47,274 nucleotides of DNA from Lentimicrobiaceae bacterium (lineage in GTDB: Bacteria; Bacteroidota; Bacteroidia; Bacteroidales; JAGNHN01): NCBI GenBank assembly GCA_018001695.1, contig JAGNHN010000028.1:1-47274 (forward strand). The letters run 5' to 3'. Of this stretch, positions 1 to 47,274 are shown one piece after another (within the stretch, counting starts at the first letter, position 1; every line of letters begins with the position of its first letter). The notes under the pieces are model-generated. The model saw nothing but the letters and a program-made list of their open reading frames with translations. It searched no databases and had not been told where the DNA came from. The position numbers and the translations under genes are program-made.

Positions 1-26
1 AATTTTATCGTTGTATCTTTACCCAT
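1..26 (-). CDS. Possible 5' end of a gene running off the left edge
   Basis: On the minus strand an ATG at 26-24 opens a frame of eight codons (MGKDTTIK) that leaves the window. A purine-rich stretch lies about 15 nt upstream. The frame is too short to identify and may be chance. It is listed because it would be the next gene downstream of, and on the same strand as, the dockerin-containing gene. Confidence 0.2.
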
Positions 27-113
27 GTTGTATGTTTTCTTTCCAAAAACAAACCTACAACAAGGGGTGAAACTTTCGGGGAGTAACCCCTATTTTCATA
101 AAAAGTTAGTCGG

Positions 114-1766
114 TCAGTAGTGATATCTTTTTTCAGTTGAACTTGAATTTATTAAATTAGGAGTGTATACAAAATTTAAATTATTTTGGGAATAAAGATT
201 ATCTTCTGCTTTAACAAAATTTTCCAAATTTGAAGGAAGAACTTCAAACCACTTTCCAACCGTTGTGTCTGGTGAAGGCACATAACTAAATTCAAGAGAT
301 TCATTTGGCTTGTAAATTTCTGCATTCTTAAAAGTTTTAGTTTTGACATTTCCAGCTAAATCAGTAAATTCGTATTTTAACCATTGTTCATAATTAAACT
401 GTCCGCATCCATTCGCCTCTTGTGTAAGCGAATCTCCTATATAATTAATATTTACTGGAAGTCCAGAATTATCTACAACACTAAATTGAGGAGAAGGTAT
501 ATTTGTTGCGGGATATGGAACTGAATAAATTGGAGAAACAACCGAAACAACCGGAGCTTGATTATCCACAACATCAATTATTTGAGTGCCGAGAGAATCC
601 ACATTCAACCAACTCCAGGGATACTCTTTTAAAAGAGTTGTAGGAGCAGCACTATCAATATAATAATGAAATGGCTTCCAACTAAAAGTTCTATAAATTC
701 TTGAATTTCCATTTCCATAATCCAATAAAGAATCACTATAAAAAACATCCGCCCCATCACTTATATTATAAACATTTCCAGTATTTTGAGGATTTACCGA
801 TTGTCCCAAAAAGACAGAAGTATCCGAAGGAACAACTTCGTTTACAGGATTAAGAGGAATACGCTTTCTCGTTGTTGGAACAATTGAACCAGCATTAACA
901 AAATTTCCTTCTCCATTTATCAAATCGAATTTCATAATGAACATATTTGAATGCACAGACGTTTGTCCATTAGAGACATACATCTCTTTCCAAATTTCAA
1001 CTCCAACATTTAATCCCATAGACCAACTTCCAGGAATTACTTGCCCATCTGTTTGAGGTTCAATAAAATACCAATCGCTAAACTTCGTTGTTGAATCTCC
1101 CACGAATACTGCGTTGATAGCATGAGATATCCCCGAAGACGAATAAGTAGCAACCCAATAAGTCGGAATATTAAATCTTCCATTTTTTGAAAAATCATGT
1201 ATATTTGGATTATAAACTGAAGGACCTATTTTTTCTACTCCATCTAAATTTATCATTGTTTGAGTTGCATATTGCGTGCAATCCCAATTAGGACCTGGCG
1301 AATGAAAATTAGTTGAATCAATTGCAAGCGCCTTATTTGTCCAAAAAATTCTTTCTGAAGAAGTTTGTAATAAATCCCAGTGTGCGGGAAGATATTTCGT
1401 TTGCCCATTCAAAAAGTTATTAATCAAAACCAAATCTGCTGAATTCGTAATGCCATCCCCGTTCAAATCCGTCCTATCGTTTGAAATTCCTTGTTGCATT
1501 GCGCTATAATCCGCCCAATCCAAAATTCCATCTCCATTCGCATCTCCCGAGCCATAATAATTAAAATGAACTCTCCCCCCACTAAGAACATTATTTTGCG
1601 TACCCGGATCAAAATTCTGCATTCCATAAAAAATAACCGGATTCTGCGCCTCAACTCCTTGAGAAAAAGCTCCCGCCATTATTCCTCCCGCTAAGACAAC
1701 TTTTTTCAAAGGATCAACCAAAATCCTCTCAAGTCCTCTTCTAAGCCAAGACTTCTCTTTTTCCAT
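114..1766 (-). CDS. Secreted dockerin-repeat protein with a putative Cys/His hydrolase-like domain
   Basis: The protein has 550 residues from the ATG at 1766. An in-frame ATG at 1811 is rejected because a TAnnTTTG promoter box sits directly next to it at 1814-1821. A hydrophobic signal region ends near residue 40 (GVEA before QNP). Two dockerin-type calcium loops follow at about residues 75-87 and 100-112 (DANGDGILDWADY and DLNGDGITNSADL). A domain after them contains C163 in NWDCTQYA, H215 in SHAINAVFVGD and E236 in WYFIEPQ. This order and spacing resemble the Cys-His-acid triad of transglutaminase/papain-like folds; that is my inference. The C-terminal half has Ig-like beta-rich stretches. 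No recognisable T9SS tail is present and the chain stops abruptly at RYHY, so it may be truncated. Base composition is far AT-richer than the following genes, which suggests transfer. No cohesin gene is visible nearby. Confidence 0.8.
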   Translation of the reverse strand: MEKEKSWLRRGLERILVDPLKKVVLAGGIMAGAFSQGVEAQNPVIFYGMQNFDPGTQNNVLSGGRVHFNYYGSGDANGDGILDWADYSAMQQGISNDRTDLNGDGITNSADLVLINNFLNGQTKYLPAHWDLLQTSSERIFWTNKALAIDSTNFHSPGPNWDCTQYATQTMINLDGVEKIGPSVYNPNIHDFSKNGRFNIPTYWVATYSSSGISHAINAVFVGDSTTKFSDWYFIEPQTDGQVIPGSWSMGLNVGVEIWKEMYVSNGQTSVHSNMFIMKFDLINGEGNFVNAGSIVPTTRKRIPLNPVNEVVPSDTSVFLGQSVNPQNTGNVYNISDGADVFYSDSLLDYGNGNSRIYRTFSWKPFHYYIDSAAPTTLLKEYPWSWLNVDSLGTQIIDVVDNQAPVVSVVSPIYSVPYPATNIPSPQFSVVDNSGLPVNINYIGDSLTQEANGCGQFNYEQWLKYEFTDLAGNVKTKTFKNAEIYKPNESLEFSYVPSPDTTVGKWFEVLPSNLENFVKAEDNLYSQNNLNFVYTPNLINSSSTEKRYHY

Positions 1767-1813
1767 GTTTTTTCGGTTTGTAAATGATACGGTCAGGTCT
1801 GTAAGATACAATA

Positions 1814-1821
1814 CAAATATA
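1814..1821 (-). promoter_or_regulatory. Bacteroidota -7 box for the dockerin-protein gene
   Basis: The minus strand reads TATATTTG, a full match to the Bacteroidota -7 consensus TAnnTTTG. Transcription would start near 1807, giving a leader of about 40 nt before the ATG at 1766. No clear TTG-type -33 element is seen at the usual distance. Confidence 0.55.
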
Positions 1822-1956
1822 GCAATCCATGGCAGGTTTCCTAATACATGGTAGTAAGTATGAAGGGGTATCTCTGGTATTATTTCTCACCCGTGTCTAC
1901 CCCTTCAGCCCTTGGCATTGCTGAGGTGCGTATAATGTTGTCCGTAGGCGGAGCCC

Positions 1957-1981
1957 AGTCCGTAGGCGGAGCCTACGGACT
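1957..1981. repeat. Perfect palindrome, 11-bp stem
   Basis: AGTCCGTAGGC pairs with GCCTACGGACT across a 3-nt loop. A partial direct copy of the left arm (TCCGTAGGCGGAGCC) lies immediately upstream at 1941-1955. The core TCCGTAG is shared with the REP-like elements at 2321 and 4631. Confidence 0.7.
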
Positions 1982-2082
1982 GCATGGGGACTTTCCAGTT
2001 TACAGCGATCAGCCATCAGCGATCACCATCAACTTTCGACTTTCAACTTTCAACTGTCGCTGCGTCTTGGGAACTCCAATTG

Positions 2083-2101
2083 TTATCCGCGTAGCGGATA
2101 A
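2083..2101. repeat. Short palindrome, 8-bp stem
   Basis: TTATCCGC and GCGGATAA form a perfect stem around a GTA loop. The GTAGCGGA core again resembles the nearby REP-like elements. It has no T-run, so it is not a convincing terminator. Confidence 0.55.
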
Positions 2102-2320
2102 GCCCTTTTTCGTCAGGATAATAGGGGATTGGGGTTAAAAATTTCCGAAGCCTTGGAGGAAAGAAGAAATTACCTATGGCACAAGCCTGCTCTGGTTAGT
2201 TTGTTTATGGGCGCGCAAAGAAAGGAACAAGAAGAATTTTTCACATGTCAATGACAACTCAACAAGTAGAACCGACATAGATGAATGCGAGGAAAATTAA
2301 GCAAAAATCATGATTATCAA

Positions 2321-2364
2321 GTCCGTAGCGAGGACGCTACGGACAGCATCTGAGACTTGTTAAC
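2321..2364 (+). repeat. REP-like palindromic element, copy 1
   Basis: A perfect 10-bp stem (GTCCGTAGCG with CGCTACGGAC) around an AGGA loop is followed by a conserved tail of about 20 nt ending in GACTTGTTAAC. A second copy at 4631-4674 matches at 40 of 44 positions. Two of the four differences are a compensatory C-G to G-C swap in the stem. The two copies bracket the elongation factor G gene in the same orientation. Confidence 0.75.
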
Positions 2365-2405
2365 CCCCGCTCATAACCTTGATAATATCTTAATATGAGC
2401 ATGAA

Positions 2406-2435
2406 TTGTCAGCATGCTTATTTAGACTACTTTTG
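2406..2435 (+). promoter_or_regulatory. Promoter of the elongation factor G gene
   Basis: A -33 element TTG (in ATTG, 2406-2408) and a -7 element TACTTTTG (2428-2435) are separated by 19 nt, the arrangement described for Bacteroides sigma factor promoters. Transcription would start around 2442. The leader before the ATG at 2450 is then only a few bases, which argues against a TTG start at 2444. Confidence 0.7.
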
Positions 2436-2449
2436 CAAAAATTTTGACC

Positions 2450-4531
2450 ATGCCACTTAGTAAACTCAGGAATATTGGTATTGCCGCCCACATCGATGCC
2501 GGCAAAACAACTGTCAGTGAACGCATTCTCTTCTTCACCGGCACCAACCGGAAGATGGGTGAGGTACATGATGGACAGGCTACCATGGACTTTATGAAGC
2601 AGGAACAGGAGCGCGGGATCACCATCGCCTCCGCTGCCGTGACCTGCCACTGGAATGATTATCAGCTGAATCTCATCGATACACCGGGTCACGTCGATTT
2701 CACCGTCGAAGTGGAACGCTCCCTCCGTGTGCTGGACGGGATGATCGCTGTTTTCTGCGCCGTGGGTGGCGTGGAACCCCAAAGCGAAACGGTCTGGAAC
2801 CAGGCCGACCGCTACCGCGTGCCCCGTATCGCCTTCATCAACAAAATGGACCGTGTGGGAGCCGATTTTACCGAAGTCATTGGGCAGATGAATAAGTACC
2901 TGGACGCCAATGCCGTGCCTATCCATGTTCCCATGGGAGCAGAGGAAGACTTCCATGGCATGATCGACATCATCACCCGCAAAGCCTTCCGTTTTGTTGA
3001 ATACGAAAGGCAGGAAACAGAGATACCTGCTGAATACCTGGCACAGGTAGAGGAAGCCCGGTCAAAGCTGGCTGAAACCCTGGCCGAATGGGACGAACGC
3101 ATCATGGAGCTCTTCCTGGAAGACAAAGAAGTTCCGGAAGAACTGCTTAAAAAAGCACTGCGCAGCGCCACACTGAAGATGCTCATTACACCTGTGCTCT
3201 GCGGCGCTGCTTACAAAAACAAAGGGATACAGCTCCTGCTGGACGCCGTCGTAGATTACCTTCCCTCTCCCGTCGATATTGGCGCCGTCGTTGGATCGGA
3301 TATCGATGACCCTGAAAAATCGCATACACGCTGTCCCTCGGTCAAAGAACCCTTTGCAGCCCTGGCGTTTAAACTGATCAATGACCCTTATGTCGGCCAG
3401 CAAACCTTTGTCCGCATTTTCTCCGGCAAACTCAGCAGTGGCACACAGGTGCTCAACACCACCAAAGGTAAGCCCGAGCGCATCGGAAGGTTGTACCGCA
3501 TTCATGCTAAAGACCGGGAGGAGATTCAGGAGGCAGGCCCCGGGGATATCGTCGCCCTGATCGGAATGAAATATACCAAGACAGGAGACACCCTGTGTGA
3601 TACCGCACATCCACTCCACCTTGAAAACATCCATATTCCACCCACAGTCATTGAGCTCAAGATCACCCCGGCCAACCGCAAAGACCAGAGCAAGCTGGGT
3701 GAAGCCCTCTCCAAGCTGGCCAACGAGGACCCCTCCTTCACCGTGAGGTATGACGACGAAACCGAAGAGACCATCATCTCGGGTATGGGCGAATTGCACC
3801 TGGAGATCATCGTCGACCGGCTCAAACATGAGTTTGGGGTGGAAGTGGTCGTTGGAGAACCTGCTGTGGCCTTCCGTGAGACCATCACCATGGAAGTGGA
3901 AAGCAATTACCGCCATGTCAAGCAAACCGGGGGTAAGGGACAGTTTGCCCATACAGTGATGCGGATTGAGCCTAACGAAGGAAAGGGTTATGAGTTCGTG
4001 GACAAGATCAAGGGAGGTGTCATCCCTGCTGAATATGTGCCTTCTGTCAACAAGGGCATCCTGAAAACCCTGGAAAGGGGCGTCCTGGCTGGCTTCCCCG
4101 TGGTGGATGTCAAGGTGGTCCTGCTGGATGGCAGTTTTCATCCTGTGGACTCCTCGGACATGGCGTTCCAGACCTGTGCTTCCGTCTGCTTCAAGCAGGG
4201 ATTCATGAAAGGCACCCCCATCCTGCTTGAGCCTGTCATGAAGCTGGAAATCAACACCCCTGATGATTATATCGGGGCTGTTGTCGGGGACATGAACAAA
4301 CGCAGGGGCAAGATTGAGTCGATGCGTCGCCACCGTAAAGGTGCCCAGAAGCTGAACGGTTTCGTGCCCCTGATGGAGATGTTTGGTTATGCCACCCAGT
4401 TGCGCAACCTCACGAGCGGCAGGGCGAACTATTCCATGGAGTTCTACCAGTATATGCCCCTCCCGAAGGCAACCCAGGAAGAGGTGCTGAAAAAACTCGC
4501 AGAAAAGAAGCGCCTGGAAGCCGGGAAATAG
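2450..4531 (+). CDS. fusA: Elongation factor G (translocation GTPase)
   Basis: This 693-residue protein is full length for EF-G, which moves tRNA and mRNA through the ribosome using GTP. All G motifs are present: AHIDAGKT (G1), a G2 region with RGITIAS, DTPGH (G3), NKMD (G4) and CGAAYKNKG (G5). Domains II-V follow, including the domain IV/V signature VPLMEMFGYATQLR. Bacteroidota often carry more than one EF-G. Here there are no ribosomal protein or EF-Tu genes beside it, so this copy lies outside the usual str operon and may be a paralogue with a special role. I cannot tell which copy it is. The ATG at 2450 is chosen because the promoter box ends only 14 nt upstream. The last 16 codons and the stop are repeated downstream in a tandem duplication. 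Confidence 0.95.
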   Translation: MPLSKLRNIGIAAHIDAGKTTVSERILFFTGTNRKMGEVHDGQATMDFMKQEQERGITIASAAVTCHWNDYQLNLIDTPGHVDFTVEVERSLRVLDGMIAVFCAVGGVEPQSETVWNQADRYRVPRIAFINKMDRVGADFTEVIGQMNKYLDANAVPIHVPMGAEEDFHGMIDIITRKAFRFVEYERQETEIPAEYLAQVEEARSKLAETLAEWDERIMELFLEDKEVPEELLKKALRSATLKMLITPVLCGAAYKNKGIQLLLDAVVDYLPSPVDIGAVVGSDIDDPEKSHTRCPSVKEPFAALAFKLINDPYVGQQTFVRIFSGKLSSGTQVLNTTKGKPERIGRLYRIHAKDREEIQEAGPGDIVALIGMKYTKTGDTLCDTAHPLHLENIHIPPTVIELKITPANRKDQSKLGEALSKLANEDPSFTVRYDDETEETIISGMGELHLEIIVDRLKHEFGVEVVVGEPAVAFRETITMEVESNYRHVKQTGGKGQFAHTVMRIEPNEGKGYEFVDKIKGGVIPAEYVPSVNKGILKTLERGVLAGFPVVDVKVVLLDGSFHPVDSSDMAFQTCASVCFKQGFMKGTPILLEPVMKLEINTPDDYIGAVVGDMNKRRGKIESMRRHRKGAQKLNGFVPLMEMFGYATQLRNLTSGRANYSMEFYQYMPLPKATQEEVLKKLAEKKRLEAGK

Positions 4532-4630
4532 CCGCGCTGTCCGTAGCGTCATGTTGGGTGCTGAAAAAACTCGCAGAAAAGAAGCGCCTGGAAGCCGGGA
4601 AATAGCCGCGCTGTCCGTAGCGTCATGTTG
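4483..4630 (+). repeat. 74-bp perfect tandem duplication over the fusA 3' end
   Basis: Two identical 74-bp units lie at 4483-4556 and 4557-4630. The unit holds the last 16 codons and stop of the EF-G gene plus 25 bases of trailer that contain the left arm (GTCCGTAGCG) of the REP-like element. Only the first unit is translated as part of EF-G. The full identity suggests a recent event. Confidence 0.9.
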
Positions 4631-4674
4631 GTGCGTAGCGTGGACGCTACGCACAGCATCTGTGACTTGTTAAC
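4631..4674 (+). repeat. REP-like palindromic element, copy 2
   Basis: The perfect 10-bp stem GTGCGTAGCG with CGCTACGCAC surrounds a TGGA loop. The same conserved tail as copy 1 follows. The tail supplies the TAA stop codon (4672-4670) of the large minus-strand gene, so this hairpin also forms the first structure in that gene's 3' untranslated region. Confidence 0.75.
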
Positions 4675-7600
4675 GCGTTACGACGGCGATGCGCTTCTTT
4701 CCGTCCATGCGGATGGAAAAAGGCTGTTTGAACCGAACATGCCGGAAGAAGGTCCCCTGATAAACGACCTCCTGTTCTTCCAGAACAAGGTAATTGATAT
4801 AACTGCCCGACATCTCGGGTTGAACGCTGAAATAGCCCACATTCATGGAAACGACGTTGTGGAAAAAATGGCTGCCTGAAGACGCATCCAGGGGGAAGTC
4901 CTTCAGACTTGTCTCCACAATCACACAGGCATTGGAGATCTGCGGCCAATAGACGGGGATACCGATCCAGCGGTCACGGGTGCCCCAGCGGCCCGGGCCG
5001 ACAAGGACATACTTTTGTCCTTTTTCCACCATCTTCTTGTTCAATAGGTCGATTTCCTCCGCCATCTCCTGCGTCCGGCTCTTGTCGAACAATTCACCGG
5101 GGACATAGATCACATCTTTAATGCTGGATATCAGTCCATTGCCCATGGCCTTTTCAGAATACAGGACGATGTCTTCCGGTGGGATCTCTTCCATATCCAC
5201 CTGGTAATCCTGGGCACTACCCAGTAAGGGCTTGATTTGCAGCAGATAAAAAGAGGCCCGCATCTGGGCATCTTTGTTCAGGTCGACGGCAAACTCAATC
5301 TCTACCGGGGTTCCCATGGCTTCATGGACGACATCCAGCACCACTTCTATCGTCTTTGCCAGCGGTATATAGTTATATTTCAAGATATTGGCAAAGTTTA
5401 CGATGCGGGGGCCCGGCTGATTGAGTCCCGGTGAGATACGGTCATTCTCGATATCGTAGACCGAAGCCAGGTGCTTCAGGCTGCCATGCATCTCTGCGTC
5501 GTCCAGATCCAGGCGGGCCAGGCCGGCCGTGTCGCCTTCCAGAAGATTCAGTTTCTTATGGTGCAGGTCGACAGCAAAAAAGGCAACCTGAGAATTTTTG
5601 TACTGATCCCTGGGGGAGTTGATATCCAGATTGGCATAGCGGGGAGAAAAACGGTATGCTTTCTCACCCTCCACCACATATTTGCCCAATCCGAGCGCCG
5701 CCACAGCATAGCCCTCTTCGGGCTTCATATGGGCAAATGGGTAATAATTATAGGATTGGGCCACACCGGAGATATGCGGATAGAAATATTCACCATACTG
5801 GTTTCCAACTACTTCCTGCAACACGACAGCCATCTTCTCTTCTTCCACTTTATAATTCACAGCCCGGATATAACCCTTGGCCACATCGGAAAAGACGGAA
5901 GCATAGACGAGCTTGATGGCGTCCATGGCTTGTTTCAGGCGGATATTGGGATCGGGGTCATTGTTGGGCAGCAGGTAGGTCTCGAAGATCCCGGCAAAGG
6001 GCTGCATCAGTGAATCTTCGAATAATCCCGAAGACCGGATGGCGATGGGTCTGGTGATCTTCTTCAGGATGGTTTTCAGCTTGCGGATGAGGGTGTCGGT
6101 GAGCTGTGCATCTACAAACAGCTCCTTGATCTTTTCATAATCATCCTCATACAAGATCTGATCCAGGAGCTTGTTTCTTTCCATGAAATACTCAAACTCA
6201 TCCGTACCGATCACCAGTGTTTTAGGCGCCCGGATATGGATATTCGGCAGGTGCTGGTAGAAGTCATAATTATAGATAAGCGTATTGATAAAGGCCACGC
6301 CCCTGCCCTTGCCGCCCAGGCTGCCGGATGTCAGGCTGACGATATTGGATTCATCCAGGATGGCGGACTCCTCATAAGGGATGATCTTTCCCCTGTTTTG
6401 CTCGTTCCTGAATTTGCTGATGACTTCCAGCAGATATTCACGCATCTGTTCCGGGTTCTCAAAATCGGTGACCTTCTGTGGGTTCAGGATCTTAGCAGCC
6501 TGGATTTCGCCTCTGGCCATGAGCCACAATGAGAAATGGTCTTTCCTGGCATGATAGATGAGGGAATCCACCGGAATGGTTTTGAGGTGGTTTTCGAACT
6601 CCTTCAGCGAGCGCGCCTGGGCAATCTGCACGCCTTCGGTATTGCGGTAGATAAAATTGCCAAAGCCCAGGTAATGGGTGATGAAACTCTTGAAATCCTG
6701 TGTCAGGCTCTCAGAATTCTTATTGATGAAGCTTGCCTTATAATCATAGGCTTTGCGTGCGTTTTCCATATCAGAAGACTGCATGACGGCAGGAAGGTCG
6801 GGCAACATCTTCTTGATCTCCTTCAGCAGACTAACTCCGGCGTCCTCATCCATGACGCCGTCCCGCTTGAACTTCACATCGGTGATCAGGCAGAGCAGGT
6901 AGTCGCGGTAACGCATTGCGATATCTATTGCTTCCTCATAAGTAGAAGCATGCAATAACTTAGGACGGGCTCTCAGCCGGAGGACTTTATACAGTTCATC
7001 CGAGCTGACGTCATCAATGATCCGCTTGGTCTGCTCCATGACGATCTGGTACAACATAGGAAGATAGCGGCTGTAGTAGATCGGGGAGTCTTCGACAAGC
7101 AGGATGACGCGGACCAGGCCAACACGTGTGTCGTTCTCAACATTGATACGGTCTTCCAGGTGCTTGATCATGGCAAAAAACACCTTGGATTCACCATTCC
7201 AGATATATATTTTATCAATATATTCAAGGCGCTTGTCATCCTCCTCGAACATGGCGATATCGCGGTTGTTGTTCAGCAGGAGGAAAACGGGAATATAAGG
7301 ATATGCCTTTTTCAGGCGCGCTGAGAGGGAGATGGGTGTCTTCTTATCGGCACCCATCATGAGGATGACCATGTCGAAGTGTTTGGCGGCCAGCTGTTCA
7401 AAGACCTCTTCTGTGCTGGAAACACCGGTGATGCGCGGGACTGATGTCAGGTTCAACTGGCTGTATTCACCGAGGACATGCTCGGAGAAGCGTCCTTCCC
7501 GCTCGATGGAATAGGCGTCGTAGAGGTTGGCAACCAGGAGGATCTCTTTGACCTTGTAAGGCATGAGGTCATGGTAGACATCCCGGTCGAAATTATTCTT

Positions 7601-8143
7601 GTTGAGGAACTTCTGCAGTAGCTTGCGGCTGGCTACCCTGGGGCCTTTCTCTTCACTCTCGATGTGTATGGATTGGACCGGATAGGAAGATGGGGCAATG
7701 ATGGCCATGGCGGCTACACTGTTGAGGTATCCTGTGATGATGCTGGCCAGGTTGTTGATGAGATGGCGCTCTTCCTTCAGAAAAGGACCCTCATCCAGGG
7801 TAATGAATTCACGTGTATAACACACCTGAATCATGCCCTTCTTTCCATCGATGGTCTCGAAAGCCTGCTGTTGTATCCATGGGGTGGGCCTGTATCCCGG
7901 GGTTGTGAACTCCTGCTTGTCATATTTGATGCGGGCAATGGTATAATCGGGATATTGCCAGGCCTCGGGCATGATCATGCATATTTGCTGCAGTATTTCG
8001 GCGGTGGACTTGCCCTCCCTGACGATGGTGGTGGTCCGGTTGATGGCAGAAAGCTCTTTCAGCCGCTCCTTGTTCTCCGCCATCAGCTGCTTCAGCGCCC
8101 GTTCTTCCGGGGTCATGCCTTTACTTTCGTCCTTGACTGTCAT
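4670..8143 (-). CDS. GAF-like/receiver/PEP-pyruvate-binding ATP-grasp protein
   Basis: A 1157-residue soluble multidomain protein. Residues about 30-150 look GAF-like. Residues about 198-330 resemble a degenerate receiver without the acidic pocket. Residues about 344-490 form an apparently complete receiver with E351/D352, phosphoacceptor D422 (LITDVKF) and K475 (FINK). Residues about 604-980 match the PEP/pyruvate-binding ATP-grasp domain of PEP synthase and pyruvate phosphate dikinase (GGKGRG near 611, PIAIRSSGLFEDS near 699, FYLLQIKP near 965). The phosphohistidine swivel domain and the PEP-binding TIM barrel of those enzymes are absent. A C-terminal region of about 170 residues with GPGRWGTRDRWIGIP takes their place. 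Such proteins occur in Bacteroidota, but I know of no settled function. No kinase partner is visible in the window. The stop codon lies inside a REP-like element. Confidence 0.85.
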   Translation of the reverse strand: MTVKDESKGMTPEERALKQLMAENKERLKELSAINRTTTIVREGKSTAEILQQICMIMPEAWQYPDYTIARIKYDKQEFTTPGYRPTPWIQQQAFETIDGKKGMIQVCYTREFITLDEGPFLKEERHLINNLASIITGYLNSVAAMAIIAPSSYPVQSIHIESEEKGPRVASRKLLQKFLNKNNFDRDVYHDLMPYKVKEILLVANLYDAYSIEREGRFSEHVLGEYSQLNLTSVPRITGVSSTEEVFEQLAAKHFDMVILMMGADKKTPISLSARLKKAYPYIPVFLLLNNNRDIAMFEEDDKRLEYIDKIYIWNGESKVFFAMIKHLEDRINVENDTRVGLVRVILLVEDSPIYYSRYLPMLYQIVMEQTKRIIDDVSSDELYKVLRLRARPKLLHASTYEEAIDIAMRYRDYLLCLITDVKFKRDGVMDEDAGVSLLKEIKKMLPDLPAVMQSSDMENARKAYDYKASFINKNSESLTQDFKSFITHYLGFGNFIYRNTEGVQIAQARSLKEFENHLKTIPVDSLIYHARKDHFSLWLMARGEIQAAKILNPQKVTDFENPEQMREYLLEVISKFRNEQNRGKIIPYEESAILDESNIVSLTSGSLGGKGRGVAFINTLIYNYDFYQHLPNIHIRAPKTLVIGTDEFEYFMERNKLLDQILYEDDYEKIKELFVDAQLTDTLIRKLKTILKKITRPIAIRSSGLFEDSLMQPFAGIFETYLLPNNDPDPNIRLKQAMDAIKLVYASVFSDVAKGYIRAVNYKVEEEKMAVVLQEVVGNQYGEYFYPHISGVAQSYNYYPFAHMKPEEGYAVAALGLGKYVVEGEKAYRFSPRYANLDINSPRDQYKNSQVAFFAVDLHHKKLNLLEGDTAGLARLDLDDAEMHGSLKHLASVYDIENDRISPGLNQPGPRIVNFANILKYNYIPLAKTIEVVLDVVHEAMGTPVEIEFAVDLNKDAQMRASFYLLQIKPLLGSAQDYQVDMEEIPPEDIVLYSEKAMGNGLISSIKDVIYVPGELFDKSRTQEMAEEIDLLNKKMVEKGQKYVLVGPGRWGTRDRWIGIPVYWPQISNACVIVETSLKDFPLDASSGSHFFHNVVSMNVGYFSVQPEMSGSYINYLVLEEQEVVYQGTFFRHVRFKQPFSIRMDGKKRIAVVTR

Positions 8144-9799
<1,656 letters not shown>

Positions 9800-9850
9800 T
9801 AACCATGAACATCATTCTCCGGTAAAGGGATCATCCCACCTGCCGGATTA

Positions 9851-9886
9851 AAACCAGTAGTTGCGCCTGCAGCTACTGGTTTTTTT
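9851..9886. terminator. Bidirectional intrinsic terminator
   Basis: AAACCAGTAG (9851-9860) pairs perfectly with CTACTGGTTT (9873-9882), followed by a T-run on the plus strand. The minus strand also has a short T-run after the stem. It serves gdhA and the convergent polysaccharide operon, whose last stop codon lies in the right arm. Confidence 0.85.
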
Positions 9887-11120
9887 GATATAGAACCACA
9901 TTAAAAAAGGCGTAAAAGACGACCCCCGCCTGGGTTTCGAGCATAGATTCAAACAACAGATTGAAGCCCAGTAATATCAGGAAAACAAAATAAGGAAAGT
10001 TGTTCTGCCGGTAGGCCTGCAAAGCAGGAAGGAGGAGGATGAGGATGAGGACAAGGAGCCCGATGACGCCCAGTGCTACCGTGGTTTGAAGGTATTGGTT
10101 ATGGGCATTCAACCGCTGCTCTGAGGCTGCCTTCATTCCTTTCTTTTCGTACTCGGCCATCAGCACATCTTTGACATCCCCTGTCCCGGCACCGGTCAGG
10201 AAATGCTCCCAGGCAAGCCTCAGGCCCGCCTGCCATATCAGGATCCGCTCAGCCGTACCTTCTGTATCGTCTTTCTTTACCTCATCATGGGCCTCCATCA
10301 CAGCCGAAGCTGTCTTGAGGCGGAGTACTGAATACGGAAAAGCATTGAGCATCAGCAGAAGAAAGGTTATCGACAATAAAAATCCGAGGATGCCTTCCAC
10401 CATTAGTTTTTGCCTGATAATCAAATACATCATACTGATAACCAATGTGATTACAAGCCCAAGTATGCCGGCTTTGGAGCTCAGTAAGACGATGAAAACC
10501 ATGAACAATGCCAGAAGCAGGATGAGAAAAATCCTGAATGTCTTGGTCAGCAAGCTTTTATGCTCAACCAGAATAATGGTCACGAGGGCGATGGCCAAAT
10601 TGAGATAAAGCGCCAGGTAGGAAGGATGGTGGGAATAAGATAATCCTGTGTAGAAAAAGCTCATGATATCCCCTGACTGCTGCCACATCCAAAACGCCCT
10701 GCCGAGTCCAAACAAGAGGGAGGACAGGCATCCGCCGATGAAGGCGAACCAGACACGGATCATCCACTTTTCTTCAAGCGTGCGCGGATCCAGGGTAACA
10801 AAAATCAATGGAAAGATGAGGAGAGAGGCTTTTACCTCCAGATCGAAGAGACCGGACCTGATATTGTTGGTATTGATCATCCCGATCAGGTGTATAAGGT
10901 ATAACACAGCAAACATCAGGATGGTGGCCCGATGACGGGAAGTGATGACAGCCTGCGGCAGTCGCAGGAACTGTCCACTCAACAACCACCTAAGTATCAA
11001 CATACTAATCAAAACAGGAATACCCTGTTTATACAGGGGCAAAAGAAAAGCTATCCCCATAAGCAGGTAGCGGTCGAGCTGTAGCAACGAGGTAGACCTG
11101 TTTTGCCAGAAAGATTTCAT
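9873..11120 (-). CDS. O-antigen ligase/polymerase family membrane protein
   Basis: A 415-residue polytopic inner-membrane protein with about ten to twelve hydrophobic segments. A large periplasmic loop holds AHDEVKKDDTEGTAERILIW and the family hallmark NAHNQYLQTTVALG. These features place it in the Wzy_C/WaaL superfamily, which either polymerises O-units or joins polysaccharide to lipid A core or to another acceptor. Sequence alone does not separate ligase from polymerase. It is the last gene of the polysaccharide array, 27 nt after a glycosyltransferase gene. Confidence 0.85.
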   Translation of the reverse strand: MKSFWQNRSTSLLQLDRYLLMGIAFLLPLYKQGIPVLISMLILRWLLSGQFLRLPQAVITSRHRATILMFAVLYLIHLIGMINTNNIRSGLFDLEVKASLLIFPLIFVTLDPRTLEEKWMIRVWFAFIGGCLSSLLFGLGRAFWMWQQSGDIMSFFYTGLSYSHHPSYLALYLNLAIALVTIILVEHKSLLTKTFRIFLILLLALFMVFIVLLSSKAGILGLVITLVISMMYLIIRQKLMVEGILGFLLSITFLLLMLNAFPYSVLRLKTASAVMEAHDEVKKDDTEGTAERILIWQAGLRLAWEHFLTGAGTGDVKDVLMAEYEKKGMKAASEQRLNAHNQYLQTTVALGVIGLLVLILILLLPALQAYRQNNFPYFVFLILLGFNLLFESMLETQAGVVFYAFFNVVLYQKNQ

Positions 11121-11147
11121 ACAGGTAAAGATAGGAACTGTATTTGT

Positions 11148-12386
11148 TTAAGGATGATGATCTGTCTGAACGATCCGTAAGAATTGTGCTGCAAGAACGC
11201 GGTAATCATGCTGCGACGCGACAAACGCACTTCCTTTCCTGCCCATCTCCAGCCGCGCTGCTTCAGTCATATTCATGATCTGGGAGATGGCGTCACGAAT
11301 GCTCAGGGGGTCCTGAGGTGGGATACTGATGCCACAGCCGGCCTCTCCAACAAGGTCGTTACCACTTCTGATGGCATAGATCACGGGCTTTTCGGCCATC
11401 ATATAGTCGAATAGCTTGTTCGGGCTCACCCCAAACCGGAAGAGAGGTTGATCCTGCAGTCCAATGTATAAGGCATCCATACGGGAGAGCAATGCCGGAA
11501 CCTGCTTCTTTGGAACCGGAGGCAGGAAGAAAACCTGCGACAATCCTTTATCCGCTGCCTGTCGGATAAGCCTCTCCTTTTCGGGGCCTTTTCCGGCCAG
11601 GACGAAGGCCACCTGTTGCATGCCGGTCTGACTGGCTGTCAGGATGAAAGATTCGAGCGCATTGGCCACTCCATGTGCTCCGGCATATCCAACGATGAAG
11701 GCGTACTGTTGCCGGATCGCATCCAGCTGCGCCTTCAGGTCCGGGTCCAGGGGTGTGACATCCTTCCATTCTTCCATATTCACACCGTTGGGGATGTGGT
11801 GCCAACGCTCCGGCTTCAGACCACGCCCCTGCATATGCGGTAGTGTTGCCGGAAGCAGTGAGACGGTGTAATCAGCACGCTGATAGGCATCATCTTCCGC
11901 CCGCTGTGCTGCCATGATGAAGGGGTGCCATCTGGAATACCCACCCAATTCCATGGGCGACAGTGGCCATAGGTCATGTACTTCATACACCAGCCGGCAT
12001 GCAGCTTTGCGGGCGATGCGTGCGGCGAACCAGACATCGAATGGGTAGGTGGAAGAGGCAATGACCAGGTCGGGACGTACTTCCTTCACCAGGCGTCTGG
12101 TGTAAAAGAACAGTCGCCCAAGAAAAACCAGAATATTCAAGATCCTGCCCAGGCTGTTGCCATGATATGCCGGTGTTTTCAACCAGATGTATGAGATCCC
12201 TTCATGCTTTTCTCTATGGAATGCTTGGGTTGTTTCAGGCTGGCCTGTGCGCACATGGGCATAGGAGGCTGCTACGATACAGACTTCATGCCCCATCCGG
12301 GCCCATTCACGGGCCAGGTAGTAAGGACGGTACTCCATCCCCAGACGCTCCGATCCGGCATAGTGATTGATCAGCAGGATTCTCAT
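11148..12386 (-). CDS. GT4-family glycosyltransferase (WbuB-like)
   Basis: A 412-residue GT-B enzyme expected to add a sugar from a nucleotide sugar to the growing lipid-linked repeat unit at the cytoplasmic face. The N-terminal strand MRILLINHYAG, the YEVHDLWP segment, HIPNGV near the hinge and the C-terminal GVSPNKLFDYM donor-site motif are typical of the WbuB-like branch. A longer frame starting at 12467 is rejected. The ATG at 12386 overlaps the upstream stop by four bases (ATGA), which fits the pattern throughout the operon. Confidence 0.88.
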   Translation of the reverse strand: MRILLINHYAGSERLGMEYRPYYLAREWARMGHEVCIVAASYAHVRTGQPETTQAFHREKHEGISYIWLKTPAYHGNSLGRILNILVFLGRLFFYTRRLVKEVRPDLVIASSTYPFDVWFAARIARKAACRLVYEVHDLWPLSPMELGGYSRWHPFIMAAQRAEDDAYQRADYTVSLLPATLPHMQGRGLKPERWHHIPNGVNMEEWKDVTPLDPDLKAQLDAIRQQYAFIVGYAGAHGVANALESFILTASQTGMQQVAFVLAGKGPEKERLIRQAADKGLSQVFFLPPVPKKQVPALLSRMDALYIGLQDQPLFRFGVSPNKLFDYMMAEKPVIYAIRSGNDLVGEAGCGISIPPQDPLSIRDAISQIMNMTEAARLEMGRKGSAFVASQHDYRVLAAQFLRIVQTDHHP

Positions 12387-13513
12387 ACTTCCTTTTCTTT
12401 GATGCCGGTTGCTCCGGATGTCAGGGCAGCATACAATTCCAGCAAAGCATCTTTCTCGGCTTCCCAATGATAACGTCCCATAACAGCTTCACGACCATGG
12501 CGTCCCATCTGACCGGCCCGTTCCGGATGGGTCATCAGGTACTGGATGGCGGTTGCGATCTCTTCCGGACAATGTGGATCGACACAGATGCCGCAATCCG
12601 CTTCGCTGATGATCTCCTTCCACAGGGGGAAGGCTGACGCTATGACGGGGATACCGGAGGCCATATATTCGAACATTTTCACCGGCAGGGAGGTTAAAAA
12701 ATTGGGTGACGGCAGCAGGGTTACCATACCTGCCAGGCATTCCGGCAGGAGATTACTGACCTCTTCCCTGTCCAGAAATCCCAGTTCGTCGACATATGCC
12801 CATTCAGGCATGCTGCGCAACTCATCTCTCAGTTCAGGAGGTGAATATGTGCCCGCAAGGGCAAGCCTCACACCGGCCAGGGGCAGGCTTTTCATCAAGG
12901 GGATAATCCCCCTGACCTTGAAGATTCCACCAATGTAGCATACCCTGTCCTGCTTGCTGCGCATTTCCGGTACCGGCTGAAATTCACTAAGCAGGGGGAG
13001 GTTACGTACGAGGACAATCGGTAGCTCTGGCTGCCTAAGGCTCTGGCCAATGGAGGGGGTAGCCACTACCACGGCATCATAACGGCGTAGCCATCTATGC
13101 TGCAGCCAGGCTACCCAACGGGCAGCCGGTATCCGCAGCCAGGACGGAATATAATGCTTGGCCATGATTTGAAGCGGCAGGTCCTCGTGGGCATCAAAGA
13201 TCACATGTTTCCCTTTGCGCTTCAACCACAGGCCGCATAAGATCAGTTCCGGGTCATGTATATGATAAATATTTACATCTAAACGGCGTGCTTTCCGGTA
13301 GATCATCCATGATCCAAACAGCATGCGCTTCATCCTGCCAAATCCGGGCTTCATGGCCGATAATACACGAACACCTTGATATTCAAATGACTCATCACAG
13401 GGTGCTAATATGGTGACATCATAGCCAGCGGCCGCCAGGGATGCTGCTTCCTTATGCAGGATGCGGACATCTGTAGCAGAATGTACTGTGGTCATATGAC
13501 ATACCCTGATCAT
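12383..13513 (-). CDS. GT4-family glycosyltransferase
   Basis: A 376-residue GT-B enzyme. Early residues include HSATDVRILHKEAASLAAAG, a pattern common to GT4 enzymes of exopolysaccharide loci. HIHDPEL and FDAHEDLP lie in the N-terminal domain, and the C-terminal domain has KMFEYMASGIPVIAS with the donor-binding glutamate. Sugar specificity cannot be read from sequence. It overlaps both neighbouring genes by four bases, which suggests translational coupling. Confidence 0.88.
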   Translation of the reverse strand: MIRVCHMTTVHSATDVRILHKEAASLAAAGYDVTILAPCDESFEYQGVRVLSAMKPGFGRMKRMLFGSWMIYRKARRLDVNIYHIHDPELILCGLWLKRKGKHVIFDAHEDLPLQIMAKHYIPSWLRIPAARWVAWLQHRWLRRYDAVVVATPSIGQSLRQPELPIVLVRNLPLLSEFQPVPEMRSKQDRVCYIGGIFKVRGIIPLMKSLPLAGVRLALAGTYSPPELRDELRSMPEWAYVDELGFLDREEVSNLLPECLAGMVTLLPSPNFLTSLPVKMFEYMASGIPVIASAFPLWKEIISEADCGICVDPHCPEEIATAIQYLMTHPERAGQMGRHGREAVMGRYHWEAEKDALLELYAALTSGATGIKEKEV

Positions 13514-14553
13514 GGCACCAGGAGTCTTTGATAGATATCGAGAAATCGCTGCCGATTGGTATCCCGCATGGCTTTCTTCCGGATCAGGTCAAGGTTGGTC
13601 TCCATTAGTTGCGTGTAGTCCAGATCCAGTGCCTGCTGGATAATATTGGCACCCAGGTCAGTGGCAACAATACCGTTATGTCCGTGCTGTATCCATTCCC
13701 GGTTGGAGGGAAGATCCGACACGATGGGGCGGCAACCTGCAGCCATGGCTTCGAGCAGGCTAATGGCTGTGGCATCACTTTCAGGAACGGAGATATACAC
13801 AGCAGCCCTGGCGTAATAGGACAAATTGGTGGGAGCATCCACGAACCCAACGAAGCGGGTTTGTGATGAGATGCCCAGTGCCTTCGCCAGTTCTTTAAGC
13901 CGGGGCGTATCGTACCCTTCACCAGCGACAACCAATTGCCATGTGTCGTCCTGGCAGTCGTCCAGGAACCGCTTAAATGCCTTCAGGACGGCATCAATCC
14001 TGTAGAGCTCCTTATGGAGGCGGTTGCTGTATACCAGATTCTCTTTCGGGCCTGTCTGCGGTAAAGCAGGCAGGCCGAAGTTAACCGTGTCGACCTTCAG
14101 CTCGCATGGGCTGGCCAGTTCCTTCATGACAGCCGCCAGGTAATGTGAGTCGGCTGTGCAGTAATCAGTCTTGCGCAGGATATACCTGGCCATTGCGCGA
14201 TATAGCCATCCCTTTCCTGGAACCTGTAGAATATCACTGCCCCAGGCGGTCAATACGACCGGTATGCGGGCCGGCATGGCAAGAAAGGCATACAAAGCAT
14301 GGGTTCCCGCCTGATGGATGTGGATGACATCAGGCCTGAAATGCCTTATGGCTTTACGAAACCTTAGAATTGTTCCAGGGATAAGTGAAGGATTTTTCAA
14401 AGACATGTTGATTTCTGTGACGGGGATATCTCCCCATCGCACAGAGCCAAGGCTGGTGATGACACCGGTCTCACTGAAATGCTCCCGCACCAGGTGATAA
14501 TAATTCACCGTATGCATGGAGTCGGTACCAATAATCAGGAGCCGGGGTTTCAT
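13510..14553 (-). CDS. GT4-family glycosyltransferase
   Basis: A 347-residue GT-B enzyme. HIHQAGTHALYAF and VLTAWGSDIL lie in the acceptor domain, VAGEGYDTPRLKELA at the start of the donor domain, and PESDATAISLLEAMAAG in the nucleotide-sugar site with the usual catalytic-site glutamate. It follows the deacetylase-like gene by 16 nt and overlaps the next glycosyltransferase by four. It is the first of three consecutive GT4 genes, which suggests at least three glycosidic bonds are made by this locus. Confidence 0.88.
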   Translation of the reverse strand: MKPRLLIIGTDSMHTVNYYHLVREHFSETGVITSLGSVRWGDIPVTEINMSLKNPSLIPGTILRFRKAIRHFRPDVIHIHQAGTHALYAFLAMPARIPVVLTAWGSDILQVPGKGWLYRAMARYILRKTDYCTADSHYLAAVMKELASPCELKVDTVNFGLPALPQTGPKENLVYSNRLHKELYRIDAVLKAFKRFLDDCQDDTWQLVVAGEGYDTPRLKELAKALGISSQTRFVGFVDAPTNLSYYARAAVYISVPESDATAISLLEAMAAGCRPIVSDLPSNREWIQHGHNGIVATDLGANIIQQALDLDYTQLMETNLDLIRKKAMRDTNRQRFLDIYQRLLVP

Positions 14554-14569
14554 CTTTCTGGTATTACGT

Positions 14570-15376
14570 CTATAAAGGGATCTGGTACATGAGGCCTTTG
14601 CCCAACCTTTCCATGTCCTGGTTCAGGTTATGGGAAGCATTGGCACCCCAATGCCTGGGATGTGTCAGGAGGCAAATGACCGGCATACCCTGTTCCATGG
14701 CTGCCTGCGGGCTCAGAGGATGATAACGCTCCGGGTGAGGCCGGTCGCTGATGTACACATTGATGGCTTCCAGCAGCCAGGGATCATATGCCTCAGCCAC
14801 CAATGAAAACGAGGCGCGTATGCTTTCATCCACGAGAATGTGGTTGGGAACATCCAGCATCCTGTTGACAAAGTCGCCATGACTTGCGATGGTCCGGACA
14901 GGTTTGGACAAGCGGGCGTTGAAGGCTTCCAGGTTCTTCCGGAAAAGCGCCCTCATGGGCTCCATATGCGTCATTATCTCCTCCCTGTTCCGGATCCGCA
15001 TTCTATAGGCATATGAGGCTACTTCCTCATAATGGTAACCGATCTCACTCCCTGACCGCAAAATCTGGTCCATCAATCCAGGTTCGGCGGTTGAAAGCCT
15101 GAAGTAATAGGTTGCAGGGATGCCCAGATCACTTTCTATTCTATTCCATTCAGCGGCTCTCAGCAGATCCGTATCAATGTCATGCCGGTTGATAAACACC
15201 TTGTCAGGGAGTTTTCCCTCCTGATATCCCTCCACGAAGGACAGCATGGTCATATGGGAATATCCCAGCTCTTTAGCCTTGATATTCAACTGTCTGTACT
15301 CCTCCATGCGGGATGGCATGACATAATCGGAGTACAGGCGGTTGAAAAACTGATTCAATCTTTCTGTAATGTCCAT
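14570..15376 (-). CDS. Polysaccharide deacetylase-like protein
   Basis: A 268-residue protein without a signal peptide. It has the motif order of the NodB/CE4 superfamily: NRHDIDTD near residue 63 (metal-binding Asp), ATYYFRLS, EIGYHYEE, ASHGDF and a late THPRHWG. Classical CE4 enzymes remove N- or O-acetyl groups from sugars with a bound metal. The lack of a signal peptide suggests it acts on a cytoplasmic sugar or lipid-linked intermediate, which is inference. Proteins of this type are frequent in surface-polysaccharide loci. The start overlaps the previous gene by 22 nt. Confidence 0.75.
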   Translation of the reverse strand: MDITERLNQFFNRLYSDYVMPSRMEEYRQLNIKAKELGYSHMTMLSFVEGYQEGKLPDKVFINRHDIDTDLLRAAEWNRIESDLGIPATYYFRLSTAEPGLMDQILRSGSEIGYHYEEVASYAYRMRIRNREEIMTHMEPMRALFRKNLEAFNARLSKPVRTIASHGDFVNRMLDVPNHILVDESIRASFSLVAEAYDPWLLEAINVYISDRPHPERYHPLSPQAAMEQGMPVICLLTHPRHWGANASHNLNQDMERLGKGLMYQIPL

Positions 15377-16056
15377 GTTACCCTATAGGATTTAAAACCG
15401 AGTCTCTTCTTAAACAACCGCAATCCCGCTGTGGCGCCCGGAAAAGTATCATACATCATGAACCTGACGCCAGGAAGATGATCATAAACCTTAGCTACAG
15501 CGGATGTCAGGAGCAGGTACATGATTCCGTTCCGGAGGTGGTTTGCATGTCCCAGTATACGGTTCACCAGGACTAACTCACCCGCCACCTGCAGCCAAAG
15601 GTAGGCAATCAGTTTCTCTTCGAAAAAAACACCATAATAGAGATGTGATGGCCGATCAGGGTATTGGATGTCCATTCCGGTATAGGTATCATCCATTGGC
15701 TTACCCTGTCTGTCTGTCGCAGAGCTATTTATTTCCCGAATATCTGCAAGCGAATTCCATGGATTCATCTTCCGGAAGACATATCCAGCCCTGCCTGCCT
15801 TGCGGGTGTAATAAATGGCCGAGTTCTTGCCGCCATATTGGTCTGCATAGCCCTGAAAACCATCATAATCTTTTAAAGGAATCAATGCCACGCCCCTTGT
15901 TTTATTTCTGATAACCCACCATTTCGGATGCCGGCTATTGAGCGCGGTGTAGATTCTGCTACTGTCCTCGTTCACAGGCCCCAGGCTGACCCGCACATGA
16001 GGAGAACAAAGCAATTCCCTCATTATCAAAATTATATCTTTAAAAAACTCAGGCAT
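15355..16056 (-). CDS. GNAT-like acyltransferase of the polysaccharide locus
   Basis: A 233-residue protein whose C-terminal half (HLYYGVFFEEKLIAYLWL through LFKKRLGFKSYRV) fits the GNAT fold, ending in the usual LGF segment. The N-terminal half is not recognised. It probably transfers an acyl or aminoacyl group to a sugar or related intermediate; the substrate is unknown. I choose the ATG at 16056, which overlaps the flippase stop by eight bases. In-frame ATGs at 16083 and 16062 lie deeper within the upstream gene. Confidence 0.6.
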   Translation of the reverse strand: MPEFFKDIILIMRELLCSPHVRVSLGPVNEDSSRIYTALNSRHPKWWVIRNKTRGVALIPLKDYDGFQGYADQYGGKNSAIYYTRKAGRAGYVFRKMNPWNSLADIREINSSATDRQGKPMDDTYTGMDIQYPDRPSHLYYGVFFEEKLIAYLWLQVAGELVLVNRILGHANHLRNGIMYLLLTSAVAKVYDHLPGVRFMMYDTFPGATAGLRLFKKRLGFKSYRVTWTLQKD

Positions 16057-17335
16057 AGGCATCCGGTACCGGTTTACTTGCAAGGCGGTAATACCATCCT
16101 AACACCAACAAAGATAGGATTGCGGAGGCAATGGCCATCAGTGTAAAACCCACGATAAAGCTATCCACATACCATCCGTAGAGCAAGGCTAAAGTACGCA
16201 TTACCAAATCAATAAGCGTAACAGCCAGGGCCTGGGGTTGCTTGTTATATAAAATGGGCAGGTTGGAAAAAGGGGAAATCAGGTAATTGAGGAAGATCCA
16301 TGGTAGAAGAACCTGGGCAATCTTACCTGATTCACGGAAATCTTCTGAGAAAACAAAGGCGAAGATATCAGGCCCAAACAGCAGGATGAGCAGGAAGACC
16401 GGTGAAGCAACGGCTGCCATATTCCTGTGTATGCGCCACATCAGGGGTCTTACGGATTGATTCTCCCGGTTGATGGTAGCAGCGCGCTCATAGAACACCT
16501 GGCCCACAGCGGATCCTATCATGCTCACCGGGACTTTAAGGGCCCTGAATGCCCATGAATACCAACCGAGTACTATATTGCCAAATGCTATGCTAATGAC
16601 GAATACGATACCATTATCGAGAAGAGAATCAATGAGCGCATGCGGTGAATTAACATAGGCAAACGACTTATAACGTTTCATTTGCTGCCGCATCTCACCT
16701 CTATTAAATGCCTTCAGCCAAGGCAGGGGATGGCGGACGAAGACCCAGGCCAGGACCGCTGCTGCGACAAGCAATCCGAGCAGGTATCCGCTTATCAAAC
16801 CCAGGGCGCCCAATCCGAACAGACCGAGGATAAGACTGACAAGACCGATGGACATAGATTGTGCAATCCGGGCGGCGGCATTGCGGCGAAAAGTACGGTG
16901 CCTTGTACTCCAGTAATTGAAAGACTGGTAAACCCCGGTAAACAGAACTGCCAGTGGCAGGAAACCCAGGAAAGGACGCAAGGGTTCTGCATCAAAGAGC
17001 CGGACCATTGCATCTCCCAGGAATAAGACGAGTAGCAAACTCAGCAGGGCCATGGCCACCGCAACTACCAGGGAGAGGTTAAGAACCTGTCTGGCTTCTT
17101 CATGGCGGGCGGGCAATACGATGGCAAACTCGTAACGCAGGCCGGCGATCACTCCGAAGATGGCGATGGCCGACATAAAGAGGGAGAGGATGCCAAAATC
17201 AGCGGGGTCATAGAGACGTGCCAGGAACGGGGCAACCAGGAACGGGACAAGTTGTGCCAGGAAAGTCCCTGTAAACAGGGTCAGAATATGCCCTGCAAAG
17301 GTGGAACCCCGTATGGATGTCAACAGATGCTTCAT
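16049..17335 (-). CDS. Wzx-like polysaccharide flippase
   Basis: A 428-residue polytopic membrane protein of the MOP exporter superfamily, with around twelve hydrophobic segments. The N-terminal stretch LVPFLVAPFLARLYDPADFG is the signature of O-antigen translocases. The expected role is to flip lipid-linked oligosaccharide units from the cytoplasmic to the periplasmic face, where the ligase/polymerase-type protein would use them. Its presence indicates Wzx-dependent rather than ABC-transporter-dependent export. It overlaps the upstream aminotransferase gene by four bases. Confidence 0.9.
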   Translation of the reverse strand: MKHLLTSIRGSTFAGHILTLFTGTFLAQLVPFLVAPFLARLYDPADFGILSLFMSAIAIFGVIAGLRYEFAIVLPARHEEARQVLNLSLVVAVAMALLSLLLVLFLGDAMVRLFDAEPLRPFLGFLPLAVLFTGVYQSFNYWSTRHRTFRRNAAARIAQSMSIGLVSLILGLFGLGALGLISGYLLGLLVAAAVLAWVFVRHPLPWLKAFNRGEMRQQMKRYKSFAYVNSPHALIDSLLDNGIVFVISIAFGNIVLGWYSWAFRALKVPVSMIGSAVGQVFYERAATINRENQSVRPLMWRIHRNMAAVASPVFLLILLFGPDIFAFVFSEDFRESGKIAQVLLPWIFLNYLISPFSNLPILYNKQPQALAVTLIDLVMRTLALLYGWYVDSFIVGFTLMAIASAILSLLVLGWYYRLASKPVPDAYA

Positions 17336-18606
17336 GATCCTCCGTCATTCGTACCATGAACTTCGTGAGAATTCTCCCATTCCAGGACGCTGAGAAATGC
17401 AGCACGGATATTATGCAAAGATTTCTTATTCAACCGGATATGAATCCCCAACGGGAGATTCATCATCTGTTGTGCATAGGCTTCTCCGATACGGCACGAA
17501 CCACTCTGGTAGCAGTAGGCATAACTCCCCAATGGGTGAACCACATCGTTGAACCACTCACCCGGAAGGATGCCTGCCTTCCTGAGTTTCAGGGAGAGTT
17601 GACGCCCGCGGTCATCATGTCTGGACCAAGGCAGCAGAACCGGGTAACGCAGCAGCACGGCGCCCTCCGCCGGGAATAGCCCGATACCGGGTATCCCACT
17701 CAACGCAGCAGTATATAAATCAGTGAGGTTTTTGATATGCCTGACCACTGCATCATAATCTTTGAGCTGCGCCATCACCCACCTTGCCTGAATGGTGCTG
17801 AGCCGCAGCGGATACGACGGCGGCAATTCACCTTCCAGCTCACCGGAAGCTGTAGCGCCCAGCCATCCAAGGCTTTTCAAAACACGCATCCCTGCACCCT
17901 TGAGAAAGACAAGGCGTGGATATGAAGTGATAAGGTGGACCAATAAGGTGATCCACTGCCGGAACAGTGGAAAACCGCGAACGGGTTCAAGCATAAGATA
18001 CGCATCCCTCGTCTTCTCAAGCAAAGCGTTATTATTCACCACAAGAACACCTCCCAGTCCGGACGTAACCGGCTTGGAAAATTCAAAGCTAAAGAAAGCA
18101 GCATCTCCCAGGGTGCCTGTCTTCTTTCCTTCCTTCGATATTGAAGCAATCGTATGCGCAGCATCTTCGATGACCAGGATACCGGGATGCCTGAGTTTGA
18201 GTTCCTGGACGTCTCCGAATGGGATACCATAATTATGTGGTATGACGATGAGGCGGGTGCGGTCACTGACTTTTTCCGAAATCTCCTCTATCCCCGGGTT
18301 TACCTCTCCTTCGGCCAGGTCGGCATAAATTACAGTAGCTCCTGTATACTTTACTGCGTTGGTCACGACCACACAGGTATATGCCGGGACAATCACTTCA
18401 TCTCCCTGGCTGATGCCGGCTGCTTTCATAAACAGGTACAGCCCCATTCTTCCCGCAGCCATCGGAAAGATCGTCTGCTCGTCAACCCCTAAGCGGGCTG
18501 CAAAAGCCCGGCTCAGGGCTTTCGTGTCATCCCTGCCGGCAGGGATGGAGGCAAGAAAAAACTGGCTTAGCTTTAATGCATTACACGTATAGGCCGTGCG
18601 TATCAT
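17332..18606 (-). CDS. DegT/DnrJ/EryC1/StrS-family aminotransferase
   Basis: A 424-residue PLP enzyme of the sugar aminotransferase family. The probable Schiff-base lysine is K178 in SFEFSKPVTSGLGG, and D148 in VIEDAAH contacts the pyridine nitrogen. The typical family motif has GEGG; here it is GLGG. Such enzymes aminate 3- or 4-keto nucleotide sugars. The dehydratase that would make the keto-sugar is not seen in the window. Some members act on non-sugar substrates, so the exact product is open. Confidence 0.87.
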   Translation of the reverse strand: MIRTAYTCNALKLSQFFLASIPAGRDDTKALSRAFAARLGVDEQTIFPMAAGRMGLYLFMKAAGISQGDEVIVPAYTCVVVTNAVKYTGATVIYADLAEGEVNPGIEEISEKVSDRTRLIVIPHNYGIPFGDVQELKLRHPGILVIEDAAHTIASISKEGKKTGTLGDAAFFSFEFSKPVTSGLGGVLVVNNNALLEKTRDAYLMLEPVRGFPLFRQWITLLVHLITSYPRLVFLKGAGMRVLKSLGWLGATASGELEGELPPSYPLRLSTIQARWVMAQLKDYDAVVRHIKNLTDLYTAALSGIPGIGLFPAEGAVLLRYPVLLPWSRHDDRGRQLSLKLRKAGILPGEWFNDVVHPLGSYAYCYQSGSCRIGEAYAQQMMNLPLGIHIRLNKKSLHNIRAAFLSVLEWENSHEVHGTNDGGS

Positions 18607-19121
18607 AGGGCTTTGACTTGTCGTGCCGGCGAGCCGGCATATAAATACCCGCTCACAAGGTGTCCTGATGCCACTGAATTGGCCGCCAGCACCACATGGT
18701 CATCGATCCTGGTTCCGGGCAGTATGATGCAATGACTGCCAATGAACACATTGGAACCGATGTGAATATCCGCATCCATATAGCTGTTGGCAAATGCCTG
18801 TGAGGTATCCTGGATATCATGTGAATGGCAGAACATGGCAGTAAAGGGTCCAACGGCGACATGATCGCCAATATCAAGGGTATTATCCTGGATCAACAGG
18901 TAAACATAAGAAGACAGGTGGGAGTTGTTCCCCATCCTGAACTGCCCCCTTGTGCCGGTAAGCACCGAGGCATGCTGGTATAGAACAGCATCATGTCCCA
19001 ACCTTACATTTCGGGGATGTGTGATCTCAACACCATGAAACACGCGGCTACCAGGAAGAGCGCGCATTCCTTTTAGCTGAAGCAACCTGGTTCTGAGCAA
19101 TCTGATGAATCGCTTTCTCAT
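18603..19121 (-). CDS. Left-handed beta-helix (hexapeptide) acetyltransferase
   Basis: A 172-residue protein made almost entirely of hexapeptide repeats. The CHSHDIQD segment is the equivalent of the catalytic His loop in the WcaF/NodL/maltose acetyltransferase group, and the C-terminal YAGSPARQVKAL is the usual end. It probably O- or N-acetylates a sugar of the polysaccharide. It lies between the wecB-like and aminotransferase genes with four-base overlaps on both sides. Confidence 0.87.
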   Translation of the reverse strand: MRKRFIRLLRTRLLQLKGMRALPGSRVFHGVEITHPRNVRLGHDAVLYQHASVLTGTRGQFRMGNNSHLSSYVYLLIQDNTLDIGDHVAVGPFTAMFCHSHDIQDTSQAFANSYMDADIHIGSNVFIGSHCIILPGTRIDDHVVLAANSVASGHLVSGYLYAGSPARQVKAL

Positions 19122-20188
19122 CCTCCAGTATGATTGAGTAGGTCGACAATACTGACGGCGGCATCACCATGCCCATAGAGCGGGATGTCAAAATTATAGG
19201 TTCCTTTCCACTGCTTATGAGCCGCTTCGAGAATCTCCTCTGTGCCAGTTCCAGCCACCACATTGAAACCATGATCCACCAGTTCTGTCCATTCGGTCTC
19301 ATCGCGCAAGGTCACACAGGGGCGATGATGAAAGAAGGCTTCCTTCTGCAGTCCACCGCTATCTGTCAGTATCAGCTCACTTTGCCTGATCAGGTAAATC
19401 ATTTCCAGAAATCCGACAGGTTCAATGATATGCACACCTGAAGGCACCGTTATATTGTATCGTCGGAGGTACTGGGCCGTCCGGGGATGCAGTGGAAGAA
19501 CGATCTCCCGCCATGTGGCCATTTCTGCCAATGCTTCAAAGACAGATTTTAAACGGTCCGGGTCATCAGTATTTTCAGCTCTGTGCAGGGTAGCCAGGAA
19601 GAAAGTCTGGGGCAGAACGACCATGGGAGGCTGTGCGAAATCCTTGTAATGCAAGGCCACATCCATCATCACATCTCCGGTAAGGGCCAGCTGACATGAA
19701 AACTGCGCAAATCCCTCGTTCATGAGGTTTTGAATGGCCGTTTCAGTAGGGCAGCATAACAAGGTGGAAACACGGTCGGTCAGGATGCGGTTGATTTCCT
19801 CGGGCATACGCAGGTTGAAGGAGCGCAGACCGGCTTCGACGTGGGCTACAGGGATATCCATCTTGCGGGCCGCAAGCGCACCGGCCAGGGTAGAATTTGT
19901 ATCTCCATAAACCAGAACCCAGTCTGGCTTTTCGATCATCAGGACCTTTTCGACACCTTCCAGCATTCTTCCTGTCATTGCACCATGGGGCGCATTACTG
20001 ACACCCAGGTGATGGGCCGGACTTGGGATATCCAGCTGCTCGAAGAATACCTGCGACATATTATCATCGAAGTGCTGGCCGGTATGGATCACGACCTCCT
20101 GCATCCCAGGCTGCCGGCCAATGGCGCGGCTTACGACGGAAGCCTTGATAAATTGCGGCCTGGCACCGATCACAGTCACTATCTTCAT
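19118..20188 (-). CDS. wecB: UDP-N-acetylglucosamine 2-epimerase (non-hydrolysing)
   Basis: A 356-residue GT-B-like enzyme converting UDP-GlcNAc to UDP-ManNAc. Diagnostic motifs are GARPQFIKA at the N terminus, HTGQHFDDNMS, VYGDTNSTLAGALAA, HVEAGLRSFN, MPEEINR and LTDSGGLQKEAFF. A UDP-ManNAc dehydrogenase, which often accompanies it, is not in the window, so ManNAc may be used directly or modified by the aminotransferase and acetyltransferase encoded next door. Four-base overlaps join it to both neighbours. Confidence 0.93.
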   Translation of the reverse strand: MKIVTVIGARPQFIKASVVSRAIGRQPGMQEVVIHTGQHFDDNMSQVFFEQLDIPSPAHHLGVSNAPHGAMTGRMLEGVEKVLMIEKPDWVLVYGDTNSTLAGALAARKMDIPVAHVEAGLRSFNLRMPEEINRILTDRVSTLLCCPTETAIQNLMNEGFAQFSCQLALTGDVMMDVALHYKDFAQPPMVVLPQTFFLATLHRAENTDDPDRLKSVFEALAEMATWREIVLPLHPRTAQYLRRYNITVPSGVHIIEPVGFLEMIYLIRQSELILTDSGGLQKEAFFHHRPCVTLRDETEWTELVDHGFNVVAGTGTEEILEAAHKQWKGTYNFDIPLYGHGDAAVSIVDLLNHTGG

Positions 20189-21144
20189 GGGCGGTTGTTG
20201 TCTTGTTTATTAAACCAATCCCTGAACTGCTGCAGGCCTGCCCCTATGGGTGTATGCGGCCGGTAGTTCAACAGATCACGGGCTTTATCAATATCAGCCC
20301 AGGTCCTGGGCAGGTCACCCTTCACTTCAGACTGAAAATCAAGGATGGCCTTCCGTTGAAAAGTCTCTTCAAGCAAATGAACCAACTCCAACAAGCTAAC
20401 CATGTGGTGATTACCCAGGTTGATGATCTCGTAATCTGATTTATCGTAGATCATGGCATTGCGAACGCCATGCACGATATCGTCGACGTAGGTGTAATCA
20501 CGTTGGGTATTTCCCGTTCCGAATAATGGCAGGGGTCTGCCTTGTGTGATGCAATGAGAAAACTTATGAATGGCCAGGTCTGGGCGCTGCCTGGGTCCGT
20601 AGACAGTAAAGAAGCGCAGGGCGATGAAACGGATCCCAAACAACTGACTGTATACATGCCCCAAAAGCTCTCCGCTGACCTTGGTACTGGCATACGGACT
20701 CACCGGCTTCAGCACACAGGCGTCTTCTTTCCATGGTAAAGCATTATTAAGGCCATAGACACTGGAGGAAGAGGCAAATACAAACTGCCGGGTTTTCCAT
20801 TTTCTTGCCAGTTCGAGGACATTCTGTGTTCCTCTCACGTTCACATCCTGATATCCGTTGGGATCAGCAATGGAAGGTCTTACACCAGCCTTGGCCGCCA
20901 TATGCACGATAACGTCATAGCCACCTTCCAGATGCATCAGGGCTTCCCTGTCCCGGATATCATAGGTATAAAGACGGTAATGAGGATGTTTGAGGTGTGC
21001 ATCGATGTTCTGATGCTTGATCGCTACATTATAGTAAGGGTCGAAATTGTCGATACCATCCACCCACCAGCCATCTTCCAGCAGAGCATCCACCAGGTGA
21101 CTTCCTATGAAGCCTGCTGCGCCGGTGACCAGTACCTTTCTCAT
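20185..21144 (-). CDS. NAD-dependent nucleotide-sugar epimerase (UDP-glucuronate 4-epimerase-like)
   Basis: A 319-residue extended SDR enzyme. The Rossmann motif GAAGFIGSH, the SSSSVYG segment and the YASTK catalytic Tyr-Lys pair are intact. GIDNFDPYYNVAIK and QRDYTYVDDIV resemble the UDP-glucuronate 4-epimerase (CapI-like) group, giving UDP-galacturonate; UDP-GlcNAc or UDP-Glc 4-epimerase activity is a possible alternative. Its ATG overlaps the stop of the DUF4340 gene by four bases, so it is directly coupled to the gld block. Confidence 0.88.
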   Translation of the reverse strand: MRKVLVTGAAGFIGSHLVDALLEDGWWVDGIDNFDPYYNVAIKHQNIDAHLKHPHYRLYTYDIRDREALMHLEGGYDVIVHMAAKAGVRPSIADPNGYQDVNVRGTQNVLELARKWKTRQFVFASSSSVYGLNNALPWKEDACVLKPVSPYASTKVSGELLGHVYSQLFGIRFIALRFFTVYGPRQRPDLAIHKFSHCITQGRPLPLFGTGNTQRDYTYVDDIVHGVRNAMIYDKSDYEIINLGNHHMVSLLELVHLLEETFQRKAILDFQSEVKGDLPRTWADIDKARDLLNYRPHTPIGAGLQQFRDWFNKQDNNRP

Positions 21145-22250
21145 GGAAGCTCATAGATATATGATCCCTCCTCAGGAAGAGGAGTTCCTTCAAAGAACCA
21201 GGCAACAGGACGTGTGACCCGGTCAAAAACAAAGAACTGGACGAGTACAAAATCGCGTCCATCGTTCACAAAAGCATACATCCTGTCCCGGTCATAGAAC
21301 ACAGGAAATCCTTCCAGGTCAAATTCTTCTTCCTCCTGCAGCATCCGCCGGTGTGTAACAACCGTATTCTCGTTACCCTGCCTGTCCGTGACGGTGATAC
21401 GGTACAAATAGGGGCTATAGCGCACCGAATCAATGAAGGCGCTGTCTCTTTCATTCAGCAGGACTTCAAATTTAATATCGGAAAACGTTGTCAGATACGT
21501 AAGGATGCGCATGCTATCGATGGCGGGCAGGTTTAGTTCGGGGTCATGCGGGATGATATTGAAGCGCCGGTTATCGACATTCTCGATGGTATAAGACTGC
21601 TCCGGGTGTCCGTTTACCTCCAGCTTAACCGATGCGATATCCAGTACATTGTTTGCAAAGATGGTATGGTCACGCCAATCGTTTTCCATGGTTGAAAAAC
21701 GTGTAGATATAAAGCCTCTAAAGCCAGGAATATAGATAATATAAGGCCGGTCGGCGCCTTCCATCAGCATAAAGGTACCCATATTATCCTGGGTATTATC
21801 ACCGACATAAAACGTACGAACGCGCTTTTCATAGGGAAAGAGCCGTAGGATCTGACCCAGGCGAAGGCGGTAGCTTTGCTCGTAAACTTCCACCTTCACT
21901 CCGGTTGCTGCAAGCCGGGCAATGACGCTGTTGTGCGCTTCCATGGGGACCGGGCTGCTGACAGCCATCCTGAGCAGGGTGGAGAGCAGCTGGTCCACAG
22001 CCTGGGCACGTGCAGTGTGCGTTCCATTCAAGCGCCAACCCTGTATGGGTTCCTTTTCCAGCAGTATGGTCCGGCCTTCCTTATCGGCTAAAAAGATCCT
22101 GGTAATACCGGCCGTATCTGTGACAGCGAACTGGCTGGCTTTCTGCCTGAGCGTCGAGGTTGAGGGCCGGCTGACAAGAATTCCGAGCAGCGCCAGGATC
22201 ACCAGGGCTAAGGCTAGTAAAAGTCTGTTCTTACGTTTATTATTCATCAT
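21141..22250 (-). CDS. DUF4340-type membrane-anchored protein next to gldFG
   Basis: A 369-residue protein with one N-terminal transmembrane anchor (LLLALALVILALLGILV) and a large, probably extracytoplasmic, beta-rich part that fits the DUF4340 family. Such proteins commonly follow GldG-like subunits and are thought to be accessory to the ABC transporter; the exact role is not known. It lies 24 nt after gldG and overlaps the epimerase gene by four bases. Two adjacent ATGs (22250 and 22247) are equally possible starts. Confidence 0.75.
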   Translation of the reverse strand: MMNNKRKNRLLLALALVILALLGILVSRPSTSTLRQKASQFAVTDTAGITRIFLADKEGRTILLEKEPIQGWRLNGTHTARAQAVDQLLSTLLRMAVSSPVPMEAHNSVIARLAATGVKVEVYEQSYRLRLGQILRLFPYEKRVRTFYVGDNTQDNMGTFMLMEGADRPYIIYIPGFRGFISTRFSTMENDWRDHTIFANNVLDIASVKLEVNGHPEQSYTIENVDNRRFNIIPHDPELNLPAIDSMRILTYLTTFSDIKFEVLLNERDSAFIDSVRYSPYLYRITVTDRQGNENTVVTHRRMLQEEEEFDLEGFPVFYDRDRMYAFVNDGRDFVLVQFFVFDRVTRPVAWFFEGTPLPEEGSYIYELP

Positions 22251-22274
22251 GTACCTTTCATTGATACGCAGGAA

Positions 22275-24062
22275 TCAGCGCGAATACCTGCGCTTGCGCA
22301 AAAACCCGGCTCCCAGTCCAAACAGGATGACCAGCAGCACCGGGATGAGCACATTTATAACCTGCCAGCGATTCTTCTCAGCGTTGACTCTGGCCTGGTC
22401 CAACGTCCTGAGCCTGAGCTCCCTGGAACGTATCTGTATTAAGCCGCTTTCGTCCGTCAGATAATTGACCAGGTTCAGTAACAAATCCCTGTTTCCCAGG
22501 GTTTCACCGGTATATTGGTCATACCCCAACGGCAAGGGCGTCCTGGTTCCAGGGCTTACCTGGTTACTGAAGACATCCCCATCAGACAGGACAATCATGC
22601 GTGTTGGCAGGCTCATATCCCGGTAGCCTATACCCGGATCTGCCTCAATTTCAGGTGGTATCCTGTTCCTGAACAAAGAGGTGAATTCTCCCTCGAGCAA
22701 GACGGCCACTGCCCTGGGCCCATCCGGAAACATCTTCTGGTCAGGTTCCTTCTTCAATATCTCGAGCGTGACATAAGCCGGCGATGGTGACACGCGGGTA
22801 TATGCTGATGTCTCCAGCAATACTGTTTTCCTGACGCCTTCAGACTCCACGGTGTCGATACTGGAAACGAACTCAAAGCGTGAGGCGTTCAGGTTCACCA
22901 CTGCCGGATGATTGGTTTGAGAAGCAATCAGCGGCATATAGTACCAGGGGTAGAACTCAAACTGCGGTTGATCACCAATCTGGCCTGTTTTAACAGGAAT
23001 GGGCATGGCGCGCATATCCATCAGCAGATCAGGGTTGACCCTGACGCCATACCTGAACAACATGTCGCCAAGATTGACATCCCGGGCAACGCTCACCATT
23101 TCAGGCTGGGCCTGCAGGCTGTCCATATCAGCTACCACGGCGTCGATCATCCACAATACCTTACCGCCCCGCATGATAAACTGATCGAGGATAAATTTAT
23201 CCTTCTCACTCCAGGCCTGTGTTGGTTTGGGAATGATGACCACAGCATATTTATTCCGGACCCGCACCTCGGTAGAATCCTCGTTATAGACTCGCTCAGC
23301 CAGACTACCCAGACTTTCACCCAACACGATCCTTTCAACAGAATAAAACTCATTTAAGGCTGTCATGCCATCCCAGAGCCTCGTATCCGGCAGCTGACCA
23401 TAGCCTTCCAAAACGGCAAGCTTGGGCTTCAATCCCTGGCTGAGCTTACGGATCGCATTGGCCAGGTTATACTCCAATGACTTGACCGCGTTGTTTAATA
23501 CCTGCTCAGGGGCGACACCGATCTGAGATTGGAGCAAGGGGAGCGCAACCTCCCGGCCCTTATATGTTACAAGTGCTCCCGGGAATATGATACGCTGGGC
23601 CGACCCGTCTTTCTCCCTTACCTGCAGGGTGGTCGGCACCAAACCCTTTTCTGACAACTGCCTGTAGACCTGATTTCTGATCTTGACATCATTTGAAGCA
23701 GAGGGGTTAATAAACTCATACTCTATTTTATCACTTACAGCCCTGAATTCATCCAGCATCTCTCGTGTGGCACGGCTGAGCTGCTTGAATCCTGCCGGAA
23801 AATCCCCTTCAAGGTAAACCTTGAAGAAGACAACATCATCCAGGTCGCGGATCAGTTGCCGTGTTGGTTTTGATAGCGTATAACGCTTCTCAGCTGTCAG
23901 GTCCAGGCGTGTATAGAACCGCTGTCCGAGCAGGTTGACGAGAACAACCACCAGCACAATGAAAGCAAAACGCAGGAGGTCGAAGCGTTTGAGGCTCTTT
24001 CTAGATGCTTGTGCCTTCCCGTTGACCGGTGGCACTTTATTATCTTCTTTCTTGCCTACCAT
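22275..24062 (-). CDS. gldG: Gliding-associated ABC transporter auxiliary subunit GldG
   Basis: A 595-residue protein with a transmembrane segment near residue 30-50, a long extracytoplasmic domain, and a second transmembrane segment close to the C terminus before a basic tail (RKRRYSR). The motif RLDLTAEKRYTLSKPTRQL is characteristic of GldG. In Flavobacterium johnsoniae, GldF and GldG form an ABC transporter with GldA that is needed for gliding. Homologues are also found in non-gliding Bacteroidota, so gliding is not proven here. No gldA ATPase gene is present in the window. It overlaps gldF by seven bases. Confidence 0.9.
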   Translation of the reverse strand: MVGKKEDNKVPPVNGKAQASRKSLKRFDLLRFAFIVLVVVLVNLLGQRFYTRLDLTAEKRYTLSKPTRQLIRDLDDVVFFKVYLEGDFPAGFKQLSRATREMLDEFRAVSDKIEYEFINPSASNDVKIRNQVYRQLSEKGLVPTTLQVREKDGSAQRIIFPGALVTYKGREVALPLLQSQIGVAPEQVLNNAVKSLEYNLANAIRKLSQGLKPKLAVLEGYGQLPDTRLWDGMTALNEFYSVERIVLGESLGSLAERVYNEDSTEVRVRNKYAVVIIPKPTQAWSEKDKFILDQFIMRGGKVLWMIDAVVADMDSLQAQPEMVSVARDVNLGDMLFRYGVRVNPDLLMDMRAMPIPVKTGQIGDQPQFEFYPWYYMPLIASQTNHPAVVNLNASRFEFVSSIDTVESEGVRKTVLLETSAYTRVSPSPAYVTLEILKKEPDQKMFPDGPRAVAVLLEGEFTSLFRNRIPPEIEADPGIGYRDMSLPTRMIVLSDGDVFSNQVSPGTRTPLPLGYDQYTGETLGNRDLLLNLVNYLTDESGLIQIRSRELRLRTLDQARVNAEKNRWQVINVLIPVLLVILFGLGAGFLRKRRYSR

Positions 24063-24787
24063 TTTCTACTCTCCAGGGATAATCTTGTTAAAGCGAGGAA
24101 TACCAGGATGAGGCTGATGTAGTAGATAACATCCCGGCTATCAATTACACCGCGACTCATGGAAACATAGTGATGCCTGATACCCAAGGATTTGACAAAC
24201 AGATCGGCCTGTCCCAGCCACTCAAAAGATGAAAGAAGCTCGAATCCGGTGTAGAAGAAAACAGACAATACAGCGGCCAGTATAAAGGAGATGATCTGGT
24301 TGTCGGTGATAGAACTGGCGAAGATTCCAATAGACAGGAATGCTCCACCCAGGAAGAGCAGACCGATATAGCTACCCCACATACCGCCCGTATCGATATT
24401 GCCTTTGGGCAGCCCAAGCTGGTGGGCAGAAAAGTAGAAGACCAGGGTTGGCAACAACGAAAACAGTAGCAGGGCCAGGCTTGCTGCATATTTAGCCATG
24501 ATGATCTGCACATCGGTCAATGGCTTGGTAAGCAGCATCTCGATGGTCCCTGCTCTTTTTTCTTCCGCAAAACTGCGCATGGTGATGGCAGGAATCAGGA
24601 ACAGAAAGATCCAGGGAGCCAGGATGAAGAGGCCGTTGATATTGGCATAACCGTAGTCCAGAATATTCAGGTCGCCCGGAAACACCCATAGGAACAGGCC
24701 GGTCAGGGCCAGAAAAACGACAATCACCACATAGCCGATAAGTGAATGTAAAAAACTGTTCAGTTCCTTCAGAAACAGGGTGTACAT
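24056..24787 (-). CDS. gldF: Gliding-associated ABC transporter permease GldF
   Basis: A 243-residue ABC-2 type permease with six hydrophobic segments. The sequence RSFAEEKRAGTIEMLLTKPL is the conserved cytoplasmic motif of the family. It forms the membrane channel of the GldFG transporter. It is the first gene of the fourteen-gene minus-strand array. A TATTTTTG promoter box lies about 30 nt upstream. Confidence 0.92.
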   Translation of the reverse strand: MYTLFLKELNSFLHSLIGYVVIVVFLALTGLFLWVFPGDLNILDYGYANINGLFILAPWIFLFLIPAITMRSFAEEKRAGTIEMLLTKPLTDVQIIMAKYAASLALLLFSLLPTLVFYFSAHQLGLPKGNIDTGGMWGSYIGLLFLGGAFLSIGIFASSITDNQIISFILAAVLSVFFYTGFELLSSFEWLGQADLFVKSLGIRHHYVSMSRGVIDSRDVIYYISLILVFLALTRLSLESRKW

Positions 24788-24816
24788 GCTTAGCCGGATG
24801 TATGTTTAATGGAATG

Positions 24817-24824
24817 CAAAAATA
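24817..24824 (-). promoter_or_regulatory. Bacteroidota -7 box upstream of gldF
   Basis: The minus strand reads TATTTTTG, matching TAnnTTTG. It is the best-placed promoter candidate for the whole gldF-to-ligase array. No good -33 element is seen at 19-20 nt. Confidence 0.5.
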
Positions 24825-24857
24825 CCAAAATAAGCGAAGGAAGTCCTTATCAATAGA

Positions 24858-25637
24858 TTAGTCCAGCACGATATGCACCGGATCATCCATCCGAAGTCCA
24901 AGCAAGCTGCTGGCTTTGCCCCTGTTCATGGCGATCTCCAGATAACCACTCGAGCTGAATAGGGCGAGCATCTCCCCTTCCGGAACATCACTGTAGGACT
25001 TTGAGATATGGCTGATCTTATAGCGGGAGCTTCTGAAAGCGATGTGAAAGGCATGCTTGCCTACCATTTTTCTGAAATGTTCCTGATTGATATTGACGAA
25101 GACATTCTCGTAGGAATCGACGTAAATCACCTTGGCTTTGATGATATTACCTTCGAACACCGGCTTAAAGCTGAGTTTTTCGTTGATGGTAGTGCGAACG
25201 GTGCCCAGTGAGGCCATATCCCGTCCTTCTGCGAGGTGAATCGCTGCCTTTGCAAATACATCGCGGGAAGAAAAAGTAAAAAAGTCTGTATCCTGCATGA
25301 TGTCGAGCTCAACGATCAGGCTGGGGGGTTCTTCAAATATCAGACTAAAAACACCATTGTCGGCACCAATGAAGTAATGGCCACGATACCGTATGGCTAC
25401 ATGTGGCGTATTGATAGAAGCGTCAGTATTGACCCCGACGATGTGGATACTATCCCCAGGAAAGCCGGCGAAGGCGTTCTTCAGGATGAAGGCAGCCTGC
25501 AGGATGTCAAACGCCGGTATCTGATGTGAGATATCCACGATTACAACATCCTTTAAGCCTTGCAACAAGCGTCCTTTCACAGCACCGGCATAGTGGTCCT
25601 TGGTGCCCCAGTCAGATGTCAGTGTAATGATGGCCAT
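24858..25637 (-). CDS. SAM hydroxide adenosyltransferase family protein
   Basis: A 259-residue protein of the DUF62/SAM hydrolase family, which uses water (hydroxide) to split S-adenosylmethionine into adenosine and methionine and is related to fluorinase. The N-terminal TLTSDWGTKDHYAGAVKG and the central GADNGVFSLIFEE are the family signatures. The C-terminal beta domain is present. The biological purpose of the activity is not settled. It has its own -7 box and a 70-nt gap to gldF. Confidence 0.88.
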   Translation of the reverse strand: MAIITLTSDWGTKDHYAGAVKGRLLQGLKDVVIVDISHQIPAFDILQAAFILKNAFAGFPGDSIHIVGVNTDASINTPHVAIRYRGHYFIGADNGVFSLIFEEPPSLIVELDIMQDTDFFTFSSRDVFAKAAIHLAEGRDMASLGTVRTTINEKLSFKPVFEGNIIKAKVIYVDSYENVFVNINQEHFRKMVGKHAFHIAFRSSRYKISHISKSYSDVPEGEMLALFSSSGYLEIAMNRGKASSLLGLRMDDPVHIVLD

Positions 25638-25664
25638 ATCTGTTTACGGTCGCGATTGATGCCT

Positions 25665-25672
25665 CAAAAGTA
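25665..25672 (-). promoter_or_regulatory. Bacteroidota -7 box for the SAM hydroxide adenosyltransferase gene
   Basis: The minus strand reads TACTTTTG, matching TAnnTTTG, about 28 nt before the ATG at 25637. Confidence 0.5.
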
Positions 25673-25771
25673 AAGAAAATCGCGCAGGTCCCTGACAGTC
25701 TGTACATGGCTTGTCATACTTTTAATTAACTTCATGAATATGGACATTAAGGATTAAGCACCTCCGGCATA

Positions 25772-25801
25772 TTGCGGGTTGGGTAGCTTATTTTACATTT
25801 G
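25772..25801 (+). promoter_or_regulatory. Promoter of tamL
   Basis: TTG (in ATTG, 25772-25774) and TACATTTG (25794-25801) are 19 nt apart, the same arrangement as at fusA. Transcription would begin near 25808, 13 nt before the ATG at 25821. This excludes the upstream in-frame start at 25779. Confidence 0.7.
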
Positions 25802-25820
25802 TGTCAGAAGAGACCAGACC

Positions 25821-28154
25821 ATGCAGATCCGGCCGTTGTTCATCCTTAGCCTGCTCGCCCTGTTGATCCTTATCAGCAGCTGCAGCACAACCCGGCATCT
25901 GGAAGAGGGCCAGTATTTACTCGATAAGAATACGGTTATCATTGAAGGTCCTGCAACCCATATCAGCAAAGACGATCTCAGCAGCCTGATCCGCCAGAAA
26001 CCGAACCGGCGTTTGCTTGGGATCTTCCGTTTTGGAAACTACATCTATTTTAAAGCAAACCAGGGAAAAGAAACTGGATTTAAGCGCTGGCTGCAGCGAA
26101 GCATGGCGCGGGAGCCCGTGCTCCTCGACACAACCCTCAGCGCATCATCTCTGCGCCAGATGGACCTTTTTGCTCAGAACAAAGGGTCTTTCGGGAACAA
26201 AGTGACATATGACGTGAGGTATGGCAGGCATAACGCTAAGGTGCGCTACCACCTTCAAACGAACGAGCCATATAAGATCAGCCATATCAGAGACAGCATA
26301 TCAGATCCCGCCTTGTCCTGGTTCAGTCAAGGGTTTGCCACGGGCAGGCTTATTCAGCCTGGCGATTTCTTTGATGTAGATGCCCTGGACAAGGAACGTG
26401 ACCGGTTCGTCAGGGAGCTTAAGGAACATGGCTATTACAGTTTCATCAAGGAATATATTTCATTTTATATCGACTCCACCCTTGGTGGAAACCGCATGGA
26501 TCTGACCATGCATATCTCGCCACCGCTCACATCAGACACAGGCGGCGCCACATTGGATCATCCCCGTCACAGGATCCGCAGGGTGTATATTTACCCGGAT
26601 TATAACCCACTGGTTCAGGGAGATCGTGATCCGGATACCGTAATCATTGCAGAAAAAAGATGGTCTTTTGATAAGCCGGCCGGGTTGTTCTATTTCATTC
26701 ATGACACCAAGCCACGGATCCATCCGGATGCATTAATCCAGGGCATCTACATTGAACCTGGTATGTATTATAAATTATCTTCTGTACAACGAACTTTCAG
26801 AAGGCTTTCGGATCTGCCTGTATATCGTTTCGTCAACATCCAGTTCCGGGAAGTAGCAGGCTTACCTGGGGCAACAGAAAGGGAGTTGGATGCAGAGATC
26901 CGGATGACCCGGGCACCCGTGCAATCCTACAACATTGAAACAGAAGGAACCAATTCGGCCGGTGACCTCGGTATTGCCGGTAGCCTCGTCTACATGAACC
27001 GCAACCTCTTCAGAAGGGCCGAAGTACTGGACCTGCGCCTCAAGGGAGCCCTTGAGATGCAGCAAACACCGGGAGGAGAGAAAGGTGACTTCCTGGTTTT
27101 CAACACCTATGAAACAGGAGCGGAGCTGGGCTTCAGAGTGCCCCGCTTCCTCGCGCCAGTGAGCTCCCGGCAATTACCTAAGGTATTTGAGCCCTCCACA
27201 CGGGTGGACCTTGGTATCAATCTCCGTCAGAGACCACAATACAGACGCCTGATTACCAATGTTTCATTTGGTTATGAATGGAAGGAAAGCGAAGTAAGAC
27301 GGCACATCCTCTACCCGGCAGATATCAATGCCATCCGTGTGCTGGCCGACAGCAGCTTTAATCCAGGGATTTATGGCCCATTATATGAAGCACAATACAG
27401 CGATCACCTCATTACAGCACTCAAATACAGCTTTATCTTCAACAACCAACAGATCCGTAAAGGCATGGATTTCATGTATTTCCGTGGCAATTTTTCCGCT
27501 TCGGGAAACATGCTGAGTTTCGTAGAGGACCTGGTAGATTCGGAAGGCAATGGTGAGGGATACCGCCGCCTGCTGGGGATCCGCTATGCGCAATATCTGC
27601 GCACTGATGTTGATCTACGCTACTACCAGGTTCTCAACCCCCAACATAACCTGGTCTACCGCTTCGTGGCCGGACTGGGACTTCCGTATGGTAATTCTGA
27701 TGTATTACCCTTTGAACAGGCTTTTTTCTCAGGAGGATCAAACGGACTGAGGGGATGGGAAGTGCGGTCACTGGGACCTGGAGGATTTGTCGACCTGGCC
27801 GGAACACGCTATGACAAGATTGGAGACCTGCTGCTGGAAGCCAATATAGAGTATAGATTCCCGGTATATCGCTACCTGAAAGCCGCATTGTTTTTAGATG
27901 CCGGTAATGTATGGCTCCTGAGGCCCAATGATGCTTTTCCTGATGGCCATTTCCTGTTTACGCGCTTTGCCTCCCAACTGGCAGTGGATGGCGGCCTGGG
28001 GATAAGGCTTGACTTTGGCTTTGTGATCCTGAGACTGGATGCAGCCCTGCCTCTCAGGCATCCGGACCTTCCCGCAGGTGACCGATGGATTCGCCTTGAG
28101 AAGTTCCAGCCTGGGGACATTATGCTCCAGTTCGGAATTGGTCATCCTTTCTAA
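25821..28154 (+). CDS. tamL: Omp85-family translocation and assembly lipoprotein TamL
   Basis: A 777-residue outer-membrane protein that begins with a lipoprotein signal peptide (lipobox LISSC, Cys21). POTRA-like regions fill the N-terminal half. The C-terminal half is a BamA/TamA-type 16-strand barrel; the segment FFSGGSNGLRGWEVRSLGPG holds the lid-lock-type RGW motif. TamL is the Bacteroidota lipoprotein counterpart of TamA and is usually paired with TamB. No tamB is in the window. Its role in outer-membrane protein or lipid transport is inferred from the family. The RecD-like helicase gene starts eight bases after it. Confidence 0.88.
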   Translation: MQIRPLFILSLLALLILISSCSTTRHLEEGQYLLDKNTVIIEGPATHISKDDLSSLIRQKPNRRLLGIFRFGNYIYFKANQGKETGFKRWLQRSMAREPVLLDTTLSASSLRQMDLFAQNKGSFGNKVTYDVRYGRHNAKVRYHLQTNEPYKISHIRDSISDPALSWFSQGFATGRLIQPGDFFDVDALDKERDRFVRELKEHGYYSFIKEYISFYIDSTLGGNRMDLTMHISPPLTSDTGGATLDHPRHRIRRVYIYPDYNPLVQGDRDPDTVIIAEKRWSFDKPAGLFYFIHDTKPRIHPDALIQGIYIEPGMYYKLSSVQRTFRRLSDLPVYRFVNIQFREVAGLPGATERELDAEIRMTRAPVQSYNIETEGTNSAGDLGIAGSLVYMNRNLFRRAEVLDLRLKGALEMQQTPGGEKGDFLVFNTYETGAELGFRVPRFLAPVSSRQLPKVFEPSTRVDLGINLRQRPQYRRLITNVSFGYEWKESEVRRHILYPADINAIRVLADSSFNPGIYGPLYEAQYSDHLITALKYSFIFNNQQIRKGMDFMYFRGNFSASGNMLSFVEDLVDSEGNGEGYRRLLGIRYAQYLRTDVDLRYYQVLNPQHNLVYRFVAGLGLPYGNSDVLPFEQAFFSGGSNGLRGWEVRSLGPGGFVDLAGTRYDKIGDLLLEANIEYRFPVYRYLKAALFLDAGNVWLLRPNDAFPDGHFLFTRFASQLAVDGGLGIRLDFGFVILRLDAALPLRHPDLPAGDRWIRLEKFQPGDIMLQFGIGHPF

Positions 28155-28162
28155 GGCCTTCC

Positions 28163-29590
28163 ATGATGCTCAAAGAAAAGGTACAGGCCCTGTTGCTTCA
28201 CCATCTGAAGTATGATCCGACGCAAAGTCAATCGCGGGTAATCTCTCAATTGAGCGATTTTCTCACCGATCCTGAACCTGCATCGCTTTTCCTACTCCGG
28301 GGTTATGCCGGGACCGGCAAAACCACGCTTGTCAGTTCATTGGTTGACACACTGACATCCTTCAACATCCGGACAGTTTTGCTGGCCCCCACCGGAAGGG
28401 CAGCAAAAGTGCTCTCGTCCTATACCGGCAAACAAGCATTTACCATACATAAAACGATCTACCAGCTGCGGCAGTCGAAGGAAGGTCATCTCCGGCTTGT
28501 GCCTGCCCCAAACCGGTTCAGACGTACCCTGTTCATTGTGGACGAAGCCAGTATGATACAGGATAGCACAGCCCCTGATGGGAACCTGTTCAGCCTGCAA
28601 AACGTCCTGGATGACCTGTATCATTTCGTATATGAGGGAGATAGCTGCAGAATGATCCTGATCGGAGATACGGCCCAGCTTCCTCCGGTGGGCATGGACC
28701 AAAGCCCGGCTTTACATGCTGCTTTGCTCCGCTCCAGCTATCCTCTTAAGCTCTACGAAGACGAGATGACAGAGGTTGTGAGACAGGCTGAAGGATCAGG
28801 GATACTCACCAATGCCACGGCACTGCGCGACAAGATCAAAAACCACTCTGTCACGTTTCCGCTTATCCGGACTTCGAACTCGACCGATATCGAGATACTG
28901 ACAGGTTATGAATTACAGGAAGCCTTGAGCGGAAGTGGTATGTATCAGAACAGCGGCGAGAGTGTGGTCATCACGCGATCCAACAAACGCGCCAACCTTT
29001 ACAATCAGCAGATCCGGCAACGCATCCTCTTCCGGGAAGAAGAGCTTTCTGCCGGCGATGTCCTGATGGTTGTACGTAACAACTATTTCTGGCTGGAACC
29101 GACAAGCCAGGCAGGATTCATCGCCAATGGAGATATCATGGAGGTGACGCGGATATCAGGCAGGGAGGAGCGCTATGGATTTCACTTTGCAGATCTGAGC
29201 TGTAGCCTCGTGGATTATCCCGACCAGCCACCTGTGGAAGTCAAGGTACTGACCGACACCCTGCACTCGACACACCCAGCTCTGAGCTCTGCTGAACAGC
29301 AGTCTCTTTATGAGAAGGTGATAGAGGATTACCGCCATATTCCTTCAAAACGTAAACGTCTGTCGATGCTCAGGATGGACCCGTACTATAATGCCTTACA
29401 GGTGAAATATGCCTATGCCATGACCTGTCACAAGACCCAGGGCGGGCAATGGCCGGTTGTGTTCATCGACCAGGGCTACCTCACAGAGGATCAAATTGAT
29501 ATATCGTACCTGCGGTGGCTATATACCGCCATTACACGAAGCACACGCAAGGTTTACCTCGTGGGATTCAGTGAAAGCCTGATATCCTGA
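28163..29590 (+). CDS. RecD-like ATP-dependent DNA helicase
   Basis: A 475-residue superfamily 1 helicase. Walker A is GYAGTGKT (47-54) and Walker B is VDEAS (126-130). Motif III-like GDTAQLPPVG and the C-terminal UvrD-type motif AMTCHKTQGGQW followed by LYTAITRSTRKVYLVGF are all present. It lacks the long N-terminal extension of RecD2, so it is a short stand-alone member often annotated as an ATP-dependent endonuclease or RecD-like protein. It is probably co-transcribed with tamL, though no functional link is obvious. It converges on proS with a three-base gap. Confidence 0.9.
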   Translation: MMLKEKVQALLLHHLKYDPTQSQSRVISQLSDFLTDPEPASLFLLRGYAGTGKTTLVSSLVDTLTSFNIRTVLLAPTGRAAKVLSSYTGKQAFTIHKTIYQLRQSKEGHLRLVPAPNRFRRTLFIVDEASMIQDSTAPDGNLFSLQNVLDDLYHFVYEGDSCRMILIGDTAQLPPVGMDQSPALHAALLRSSYPLKLYEDEMTEVVRQAEGSGILTNATALRDKIKNHSVTFPLIRTSNSTDIEILTGYELQEALSGSGMYQNSGESVVITRSNKRANLYNQQIRQRILFREEELSAGDVLMVVRNNYFWLEPTSQAGFIANGDIMEVTRISGREERYGFHFADLSCSLVDYPDQPPVEVKVLTDTLHSTHPALSSAEQQSLYEKVIEDYRHIPSKRKRLSMLRMDPYYNALQVKYAYAMTCHKTQGGQWPVVFIDQGYLTEDQIDISYLRWLYTAITRSTRKVYLVGFSESLIS

Positions 29591-29593
29591 ACC

Positions 29594-31066
29594 TCAATAA
29601 GCTCTGGCAAAGACCACACGCTGTGTAGACGGCTTACCGGTGAGGATACATTTGCCCTGTTCCTGTTTGCCATCGATGGGAATGAGACGGATGGTGGCCT
29701 TGGTTTCTTCCTTGATCTGTTGTTCTGTTTCCGCTGTACCATCCCAGTGCGCGTATACAAATCCGCCTTTCTCATCCAATATCTGGTTGAATTCTTCCCA
29801 GGTATCGGCGTAATGCGTATTCTCGTCTCTGAAGCGCAGGGCTTTCTGATAGAGGTTATCCTGGATTTGTTCCAGCAGGTGAGCCACTTTATTGGCGAGA
29901 TCTGTACGTTGCAGGCTGTCCTTCTCCAGTGTATCACGGCGGGCCACTTCTATCGTACCGGCTTCCAGGTCACGTGGGCCAATGGCCAGACGAACCGGGA
30001 CCCCTTTAAATTCATATTCATTGAATTTCCAACCCGGCTTCTGGTTGTCGTCATTGTCATATTTCGCGCGGATTCCCTTAGCCTTCAACTCATCCAGCAA
30101 TTTATAGGCCACCTCATTGATTGCGGATAATTGCTCTGCCTGTTTGTAGATGGGCACGATCACCACCTGGAGTGGGGCCAGTCTGGGCGGAATGACCAAT
30201 CCGTTGTCATCGCTGTGTGCCATCACCAATGCGCCCATCAAACGTGTAGACACACCCCAGGAAGTTGCCCAGACATACTCCAGTTGGTTCTCCTTGTTCA
30301 GGAACCGGACTTCAAAAGCCTTGGCAAAGTTCTGGCCCAGGAAATGTGAGGTCCCGGCCTGCAGGGCTTTTCCATCCTGCATAAGGGCCTCAATGCAATA
30401 CGTTTCTTCAGCACCTGCAAAACGCTCGTTTGGGGATTTGATACCCTTGAGCACCGGCAAAGCCATCCATTCTTCAGCGAAGGTGGCATAGACATCCAGC
30501 ATACGTTCTGTTTCCTCCACTGCTTCCTGTCGCGTGGCATGGGCTGTATGCCCTTCCTGCCAGAGGAACTCTGTCGTTCTGAGGAACAACCTGGTCCTCA
30601 TCTCCCAGCGAACTACATTGGCCCATTGGTTGACCAGCACCGGTAAATCTCGGTATGACTGAATCCAGGTACGGTAGGTATCCCAGATGATCGTTTCAGA
30701 AGTGGGGCGTACGATGAGCTCCTCCTCCAGTTTGGCTTCCGGATCAACCATGACTCCGCCATCCGGTGCATTTTTTAACCTGTAATGTGTCACTACGGCA
30801 CACTCTTTGGCGAAGCCTTCAACATGCGCAGCTTCACGGCTAAAAAACGATTTGGGTATAAAGAGAGGGAAGTAGGCATTCTGATGACCAGTGACTTTGA
30901 ACATATCATCCAGGGCACGTTGCATCCTTTCCCAGATGGCAAAGCCATAAGGTTTGATCACCATACAACCCCTCACAGCCGAATTCTCGGCCAATCCAGC
31001 CCTGTAAACCAGATCGTTATACCATTTAGAATAATCTTCGTCCCGGGATGAAAAATTTTTCGCCAT
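29594..31066 (-). CDS. proS: Prolyl-tRNA synthetase, archaeal/eukaryal type
   Basis: A 490-residue class II synthetase that attaches proline to tRNA-Pro. It is the short type without the bacterial editing insertion, usual in Bacteroidota. Motif 2 and neighbouring segments ([44 protein letters not shown]) are intact, with an anticodon-binding domain and the extra C-terminal domain ending in the conserved Tyr (FARAY). A TATTTTTG box 59 nt upstream gives a likely promoter. Confidence 0.95.
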
Positions 31067-31124
31067 TTTGCGTCTTTGGTATGAAACTTGGTATTTTAAT
31101 AGTGTGTGTACATTGAATGAGCGA

Positions 31125-31132
31125 CAAAAATA
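31125..31132 (-). promoter_or_regulatory. Bacteroidota -7 box for proS
   Basis: The minus strand reads TATTTTTG, matching TAnnTTTG. Transcription would start near 31118, leaving a leader of about 50 nt before the proS ATG at 31066. Confidence 0.5.
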
Positions 31133-31168
31133 CGTAAACAGATGTTACCATATTCACGATATAGATCC

Positions 31169-31175
31169 AAGGAGG
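31169..31175 (+). promoter_or_regulatory. Strong Shine-Dalgarno site
   Basis: AAGGAGG lies eight bases before the ATG at 31184. Such sites are uncommon in Bacteroidota. It fixes this ATG as the start instead of the in-frame ATG at 31142, and may indicate high expression. Confidence 0.7.
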
Positions 31176-31183
31176 ACACAGCA

Positions 31184-33262
31184 ATGAAAAAGTTCACAAC
31201 ATGGATGATGACAGGCCTGGCAGTACTGCTGGCCTCATGCTCCACCACGTATTCTACCGGAGGAGGCTATGATGAGATCTACTCATCCCGCTCCAATGAA
31301 ACCCCGGTCGCTGTAAAACCGGCTGCGCAGGAAAAGGTAGCTGCGCCTGATTATGCCGAAGCAGCACAACCTGTCAACCCCAGCCAGGGATATGATCAGG
31401 GATATACTGACCAGGGATATGTCCAGGAATCCTACGCAAGTCCGGATCCGCAGACGCAGACCTATACAACTCCGGAAGGAGACGTATACATCACCAATTA
31501 TTATTATGGCAATGACTATCAGTTTAACGACTACTACGACTATGCCTATGCCTCCAGGCTGAGACGGTTTGGTCATCCAACCTACAACGACTACTACCAT
31601 GATTATTATACCAACTACTACTGGTATAACTACGATCCCTGGTATTACGGAACCAGCATCTACCTGGGCTACAATTTCTGGTACCCCTCCTACTACTATT
31701 ACAGGCCCAGTTTCTACATGGGTTGGAACTATGGGTTCTTCAACATCGGATGGGGATGGGGTTGGCCATATTCCCGCTGGTACTCTCCTTACTACAGTTA
31801 CGGAGGTTGGGGATGGCCGTCCTATTCCATGGGATACTGGAATGGTTACTGGGATGGGTTCAATGATGGCTACTATGGTGGATATTACTCCTACTATTAC
31901 AACAGCTACGACTACAACGCCTATTACGGTCCTCGTACCCCCCGCTCAAGTACTTCAGGGACGTCCAGGTCCGGCCGTGAACCGCGTACGCTGGGTGAAC
32001 GTTTCGAATCTGCCATGGCCAGTCAGGGTGTTACCACAGGTCGTGCCAACCGCCTGGCGAGTGCAGCGGAAATAGAAAGGCGGTCTGCCGGATCCTCCTT
32101 CGGCCCTGCCAACCGTAATGAGACAGCCGCACCCGGCAGCACAGCAGAAGGCAGCGATGCGCTGCAGCGCAGGGTGATCGACCGCAGCGGCACCAGTGAG
32201 CCGGCCACGCGTGTCATCCCGTCAACCGAGACACGTCCCGACAGCCGCCAGCAGGTTGAGGCCAGACCTGAGACCAGTCAGCCTACTCAGGTACGCCCCG
32301 AAAGCCGCCAGCCGGTACAGGCAAGGCCTGAAACCAGTCAGCCTACTCAGGTACGCCCCGAAAGCCGCCAGCCAGTGCAGGCAAGGCCTGAAACCAGTCA
32401 GCCTACCCAGGTGCGCCCGGAATCAAGCCAACCCGTGCAGGTACGCCCCGAAAGCCGCCAGCCGGTGCAGGCAAGGCCTGAAACCAGTCAGCCTACCCAG
32501 GTGCGCCCGGAATCAAGCCAGCCCCTGCAGGTACGCCCCGAAAGCCGCCAGCCGGTGCAGGCAAGGCCTGAAACCAGTCAGCCTACCCAGGTACGCCCGG
32601 AATCAAGCCAGCAAGAGCTGGGACGCCCCGGTGGCCGCCAGCCGGAACCGGGTGCCCAGTCAGAAGTGCAGCCCGGATCACGGGAAGCTGAAACAGGAAG
32701 CCCAGCCAGCAGGTATAGCAACACTGGCAGGTATGATTACCAAAGATACTCTCCCGATAATGCCACCCGTGAGACCTATCAGCGCCCTGATCCAACCGTG
32801 AATCAGCGGTATCAGAAACCAAGAGAATATACAGCTCCAGGAAACACAAGGCCGCAGTCGAGCCAGGAATATACCAGCCCCAGGGCCAAAGATCCCAGCA
32901 GCTTTGCACGCCCGGCTGAAAGGCCCACGCAGCAAAGCAGGGAATACAGCACACCCAGCCGCCCTGCCACCCGCGAAGTGACCACACCCAGCCGTCAGAG
33001 CAGCAGAACATATTCCCCGCCCGCAAGGCAGGAAAGCCGTCCGGCCACAACACCCAGAAGCAGCAGCGGAACATGGTCTCAGCCCAGCCGCTCCAGCTCA
33101 CCGCCGGCACAATATAACACCCCTTCGAGGCCCTCGTCCAACTCCTCTTCGGGGAACACCTTCAGCGCTCCCTCACGCTCATCGAGCAGCAGTTCATCAG
33201 GTAGCAGAAGCTCGGGCAGCTCATCCGGATCAAGCCGTTCAGGCAGCAGGGGTGGCCGATAA
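31184..33262 (+). CDS. Tyr/Trp-rich repeat lipoprotein
   Basis: A 692-residue predicted lipoprotein (MKKFTTWMMTGLAVLLASC, Cys19). Four compositional zones follow: an acidic linker; a zone very rich in Tyr, Trp and Gly at about residues 100-250 (YWYNYDPWYYGTS is typical); thirteen 10-residue repeats at 351-480 of the form RPExxQPxQx; and a Ser/Arg/Pro/Thr-rich tail full of TPSR and SSSS. No catalytic domain is recognised. Similar Tyr-rich lipoproteins occur in Bacteroidales, where older annotations gave misleading names. A structural or surface-coat role is a guess. An outer-membrane protein gene follows 42 nt later and probably shares its transcript. Confidence 0.82.
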   Translation: MKKFTTWMMTGLAVLLASCSTTYSTGGGYDEIYSSRSNETPVAVKPAAQEKVAAPDYAEAAQPVNPSQGYDQGYTDQGYVQESYASPDPQTQTYTTPEGDVYITNYYYGNDYQFNDYYDYAYASRLRRFGHPTYNDYYHDYYTNYYWYNYDPWYYGTSIYLGYNFWYPSYYYYRPSFYMGWNYGFFNIGWGWGWPYSRWYSPYYSYGGWGWPSYSMGYWNGYWDGFNDGYYGGYYSYYYNSYDYNAYYGPRTPRSSTSGTSRSGREPRTLGERFESAMASQGVTTGRANRLASAAEIERRSAGSSFGPANRNETAAPGSTAEGSDALQRRVIDRSGTSEPATRVIPSTETRPDSRQQVEARPETSQPTQVRPESRQPVQARPETSQPTQVRPESRQPVQARPETSQPTQVRPESSQPVQVRPESRQPVQARPETSQPTQVRPESSQPLQVRPESRQPVQARPETSQPTQVRPESSQQELGRPGGRQPEPGAQSEVQPGSREAETGSPASRYSNTGRYDYQRYSPDNATRETYQRPDPTVNQRYQKPREYTAPGNTRPQSSQEYTSPRAKDPSSFARPAERPTQQSREYSTPSRPATREVTTPSRQSSRTYSPPARQESRPATTPRSSSGTWSQPSRSSSPPAQYNTPSRPSSNSSSGNTFSAPSRSSSSSSSGSRSSGSSSGSSRSGSRGGR
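32234..32623 (+). repeat. Thirteen in-frame 30-bp repeats
   Basis: Each unit encodes ten residues. Two main unit types alternate (RPETSQPTQV and RPESRQPVQA), with a third type RPESSQPVQV or RPESSQPLQV. At the DNA level the nearly identical blocks are 60 or 90 bp long, which suggests growth by recombination or slippage between these longer blocks. Copy number is likely to vary between strains. Confidence 0.9.
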
Positions 33263-33304
33263 GGAATAACGAAATATTGATGATTAGAAAGAACTGAGAA
33301 AGCC

Positions 33305-34744
33305 ATGAAAAAGATCCTGATAATCACGGCTGCCCTGGCAGCCAGTTTGAGCCTCAATGCGCAGAATGAAGTAGATGCATTGCGCTATTCACAGCTGATT
33401 CCCGGTGGGACAGCCCGATTCAACAGCCTGGCCGGCGCTTTCGGCGCGTTGGGTGCTGATTTCTCCACACTGAGCACCAATCCGGCCGGACTTGGTGTGT
33501 ACAAGCAATCAGAATTCAGCTTCACCCCTTCTCTTTACCTTGGAAAGACTACTTCCAACTACCAGACAAAAACAGGGGAAGACCTGAAGTATAATTTCAA
33601 TCTTGGCAACACGGGCCTTGTCATGGTCATGCCCGCAGGTAAAGCCCTCAGGGAATCGGGCTGGCGCAATATCCAGTTTGGCGTCGGCCTTAACCGACTG
33701 AACAACTACAATAACCGCATGCTCATCGAAGGTTTCAATCCCAATAGTTCACTTCTCGACGCCTATGTGAACTATGCCAACGGCATTGCCCCTTCTGAAC
33801 TGAATGAATTTGACACCCGCCTCGCCTTTGATACCTGGCTGCTGGACACCCTTGGAAGCAATACCAGCTATTTTGGCGCCGTGCCGGCAGGTAATGTCCT
33901 TCAGCGGAAATCCATCACGACCGATGGCTCCCTTAATGAGTTTGTGCTCTCCATGGGCGCCAATTACAAAGACAGGTTTTACCTGGGAGCATCCCTCGGA
34001 TTTCCTTTCCTGAGGTATTATGAAACATCGACCTACCGTGAATCTGACAGCCAGGGTGCCATCTCTGATTTCAAGGAGTTCACCCTGAACGATGAATACC
34101 TGGCACGCGGCTCAGGATTCAATTTCAAACTGGGTATGATCTTCAGACCGACAGACTGGCTGAGACTTGGAACAGCCCTTCATACGCCAACCTTCTTCCA
34201 GATCAATGAGACCTACAGTACTTCCATCTCCTCTGAGTTTGACAATGGGGATTACTACACTGCATCCTCCCCCAACGGAGAGTTTGACTATAAGCTGGAG
34301 ACACCCATGCGTTTCATCGGCAGTCTCGCTTTTGTCATTGGTGAATACGGTCTGGTGAGTGCTGATTATGAGTTTCTCGATTACTCGGATGCCCGACTTC
34401 GTTCCAAGTCATACAAGTATTTTGATGAAAATGATGCCATCCGTAACTCTTATGTGCAGGCACATAACATCAGGCTTGGGACTGAATGGCGCGTAGATGC
34501 GTTCAGCTTCCGGGGCGGATACGCCATCTATGGCAATCCTTTCGAGAGCAAGATCAATGACGGTAGCCGGAACCTGCTGAGTTTCGGACTGGGATACAGG
34601 GAAAAGAACTACTTCCTTGATTTTGCCTATGTCATGACCAAAGGCTCCGAAGATTATTACCTCTACGATCCGGTGCTGGTCAGTCCGGCAGTCAATGACC
34701 TGCAGCAAAACAGCTTCCTGGTCACGCTCGGATTCCGCTACTGA
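33305..34744 (+). CDS. FadL/OMPP1-like outer-membrane transport protein
   Basis: A 479-residue beta-barrel protein with a signal peptide (MKKILIITAALAASLSLNA). The segment GGTARFNSLAGAFGALGAD followed by LSTNPAGLG is typical of Bacteroidota members of the FadL/TodX superfamily, which take up hydrophobic molecules across the outer membrane. The barrel ends in Tyr (FLVTLGFRY), a usual outer-membrane assembly signal. The substrate is unknown. It lies 42 nt after the Tyr-rich lipoprotein gene and is followed by an intrinsic terminator. Confidence 0.87.
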   Translation: MKKILIITAALAASLSLNAQNEVDALRYSQLIPGGTARFNSLAGAFGALGADFSTLSTNPAGLGVYKQSEFSFTPSLYLGKTTSNYQTKTGEDLKYNFNLGNTGLVMVMPAGKALRESGWRNIQFGVGLNRLNNYNNRMLIEGFNPNSSLLDAYVNYANGIAPSELNEFDTRLAFDTWLLDTLGSNTSYFGAVPAGNVLQRKSITTDGSLNEFVLSMGANYKDRFYLGASLGFPFLRYYETSTYRESDSQGAISDFKEFTLNDEYLARGSGFNFKLGMIFRPTDWLRLGTALHTPTFFQINETYSTSISSEFDNGDYYTASSPNGEFDYKLETPMRFIGSLAFVIGEYGLVSADYEFLDYSDARLRSKSYKYFDENDAIRNSYVQAHNIRLGTEWRVDAFSFRGGYAIYGNPFESKINDGSRNLLSFGLGYREKNYFLDFAYVMTKGSEDYYLYDPVLVSPAVNDLQQNSFLVTLGFRY

Positions 34745-34793
34745 TGCAGCCCCTTCCCGCTTGCTAAAAAGCAGGCGTCCCTATAACCTCCCC

Positions 34794-34822
34794 TGGCAGT
34801 TCAATGGACTGCCATTTTTTTC
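34794..34822 (+). terminator. Intrinsic terminator after the FadL-like gene
   Basis: TGGCAGT (34794-34800) pairs with ACTGCCA (34808-34814), followed at once by a run of seven T. It closes the two-gene lipoprotein/outer-membrane unit. Confidence 0.85.
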
Positions 34823-34872
34823 ATCCGGTCGATCCTATACAGGAAGAACCGGATGAAGCATTTCTATAGGAT
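34820..34872. other. Interleaved inverted repeats (pseudoknot-like)
   Basis: A perfect 10-bp stem pairs TTCATCCGGT (34820-34829) with ACCGGATGAA (34848-34857). Its loop contains ATCCTATA (34832-34839), which can pair with TATAGGAT (34865-34872) downstream. The loop can instead form a small TCCT/AGGA hairpin. The arrangement is that of an H-type pseudoknot or a two-state switch, located between the terminator and the 3' end of the zinc-ribbon gene. Confidence 0.5.
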
Positions 34873-34900
34873 GGGAAATCTGGCAGAAATCAGTGGATGA

Positions 34901-35779
34901 CTATATTCCCTGGACCGCCTTAGCGATGGCATCATCCACCAGAATACGTCCACAGTATTCACAGACAATGATCTTCTTGTGCATTCTGATCTCAAGTTGG
35001 TGTTGTGGTGGGATCTTATTGAAGCAACCACCGCAGGCGTCGCGTTCTACATGCACAACGGCAAGTCCGTTTCTCGCATTTTTACGTATGCGCTGATAAG
35101 CCAGAATAAGCCTGTCTTCAATGAAACCCTGGTATTCTTCGGAACGATGTACCAGATCCTGCTCTTCCTTCTGGGTTTCTTCAACGATATCTTCCAATTC
35201 AGCTTTCTTGGTTTCCAGGTCATGCTGCCGGTCCTGTAATTCAACCTGGGCCTGATCTACCAATGCTTTATGTGCATCCAGCTGTGACTGGAATTCACGG
35301 ATACGCTTTTCAGCCAACTGTATTTCAAGTCCCTGATACTCGACTTCCTTGGTCAAGGAATCATACTCACGATTATTGCGGACATTCATCTGCTGCTCCT
35401 CATATTTCTTGATGAGCGCCTGGCTGTCTTTAATGGCAAGCTTCTTTTCCGTGATACTCTTCTCCAGGCTTTCCATTTCCTGGAGGAAGTTATTCACCCT
35501 GGTTTGCAATCCGGCAATCTCATCTTCCAGGTCCTCTACTTCAAGGGGCAGCTCACCACGTACGATTCGGATCTTGTCGATCTGGCTATCTATTTGCTGC
35601 AGACTGTAAAGAGAGATGAGCTTCTTTTCGATGGAGATCTGGATCTTCTCCTCCTCCTGTTGAATACTCTCTTCTTTTCGCCTGGCAGCACGGCTACTTT
35701 GGATTTTCACCTCGGTAACAGCCGGTTGTTCCATGATCTCTTCAGGGGCTGGCTTGGACTTGTCTGTCGATTTTGCCAT
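34901..35779 (-). CDS. Coiled-coil protein with C-terminal C4 zinc ribbon
   Basis: A 292-residue cytoplasmic protein. A long helical coiled coil spans about residues 50-220. A zinc ribbon with four cysteines follows (C249 and C252 in CGGC, C273 and C276 in CEYC). This is the DUF164/CdsZ-like family. The function in Bacteroidota is not established; nucleic-acid or chaperone-like roles have been proposed for relatives. The Nif3-like gene lies 12 nt upstream on the same strand, a neighbour pair common in Bacteroidota. Confidence 0.88.
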   Translation of the reverse strand: MAKSTDKSKPAPEEIMEQPAVTEVKIQSSRAARRKEESIQQEEEKIQISIEKKLISLYSLQQIDSQIDKIRIVRGELPLEVEDLEDEIAGLQTRVNNFLQEMESLEKSITEKKLAIKDSQALIKKYEEQQMNVRNNREYDSLTKEVEYQGLEIQLAEKRIREFQSQLDAHKALVDQAQVELQDRQHDLETKKAELEDIVEETQKEEQDLVHRSEEYQGFIEDRLILAYQRIRKNARNGLAVVHVERDACGGCFNKIPPQHQLEIRMHKKIIVCEYCGRILVDDAIAKAVQGI

Positions 35780-35791
35780 GGTTATCGTTGA

Positions 35792-36883
35792 TTATAAATA
35801 ATATACAGGATTAGTATTAGTACTGGTAATATGAGCCGCAAAATTAGGAAAATTATTTGAAAGCCAGTCTTTCAGCAAGTGTAAAGCAAACTGTTCACTT
35901 TCGAAATGTCCGATATCTGCCAGCAACATCCCGCCCAAGGCCTGAAAGTCGTGGTACTTGAAGTCGCCACTGAGAAAAATATCAGCACCTTGCCTTCGTG
36001 CATCCGGAATCAGGAATGCCCCGGATCCGCCACACAATGCGATCTTTTTCAACTTACTGGGACCTATTAGACTATGCCGTAGAACAGGGATTCCCAATGT
36101 CGATTTGACATGTAGCAGGAACGCTTCAGGCTCAGTAGGATCTTCCAGTTCGCCGATCATGCCACTGCCAAGGTAAGGGTCCTCATTCAGGAGAGGATAG
36201 ACATCATAAGCGACCTCCTCATATGGGTGGGCCTGCATCATAGCATTAATAATCCGCGTCTGCTTCCAATTCGGAAAGACAACCTCGATCCGAGTCTCTG
36301 CCTCTTCATGGACATCCCCGACAAGGCCAACATATGGGTTACTTCCTTCGAGGGCGCGAAATGTTCCTTTACCTTCCAGGTTAAAGCTGCAGCTATCATA
36401 TTGACCAATATTACCGGCACCGGCATTGAACATGGCATCTCTGACAGCAGCAGCATGGGATAACGGGCAAAAAGTAACGAGCTTCCGGAGGTTACCCTGC
36501 AGCGGACGCAACACGCGCATACCCTTCAAGCCCAGCGCATCCGCCAACGCCATACTAACTCCATGGTGAAGGTTATCCAGGTTGGTATGAATGGCATAAA
36601 TGGCCAGATCATGCCGGATGGCACGCATAATAATCTGTTCCGTTTCTGTCTTCCCGGTAATACTTTTTAGTGGCTTGAAGATCAGCGGATGATGCGATAT
36701 GATCAGCCGGCATCCCTTTTCAATGGCTTCATCGAGAACCCCATGCGTAACATCCAGGCATATCAGGGCAGCACCAGCCTCATGATCCTTATTGCCAACC
36801 AACAAGCCGGCATTATCATACGATTCCTGAAGAGCCAGTGGTGCTCTGGCGTCGAGGAAATCTGTAATCTGTCCTATGGTCAT
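35792..36883 (-). CDS. Nif3-like dinuclear metal centre protein
   Basis: A 363-residue member of the Nif3/YbgI (DUF34) family. The metal-binding motifs are ISHHPLIFK near the N terminus, IHTNLD, and a C-terminal DIGHFESE. The length fits the long form with a central CutA1-like insertion. Members form hexameric toroids with two metal ions. Annotation as GTP cyclohydrolase type 2 is common but doubtful. It forms an operon with the zinc-ribbon gene. Confidence 0.9.
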   Translation of the reverse strand: MTIGQITDFLDARAPLALQESYDNAGLLVGNKDHEAGAALICLDVTHGVLDEAIEKGCRLIISHHPLIFKPLKSITGKTETEQIIMRAIRHDLAIYAIHTNLDNLHHGVSMALADALGLKGMRVLRPLQGNLRKLVTFCPLSHAAAVRDAMFNAGAGNIGQYDSCSFNLEGKGTFRALEGSNPYVGLVGDVHEEAETRIEVVFPNWKQTRIINAMMQAHPYEEVAYDVYPLLNEDPYLGSGMIGELEDPTEPEAFLLHVKSTLGIPVLRHSLIGPSKLKKIALCGGSGAFLIPDARRQGADIFLSGDFKYHDFQALGGMLLADIGHFESEQFALHLLKDWLSNNFPNFAAHITSTNTNPVYYL

Positions 36884-37124
36884 AAATCATATATTATTAA
36901 TAATCAATTCACTATAAAAACCCTAACCAAAGAAATTGGCACATTGCTTAAGAAAGTGAATATACTGTAATCCGGCGTATTCCGGTAAATAGTGCAACCA
37001 TTTATATCTGTCTTGCGTATAGTACGATTTGAAAGCAGTCAGGGTCTGCATTTTAGCAATTTAATAACCCTGGCTTAACTTCTTGTTCATCTAAGGGATG
37101 TAGATTTAACATTTAACTAAGACG

Positions 37125-38222
37125 GTGGATATCCGGGGAATACTGTTATTTCCATTTGCCTTGATATACGGGCTGGTAATCAGGATCAGGAACGGGTTGT
37201 TTCATATCCGGATAATACCGTCGCATCGTTTTCCCATGCCTGTCATCTGCATTGGCAATCTGAGCGTGGGGGGTACCGGTAAGACACCGCATGTCGAATA
37301 CCTCATCCGCCTGTTGCAGTCACGGTGCAGTATTGCCACCCTCAGCCGGGGATACGGAAGAAAAACAAGGGGATTTCTGGTGGCCCATGCCGGATCGGAT
37401 TATTACAGCATTGGCGACGAGCCTCTTCAATACAGTCATAAATTTGATAACATTATTGTTGCTGTTGACGAACAGCGTGTAAGGGGGATTCGCCGGCTGA
37501 TGCATGATTACCCTTTGCTGGACGTTATTATTATGGATGATGGGTTCCAGCACCGGCGAGTCAGGCCGGGATTGTCCATCCTGCTATCCGACTATCACAA
37601 CCTTTATCTGCATGATTACCTGTTACCGGCGGGGAACTTGCGTGAACCTGCATCTGGCGCCGGCCGGGCAGATGTAATCATCATCACCAAGACACCTAAA
37701 ATATTTTCTCCCATAACGCGCCGCCACATTCTGGATGAAATACGTCCGAAACCCGGGCAGGAAGTTCTATTCTCTTACATAGATTATGATAAGCCTGTAC
37801 CCCTTACACCTGCTGCGAGGCAGGGCAGCCAGAACAGGTACACCCATATTTTCCTCCTGGCCGGGATTGCCAATCCCTATCCTTTGAAAGACCATCTTGA
37901 CCGGCTATGTGACGAAGTCATCACCTGGCAGTTTCCCGATCATCATCCGTATTCTGAAAAGGACATCATGGTGATCCGTCAGCAGTTTCAGGATCATTAC
38001 AGCCGGAGCAAGATCATCTATACGACGGAGAAGGATGCCATGCGGCTGCGCCATGCAAATCTCTTATCTTTGCTCGACGATGTGCCGGTGGCCTATGTCC
38101 CTATCAGGGTGGCTTTTCATAACGGTGATGCCGAGCGCTTCGATAAACTAGTGTTGAATTATGTGGAAAGAGATTCAAGAAGCGGTAGCTTTCATACAAC
38201 AGAAGACCAGCATCCGGCCTGA
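37125..38222 (+). CDS. lpxK: Tetraacyldisaccharide 4'-kinase
   Basis: A 365-residue inner-membrane-associated kinase that phosphorylates the lipid A precursor at the 4' position. The N-terminal hydrophobic helix is followed by the P-loop GNLSVGGTGKT (44-54), which is diagnostic, and by DDGFQHRR. The start is a GTG at 37125; the helix that follows aligns with the usual N terminus and no in-frame ATG precedes it. The C-terminal 20 residues overlap the purine nucleoside phosphorylase gene in another frame. The preceding 240 bp hold no gene. Confidence 0.92.
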   Translation: MDIRGILLFPFALIYGLVIRIRNGLFHIRIIPSHRFPMPVICIGNLSVGGTGKTPHVEYLIRLLQSRCSIATLSRGYGRKTRGFLVAHAGSDYYSIGDEPLQYSHKFDNIIVAVDEQRVRGIRRLMHDYPLLDVIIMDDGFQHRRVRPGLSILLSDYHNLYLHDYLLPAGNLREPASGAGRADVIIITKTPKIFSPITRRHILDEIRPKPGQEVLFSYIDYDKPVPLTPAARQGSQNRYTHIFLLAGIANPYPLKDHLDRLCDEVITWQFPDHHPYSEKDIMVIRQQFQDHYSRSKIIYTTEKDAMRLRHANLLSLLDDVPVAYVPIRVAFHNGDAERFDKLVLNYVERDSRSGSFHTTEDQHPA

Positions 38223-38973
38223 GGCCGGCATTGTGCTGGGAACCGGACTGGGAGATTTTGTAGAAGAGATTCAGATCACCGAGAGCCTTCATTACCAAGA
38301 TATACCGCATTTCCCTGTATCCACTGTGAAGGGGCATGCCGGAAAATTCCTGTTTGGCCATATCGGCAAGCGTCCGGTTGTGGCCATGCAGGGTCGATTT
38401 CATTTTTATGAAGGATATACCTTGCAGGAAGTTAGTTTTCCCATCCGTGTTATGCGGTTCCTCGGGGCAGACACCCTGTTTCTCTCAAACGCCAGCGGTG
38501 GTGTCAATCCTGATTTCAAGGTTGGGGATTTGATGATCATCAGGGATCACATCAACCTCATGGGCACCAACCCTCTACTTGGGAAAAATGAGGATGAACT
38601 CGGGCCCCGGTTCCCGGACATGAGCGCTGCCTATGACAGGCAATTGATTAATAAGGCAATGGAAGTTGCTGCCAAAGCAGGTCTTAGTGTGCAGCAAGGT
38701 GTGTATGCAGCTGTCACCGGGCCTGTGTATGAAACACCAGCAGAATACCGTTATATCAGGATCATCGGCGCTGATGCCGTTGGTATGTCCACTGTACCTG
38801 AAACCATCGTTGCCCGTCACATGGATATGCGCGTGTTTGCTATCTCCGTCATCACCGACCTGGGCCTGGAGGGCCACATCCAGCAGATCACGCATGATGA
38901 GGTCATCCGCGAAGCCAGGGCCGCAGAGCCAAGACTGGCCCGCATCATCAAAGACCTGATACTTGCTTATTAG
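38161..38973 (+). CDS. Purine nucleoside phosphorylase
   Basis: A 270-residue trimeric-type PNP that splits inosine and guanosine with phosphate. Motifs are GIVLGTGLGDF, HAGKFLFG, MQGRFHFYEGY, SNASGGVNP and GADAVGMSTVPE. The ATG at 38161 gives the standard N-terminal helix of the family, so the 62-nt overlap with lpxK is probably real. The thioredoxin-fold lipoprotein gene starts five bases after the stop. Confidence 0.93.
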   Translation: MWKEIQEAVAFIQQKTSIRPEAGIVLGTGLGDFVEEIQITESLHYQDIPHFPVSTVKGHAGKFLFGHIGKRPVVAMQGRFHFYEGYTLQEVSFPIRVMRFLGADTLFLSNASGGVNPDFKVGDLMIIRDHINLMGTNPLLGKNEDELGPRFPDMSAAYDRQLINKAMEVAAKAGLSVQQGVYAAVTGPVYETPAEYRYIRIIGADAVGMSTVPETIVARHMDMRVFAISVITDLGLEGHIQQITHDEVIREARAAEPRLARIIKDLILAY

Positions 38974-38978
38974 GAAAT

Positions 38979-40142
38979 ATGTACCGGATTACCTGGCTAA
39001 TTGCACTTCTTTTCATGGCTGTGGCTTCCTGCCAGCAGAGACCTGATGCCTATCATGCCCGCATTCAGGGCCACATCGAAGATGGACAAGGTAAATGGAT
39101 ATTTCTGGAGGAATTGCTGATCAGGGAACGCATCCCAAAGGATTCCACCCTCCTGGGCAAGGATGGGAAATTCCAGTTCCTGATTGATACAGAATCCCCT
39201 GGATTTTACCTTATCCGGGTAGGTAGCGGATTTCCCATAAGCCTGGTTATATCTCCCGGGGATGACGTCACCCTGAAATCCAATCCTGACATGGATCCCA
39301 ATTATATGGAGATCAGTGGTTCAGGCATCAATGAGGTGATGCTGGAATACCTGAAAAGAAGGAAACTGGCTGAAGCTCAGGTTGACAGCCTTACTCTGAT
39401 GTTCAGGGAGACGAGCGGCAGTGTGGATTTCCTGGAAAGAAAGCAAGAGCTCGACTCAGCTTATGCCTCCCTCTTCCATTCACACAAGACGTGGCTGACG
39501 GAAAGAATCATAGAGAATGACACTTCGATTCTGGGCTTATTTCTTATCAATCAACGACTTGGAAGAGATTTGATTTTCCCTGAAGCTGCTTCCTTGCCCC
39601 TCTTTCAGCACCTGGACAGCTCATTATATCAGCGATACCCAAACAATATCCATGCTACAGATCATCATGACAGGGTTAAAGTACTGCAGCGCAAGGCATA
39701 TGACCGGCAGCTCGCCCTTGAACGGCTGCAGCCGGGGAAGCCTGCACCTGACTTCATCCTGCCCGACAGCAGTATGAAGCAGATCGCCCTTCAACATTAT
39801 CTGGGAAGGAATGTATTGTTATACTTCTGGGCTGGTGAATGCGGCCCATGCCGGATGCTAAACGGTGAACTGCCTGCCATTCTGCGTCCTTATCCGCAGC
39901 TTCAGTTGATCACCATTGCGATGGATATACATGTCCAGCTCTGGAAGGGAGCTCTCAGGCTGGATGCCTTACCCGGTGTCCATCTCTCTGATCTGCAAGG
40001 GCCTGGATCACCGTTGCAAACATTGTATATTAACGATCGCAACCTTCCGCTGTTTTTCCTGATCGATAAGGAGGGCCGGCTCCTGGAAAGTGTGGAGGAC
40101 CCATCAAGGCTCAAAGAAACCCTTGAGCGTCATCTTCGCTGA
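38979..40142 (+). CDS. Thioredoxin-fold lipoprotein with DUF4369-like N terminus
   Basis: A 387-residue lipoprotein (lipobox AVASC, Cys18). The N-terminal part has the DUF4369-like beta pattern (ARIQGHIEDGQGKWIFLEE). The C-terminal part is a TlpA/ResA-like thioredoxin domain with the redox motif CGPC at 288-291. It probably acts in the periplasm as a thiol-disulfide reductase or oxidase. The partner is unknown. It lies in the lpxK-to-lpxH operon. Confidence 0.88.
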   Translation: MYRITWLIALLFMAVASCQQRPDAYHARIQGHIEDGQGKWIFLEELLIRERIPKDSTLLGKDGKFQFLIDTESPGFYLIRVGSGFPISLVISPGDDVTLKSNPDMDPNYMEISGSGINEVMLEYLKRRKLAEAQVDSLTLMFRETSGSVDFLERKQELDSAYASLFHSHKTWLTERIIENDTSILGLFLINQRLGRDLIFPEAASLPLFQHLDSSLYQRYPNNIHATDHHDRVKVLQRKAYDRQLALERLQPGKPAPDFILPDSSMKQIALQHYLGRNVLLYFWAGECGPCRMLNGELPAILRPYPQLQLITIAMDIHVQLWKGALRLDALPGVHLSDLQGPGSPLQTLYINDRNLPLFFLIDKEGRLLESVEDPSRLKETLERHLR

Positions 40143-40186
40143 GCTGCGCATCGCTCGTTTCGGTATATTTGTCCGGTTCATCAGAT

Positions 40187-40960
40187 ATGACATCCTCCTC
40201 GACAAAAAAATATTACTTCGCTTCCGACTTTCATTTCGGGATTCCGGACCGGCTTGCAAGCAAGGAAAGGGAAGACCTGTTTATCGCCTGGCTAAAGGAA
40301 ATCAAGGATGATGCCACCGCCATTTTCCTGATGGGTGACCTGTTCGACTTCTGGTTTGAATATCGCACGGTGGTTCCCAAAGGCTACGTTCGCCTGCTAT
40401 CCGCTTTGGAAGAAATGACGCGGGCCGGAATTCCTGTTCATCTGTTCAGGGGCAATCATGACATCTGGGCCTTCGATTACCTGACAGAGGAAGTAGGCAT
40501 ACAGCTTCACCGGAAGCCAGAGATCATGCAACTGTTTCATACGACTTTCTATCTGGCTCATGGAGATGGACTTGGACCTGGTGACCATGGATATAAGCTA
40601 CTCAGGCGTGTATTTGAATGCCGGCTTTGCCAGTGGCTATTCAGATGGCTGCATCCGGACCTTGGAACCCGCCTGGGACTGTATTTCAGTCGCAGGAGCA
40701 GATTGGCCAACATCACAAGAGAAGGCCGGAAAGATGCCGCGACCCGGCCACAGGACGAAATGCTCGTGCATTATGCCAGGGGTATAGCTTCAGCATATCC
40801 TGATGTTCAGTATTTTGTATTCGGGCACAGGCACACACCCTTTATTCATCCATTGAATGATAACGCCAGCGTGGTGTTACTGGGAGACTGGCTGACACAC
40901 TACTCCTACCTGAGTTTTGATGGGGGTCAGGTGAGACAGCATTACTATAAACCTAAATAA
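40187..40960 (+). CDS. lpxH: UDP-2,3-diacylglucosamine diphosphatase, LpxH type
   Basis: A 257-residue calcineurin-like metallophosphoesterase. The metal ligands are seen in SDFHFG, MGDLFDFWFEY, RGNHD, AHGDGLGPGD and FGHRHTP. The reaction expected is hydrolysis of UDP-diacylglucosamine to lipid X in lipid A synthesis, which fits its presence in an operon with lpxK. A TTG start at 40169 is possible but the ATG at 40187 gives the better N terminus. It converges on gapA with a four-base gap. Confidence 0.88.
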   Translation: MTSSSTKKYYFASDFHFGIPDRLASKEREDLFIAWLKEIKDDATAIFLMGDLFDFWFEYRTVVPKGYVRLLSALEEMTRAGIPVHLFRGNHDIWAFDYLTEEVGIQLHRKPEIMQLFHTTFYLAHGDGLGPGDHGYKLLRRVFECRLCQWLFRWLHPDLGTRLGLYFSRRSRLANITREGRKDAATRPQDEMLVHYARGIASAYPDVQYFVFGHRHTPFIHPLNDNASVVLLGDWLTHYSYLSFDGGQVRQHYYKPK

Positions 40961-40964
40961 GGGC

Positions 40965-41978
40965 TCAACAGAATTTCCTGATCAGGTCAACCAGGCGGGC
41001 GGCATAACCCATCTCATTGTCATACCAGGCCACAACCTTCACAAGCTTGTAGCGGTCACCCAGGACAGCGGTAAGTCCGGCATCAAATACCGAAGAATGT
41101 TTGTTTCCGATGATATCCACGCTCACGACGGGGTCTTCGGTGTATTCGAGTATCCCCTTCATGGGGCCTTCGGCAGCTATCCTGAATGCCTCGTTGATTT
41201 CCGGCACGCTGGTCGATCTCGAAAGGGTGCAGGTCAGGTCGGTGAGAGATCCATCCGGAACAGGGACACGGATACCGGCACCACCCAGATTGTTCATCAG
41301 GTGCGGGAAGATGCGTGTTGCCGCTTTGGCTGCTCCTGTGGTGGTAGGTATGATGGAGACAGCAGCAGCACGGGCACGGCGCAGGTCCTTGTCATGGGGT
41401 CCATCCATGAGGTTCTGATCCCGTGTATAGGAATGCACCGTCGTGATGAAACCCTTTTCAATTCCCCAGTTATCATCCAGTATCTTGATTAAAGGTGCCA
41501 CGCAGTTCGTGGTGCAGGAAGCGTTGGAAATGATGGTGTCGTTACGGTCGATGATGTGATCATTGACACCAAGGACGATGTATTTGACATCATCTTTTTC
41601 TCCTTTGGCGGGCGCCGAAATTACGACTTTGCGCGCACCTGCCTGAAGGTGGGCTGATGCTGCACGGCGATCCAGAAAGCGGCCGGTAGATTCCAGCACG
41701 ACATCAACACCTATCCGGCCCCATGGAAGCAAGGCAGGATCTTCATCGCGGCAAACCCGGATAAAGTGTCCATCTATCTGAATACCATCCTTTTCCGAAT
41801 TTACTTTGCCCTGATATTTTCCCTGAATACTGTCGTATTTAAATAGATGGGCAAGGGTTACAGGATCAGTGAGATCGTTCACGGCGACCACTTCCATATC
41901 CTTCTCTGCCAGTACGTTTCTCAGAAAAACCCGGCCAATCCTTCCAAATCCATTGATGGCAATGCGTATCTTTTCCAT
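40965..41978 (-). CDS. gapA: Glyceraldehyde-3-phosphate dehydrogenase, type I
   Basis: A 337-residue glycolytic enzyme. The N-terminal NAD-binding motif is INGFGRIGR, with N34-D35 favouring NAD over NADP. The active-site segment SNASCTTNC contains catalytic C155. The C terminus WYDNEMGYAARLVDLI is conserved. A TACTTTTG box is found 21 nt upstream, so it is expressed on its own despite the adhesin-like gene 59 nt upstream on the same strand. Confidence 0.96.
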   Translation of the reverse strand: MEKIRIAINGFGRIGRVFLRNVLAEKDMEVVAVNDLTDPVTLAHLFKYDSIQGKYQGKVNSEKDGIQIDGHFIRVCRDEDPALLPWGRIGVDVVLESTGRFLDRRAASAHLQAGARKVVISAPAKGEKDDVKYIVLGVNDHIIDRNDTIISNASCTTNCVAPLIKILDDNWGIEKGFITTVHSYTRDQNLMDGPHDKDLRRARAAAVSIIPTTTGAAKAATRIFPHLMNNLGGAGIRVPVPDGSLTDLTCTLSRSTSVPEINEAFRIAAEGPMKGILEYTEDPVVSVDIIGNKHSSVFDAGLTAVLGDRYKLVKVVAWYDNEMGYAARLVDLIRKFC

Positions 41979-41998
41979 GATCCCTGCATTTCAGGATT

Positions 41999-42006
41999 CA
42001 AAAGTA
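41999..42006 (-). promoter_or_regulatory. Bacteroidota -7 box for gapA
   Basis: The minus strand reads TACTTTTG, matching TAnnTTTG, about 20 nt before the gapA ATG. Confidence 0.55.
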
Positions 42007-42037
42007 CAACAATCCGGAAAAGGGAATTGCTTCGGAA

Positions 42038-44926
42038 TTACCGCATCAGCATCACATGCGAATACCGGCTTTGCCTGAGACCATGCACATCCGTAAAGAG
42101 AATGACGCAGGCGTAGCTTCCAACCGGTGCCTGCGTACCATTGAAGGTACCATCCCAACCCTGATCAATATCGGTACTTTCGAACACCATTTGTCCCCAA
42201 CGGTTGAAGATGCGCATGGTATAATCATGAACATTCAGACCGGCGACCCTGAAGACATCATTCATATTATCTCCATCAGGTGTAAAAGCATTGGGAATGT
42301 AGAAAGTATAATCAGGGCGGACAAAGATGGTATCTATGACCGTATCACGGCAGCCCAGGTCGCTGAGAACGGCAAGCCAGACCTGAAAATGCCCGGTATC
42401 GGCGTATTGGTGATGAAAGTCGGGAACGAAATAGGACGTACCATCACCGGTTTCCCAGTACCATTCCACCACATTGCCCGCCGAACGGTCAAAGAACTTA
42501 ACCAAAGGGCTGAACTCGGACGGCAATTTTGGGGAATAGGCAAATTCTGCCACAGGAACAGGATAGACATGTACAAGGTTGACGGCAGTGTATTGGCCGG
42601 TACATCCATTCGGATTGGTAACCAACAACTGCACATTGTATTTACCCGCCTCGGTGTAAGTAAAGACAGGGTTTGGCATTGCGGATTCCCCGCCATTACC
42701 AAATTTCCAGCGGAAGGTAGCACCAGGCTCCACATTGCTGGCATTATGTGTGAAGCTCACTGCGAGTGGCGGGCAGCCTTCTGTATTCAGGGCTGAAAAG
42801 TCTACGTCAGGATGGGGCTGTACGAAGATCCCGTGTTGCGTCAGCGTGCTTACACAGCCATTGCTTTCGACGATCAGACTCACTGTCAGGGTATCGGCAT
42901 CATTCCAGCTAACAGAATACGGACCCGGTCCGGAGCCCGTGGCCGCACCTCCTGCAAAATCCCAGTTGAATCCGGCGCTGGTCCCGGCAGACCCTGCGAA
43001 TACGATATTTGTGGGTTCGCCGATACAGAGCATGGAATCAGAGACAAGGAAATCGGAGGTGGGTACCGGTTTTACGGTGATGGTGACTGTCTGGGTGCTG
43101 AGGCAGCCGTGCACATCCGTACCCACGGCCGTATAGACGGTTGTCTGAGCCGGGCTGACATGGAGGGTAGCTGCTGTGGTCTGACCTGCCAGTCCCGGAT
43201 CAGCAGGGCTGGCTGTCCATGCCCATGTATGCGCACCAACAGCTTGGATGACAGCTGTATCGCCCGGGCAAATGGCCGAAGGTGTTGGTGTTAAGGTGAT
43301 GGAAGGCAGGGGGTATACGGTAACCCTCACCGTATCATAACCCACGCAGAGGTTGCTGGCGGTTACGATATAGTCTGTAGTTACCGTGGGACTCACTATG
43401 ATATCTGGTGTAACTGCACCGTTACTCCATTGGTAGGTTAATCCGCCTGTTGCAGAGAGCTGTATGCTTTCCCCCAGGCAGATGGAGGTATCCGGTCCGG
43501 CATCGACATTTAGGGGCAGAACTTCGACCAGCACGCTGTCGATGGCGGTAAACTGGCAGGCATCGGTAATTTCAATGACATAGGTATGTGTGGCGGCGGG
43601 GATCAGGCTTACATCTTTTGTAAGTCCAACGCCAGTTGTATCATGCCGCCATTCATAGTTAAACGGCCCGTGGCCCCCACCTTCGTCCACCCAAAGGTGC
43701 ATGGTGTCGCCACAATGCAGGGTGGTGTCATTGGGCAGGCTGAGCGCCATAAACTCATAATCCACAATATCCACATAAAAAGTATCATACTCTCCGGTGA
43801 TGAAGGAACAGCGACTGGTAGGCACAACGAGCATCACAGTTTCATTCCCTTCTGTGATACCGTCAGCAATCGGGGCGATGACGATGGCAGCCGAGTCGGC
43901 ACCGGCCGGAACCTGCAAAGCGGTTGGGATCCAGGTATAATCAACACCGTTGGTTGCCGTTCCACTGATTTGCTGGAGATTGATGACAAGGGTATCTGTG
44001 AGCGGAACACCAAATTTAAACTTGATCACCGCTTCCGTACAGCCTTCGATGGCTGTCAGACTGGTGGCCGGTGTTCCATTGGGATTTTGGTAAGCGATGC
44101 TGGTGGTGATACCCCCGCTGGAGAAACTGCCACCCTCCAGGAAAACGCCGGAATCATAGATAAAGTCACCGGCGTCGGCTACGCCAATGCGGATGTGATA
44201 CTGTGTGCAAGGCATGACATGCGCCCATGAAGTAAGCACCGTCGTAAATCCATCATATTGAAGGGTTGCTCCTGTGTTGGCCACATAAAACTGGGAATAT
44301 GATAAGTGGTTAACGTTATCAATAGTCACCGGTGTATTGGGTGGGGCCGGAGGGGAAGGGATAAGGGCGATGTTCTTATTGTTGTAGTTCAGCCAGGTCA
44401 CAGGGTCGAGGCCCGTGATAAAGAAACCAAAGACGTCGTTGAAAGCGGAGTTAACATATTCAGGATATTCCTCCGAACCAAACACCCAGCGAAACCGGAC
44501 TGTATCATGCTCAGGCATAAAGTCGAAGGAAAGAACACAGGCATCATTTACAGAATAGCCAGGTATCAAGGTCTGCAGTAAAGGATCTCCTGGAAAGCCA
44601 TTGCTAGCACCTGCTCCACCAAGGTTATTCGGACCGGGAACGATATTGATGCTTCCTGAGGTCAGGATGAGGCCATCGGTCAGGCCCAGGTTGGTGGTGG
44701 CGCCGTTCTGGAACGACCCGATGGCCAGATGGGTAAGCGGTGCAGCGCTATTGTTCACCTTCACATTGCTGACGGTCACCCCCTGGCCCAGCAGCACATT
44801 CTTGACCAATTGCTCCGGGGTGATTCCCACGGCGCTGTTCATCTGGATTTGGGCATTCACGGGCCACAGCAGGAAAATACCAAGGAGCATCCCTGCGGCA
44901 GCAGCATTATATCTGAATTTGATCAT
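42038..44926 (-). CDS. T9SS type B secreted adhesin-like protein with choice-of-anchor L and PKD domains
   Basis: A 962-residue secreted protein. A signal peptide ends near residue 25 (WPVNA before QIQ). Residues about 30-260 fit the choice-of-anchor L domain (VFGSEEYPEYVNSAFNDVFG). A Calx-beta-like region (about 290-395), Ig-like repeats and two PKD domains (WKFGNGG and WETGDGT) follow. The last 90 residues are the gliding-motility-type C-terminal domain (YIPNAFTPDGDNMNDVFRV, IFNRWGQMVFES, GWDGTFNG), the type B sorting signal for the type IX secretion system. The protein is expected on the surface or outside the cell, possibly as an adhesin. No T9SS core genes are in the window. Confidence 0.9.
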   Translation of the reverse strand: MIKFRYNAAAAGMLLGIFLLWPVNAQIQMNSAVGITPEQLVKNVLLGQGVTVSNVKVNNSAAPLTHLAIGSFQNGATTNLGLTDGLILTSGSINIVPGPNNLGGAGASNGFPGDPLLQTLIPGYSVNDACVLSFDFMPEHDTVRFRWVFGSEEYPEYVNSAFNDVFGFFITGLDPVTWLNYNNKNIALIPSPPAPPNTPVTIDNVNHLSYSQFYVANTGATLQYDGFTTVLTSWAHVMPCTQYHIRIGVADAGDFIYDSGVFLEGGSFSSGGITTSIAYQNPNGTPATSLTAIEGCTEAVIKFKFGVPLTDTLVINLQQISGTATNGVDYTWIPTALQVPAGADSAAIVIAPIADGITEGNETVMLVVPTSRCSFITGEYDTFYVDIVDYEFMALSLPNDTTLHCGDTMHLWVDEGGGHGPFNYEWRHDTTGVGLTKDVSLIPAATHTYVIEITDACQFTAIDSVLVEVLPLNVDAGPDTSICLGESIQLSATGGLTYQWSNGAVTPDIIVSPTVTTDYIVTASNLCVGYDTVRVTVYPLPSITLTPTPSAICPGDTAVIQAVGAHTWAWTASPADPGLAGQTTAATLHVSPAQTTVYTAVGTDVHGCLSTQTVTITVKPVPTSDFLVSDSMLCIGEPTNIVFAGSAGTSAGFNWDFAGGAATGSGPGPYSVSWNDADTLTVSLIVESNGCVSTLTQHGIFVQPHPDVDFSALNTEGCPPLAVSFTHNASNVEPGATFRWKFGNGGESAMPNPVFTYTEAGKYNVQLLVTNPNGCTGQYTAVNLVHVYPVPVAEFAYSPKLPSEFSPLVKFFDRSAGNVVEWYWETGDGTSYFVPDFHHQYADTGHFQVWLAVLSDLGCRDTVIDTIFVRPDYTFYIPNAFTPDGDNMNDVFRVAGLNVHDYTMRIFNRWGQMVFESTDIDQGWDGTFNGTQAPVGSYACVILFTDVHGLRQSRYSHVMLMR

Positions 44927-45078
44927 ACAGAAACAGGTCTTGTCAGTGTGTCTGAATCAGGGCATTAAATGTATGATAAAATCCAACACCCTGCTATCGG
45001 ACGAGCTTACTTTCCATAAAGACACAATATGCCGCTCAGATGGTGCCCGGGCAGATGATCGCGATAAGACTCTGGTGG

Positions 45079-45669
45079 TTATCCATCCAGGGCCGATAAA
45101 AACTGCTCCTTCATTAAGCGCTGGAATTCAGGATAATCCATGGGTATTCTGCGATTGAGATAAAAGACCAGCAGGCCCGCAGCCAGATAGCTAAGCTGGG
45201 TCTGCATCCGGGATGCTTCCTGTTCCGTCCATGTTCCGGCAGCAACCCCATTTTGCCAGTCTGCTGCACAAAGTTGTGCCGGGAAATCGTAGATGATACG
45301 GCTGGTGGATAGCCTGCCTTCGATCCCGTTGTATTTTTCCAGGTAAAACAGGTCAAACACACCTGGATATTCAAGAAAATAATTGGCATAGGCCATCATC
45401 CTGGCCAGGATGCGCTCCTTGTCCCCTACCACGGCCCCTGCCCTTTCCTCCACAAACGCCTGGCATTCCTGCTGAAAGTCCAATACACATTCAAAGACCA
45501 AGTCCCGGATATCCTTGAAATAGTTGTACAAGGTGGCATAGGAATAACCCGCCCTGTCGGCGATATTCCTGACGCTGATGGCCTTGAACCCTTCTCCTTT
45601 GAGAATCTCACGCGTTGCTTCGATAAAATACCGCCGCATGCGCTGCTCCTGAATTGCTTTCTTGTCCAT
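45079..45669 (-). CDS. TetR/AcrR-family transcriptional regulator
   Basis: A 196-residue regulator. The N-terminal helix-turn-helix (AISVRNIADRAGYSYATLYNYF, about residues 25-48) is classic TetR. The C-terminal ligand domain is not specific. No efflux pump or other obvious target is next to it. It probably regulates its own gene: a perfect 13-nt palindrome sits just upstream of its -7 box. Confidence 0.92.
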   Translation of the reverse strand: MDKKAIQEQRMRRYFIEATREILKGEGFKAISVRNIADRAGYSYATLYNYFKDIRDLVFECVLDFQQECQAFVEERAGAVVGDKERILARMMAYANYFLEYPGVFDLFYLEKYNGIEGRLSTSRIIYDFPAQLCAADWQNGVAAGTWTEQEASRMQTQLSYLAAGLLVFYLNRRIPMDYPEFQRLMKEQFLSALDG

Positions 45670-45689
45670 TGTTCATATTTTTAACACTG

Positions 45690-45711
45690 CAAATATATTT
45701 AACATTGTTAA
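45690..45711 (-). promoter_or_regulatory. TetR-gene promoter with overlapping palindromic operator
   Basis: The -7 box TATATTTG occupies 45690-45697 on the minus strand. Immediately upstream, TTAACA-T-TGTTAA (45699-45711) is a perfect palindrome in the spacer between the -7 box and the expected -33 position. A TetR dimer bound there would block transcription. Confidence 0.6.
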
Positions 45712-45990
45712 TATTGTGTAAGATTTTTTGAAAAAGAATACTTTCTCACCGGACCAGGACGGAAAGCAACGATCCGGGCAAGCAGCTCATAGTGGCCAGC
45801 AAGGAACTCTCCTGGTGCAGTATCCGGTATTGTGCGCCGGAAGCGCACGCTCTACCTAACTTTGATCAGGAGTAACACTAAACCATTAGGCTAATGAAAG
45901 CATACCGGTTTACCGCGGGTCGGGATCGTAACTACAAACAAACATCATGGATAGATTCGAACACTTTCTTTACAGATTTATTCCTTAATG
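45712..45990. other. GC-rich intergenic block with several inverted repeats
   Basis: This block is GC-rich compared with the AT-rich DNA on both sides. It holds a hairpin GTGCGC/GCGCAC with a CGGAA loop (45832-45848), enclosed by CTCCTG (45809-45814) and CAGGAG (45867-45872), plus CCGGA/TCCGG pairs near 45751 and 45770. A 46-codon frame without a good start crosses it and ends at the TAA near 45873. It could be a small structured RNA or a gene remnant; neither is proven. Confidence 0.4.
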
Positions 45991-46023
45991 TATAAATTCT
46001 GTCGATTTCTATACAAAAGACAT

Positions 46024-46055
46024 TATATTTGTAAAGAAATTTAAAAATACTTTAC
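46024..46055 (+). promoter_or_regulatory. Fic-gene promoter box and palindromic operator candidate
   Basis: TATATTTG (46024-46031) matches the -7 consensus. GTAAAG (46031-46036) and CTTTAC (46050-46055) form an inverted repeat spaced by 13 nt that covers the transcription start region up to two bases before the ATG. Another copy of the TTTACAGAT motif around the start lies about 80 nt upstream. The arrangement suggests repression, possibly by the Fic protein's own winged-helix domain. Confidence 0.5.
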
Positions 46056-46057
46056 AG

Positions 46058-47128
46058 ATGACAAACTGGGGGTTAGCGGAATTGCCACTAACGATTGATT
46101 TGGAAACTAAGAGGGTATTAAAAGCTTTACCTGGAGCACATGCTGCCTTAGCTGAGTTAAAAGGAATTGCATCGACAATCCCCAATCAAAATATCTTGAT
46201 AAACACACTTGGATTACAAGAAGCCAAGGATAGCTCCGCGATTGAGAATATTATTACAACGCATGATGATTTATACAAGTCTGAATTGAATCTCGGCGCT
46301 TTTAAATCGCTTCAGGCGAAGGAGGTTCAGAACTATATTTCTGCGCTAAAAAAAGGATTTGAACTCATTACAGATACTGGACTGCTTACAAACAACAGCA
46401 TACTCCAAATCAAGGAAGTACTGGAGGATAATAAAGCTGGATTTAGAAAATTGCCGGGTACTGCCTTGAAAAATGCTGCTACTGGCGATACCATATACAC
46501 GCCTCCCCAGGACTATAATGAAATAATCAGGTTAATGTCGAATCTCGAGCGATACATAAATGATGCAGAGATGCAAGATTGTGACCCATTAATCAAAATG
46601 GCCATTATTCATTTTCAATTTGAGAGCATTCACCCGTTTTATGACGGAAATGGCAGGACTGGCAGGATAATAAACATATTATATTTAATTTTAGAAAAAC
46701 TTCAATCATTACCAATTCTATATTTGAGCAATTATATAATTAAGCACAAGCCTGATTATTACAGATTTTTACAAAATGTACGAGATCAAAATTTATGGGA
46801 GGATTGGCTGATATTTATGATAAAGGGAGTTGAACAAACTGCAAAAGAGACAATAGAACTGATTAATAAAATAAAAGAGTTAATGCTTGATTATAAGCAC
46901 CGACTGCGCCATAATTACAAATTTTACAGTCAAGATTTGCTCAATAATCTATTCAAACATCCCTATACAAAAATTGAATTTGTTGTAAATGATTTGGGAG
47001 TATCGAGAATAACAGCTGCCAACTACTTAAATAAACTGGCAGACGATAAAATGCTGCAAAAGCATAAATTGGGAACTGGAAATTATTACATTAACCATGA
47101 GTTATTTAACTTATTGACAAAGAGATAA
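46058..47128 (+). CDS. Fic-family protein with C-terminal winged helix
   Basis: A 356-residue protein. The N-terminal Fic_N region is followed by an inhibitory helix motif SSAIEN (59-64, E63), the class II arrangement in which a glutamate blocks productive ATP binding. The active-site motif HPFYDGNGRTGR (192-203) is complete, so it should transfer AMP to a hydroxyl of a target protein. The last 80 residues look like a winged helix (LGVSRITAANYLNKL). Such proteins are common in accessory regions; targets are usually unknown. The gene is much AT-richer than its neighbours and is followed by a transposase-like start, which fits horizontal transfer. Confidence 0.92.
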   Translation: MTNWGLAELPLTIDLETKRVLKALPGAHAALAELKGIASTIPNQNILINTLGLQEAKDSSAIENIITTHDDLYKSELNLGAFKSLQAKEVQNYISALKKGFELITDTGLLTNNSILQIKEVLEDNKAGFRKLPGTALKNAATGDTIYTPPQDYNEIIRLMSNLERYINDAEMQDCDPLIKMAIIHFQFESIHPFYDGNGRTGRIINILYLILEKLQSLPILYLSNYIIKHKPDYYRFLQNVRDQNLWEDWLIFMIKGVEQTAKETIELINKIKELMLDYKHRLRHNYKFYSQDLLNNLFKHPYTKIEFVVNDLGVSRITAANYLNKLADDKMLQKHKLGTGNYYINHELFNLLTKR

Positions 47129-47201
47129 AAATGCACTACGGCGATCACTGTCGGTGCCTGAAATATATTGACCGTTTTGCGGATCAAAAAAGCAAAAAGA
47201 A

Positions 47202-47274
47202 ATGGCAAAACGTGATCAGTTTACTCTAACATTAGCCGAACGTCGCCGGCGAAGTTTCAGCGACACCTTCAAAC
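47202..47274 (+). CDS. Probable transposase (IS3 OrfA-like), 5' fragment
   Basis: An ATG at 47202 opens a frame that runs off the window with 24 codons visible. The segment AERRRRSFSDTFK resembles the N terminus of helix-turn-helix OrfA proteins of IS3-type elements in Bacteroidota. The frame is too short for a firm family call, and no terminal inverted repeat could be identified in the 70 bp upstream. Confidence 0.5.
   Translation, partial: MAKRDQFTLTLAERRRRSFSDTFK

Follow-up and report, generated by a model that had tools for sequence, protein, structure and literature searches.

The GldAFG transporter is required for gliding in Flavobacterium johnsoniae, yet it has neither a clear function nor a known substrate (PMC10202324). 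In Flavobacteriia the gene that follows gldG is dnaN, which is transcribed from its own promoter (PMC5682007). In the window, the whole stretch of 47,274 nucleotides of Lentimicrobiaceae DNA that we analysed, gldF and gldG instead lead a run of fourteen co-directional genes on the minus strand (24787 to 9873), the last of which encodes a Wzy_C O-antigen ligase/polymerase. The run begins with three genes:

24056..24787, minus strand: gldF, ABC permease (TIGR03518, 328.7 bits, cut-off 288.5)
22275..24062, minus strand: gldG, ABC auxiliary membrane protein (TIGR03521, 627.6 bits, cut-off 389.85; PF09822)
21141..22250, minus strand: DUF4340 protein, third member of the gldFG trio (PF14238 above cut-off)

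Adjacent and in the order gldF-gldG, both components of the GldAFG module exceed the curated cut-offs of NCBIfam equivalog profiles. The GldA ATPase is encoded on another contig, C25 (TIGR03522, 409.3 bits, cut-off 402.6), and the same genome encodes GldJ, GldL and the T9SS sortase PorU outside the operon, an ordinary gliding and T9SS kit. The DUF4340 protein is predicted (model pLDDT 92.8) to have a single membrane helix at its N terminus along with two folded modules. A Foldseek search with this model returned zero matches at E 0.001, and searches by sequence gave no convincing solved-structure relatives of GldG or DUF4340. We set the fold aside as a clue to function: the best VIA-align match, a thioesterase-like protein, has a Z of 5.7 (rmsd 3.8 over 108 residues), which is within the common range of the tool.

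The remaining eleven genes have the content of a polysaccharide locus:

20185..21144, minus strand: SDR nucleotide-sugar epimerase/dehydratase (PF01370, PF16363)
19118..20188, minus strand: non-hydrolysing UDP-GlcNAc 2-epimerase, WecB family (TIGR00236 above cut-off)
18603..19121, minus strand: hexapeptide-repeat acetyltransferase (PF00132)
17332..18606, minus strand: DegT/DnrJ/EryC1 sugar aminotransferase (PF01041)
16049..17335, minus strand: Wzx-type oligosaccharide flippase (PF13440, PF01943 above cut-off)
15355..16056, minus strand: g9, unclassified, acyltransferase-like by eye (sequence reading only)
14570..15376, minus strand: g10, unclassified, deacetylase-like by eye (HDIDTD, ATYYF and EIGYH motifs; sequence reading only)
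13510..14553, minus strand: first GT4 glycosyltransferase (PF00534, PF13692)
12383..13513, minus strand: second GT4 glycosyltransferase (PF13439, PF00534)
11148..12386, minus strand: third GT4 glycosyltransferase, WcaI-like (PF13579, PF13439; WcaI match weak)
9873..11120, minus strand: Wzy_C O-antigen ligase/polymerase, conserved last cassette gene (PF04932 above cut-off)

A Wzx-type flippase (PF13440) and a Wzy_C protein (PF04932) thus occur together above cut-off, in one locus with three GT4 glycosyltransferases, an epimerase, a WecB-family enzyme, a DegT aminotransferase and a hexapeptide transferase; g9 and g10 matched nothing in Pfam or NCBIfam. A profile of the Wzy_C protein finds the solved polymerase/ligase 7tpg at 1e-8. 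Its relatives that terminate the cassette elsewhere are 39-49% identical to it, and in some relatives the cassette encodes a second polymerase-like protein. The epimerase has a counterpart at the same position in the compared genome G001 (61% identity). No initiating sugar-phosphate transferase is found among the 14 operon genes; three Bac_transf genes of this kind lie elsewhere in the genome, with no tie to this glycan. Base composition was considered as a sign of recent acquisition and rejected, as the G+C content of the cassette (0.50-0.53) is that of its flanks.

These eleven genes would form a Wzx/Wzy-type cassette for the supply of nucleotide sugars and the assembly of a lipid-linked oligosaccharide, which would be flipped and then either polymerised or ligated to LPS. 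Because the cassette has its own flippase, the glycan would not be a load of GldFG. This bears on the idea, raised in the initial annotation, that GldFG handles the glycan. In such a scheme GldFG-DUF4340, with GldA, would move or load the glycan or its lipid-linked form, and adjacency, likely co-transcription, the vacant substrate position of GldAFG and the predicted membrane anchor and large folded modules of DUF4340 are all consistent with it, as is the presence of DUF4340 beside Wzy clusters in two genomes whose gldG lies elsewhere. However, the cassette encodes both a flippase and a Wzy_C protein, the genome holds an ordinary gliding/T9SS kit, the glycan genes vary between loci while GldFG is constant, and we found no solved relative of DUF4340 or GldG that points to glycan transport. 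Furthermore, 125 of the 139 assessable gldFG-DUF4340 loci have no such cassette. Nor does the run resemble Wzm/Wzt-type ABC glycan export, in which a permease has its own ATPase, as there is no ATPase gene among the 14 and the best GldA lies on the other contig. We consider glycan transport by GldFG highly improbable.

The junctions are tight. With ATG starts assumed at 16056 for g9, which follows the flippase gene, and at 12386 for the third glycosyltransferase gene, gldF and gldG overlap by 7 nt and gldG is separated from the DUF4340 gene by 24 nt. Overlaps of 4 nt then join DUF4340 to the epimerase gene, epimerase to wecB, wecB to the hexapeptide transferase gene, hexapeptide transferase to DegT and DegT to flippase. 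The flippase gene overlaps g9 by 8 nt and g9 overlaps g10 by 22 nt; a 16-nt gap precedes the glycosyltransferase genes, which overlap one another by 4 and 4 nt, and 27 nt separate the last of them from the Wzy_C gene. The initial count of fourteen genes in one direction with ten overlaps (seven of 4 nt and one each of 7, 8 and 22 nt) is therefore exact. Overlaps of 4 nt are commonplace within tight operons; we infer from the overlap that translation of the transporter and polysaccharide genes may be linked.

The run is bounded on both sides by features that bear on its transcription:

24858..25637, minus strand: SAM hydroxide adenosyltransferase gene, upstream and co-directional (Pfam SAM_HAT_N/C)
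24817..24824, minus strand: candidate promoter -7 box TATTTTTG (Bacteroidota consensus TAnnTTTG), starting 37 nt 5' of gldF
9850..9883, no strand: symmetrical stem-loop of 15 pairs (computed), candidate terminator between converging genes
8447..9799, plus strand: glutamate dehydrogenase gene, convergent and recurrently found at the cassette exit (PF00208)
4670..8143, minus strand: gene for a PPDK_N-domain protein, recurrent second exit neighbour (PF01326)

The SAM hydroxide adenosyltransferase gene ends 70 nt before gldF and adjoins it in many relatives; it probably lies outside the operon or is read through. In 65 of 121 loci a -7 motif of this type lies no more than 70 nt away from gldF, compared with 4.5% of random windows. 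At the junction between DUF4340 and the next gene, in contrast, the motif was present in 2 of 18 polysaccharide loci as against 22 of 45 dnaN loci (Fisher p 0.009, uncorrected for kinship). The median gap at this junction, likewise uncorrected for kinship, is 38 nt in polysaccharide loci and 105 nt in dnaN loci; a shorter gap leaves less room for a -7 motif, which weakens the comparison of motifs at the junction. Together, the motif before gldF and its scarcity before the cassette make it likely that the fourteen genes form one transcription unit. In one compared locus, L178, the gap measures 154 nt and a -7 motif precedes the flippase gene by 33 nt; its cassette may therefore have its own promoter. 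A scan for sigma-70-type promoters gave no excess over shuffled sequences, the sigma-70 model being unsuited to Bacteroidota.

The initial annotation had called for a survey of gldFG neighbourhoods and held that an arrangement found in this genome alone would count against it. Among 160 loci with a GldG relative, dnaN was the commonest gene after gldF-gldG-DUF4340 (50 loci), and a Wzx flippase and/or Wzy was encoded in the next genes at 14 loci of one Bacteroidales-centred clade, which comprise seven family codes and five named MAG contigs. The conserved Wzy family is present in 12 of the 14 and a flippase alone in the other two. The cassette is also found in the sole other genome of the window's family, of the same genus, among those compared; this genome and 12 further loci rule out a neighbourhood unique to one genome. 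The carriers seen here are uncultured Bacteroidota known from assembled genomes. On the GldG tree the cassette trait changes 6-8 times, and for its 12-locus version at least four changes are forced by starred branches. By a rough estimate based on a few Wzy relatives per ~3.5 Mb genome, a co-directional Wzy within 15 kb would be expected by chance in well under 1% of genomes, compared with the 9 of ~80 genomes of the order in which it was found. On the upstream side, used as a control among named loci, there were two remote Wzy matches (L171, L173) as against five loci downstream, all few cases. No GldG relatives were found in the viral contigs searched. What stands of the transporter-glycan operon first proposed is thus a compact run, probably a single transcription unit, with a recurrent linkage; glycan handling by GldFG is the part that lacks support.

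Recurrence of this kind could also mean that the position after gldFG-DUF4340 is a mere insertion site for exchangeable polysaccharide clusters, perhaps sharing a transcript with the transporter genes and having no joint function with them. Polysaccharide loci flanked by housekeeping genes occur elsewhere too. Here the inner cassette genes vary between loci and the flanks are constant. The slot is empty or otherwise filled in L051, L062 and L072, gldFG-DUF4340 mostly neighbours dnaN or other genes, L245 has the Wzy, glutamate dehydrogenase and PPDK_N genes with no gldFG, and relatives of the Wzy gene, close ones among them, occur in unlinked polysaccharide clusters in many gldG-bearing genomes. 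An insertion site alone, however, sits less easily with a cassette that is regularly on one side of DUF4340, co-directional, near and mostly lacking a -7 motif of its own, or with G134 and G053, which keep DUF4340 beside a Wzy cluster while gldG is on a different contig. The tightest association of the cassette may thus be with DUF4340 rather than with gldFG. We regard a slot with no joint function as the main rival and as a real, if lesser, possibility.

We favour co-expression of two surface systems from a single operon, a reading that we judge about evenly poised between right and wrong. Transcription would start directly upstream of gldF. GldF, GldG and the membrane-anchored DUF4340 protein, with GldA from elsewhere, would make up an ABC module in support of both gliding and type IX secretion, and the two parts would be expressed jointly since each helps to build an outer surface on which gliding and T9SS cargo depend. 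Co-regulation of GldFG and the glycan is possible on this gene order. The cassette occupies the slot between DUF4340 and the glutamate dehydrogenase gene, with its inner genes swapped among lineages and its last gene retained. Of the 14 cassette loci, 7 exit into the same glutamate dehydrogenase gene, which has this position in L049, L156, L178, L133, L152 and L247 as well. Among assessable loci the gene is found downstream of 7 of 13 with a cassette versus 7 of 108 others; tree-independent pairs showed no joint variation of gene and cassette, the informative pairs being too few. Adjacency by itself does not establish a joint function of the two parts. A more specific coupling, in which the glycan is the LPS-type anchor for T9SS sortase cargo and the operon ties the T9SS-supporting ABC module to anchor production, appears unlikely. 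Both genomes of the genus encode PorU (1352 bits), the last protein of the operon is of the ligase/polymerase family, and P. gingivalis attaches cargo to LPS of the Wzy/WaaL route (PMC13086638; PMC10202324). Against it, many GldG loci have other neighbours, and of the Wbp linking-sugar route the operon holds aminotransferase, hexapeptide transferase and 2-epimerase families but no dehydrogenase pair, so this route is incomplete in the operon. We think it very unlikely that DUF4340, and through it GldAFG, acts directly on a lipid- or LPS-linked envelope glycan by placing, sensing or length control, which if true would provide the first substrate for the module.

A limited search of the open literature found no prior report of a gldFG-DUF4340-polysaccharide neighbourhood. 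A recurrent operon tying GldAFG to surface glycan synthesis offers a concrete hypothesis for a transporter that lacks a clear function, and lineages with and without the linkage provide a natural test set for its role; the pairing makes the job of the transporter easier to test, though it does not by itself reveal that job. Were the link merely positional, the locus would still stand as a newly described site that takes up exchangeable polysaccharide cassettes.

Compared with known systems, the genome resembles the A-LPS/O-LPS pathway of P. gingivalis in having PorU together with a protein of the O-antigen ligase/polymerase family, and the glycan could be LPS-linked, whereas the set of linking-sugar genes is incomplete in this operon and the P. 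gingivalis scheme as described does not include GldFG. With the Wzx/Wzy O-antigen and capsule loci of Bacteroidota, for example the polysaccharide loci of Bacteroides fragilis (PMC3090145), the locus has in common a flippase, glycosyltransferases, nucleotide-sugar genes, Wzy_C and the variation of inner genes among strains or species; unlike them, it has no Wzz or initiating transferase inside the operon and carries gldF-gldG-DUF4340 at its head. The gldF-gldG loci of Flavobacteriia (F. johnsoniae, F. psychrophilum) have the same families in the same order, with GldA elsewhere and other gliding genes present, but where those loci continue with dnaN, this one continues with DUF4340 and eleven polysaccharide genes.

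The window corresponds to contig C30 of a genome of 3.24 Mb (98% complete), and its fourteen-gene run opens with a trio of genes:

24056-24787, minus strand, gldF (product above the GldF equivalog cut-off)
22275-24062, minus strand, gldG (product above the GldG equivalog cut-off)
21141-22250, minus strand, DUF4340 gene

On the same strand there follow genes for an SDR epimerase, a WecB-family 2-epimerase, a hexapeptide transferase, a DegT aminotransferase, a Wzx-type flippase, two unclassified proteins, three family 4 glycosyltransferases (GT4) and a Wzy_C protein, with which the run ends at 9873. The ten junction overlaps counted in the initial annotation were reproduced exactly on the gene coordinates. 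Upstream of gldF is a gap of 70 nt that contains a Bacteroidota-type -7 box (TATTTTTG), and a symmetrical stem-loop separates the Wzy_C gene, last of the run, from the convergent glutamate dehydrogenase (GDH) gene. Low G+C stretches lie at both contig ends, one with a Fic-family gene (46058-47128, plus strand; 0.35), the other at 1-2000 (0.365).

Reading the neighbourhoods of GldG relatives in ~80 genomes of the same order and on 80 named contigs (most of them labelled Bacteroidales, Marinilabiliales or unclassified Bacteroidetes, and some Flavobacteriales or Sphingobacteriales), a survey of the kind that the initial annotation had proposed, we found that linkage of the trio to a polysaccharide cassette recurs and is not confined to one genome. 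A flippase and/or Wzy is encoded among the next genes after the trio in 14 of 160 classified loci (the window, L043, L044, L047, L048, L049, L054, L056, L058, L133, L135, L152, L156 and L178); 21 loci were left unscored for cassette absence, many contigs being short. In L043, from a same-genus genome, a SAM hydroxide adenosyltransferase gene, gldF, gldG and the DUF4340 gene are followed by genes for an epimerase (61% identity to that of the window), a flippase, an ATP-grasp-like protein and a GT4; the last gene encodes a Wzy that shares 49% identity with its counterpart in the window. Five further loci (L046, L053, L057, L060 and L123) carry a lone SDR epimerase gene directly 3' of DUF4340, overlapping it by 4 nt in L053, with no further polysaccharide genes; this epimerase may represent a remnant or else an older partner.

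The cassettes differ in their flippases, transferases and sugar genes, whereas the terminal Wzy_C is kept (39-49% identity to the window's protein across linked genomes; 60 invariant columns in a nine-row alignment). The Wzy_C tree has poor resolution. In a profile comparison the protein matches 7tpg, a solved polymerase/ligase, at 1e-8 across the region that carries the common RxxIW and AHN motifs, and because some cassettes encode a second polymerase-like protein, a ligase role for the conserved Wzy_C is plausible. The cassettes of L043 (7431-8477 and 9571-10839) and L049 (7151-8152 and 9246-10520), which belong to distant families, share a gene pair without Pfam hits, one member of which appears ATP-grasp-like by eye.

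The initial annotation also raised the idea that GldFG handles the glycan. This is not supported: since a flippase and a Wzy_C protein are part of the cassette itself, and sugar-phosphate transferases, potential chain starters, are encoded outside the operon in the window's genome, the glycan has a normal exit route for which GldFG is not needed.

All 14 cassette loci fall within one starred set of 76 GldG rows, yet not in a single clade. The trait requires eight changes (gain or loss) on the GldG tree for the first 12 loci, at least four of them forced by starred branches, and six for all 14 with short contigs excluded. GDH adjoins the cassette in seven loci (the window, L049, L156, L178, L133, L152 and L054) and is found downstream of a cassette-free trio in eight further loci, including one whose contig was too short for scoring. 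In L054 the contig end cuts the Wzy gene; L247 holds an overlapping other half and continues into GDH and a PPDK_N-domain gene, and as the Wzy-GDH junction is thus spliced from two contigs, we infer it. The exit side of this slot exists separately from gliding genes, as seen in L245 (6064-9582), where Wzy, a Wzz-like protein, GDH and PPDK_N occur without gldFG.

Of 121 loci, 65 have the motif TAnnTTTG, consensus of the flavobacterial housekeeping promoter (PMC9723704), no more than 70 nt from gldF, compared with 4.5% of random windows (counts ignore kinship). The junction that follows DUF4340 carries the motif in 22 of 45 loci in which dnaN follows the trio but in 2 of 18 polysaccharide loci (Fisher p 0.009, kinship ignored), and the median gap there is 105 nt and 38 nt, respectively. 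L178 deviates, with its own motif ahead of the flippase gene. Judged from these motifs and gaps, transcription probably runs from the gldF promoter on into the cassette.

DUF4340 also adjoins Wzy clusters apart from gldFG:

L241:2710-12719 (genome G134), DUF4340 beside a Wzy/glycosyltransferase cluster
L234:4513-10229 (genome G053), DUF4340 beside a Wzy/glycosyltransferase cluster

In both genomes gldG lies on another contig, there without a neighbouring DUF4340, and this singles out DUF4340; L241 keeps the order whole (DUF4340, flippase, transferases, Wzy, GDH, PPDK_N). Our literature search found almost nothing published on DUF4340, one report counting it among the essential domains of Verrucomicrobium spinosum. 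Its predicted model is confident (pLDDT 92.8) and gave no clear match when compared with solved folds.

By gene content the window's organism is a gliding one. GldJ, GldL and the sortase PorU were found in its genome and in the only other family genome examined, and a GldA gene, barely exceeding the cut-off, lies on another contig. One large protein encoded in the window (42038-44926, minus strand) combines PKD domains with a choice-of-anchor L domain and a T9SS type B sorting domain and is likely T9SS cargo. The genome also holds a paralogous set, cut by the start of contig C56:

L013:1-3589 (contig C56) and L009/L014 (start of contig C24), second gldA-gldF-gldG-DUF4340 set

DUF4340 thus accompanies gldFG in both copies; the same-genus genome gave a single GldG match.

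The reading with the best support is that two surface-building systems are co-expressed, and we give it about an even chance of being correct. Next most likely is a replaceable glycan slot after the trio, without joint function, as the cassette is absent from most gldFG-DUF4340 loci and close Wzy relatives lie in unlinked clusters of other genomes that have gldG; the cassette's side, direction, absent promoter motif and repeated slot, and DUF4340 beside Wzy clusters in two genomes, nevertheless argue against pure chance placement. Because PorU is present and LPS is the anchor of T9SS cargo in P. gingivalis (PMC13086638; PMC10202324), a possible link of the glycan to the T9SS merits attention. 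The trio with its cassette is a recurrent variant of the gldFG locus, for which our literature searches turned up no earlier report. In 50 of the 160 classified loci the trio is followed by dnaN, the arrangement reported for Flavobacteriia (PMC5682007).
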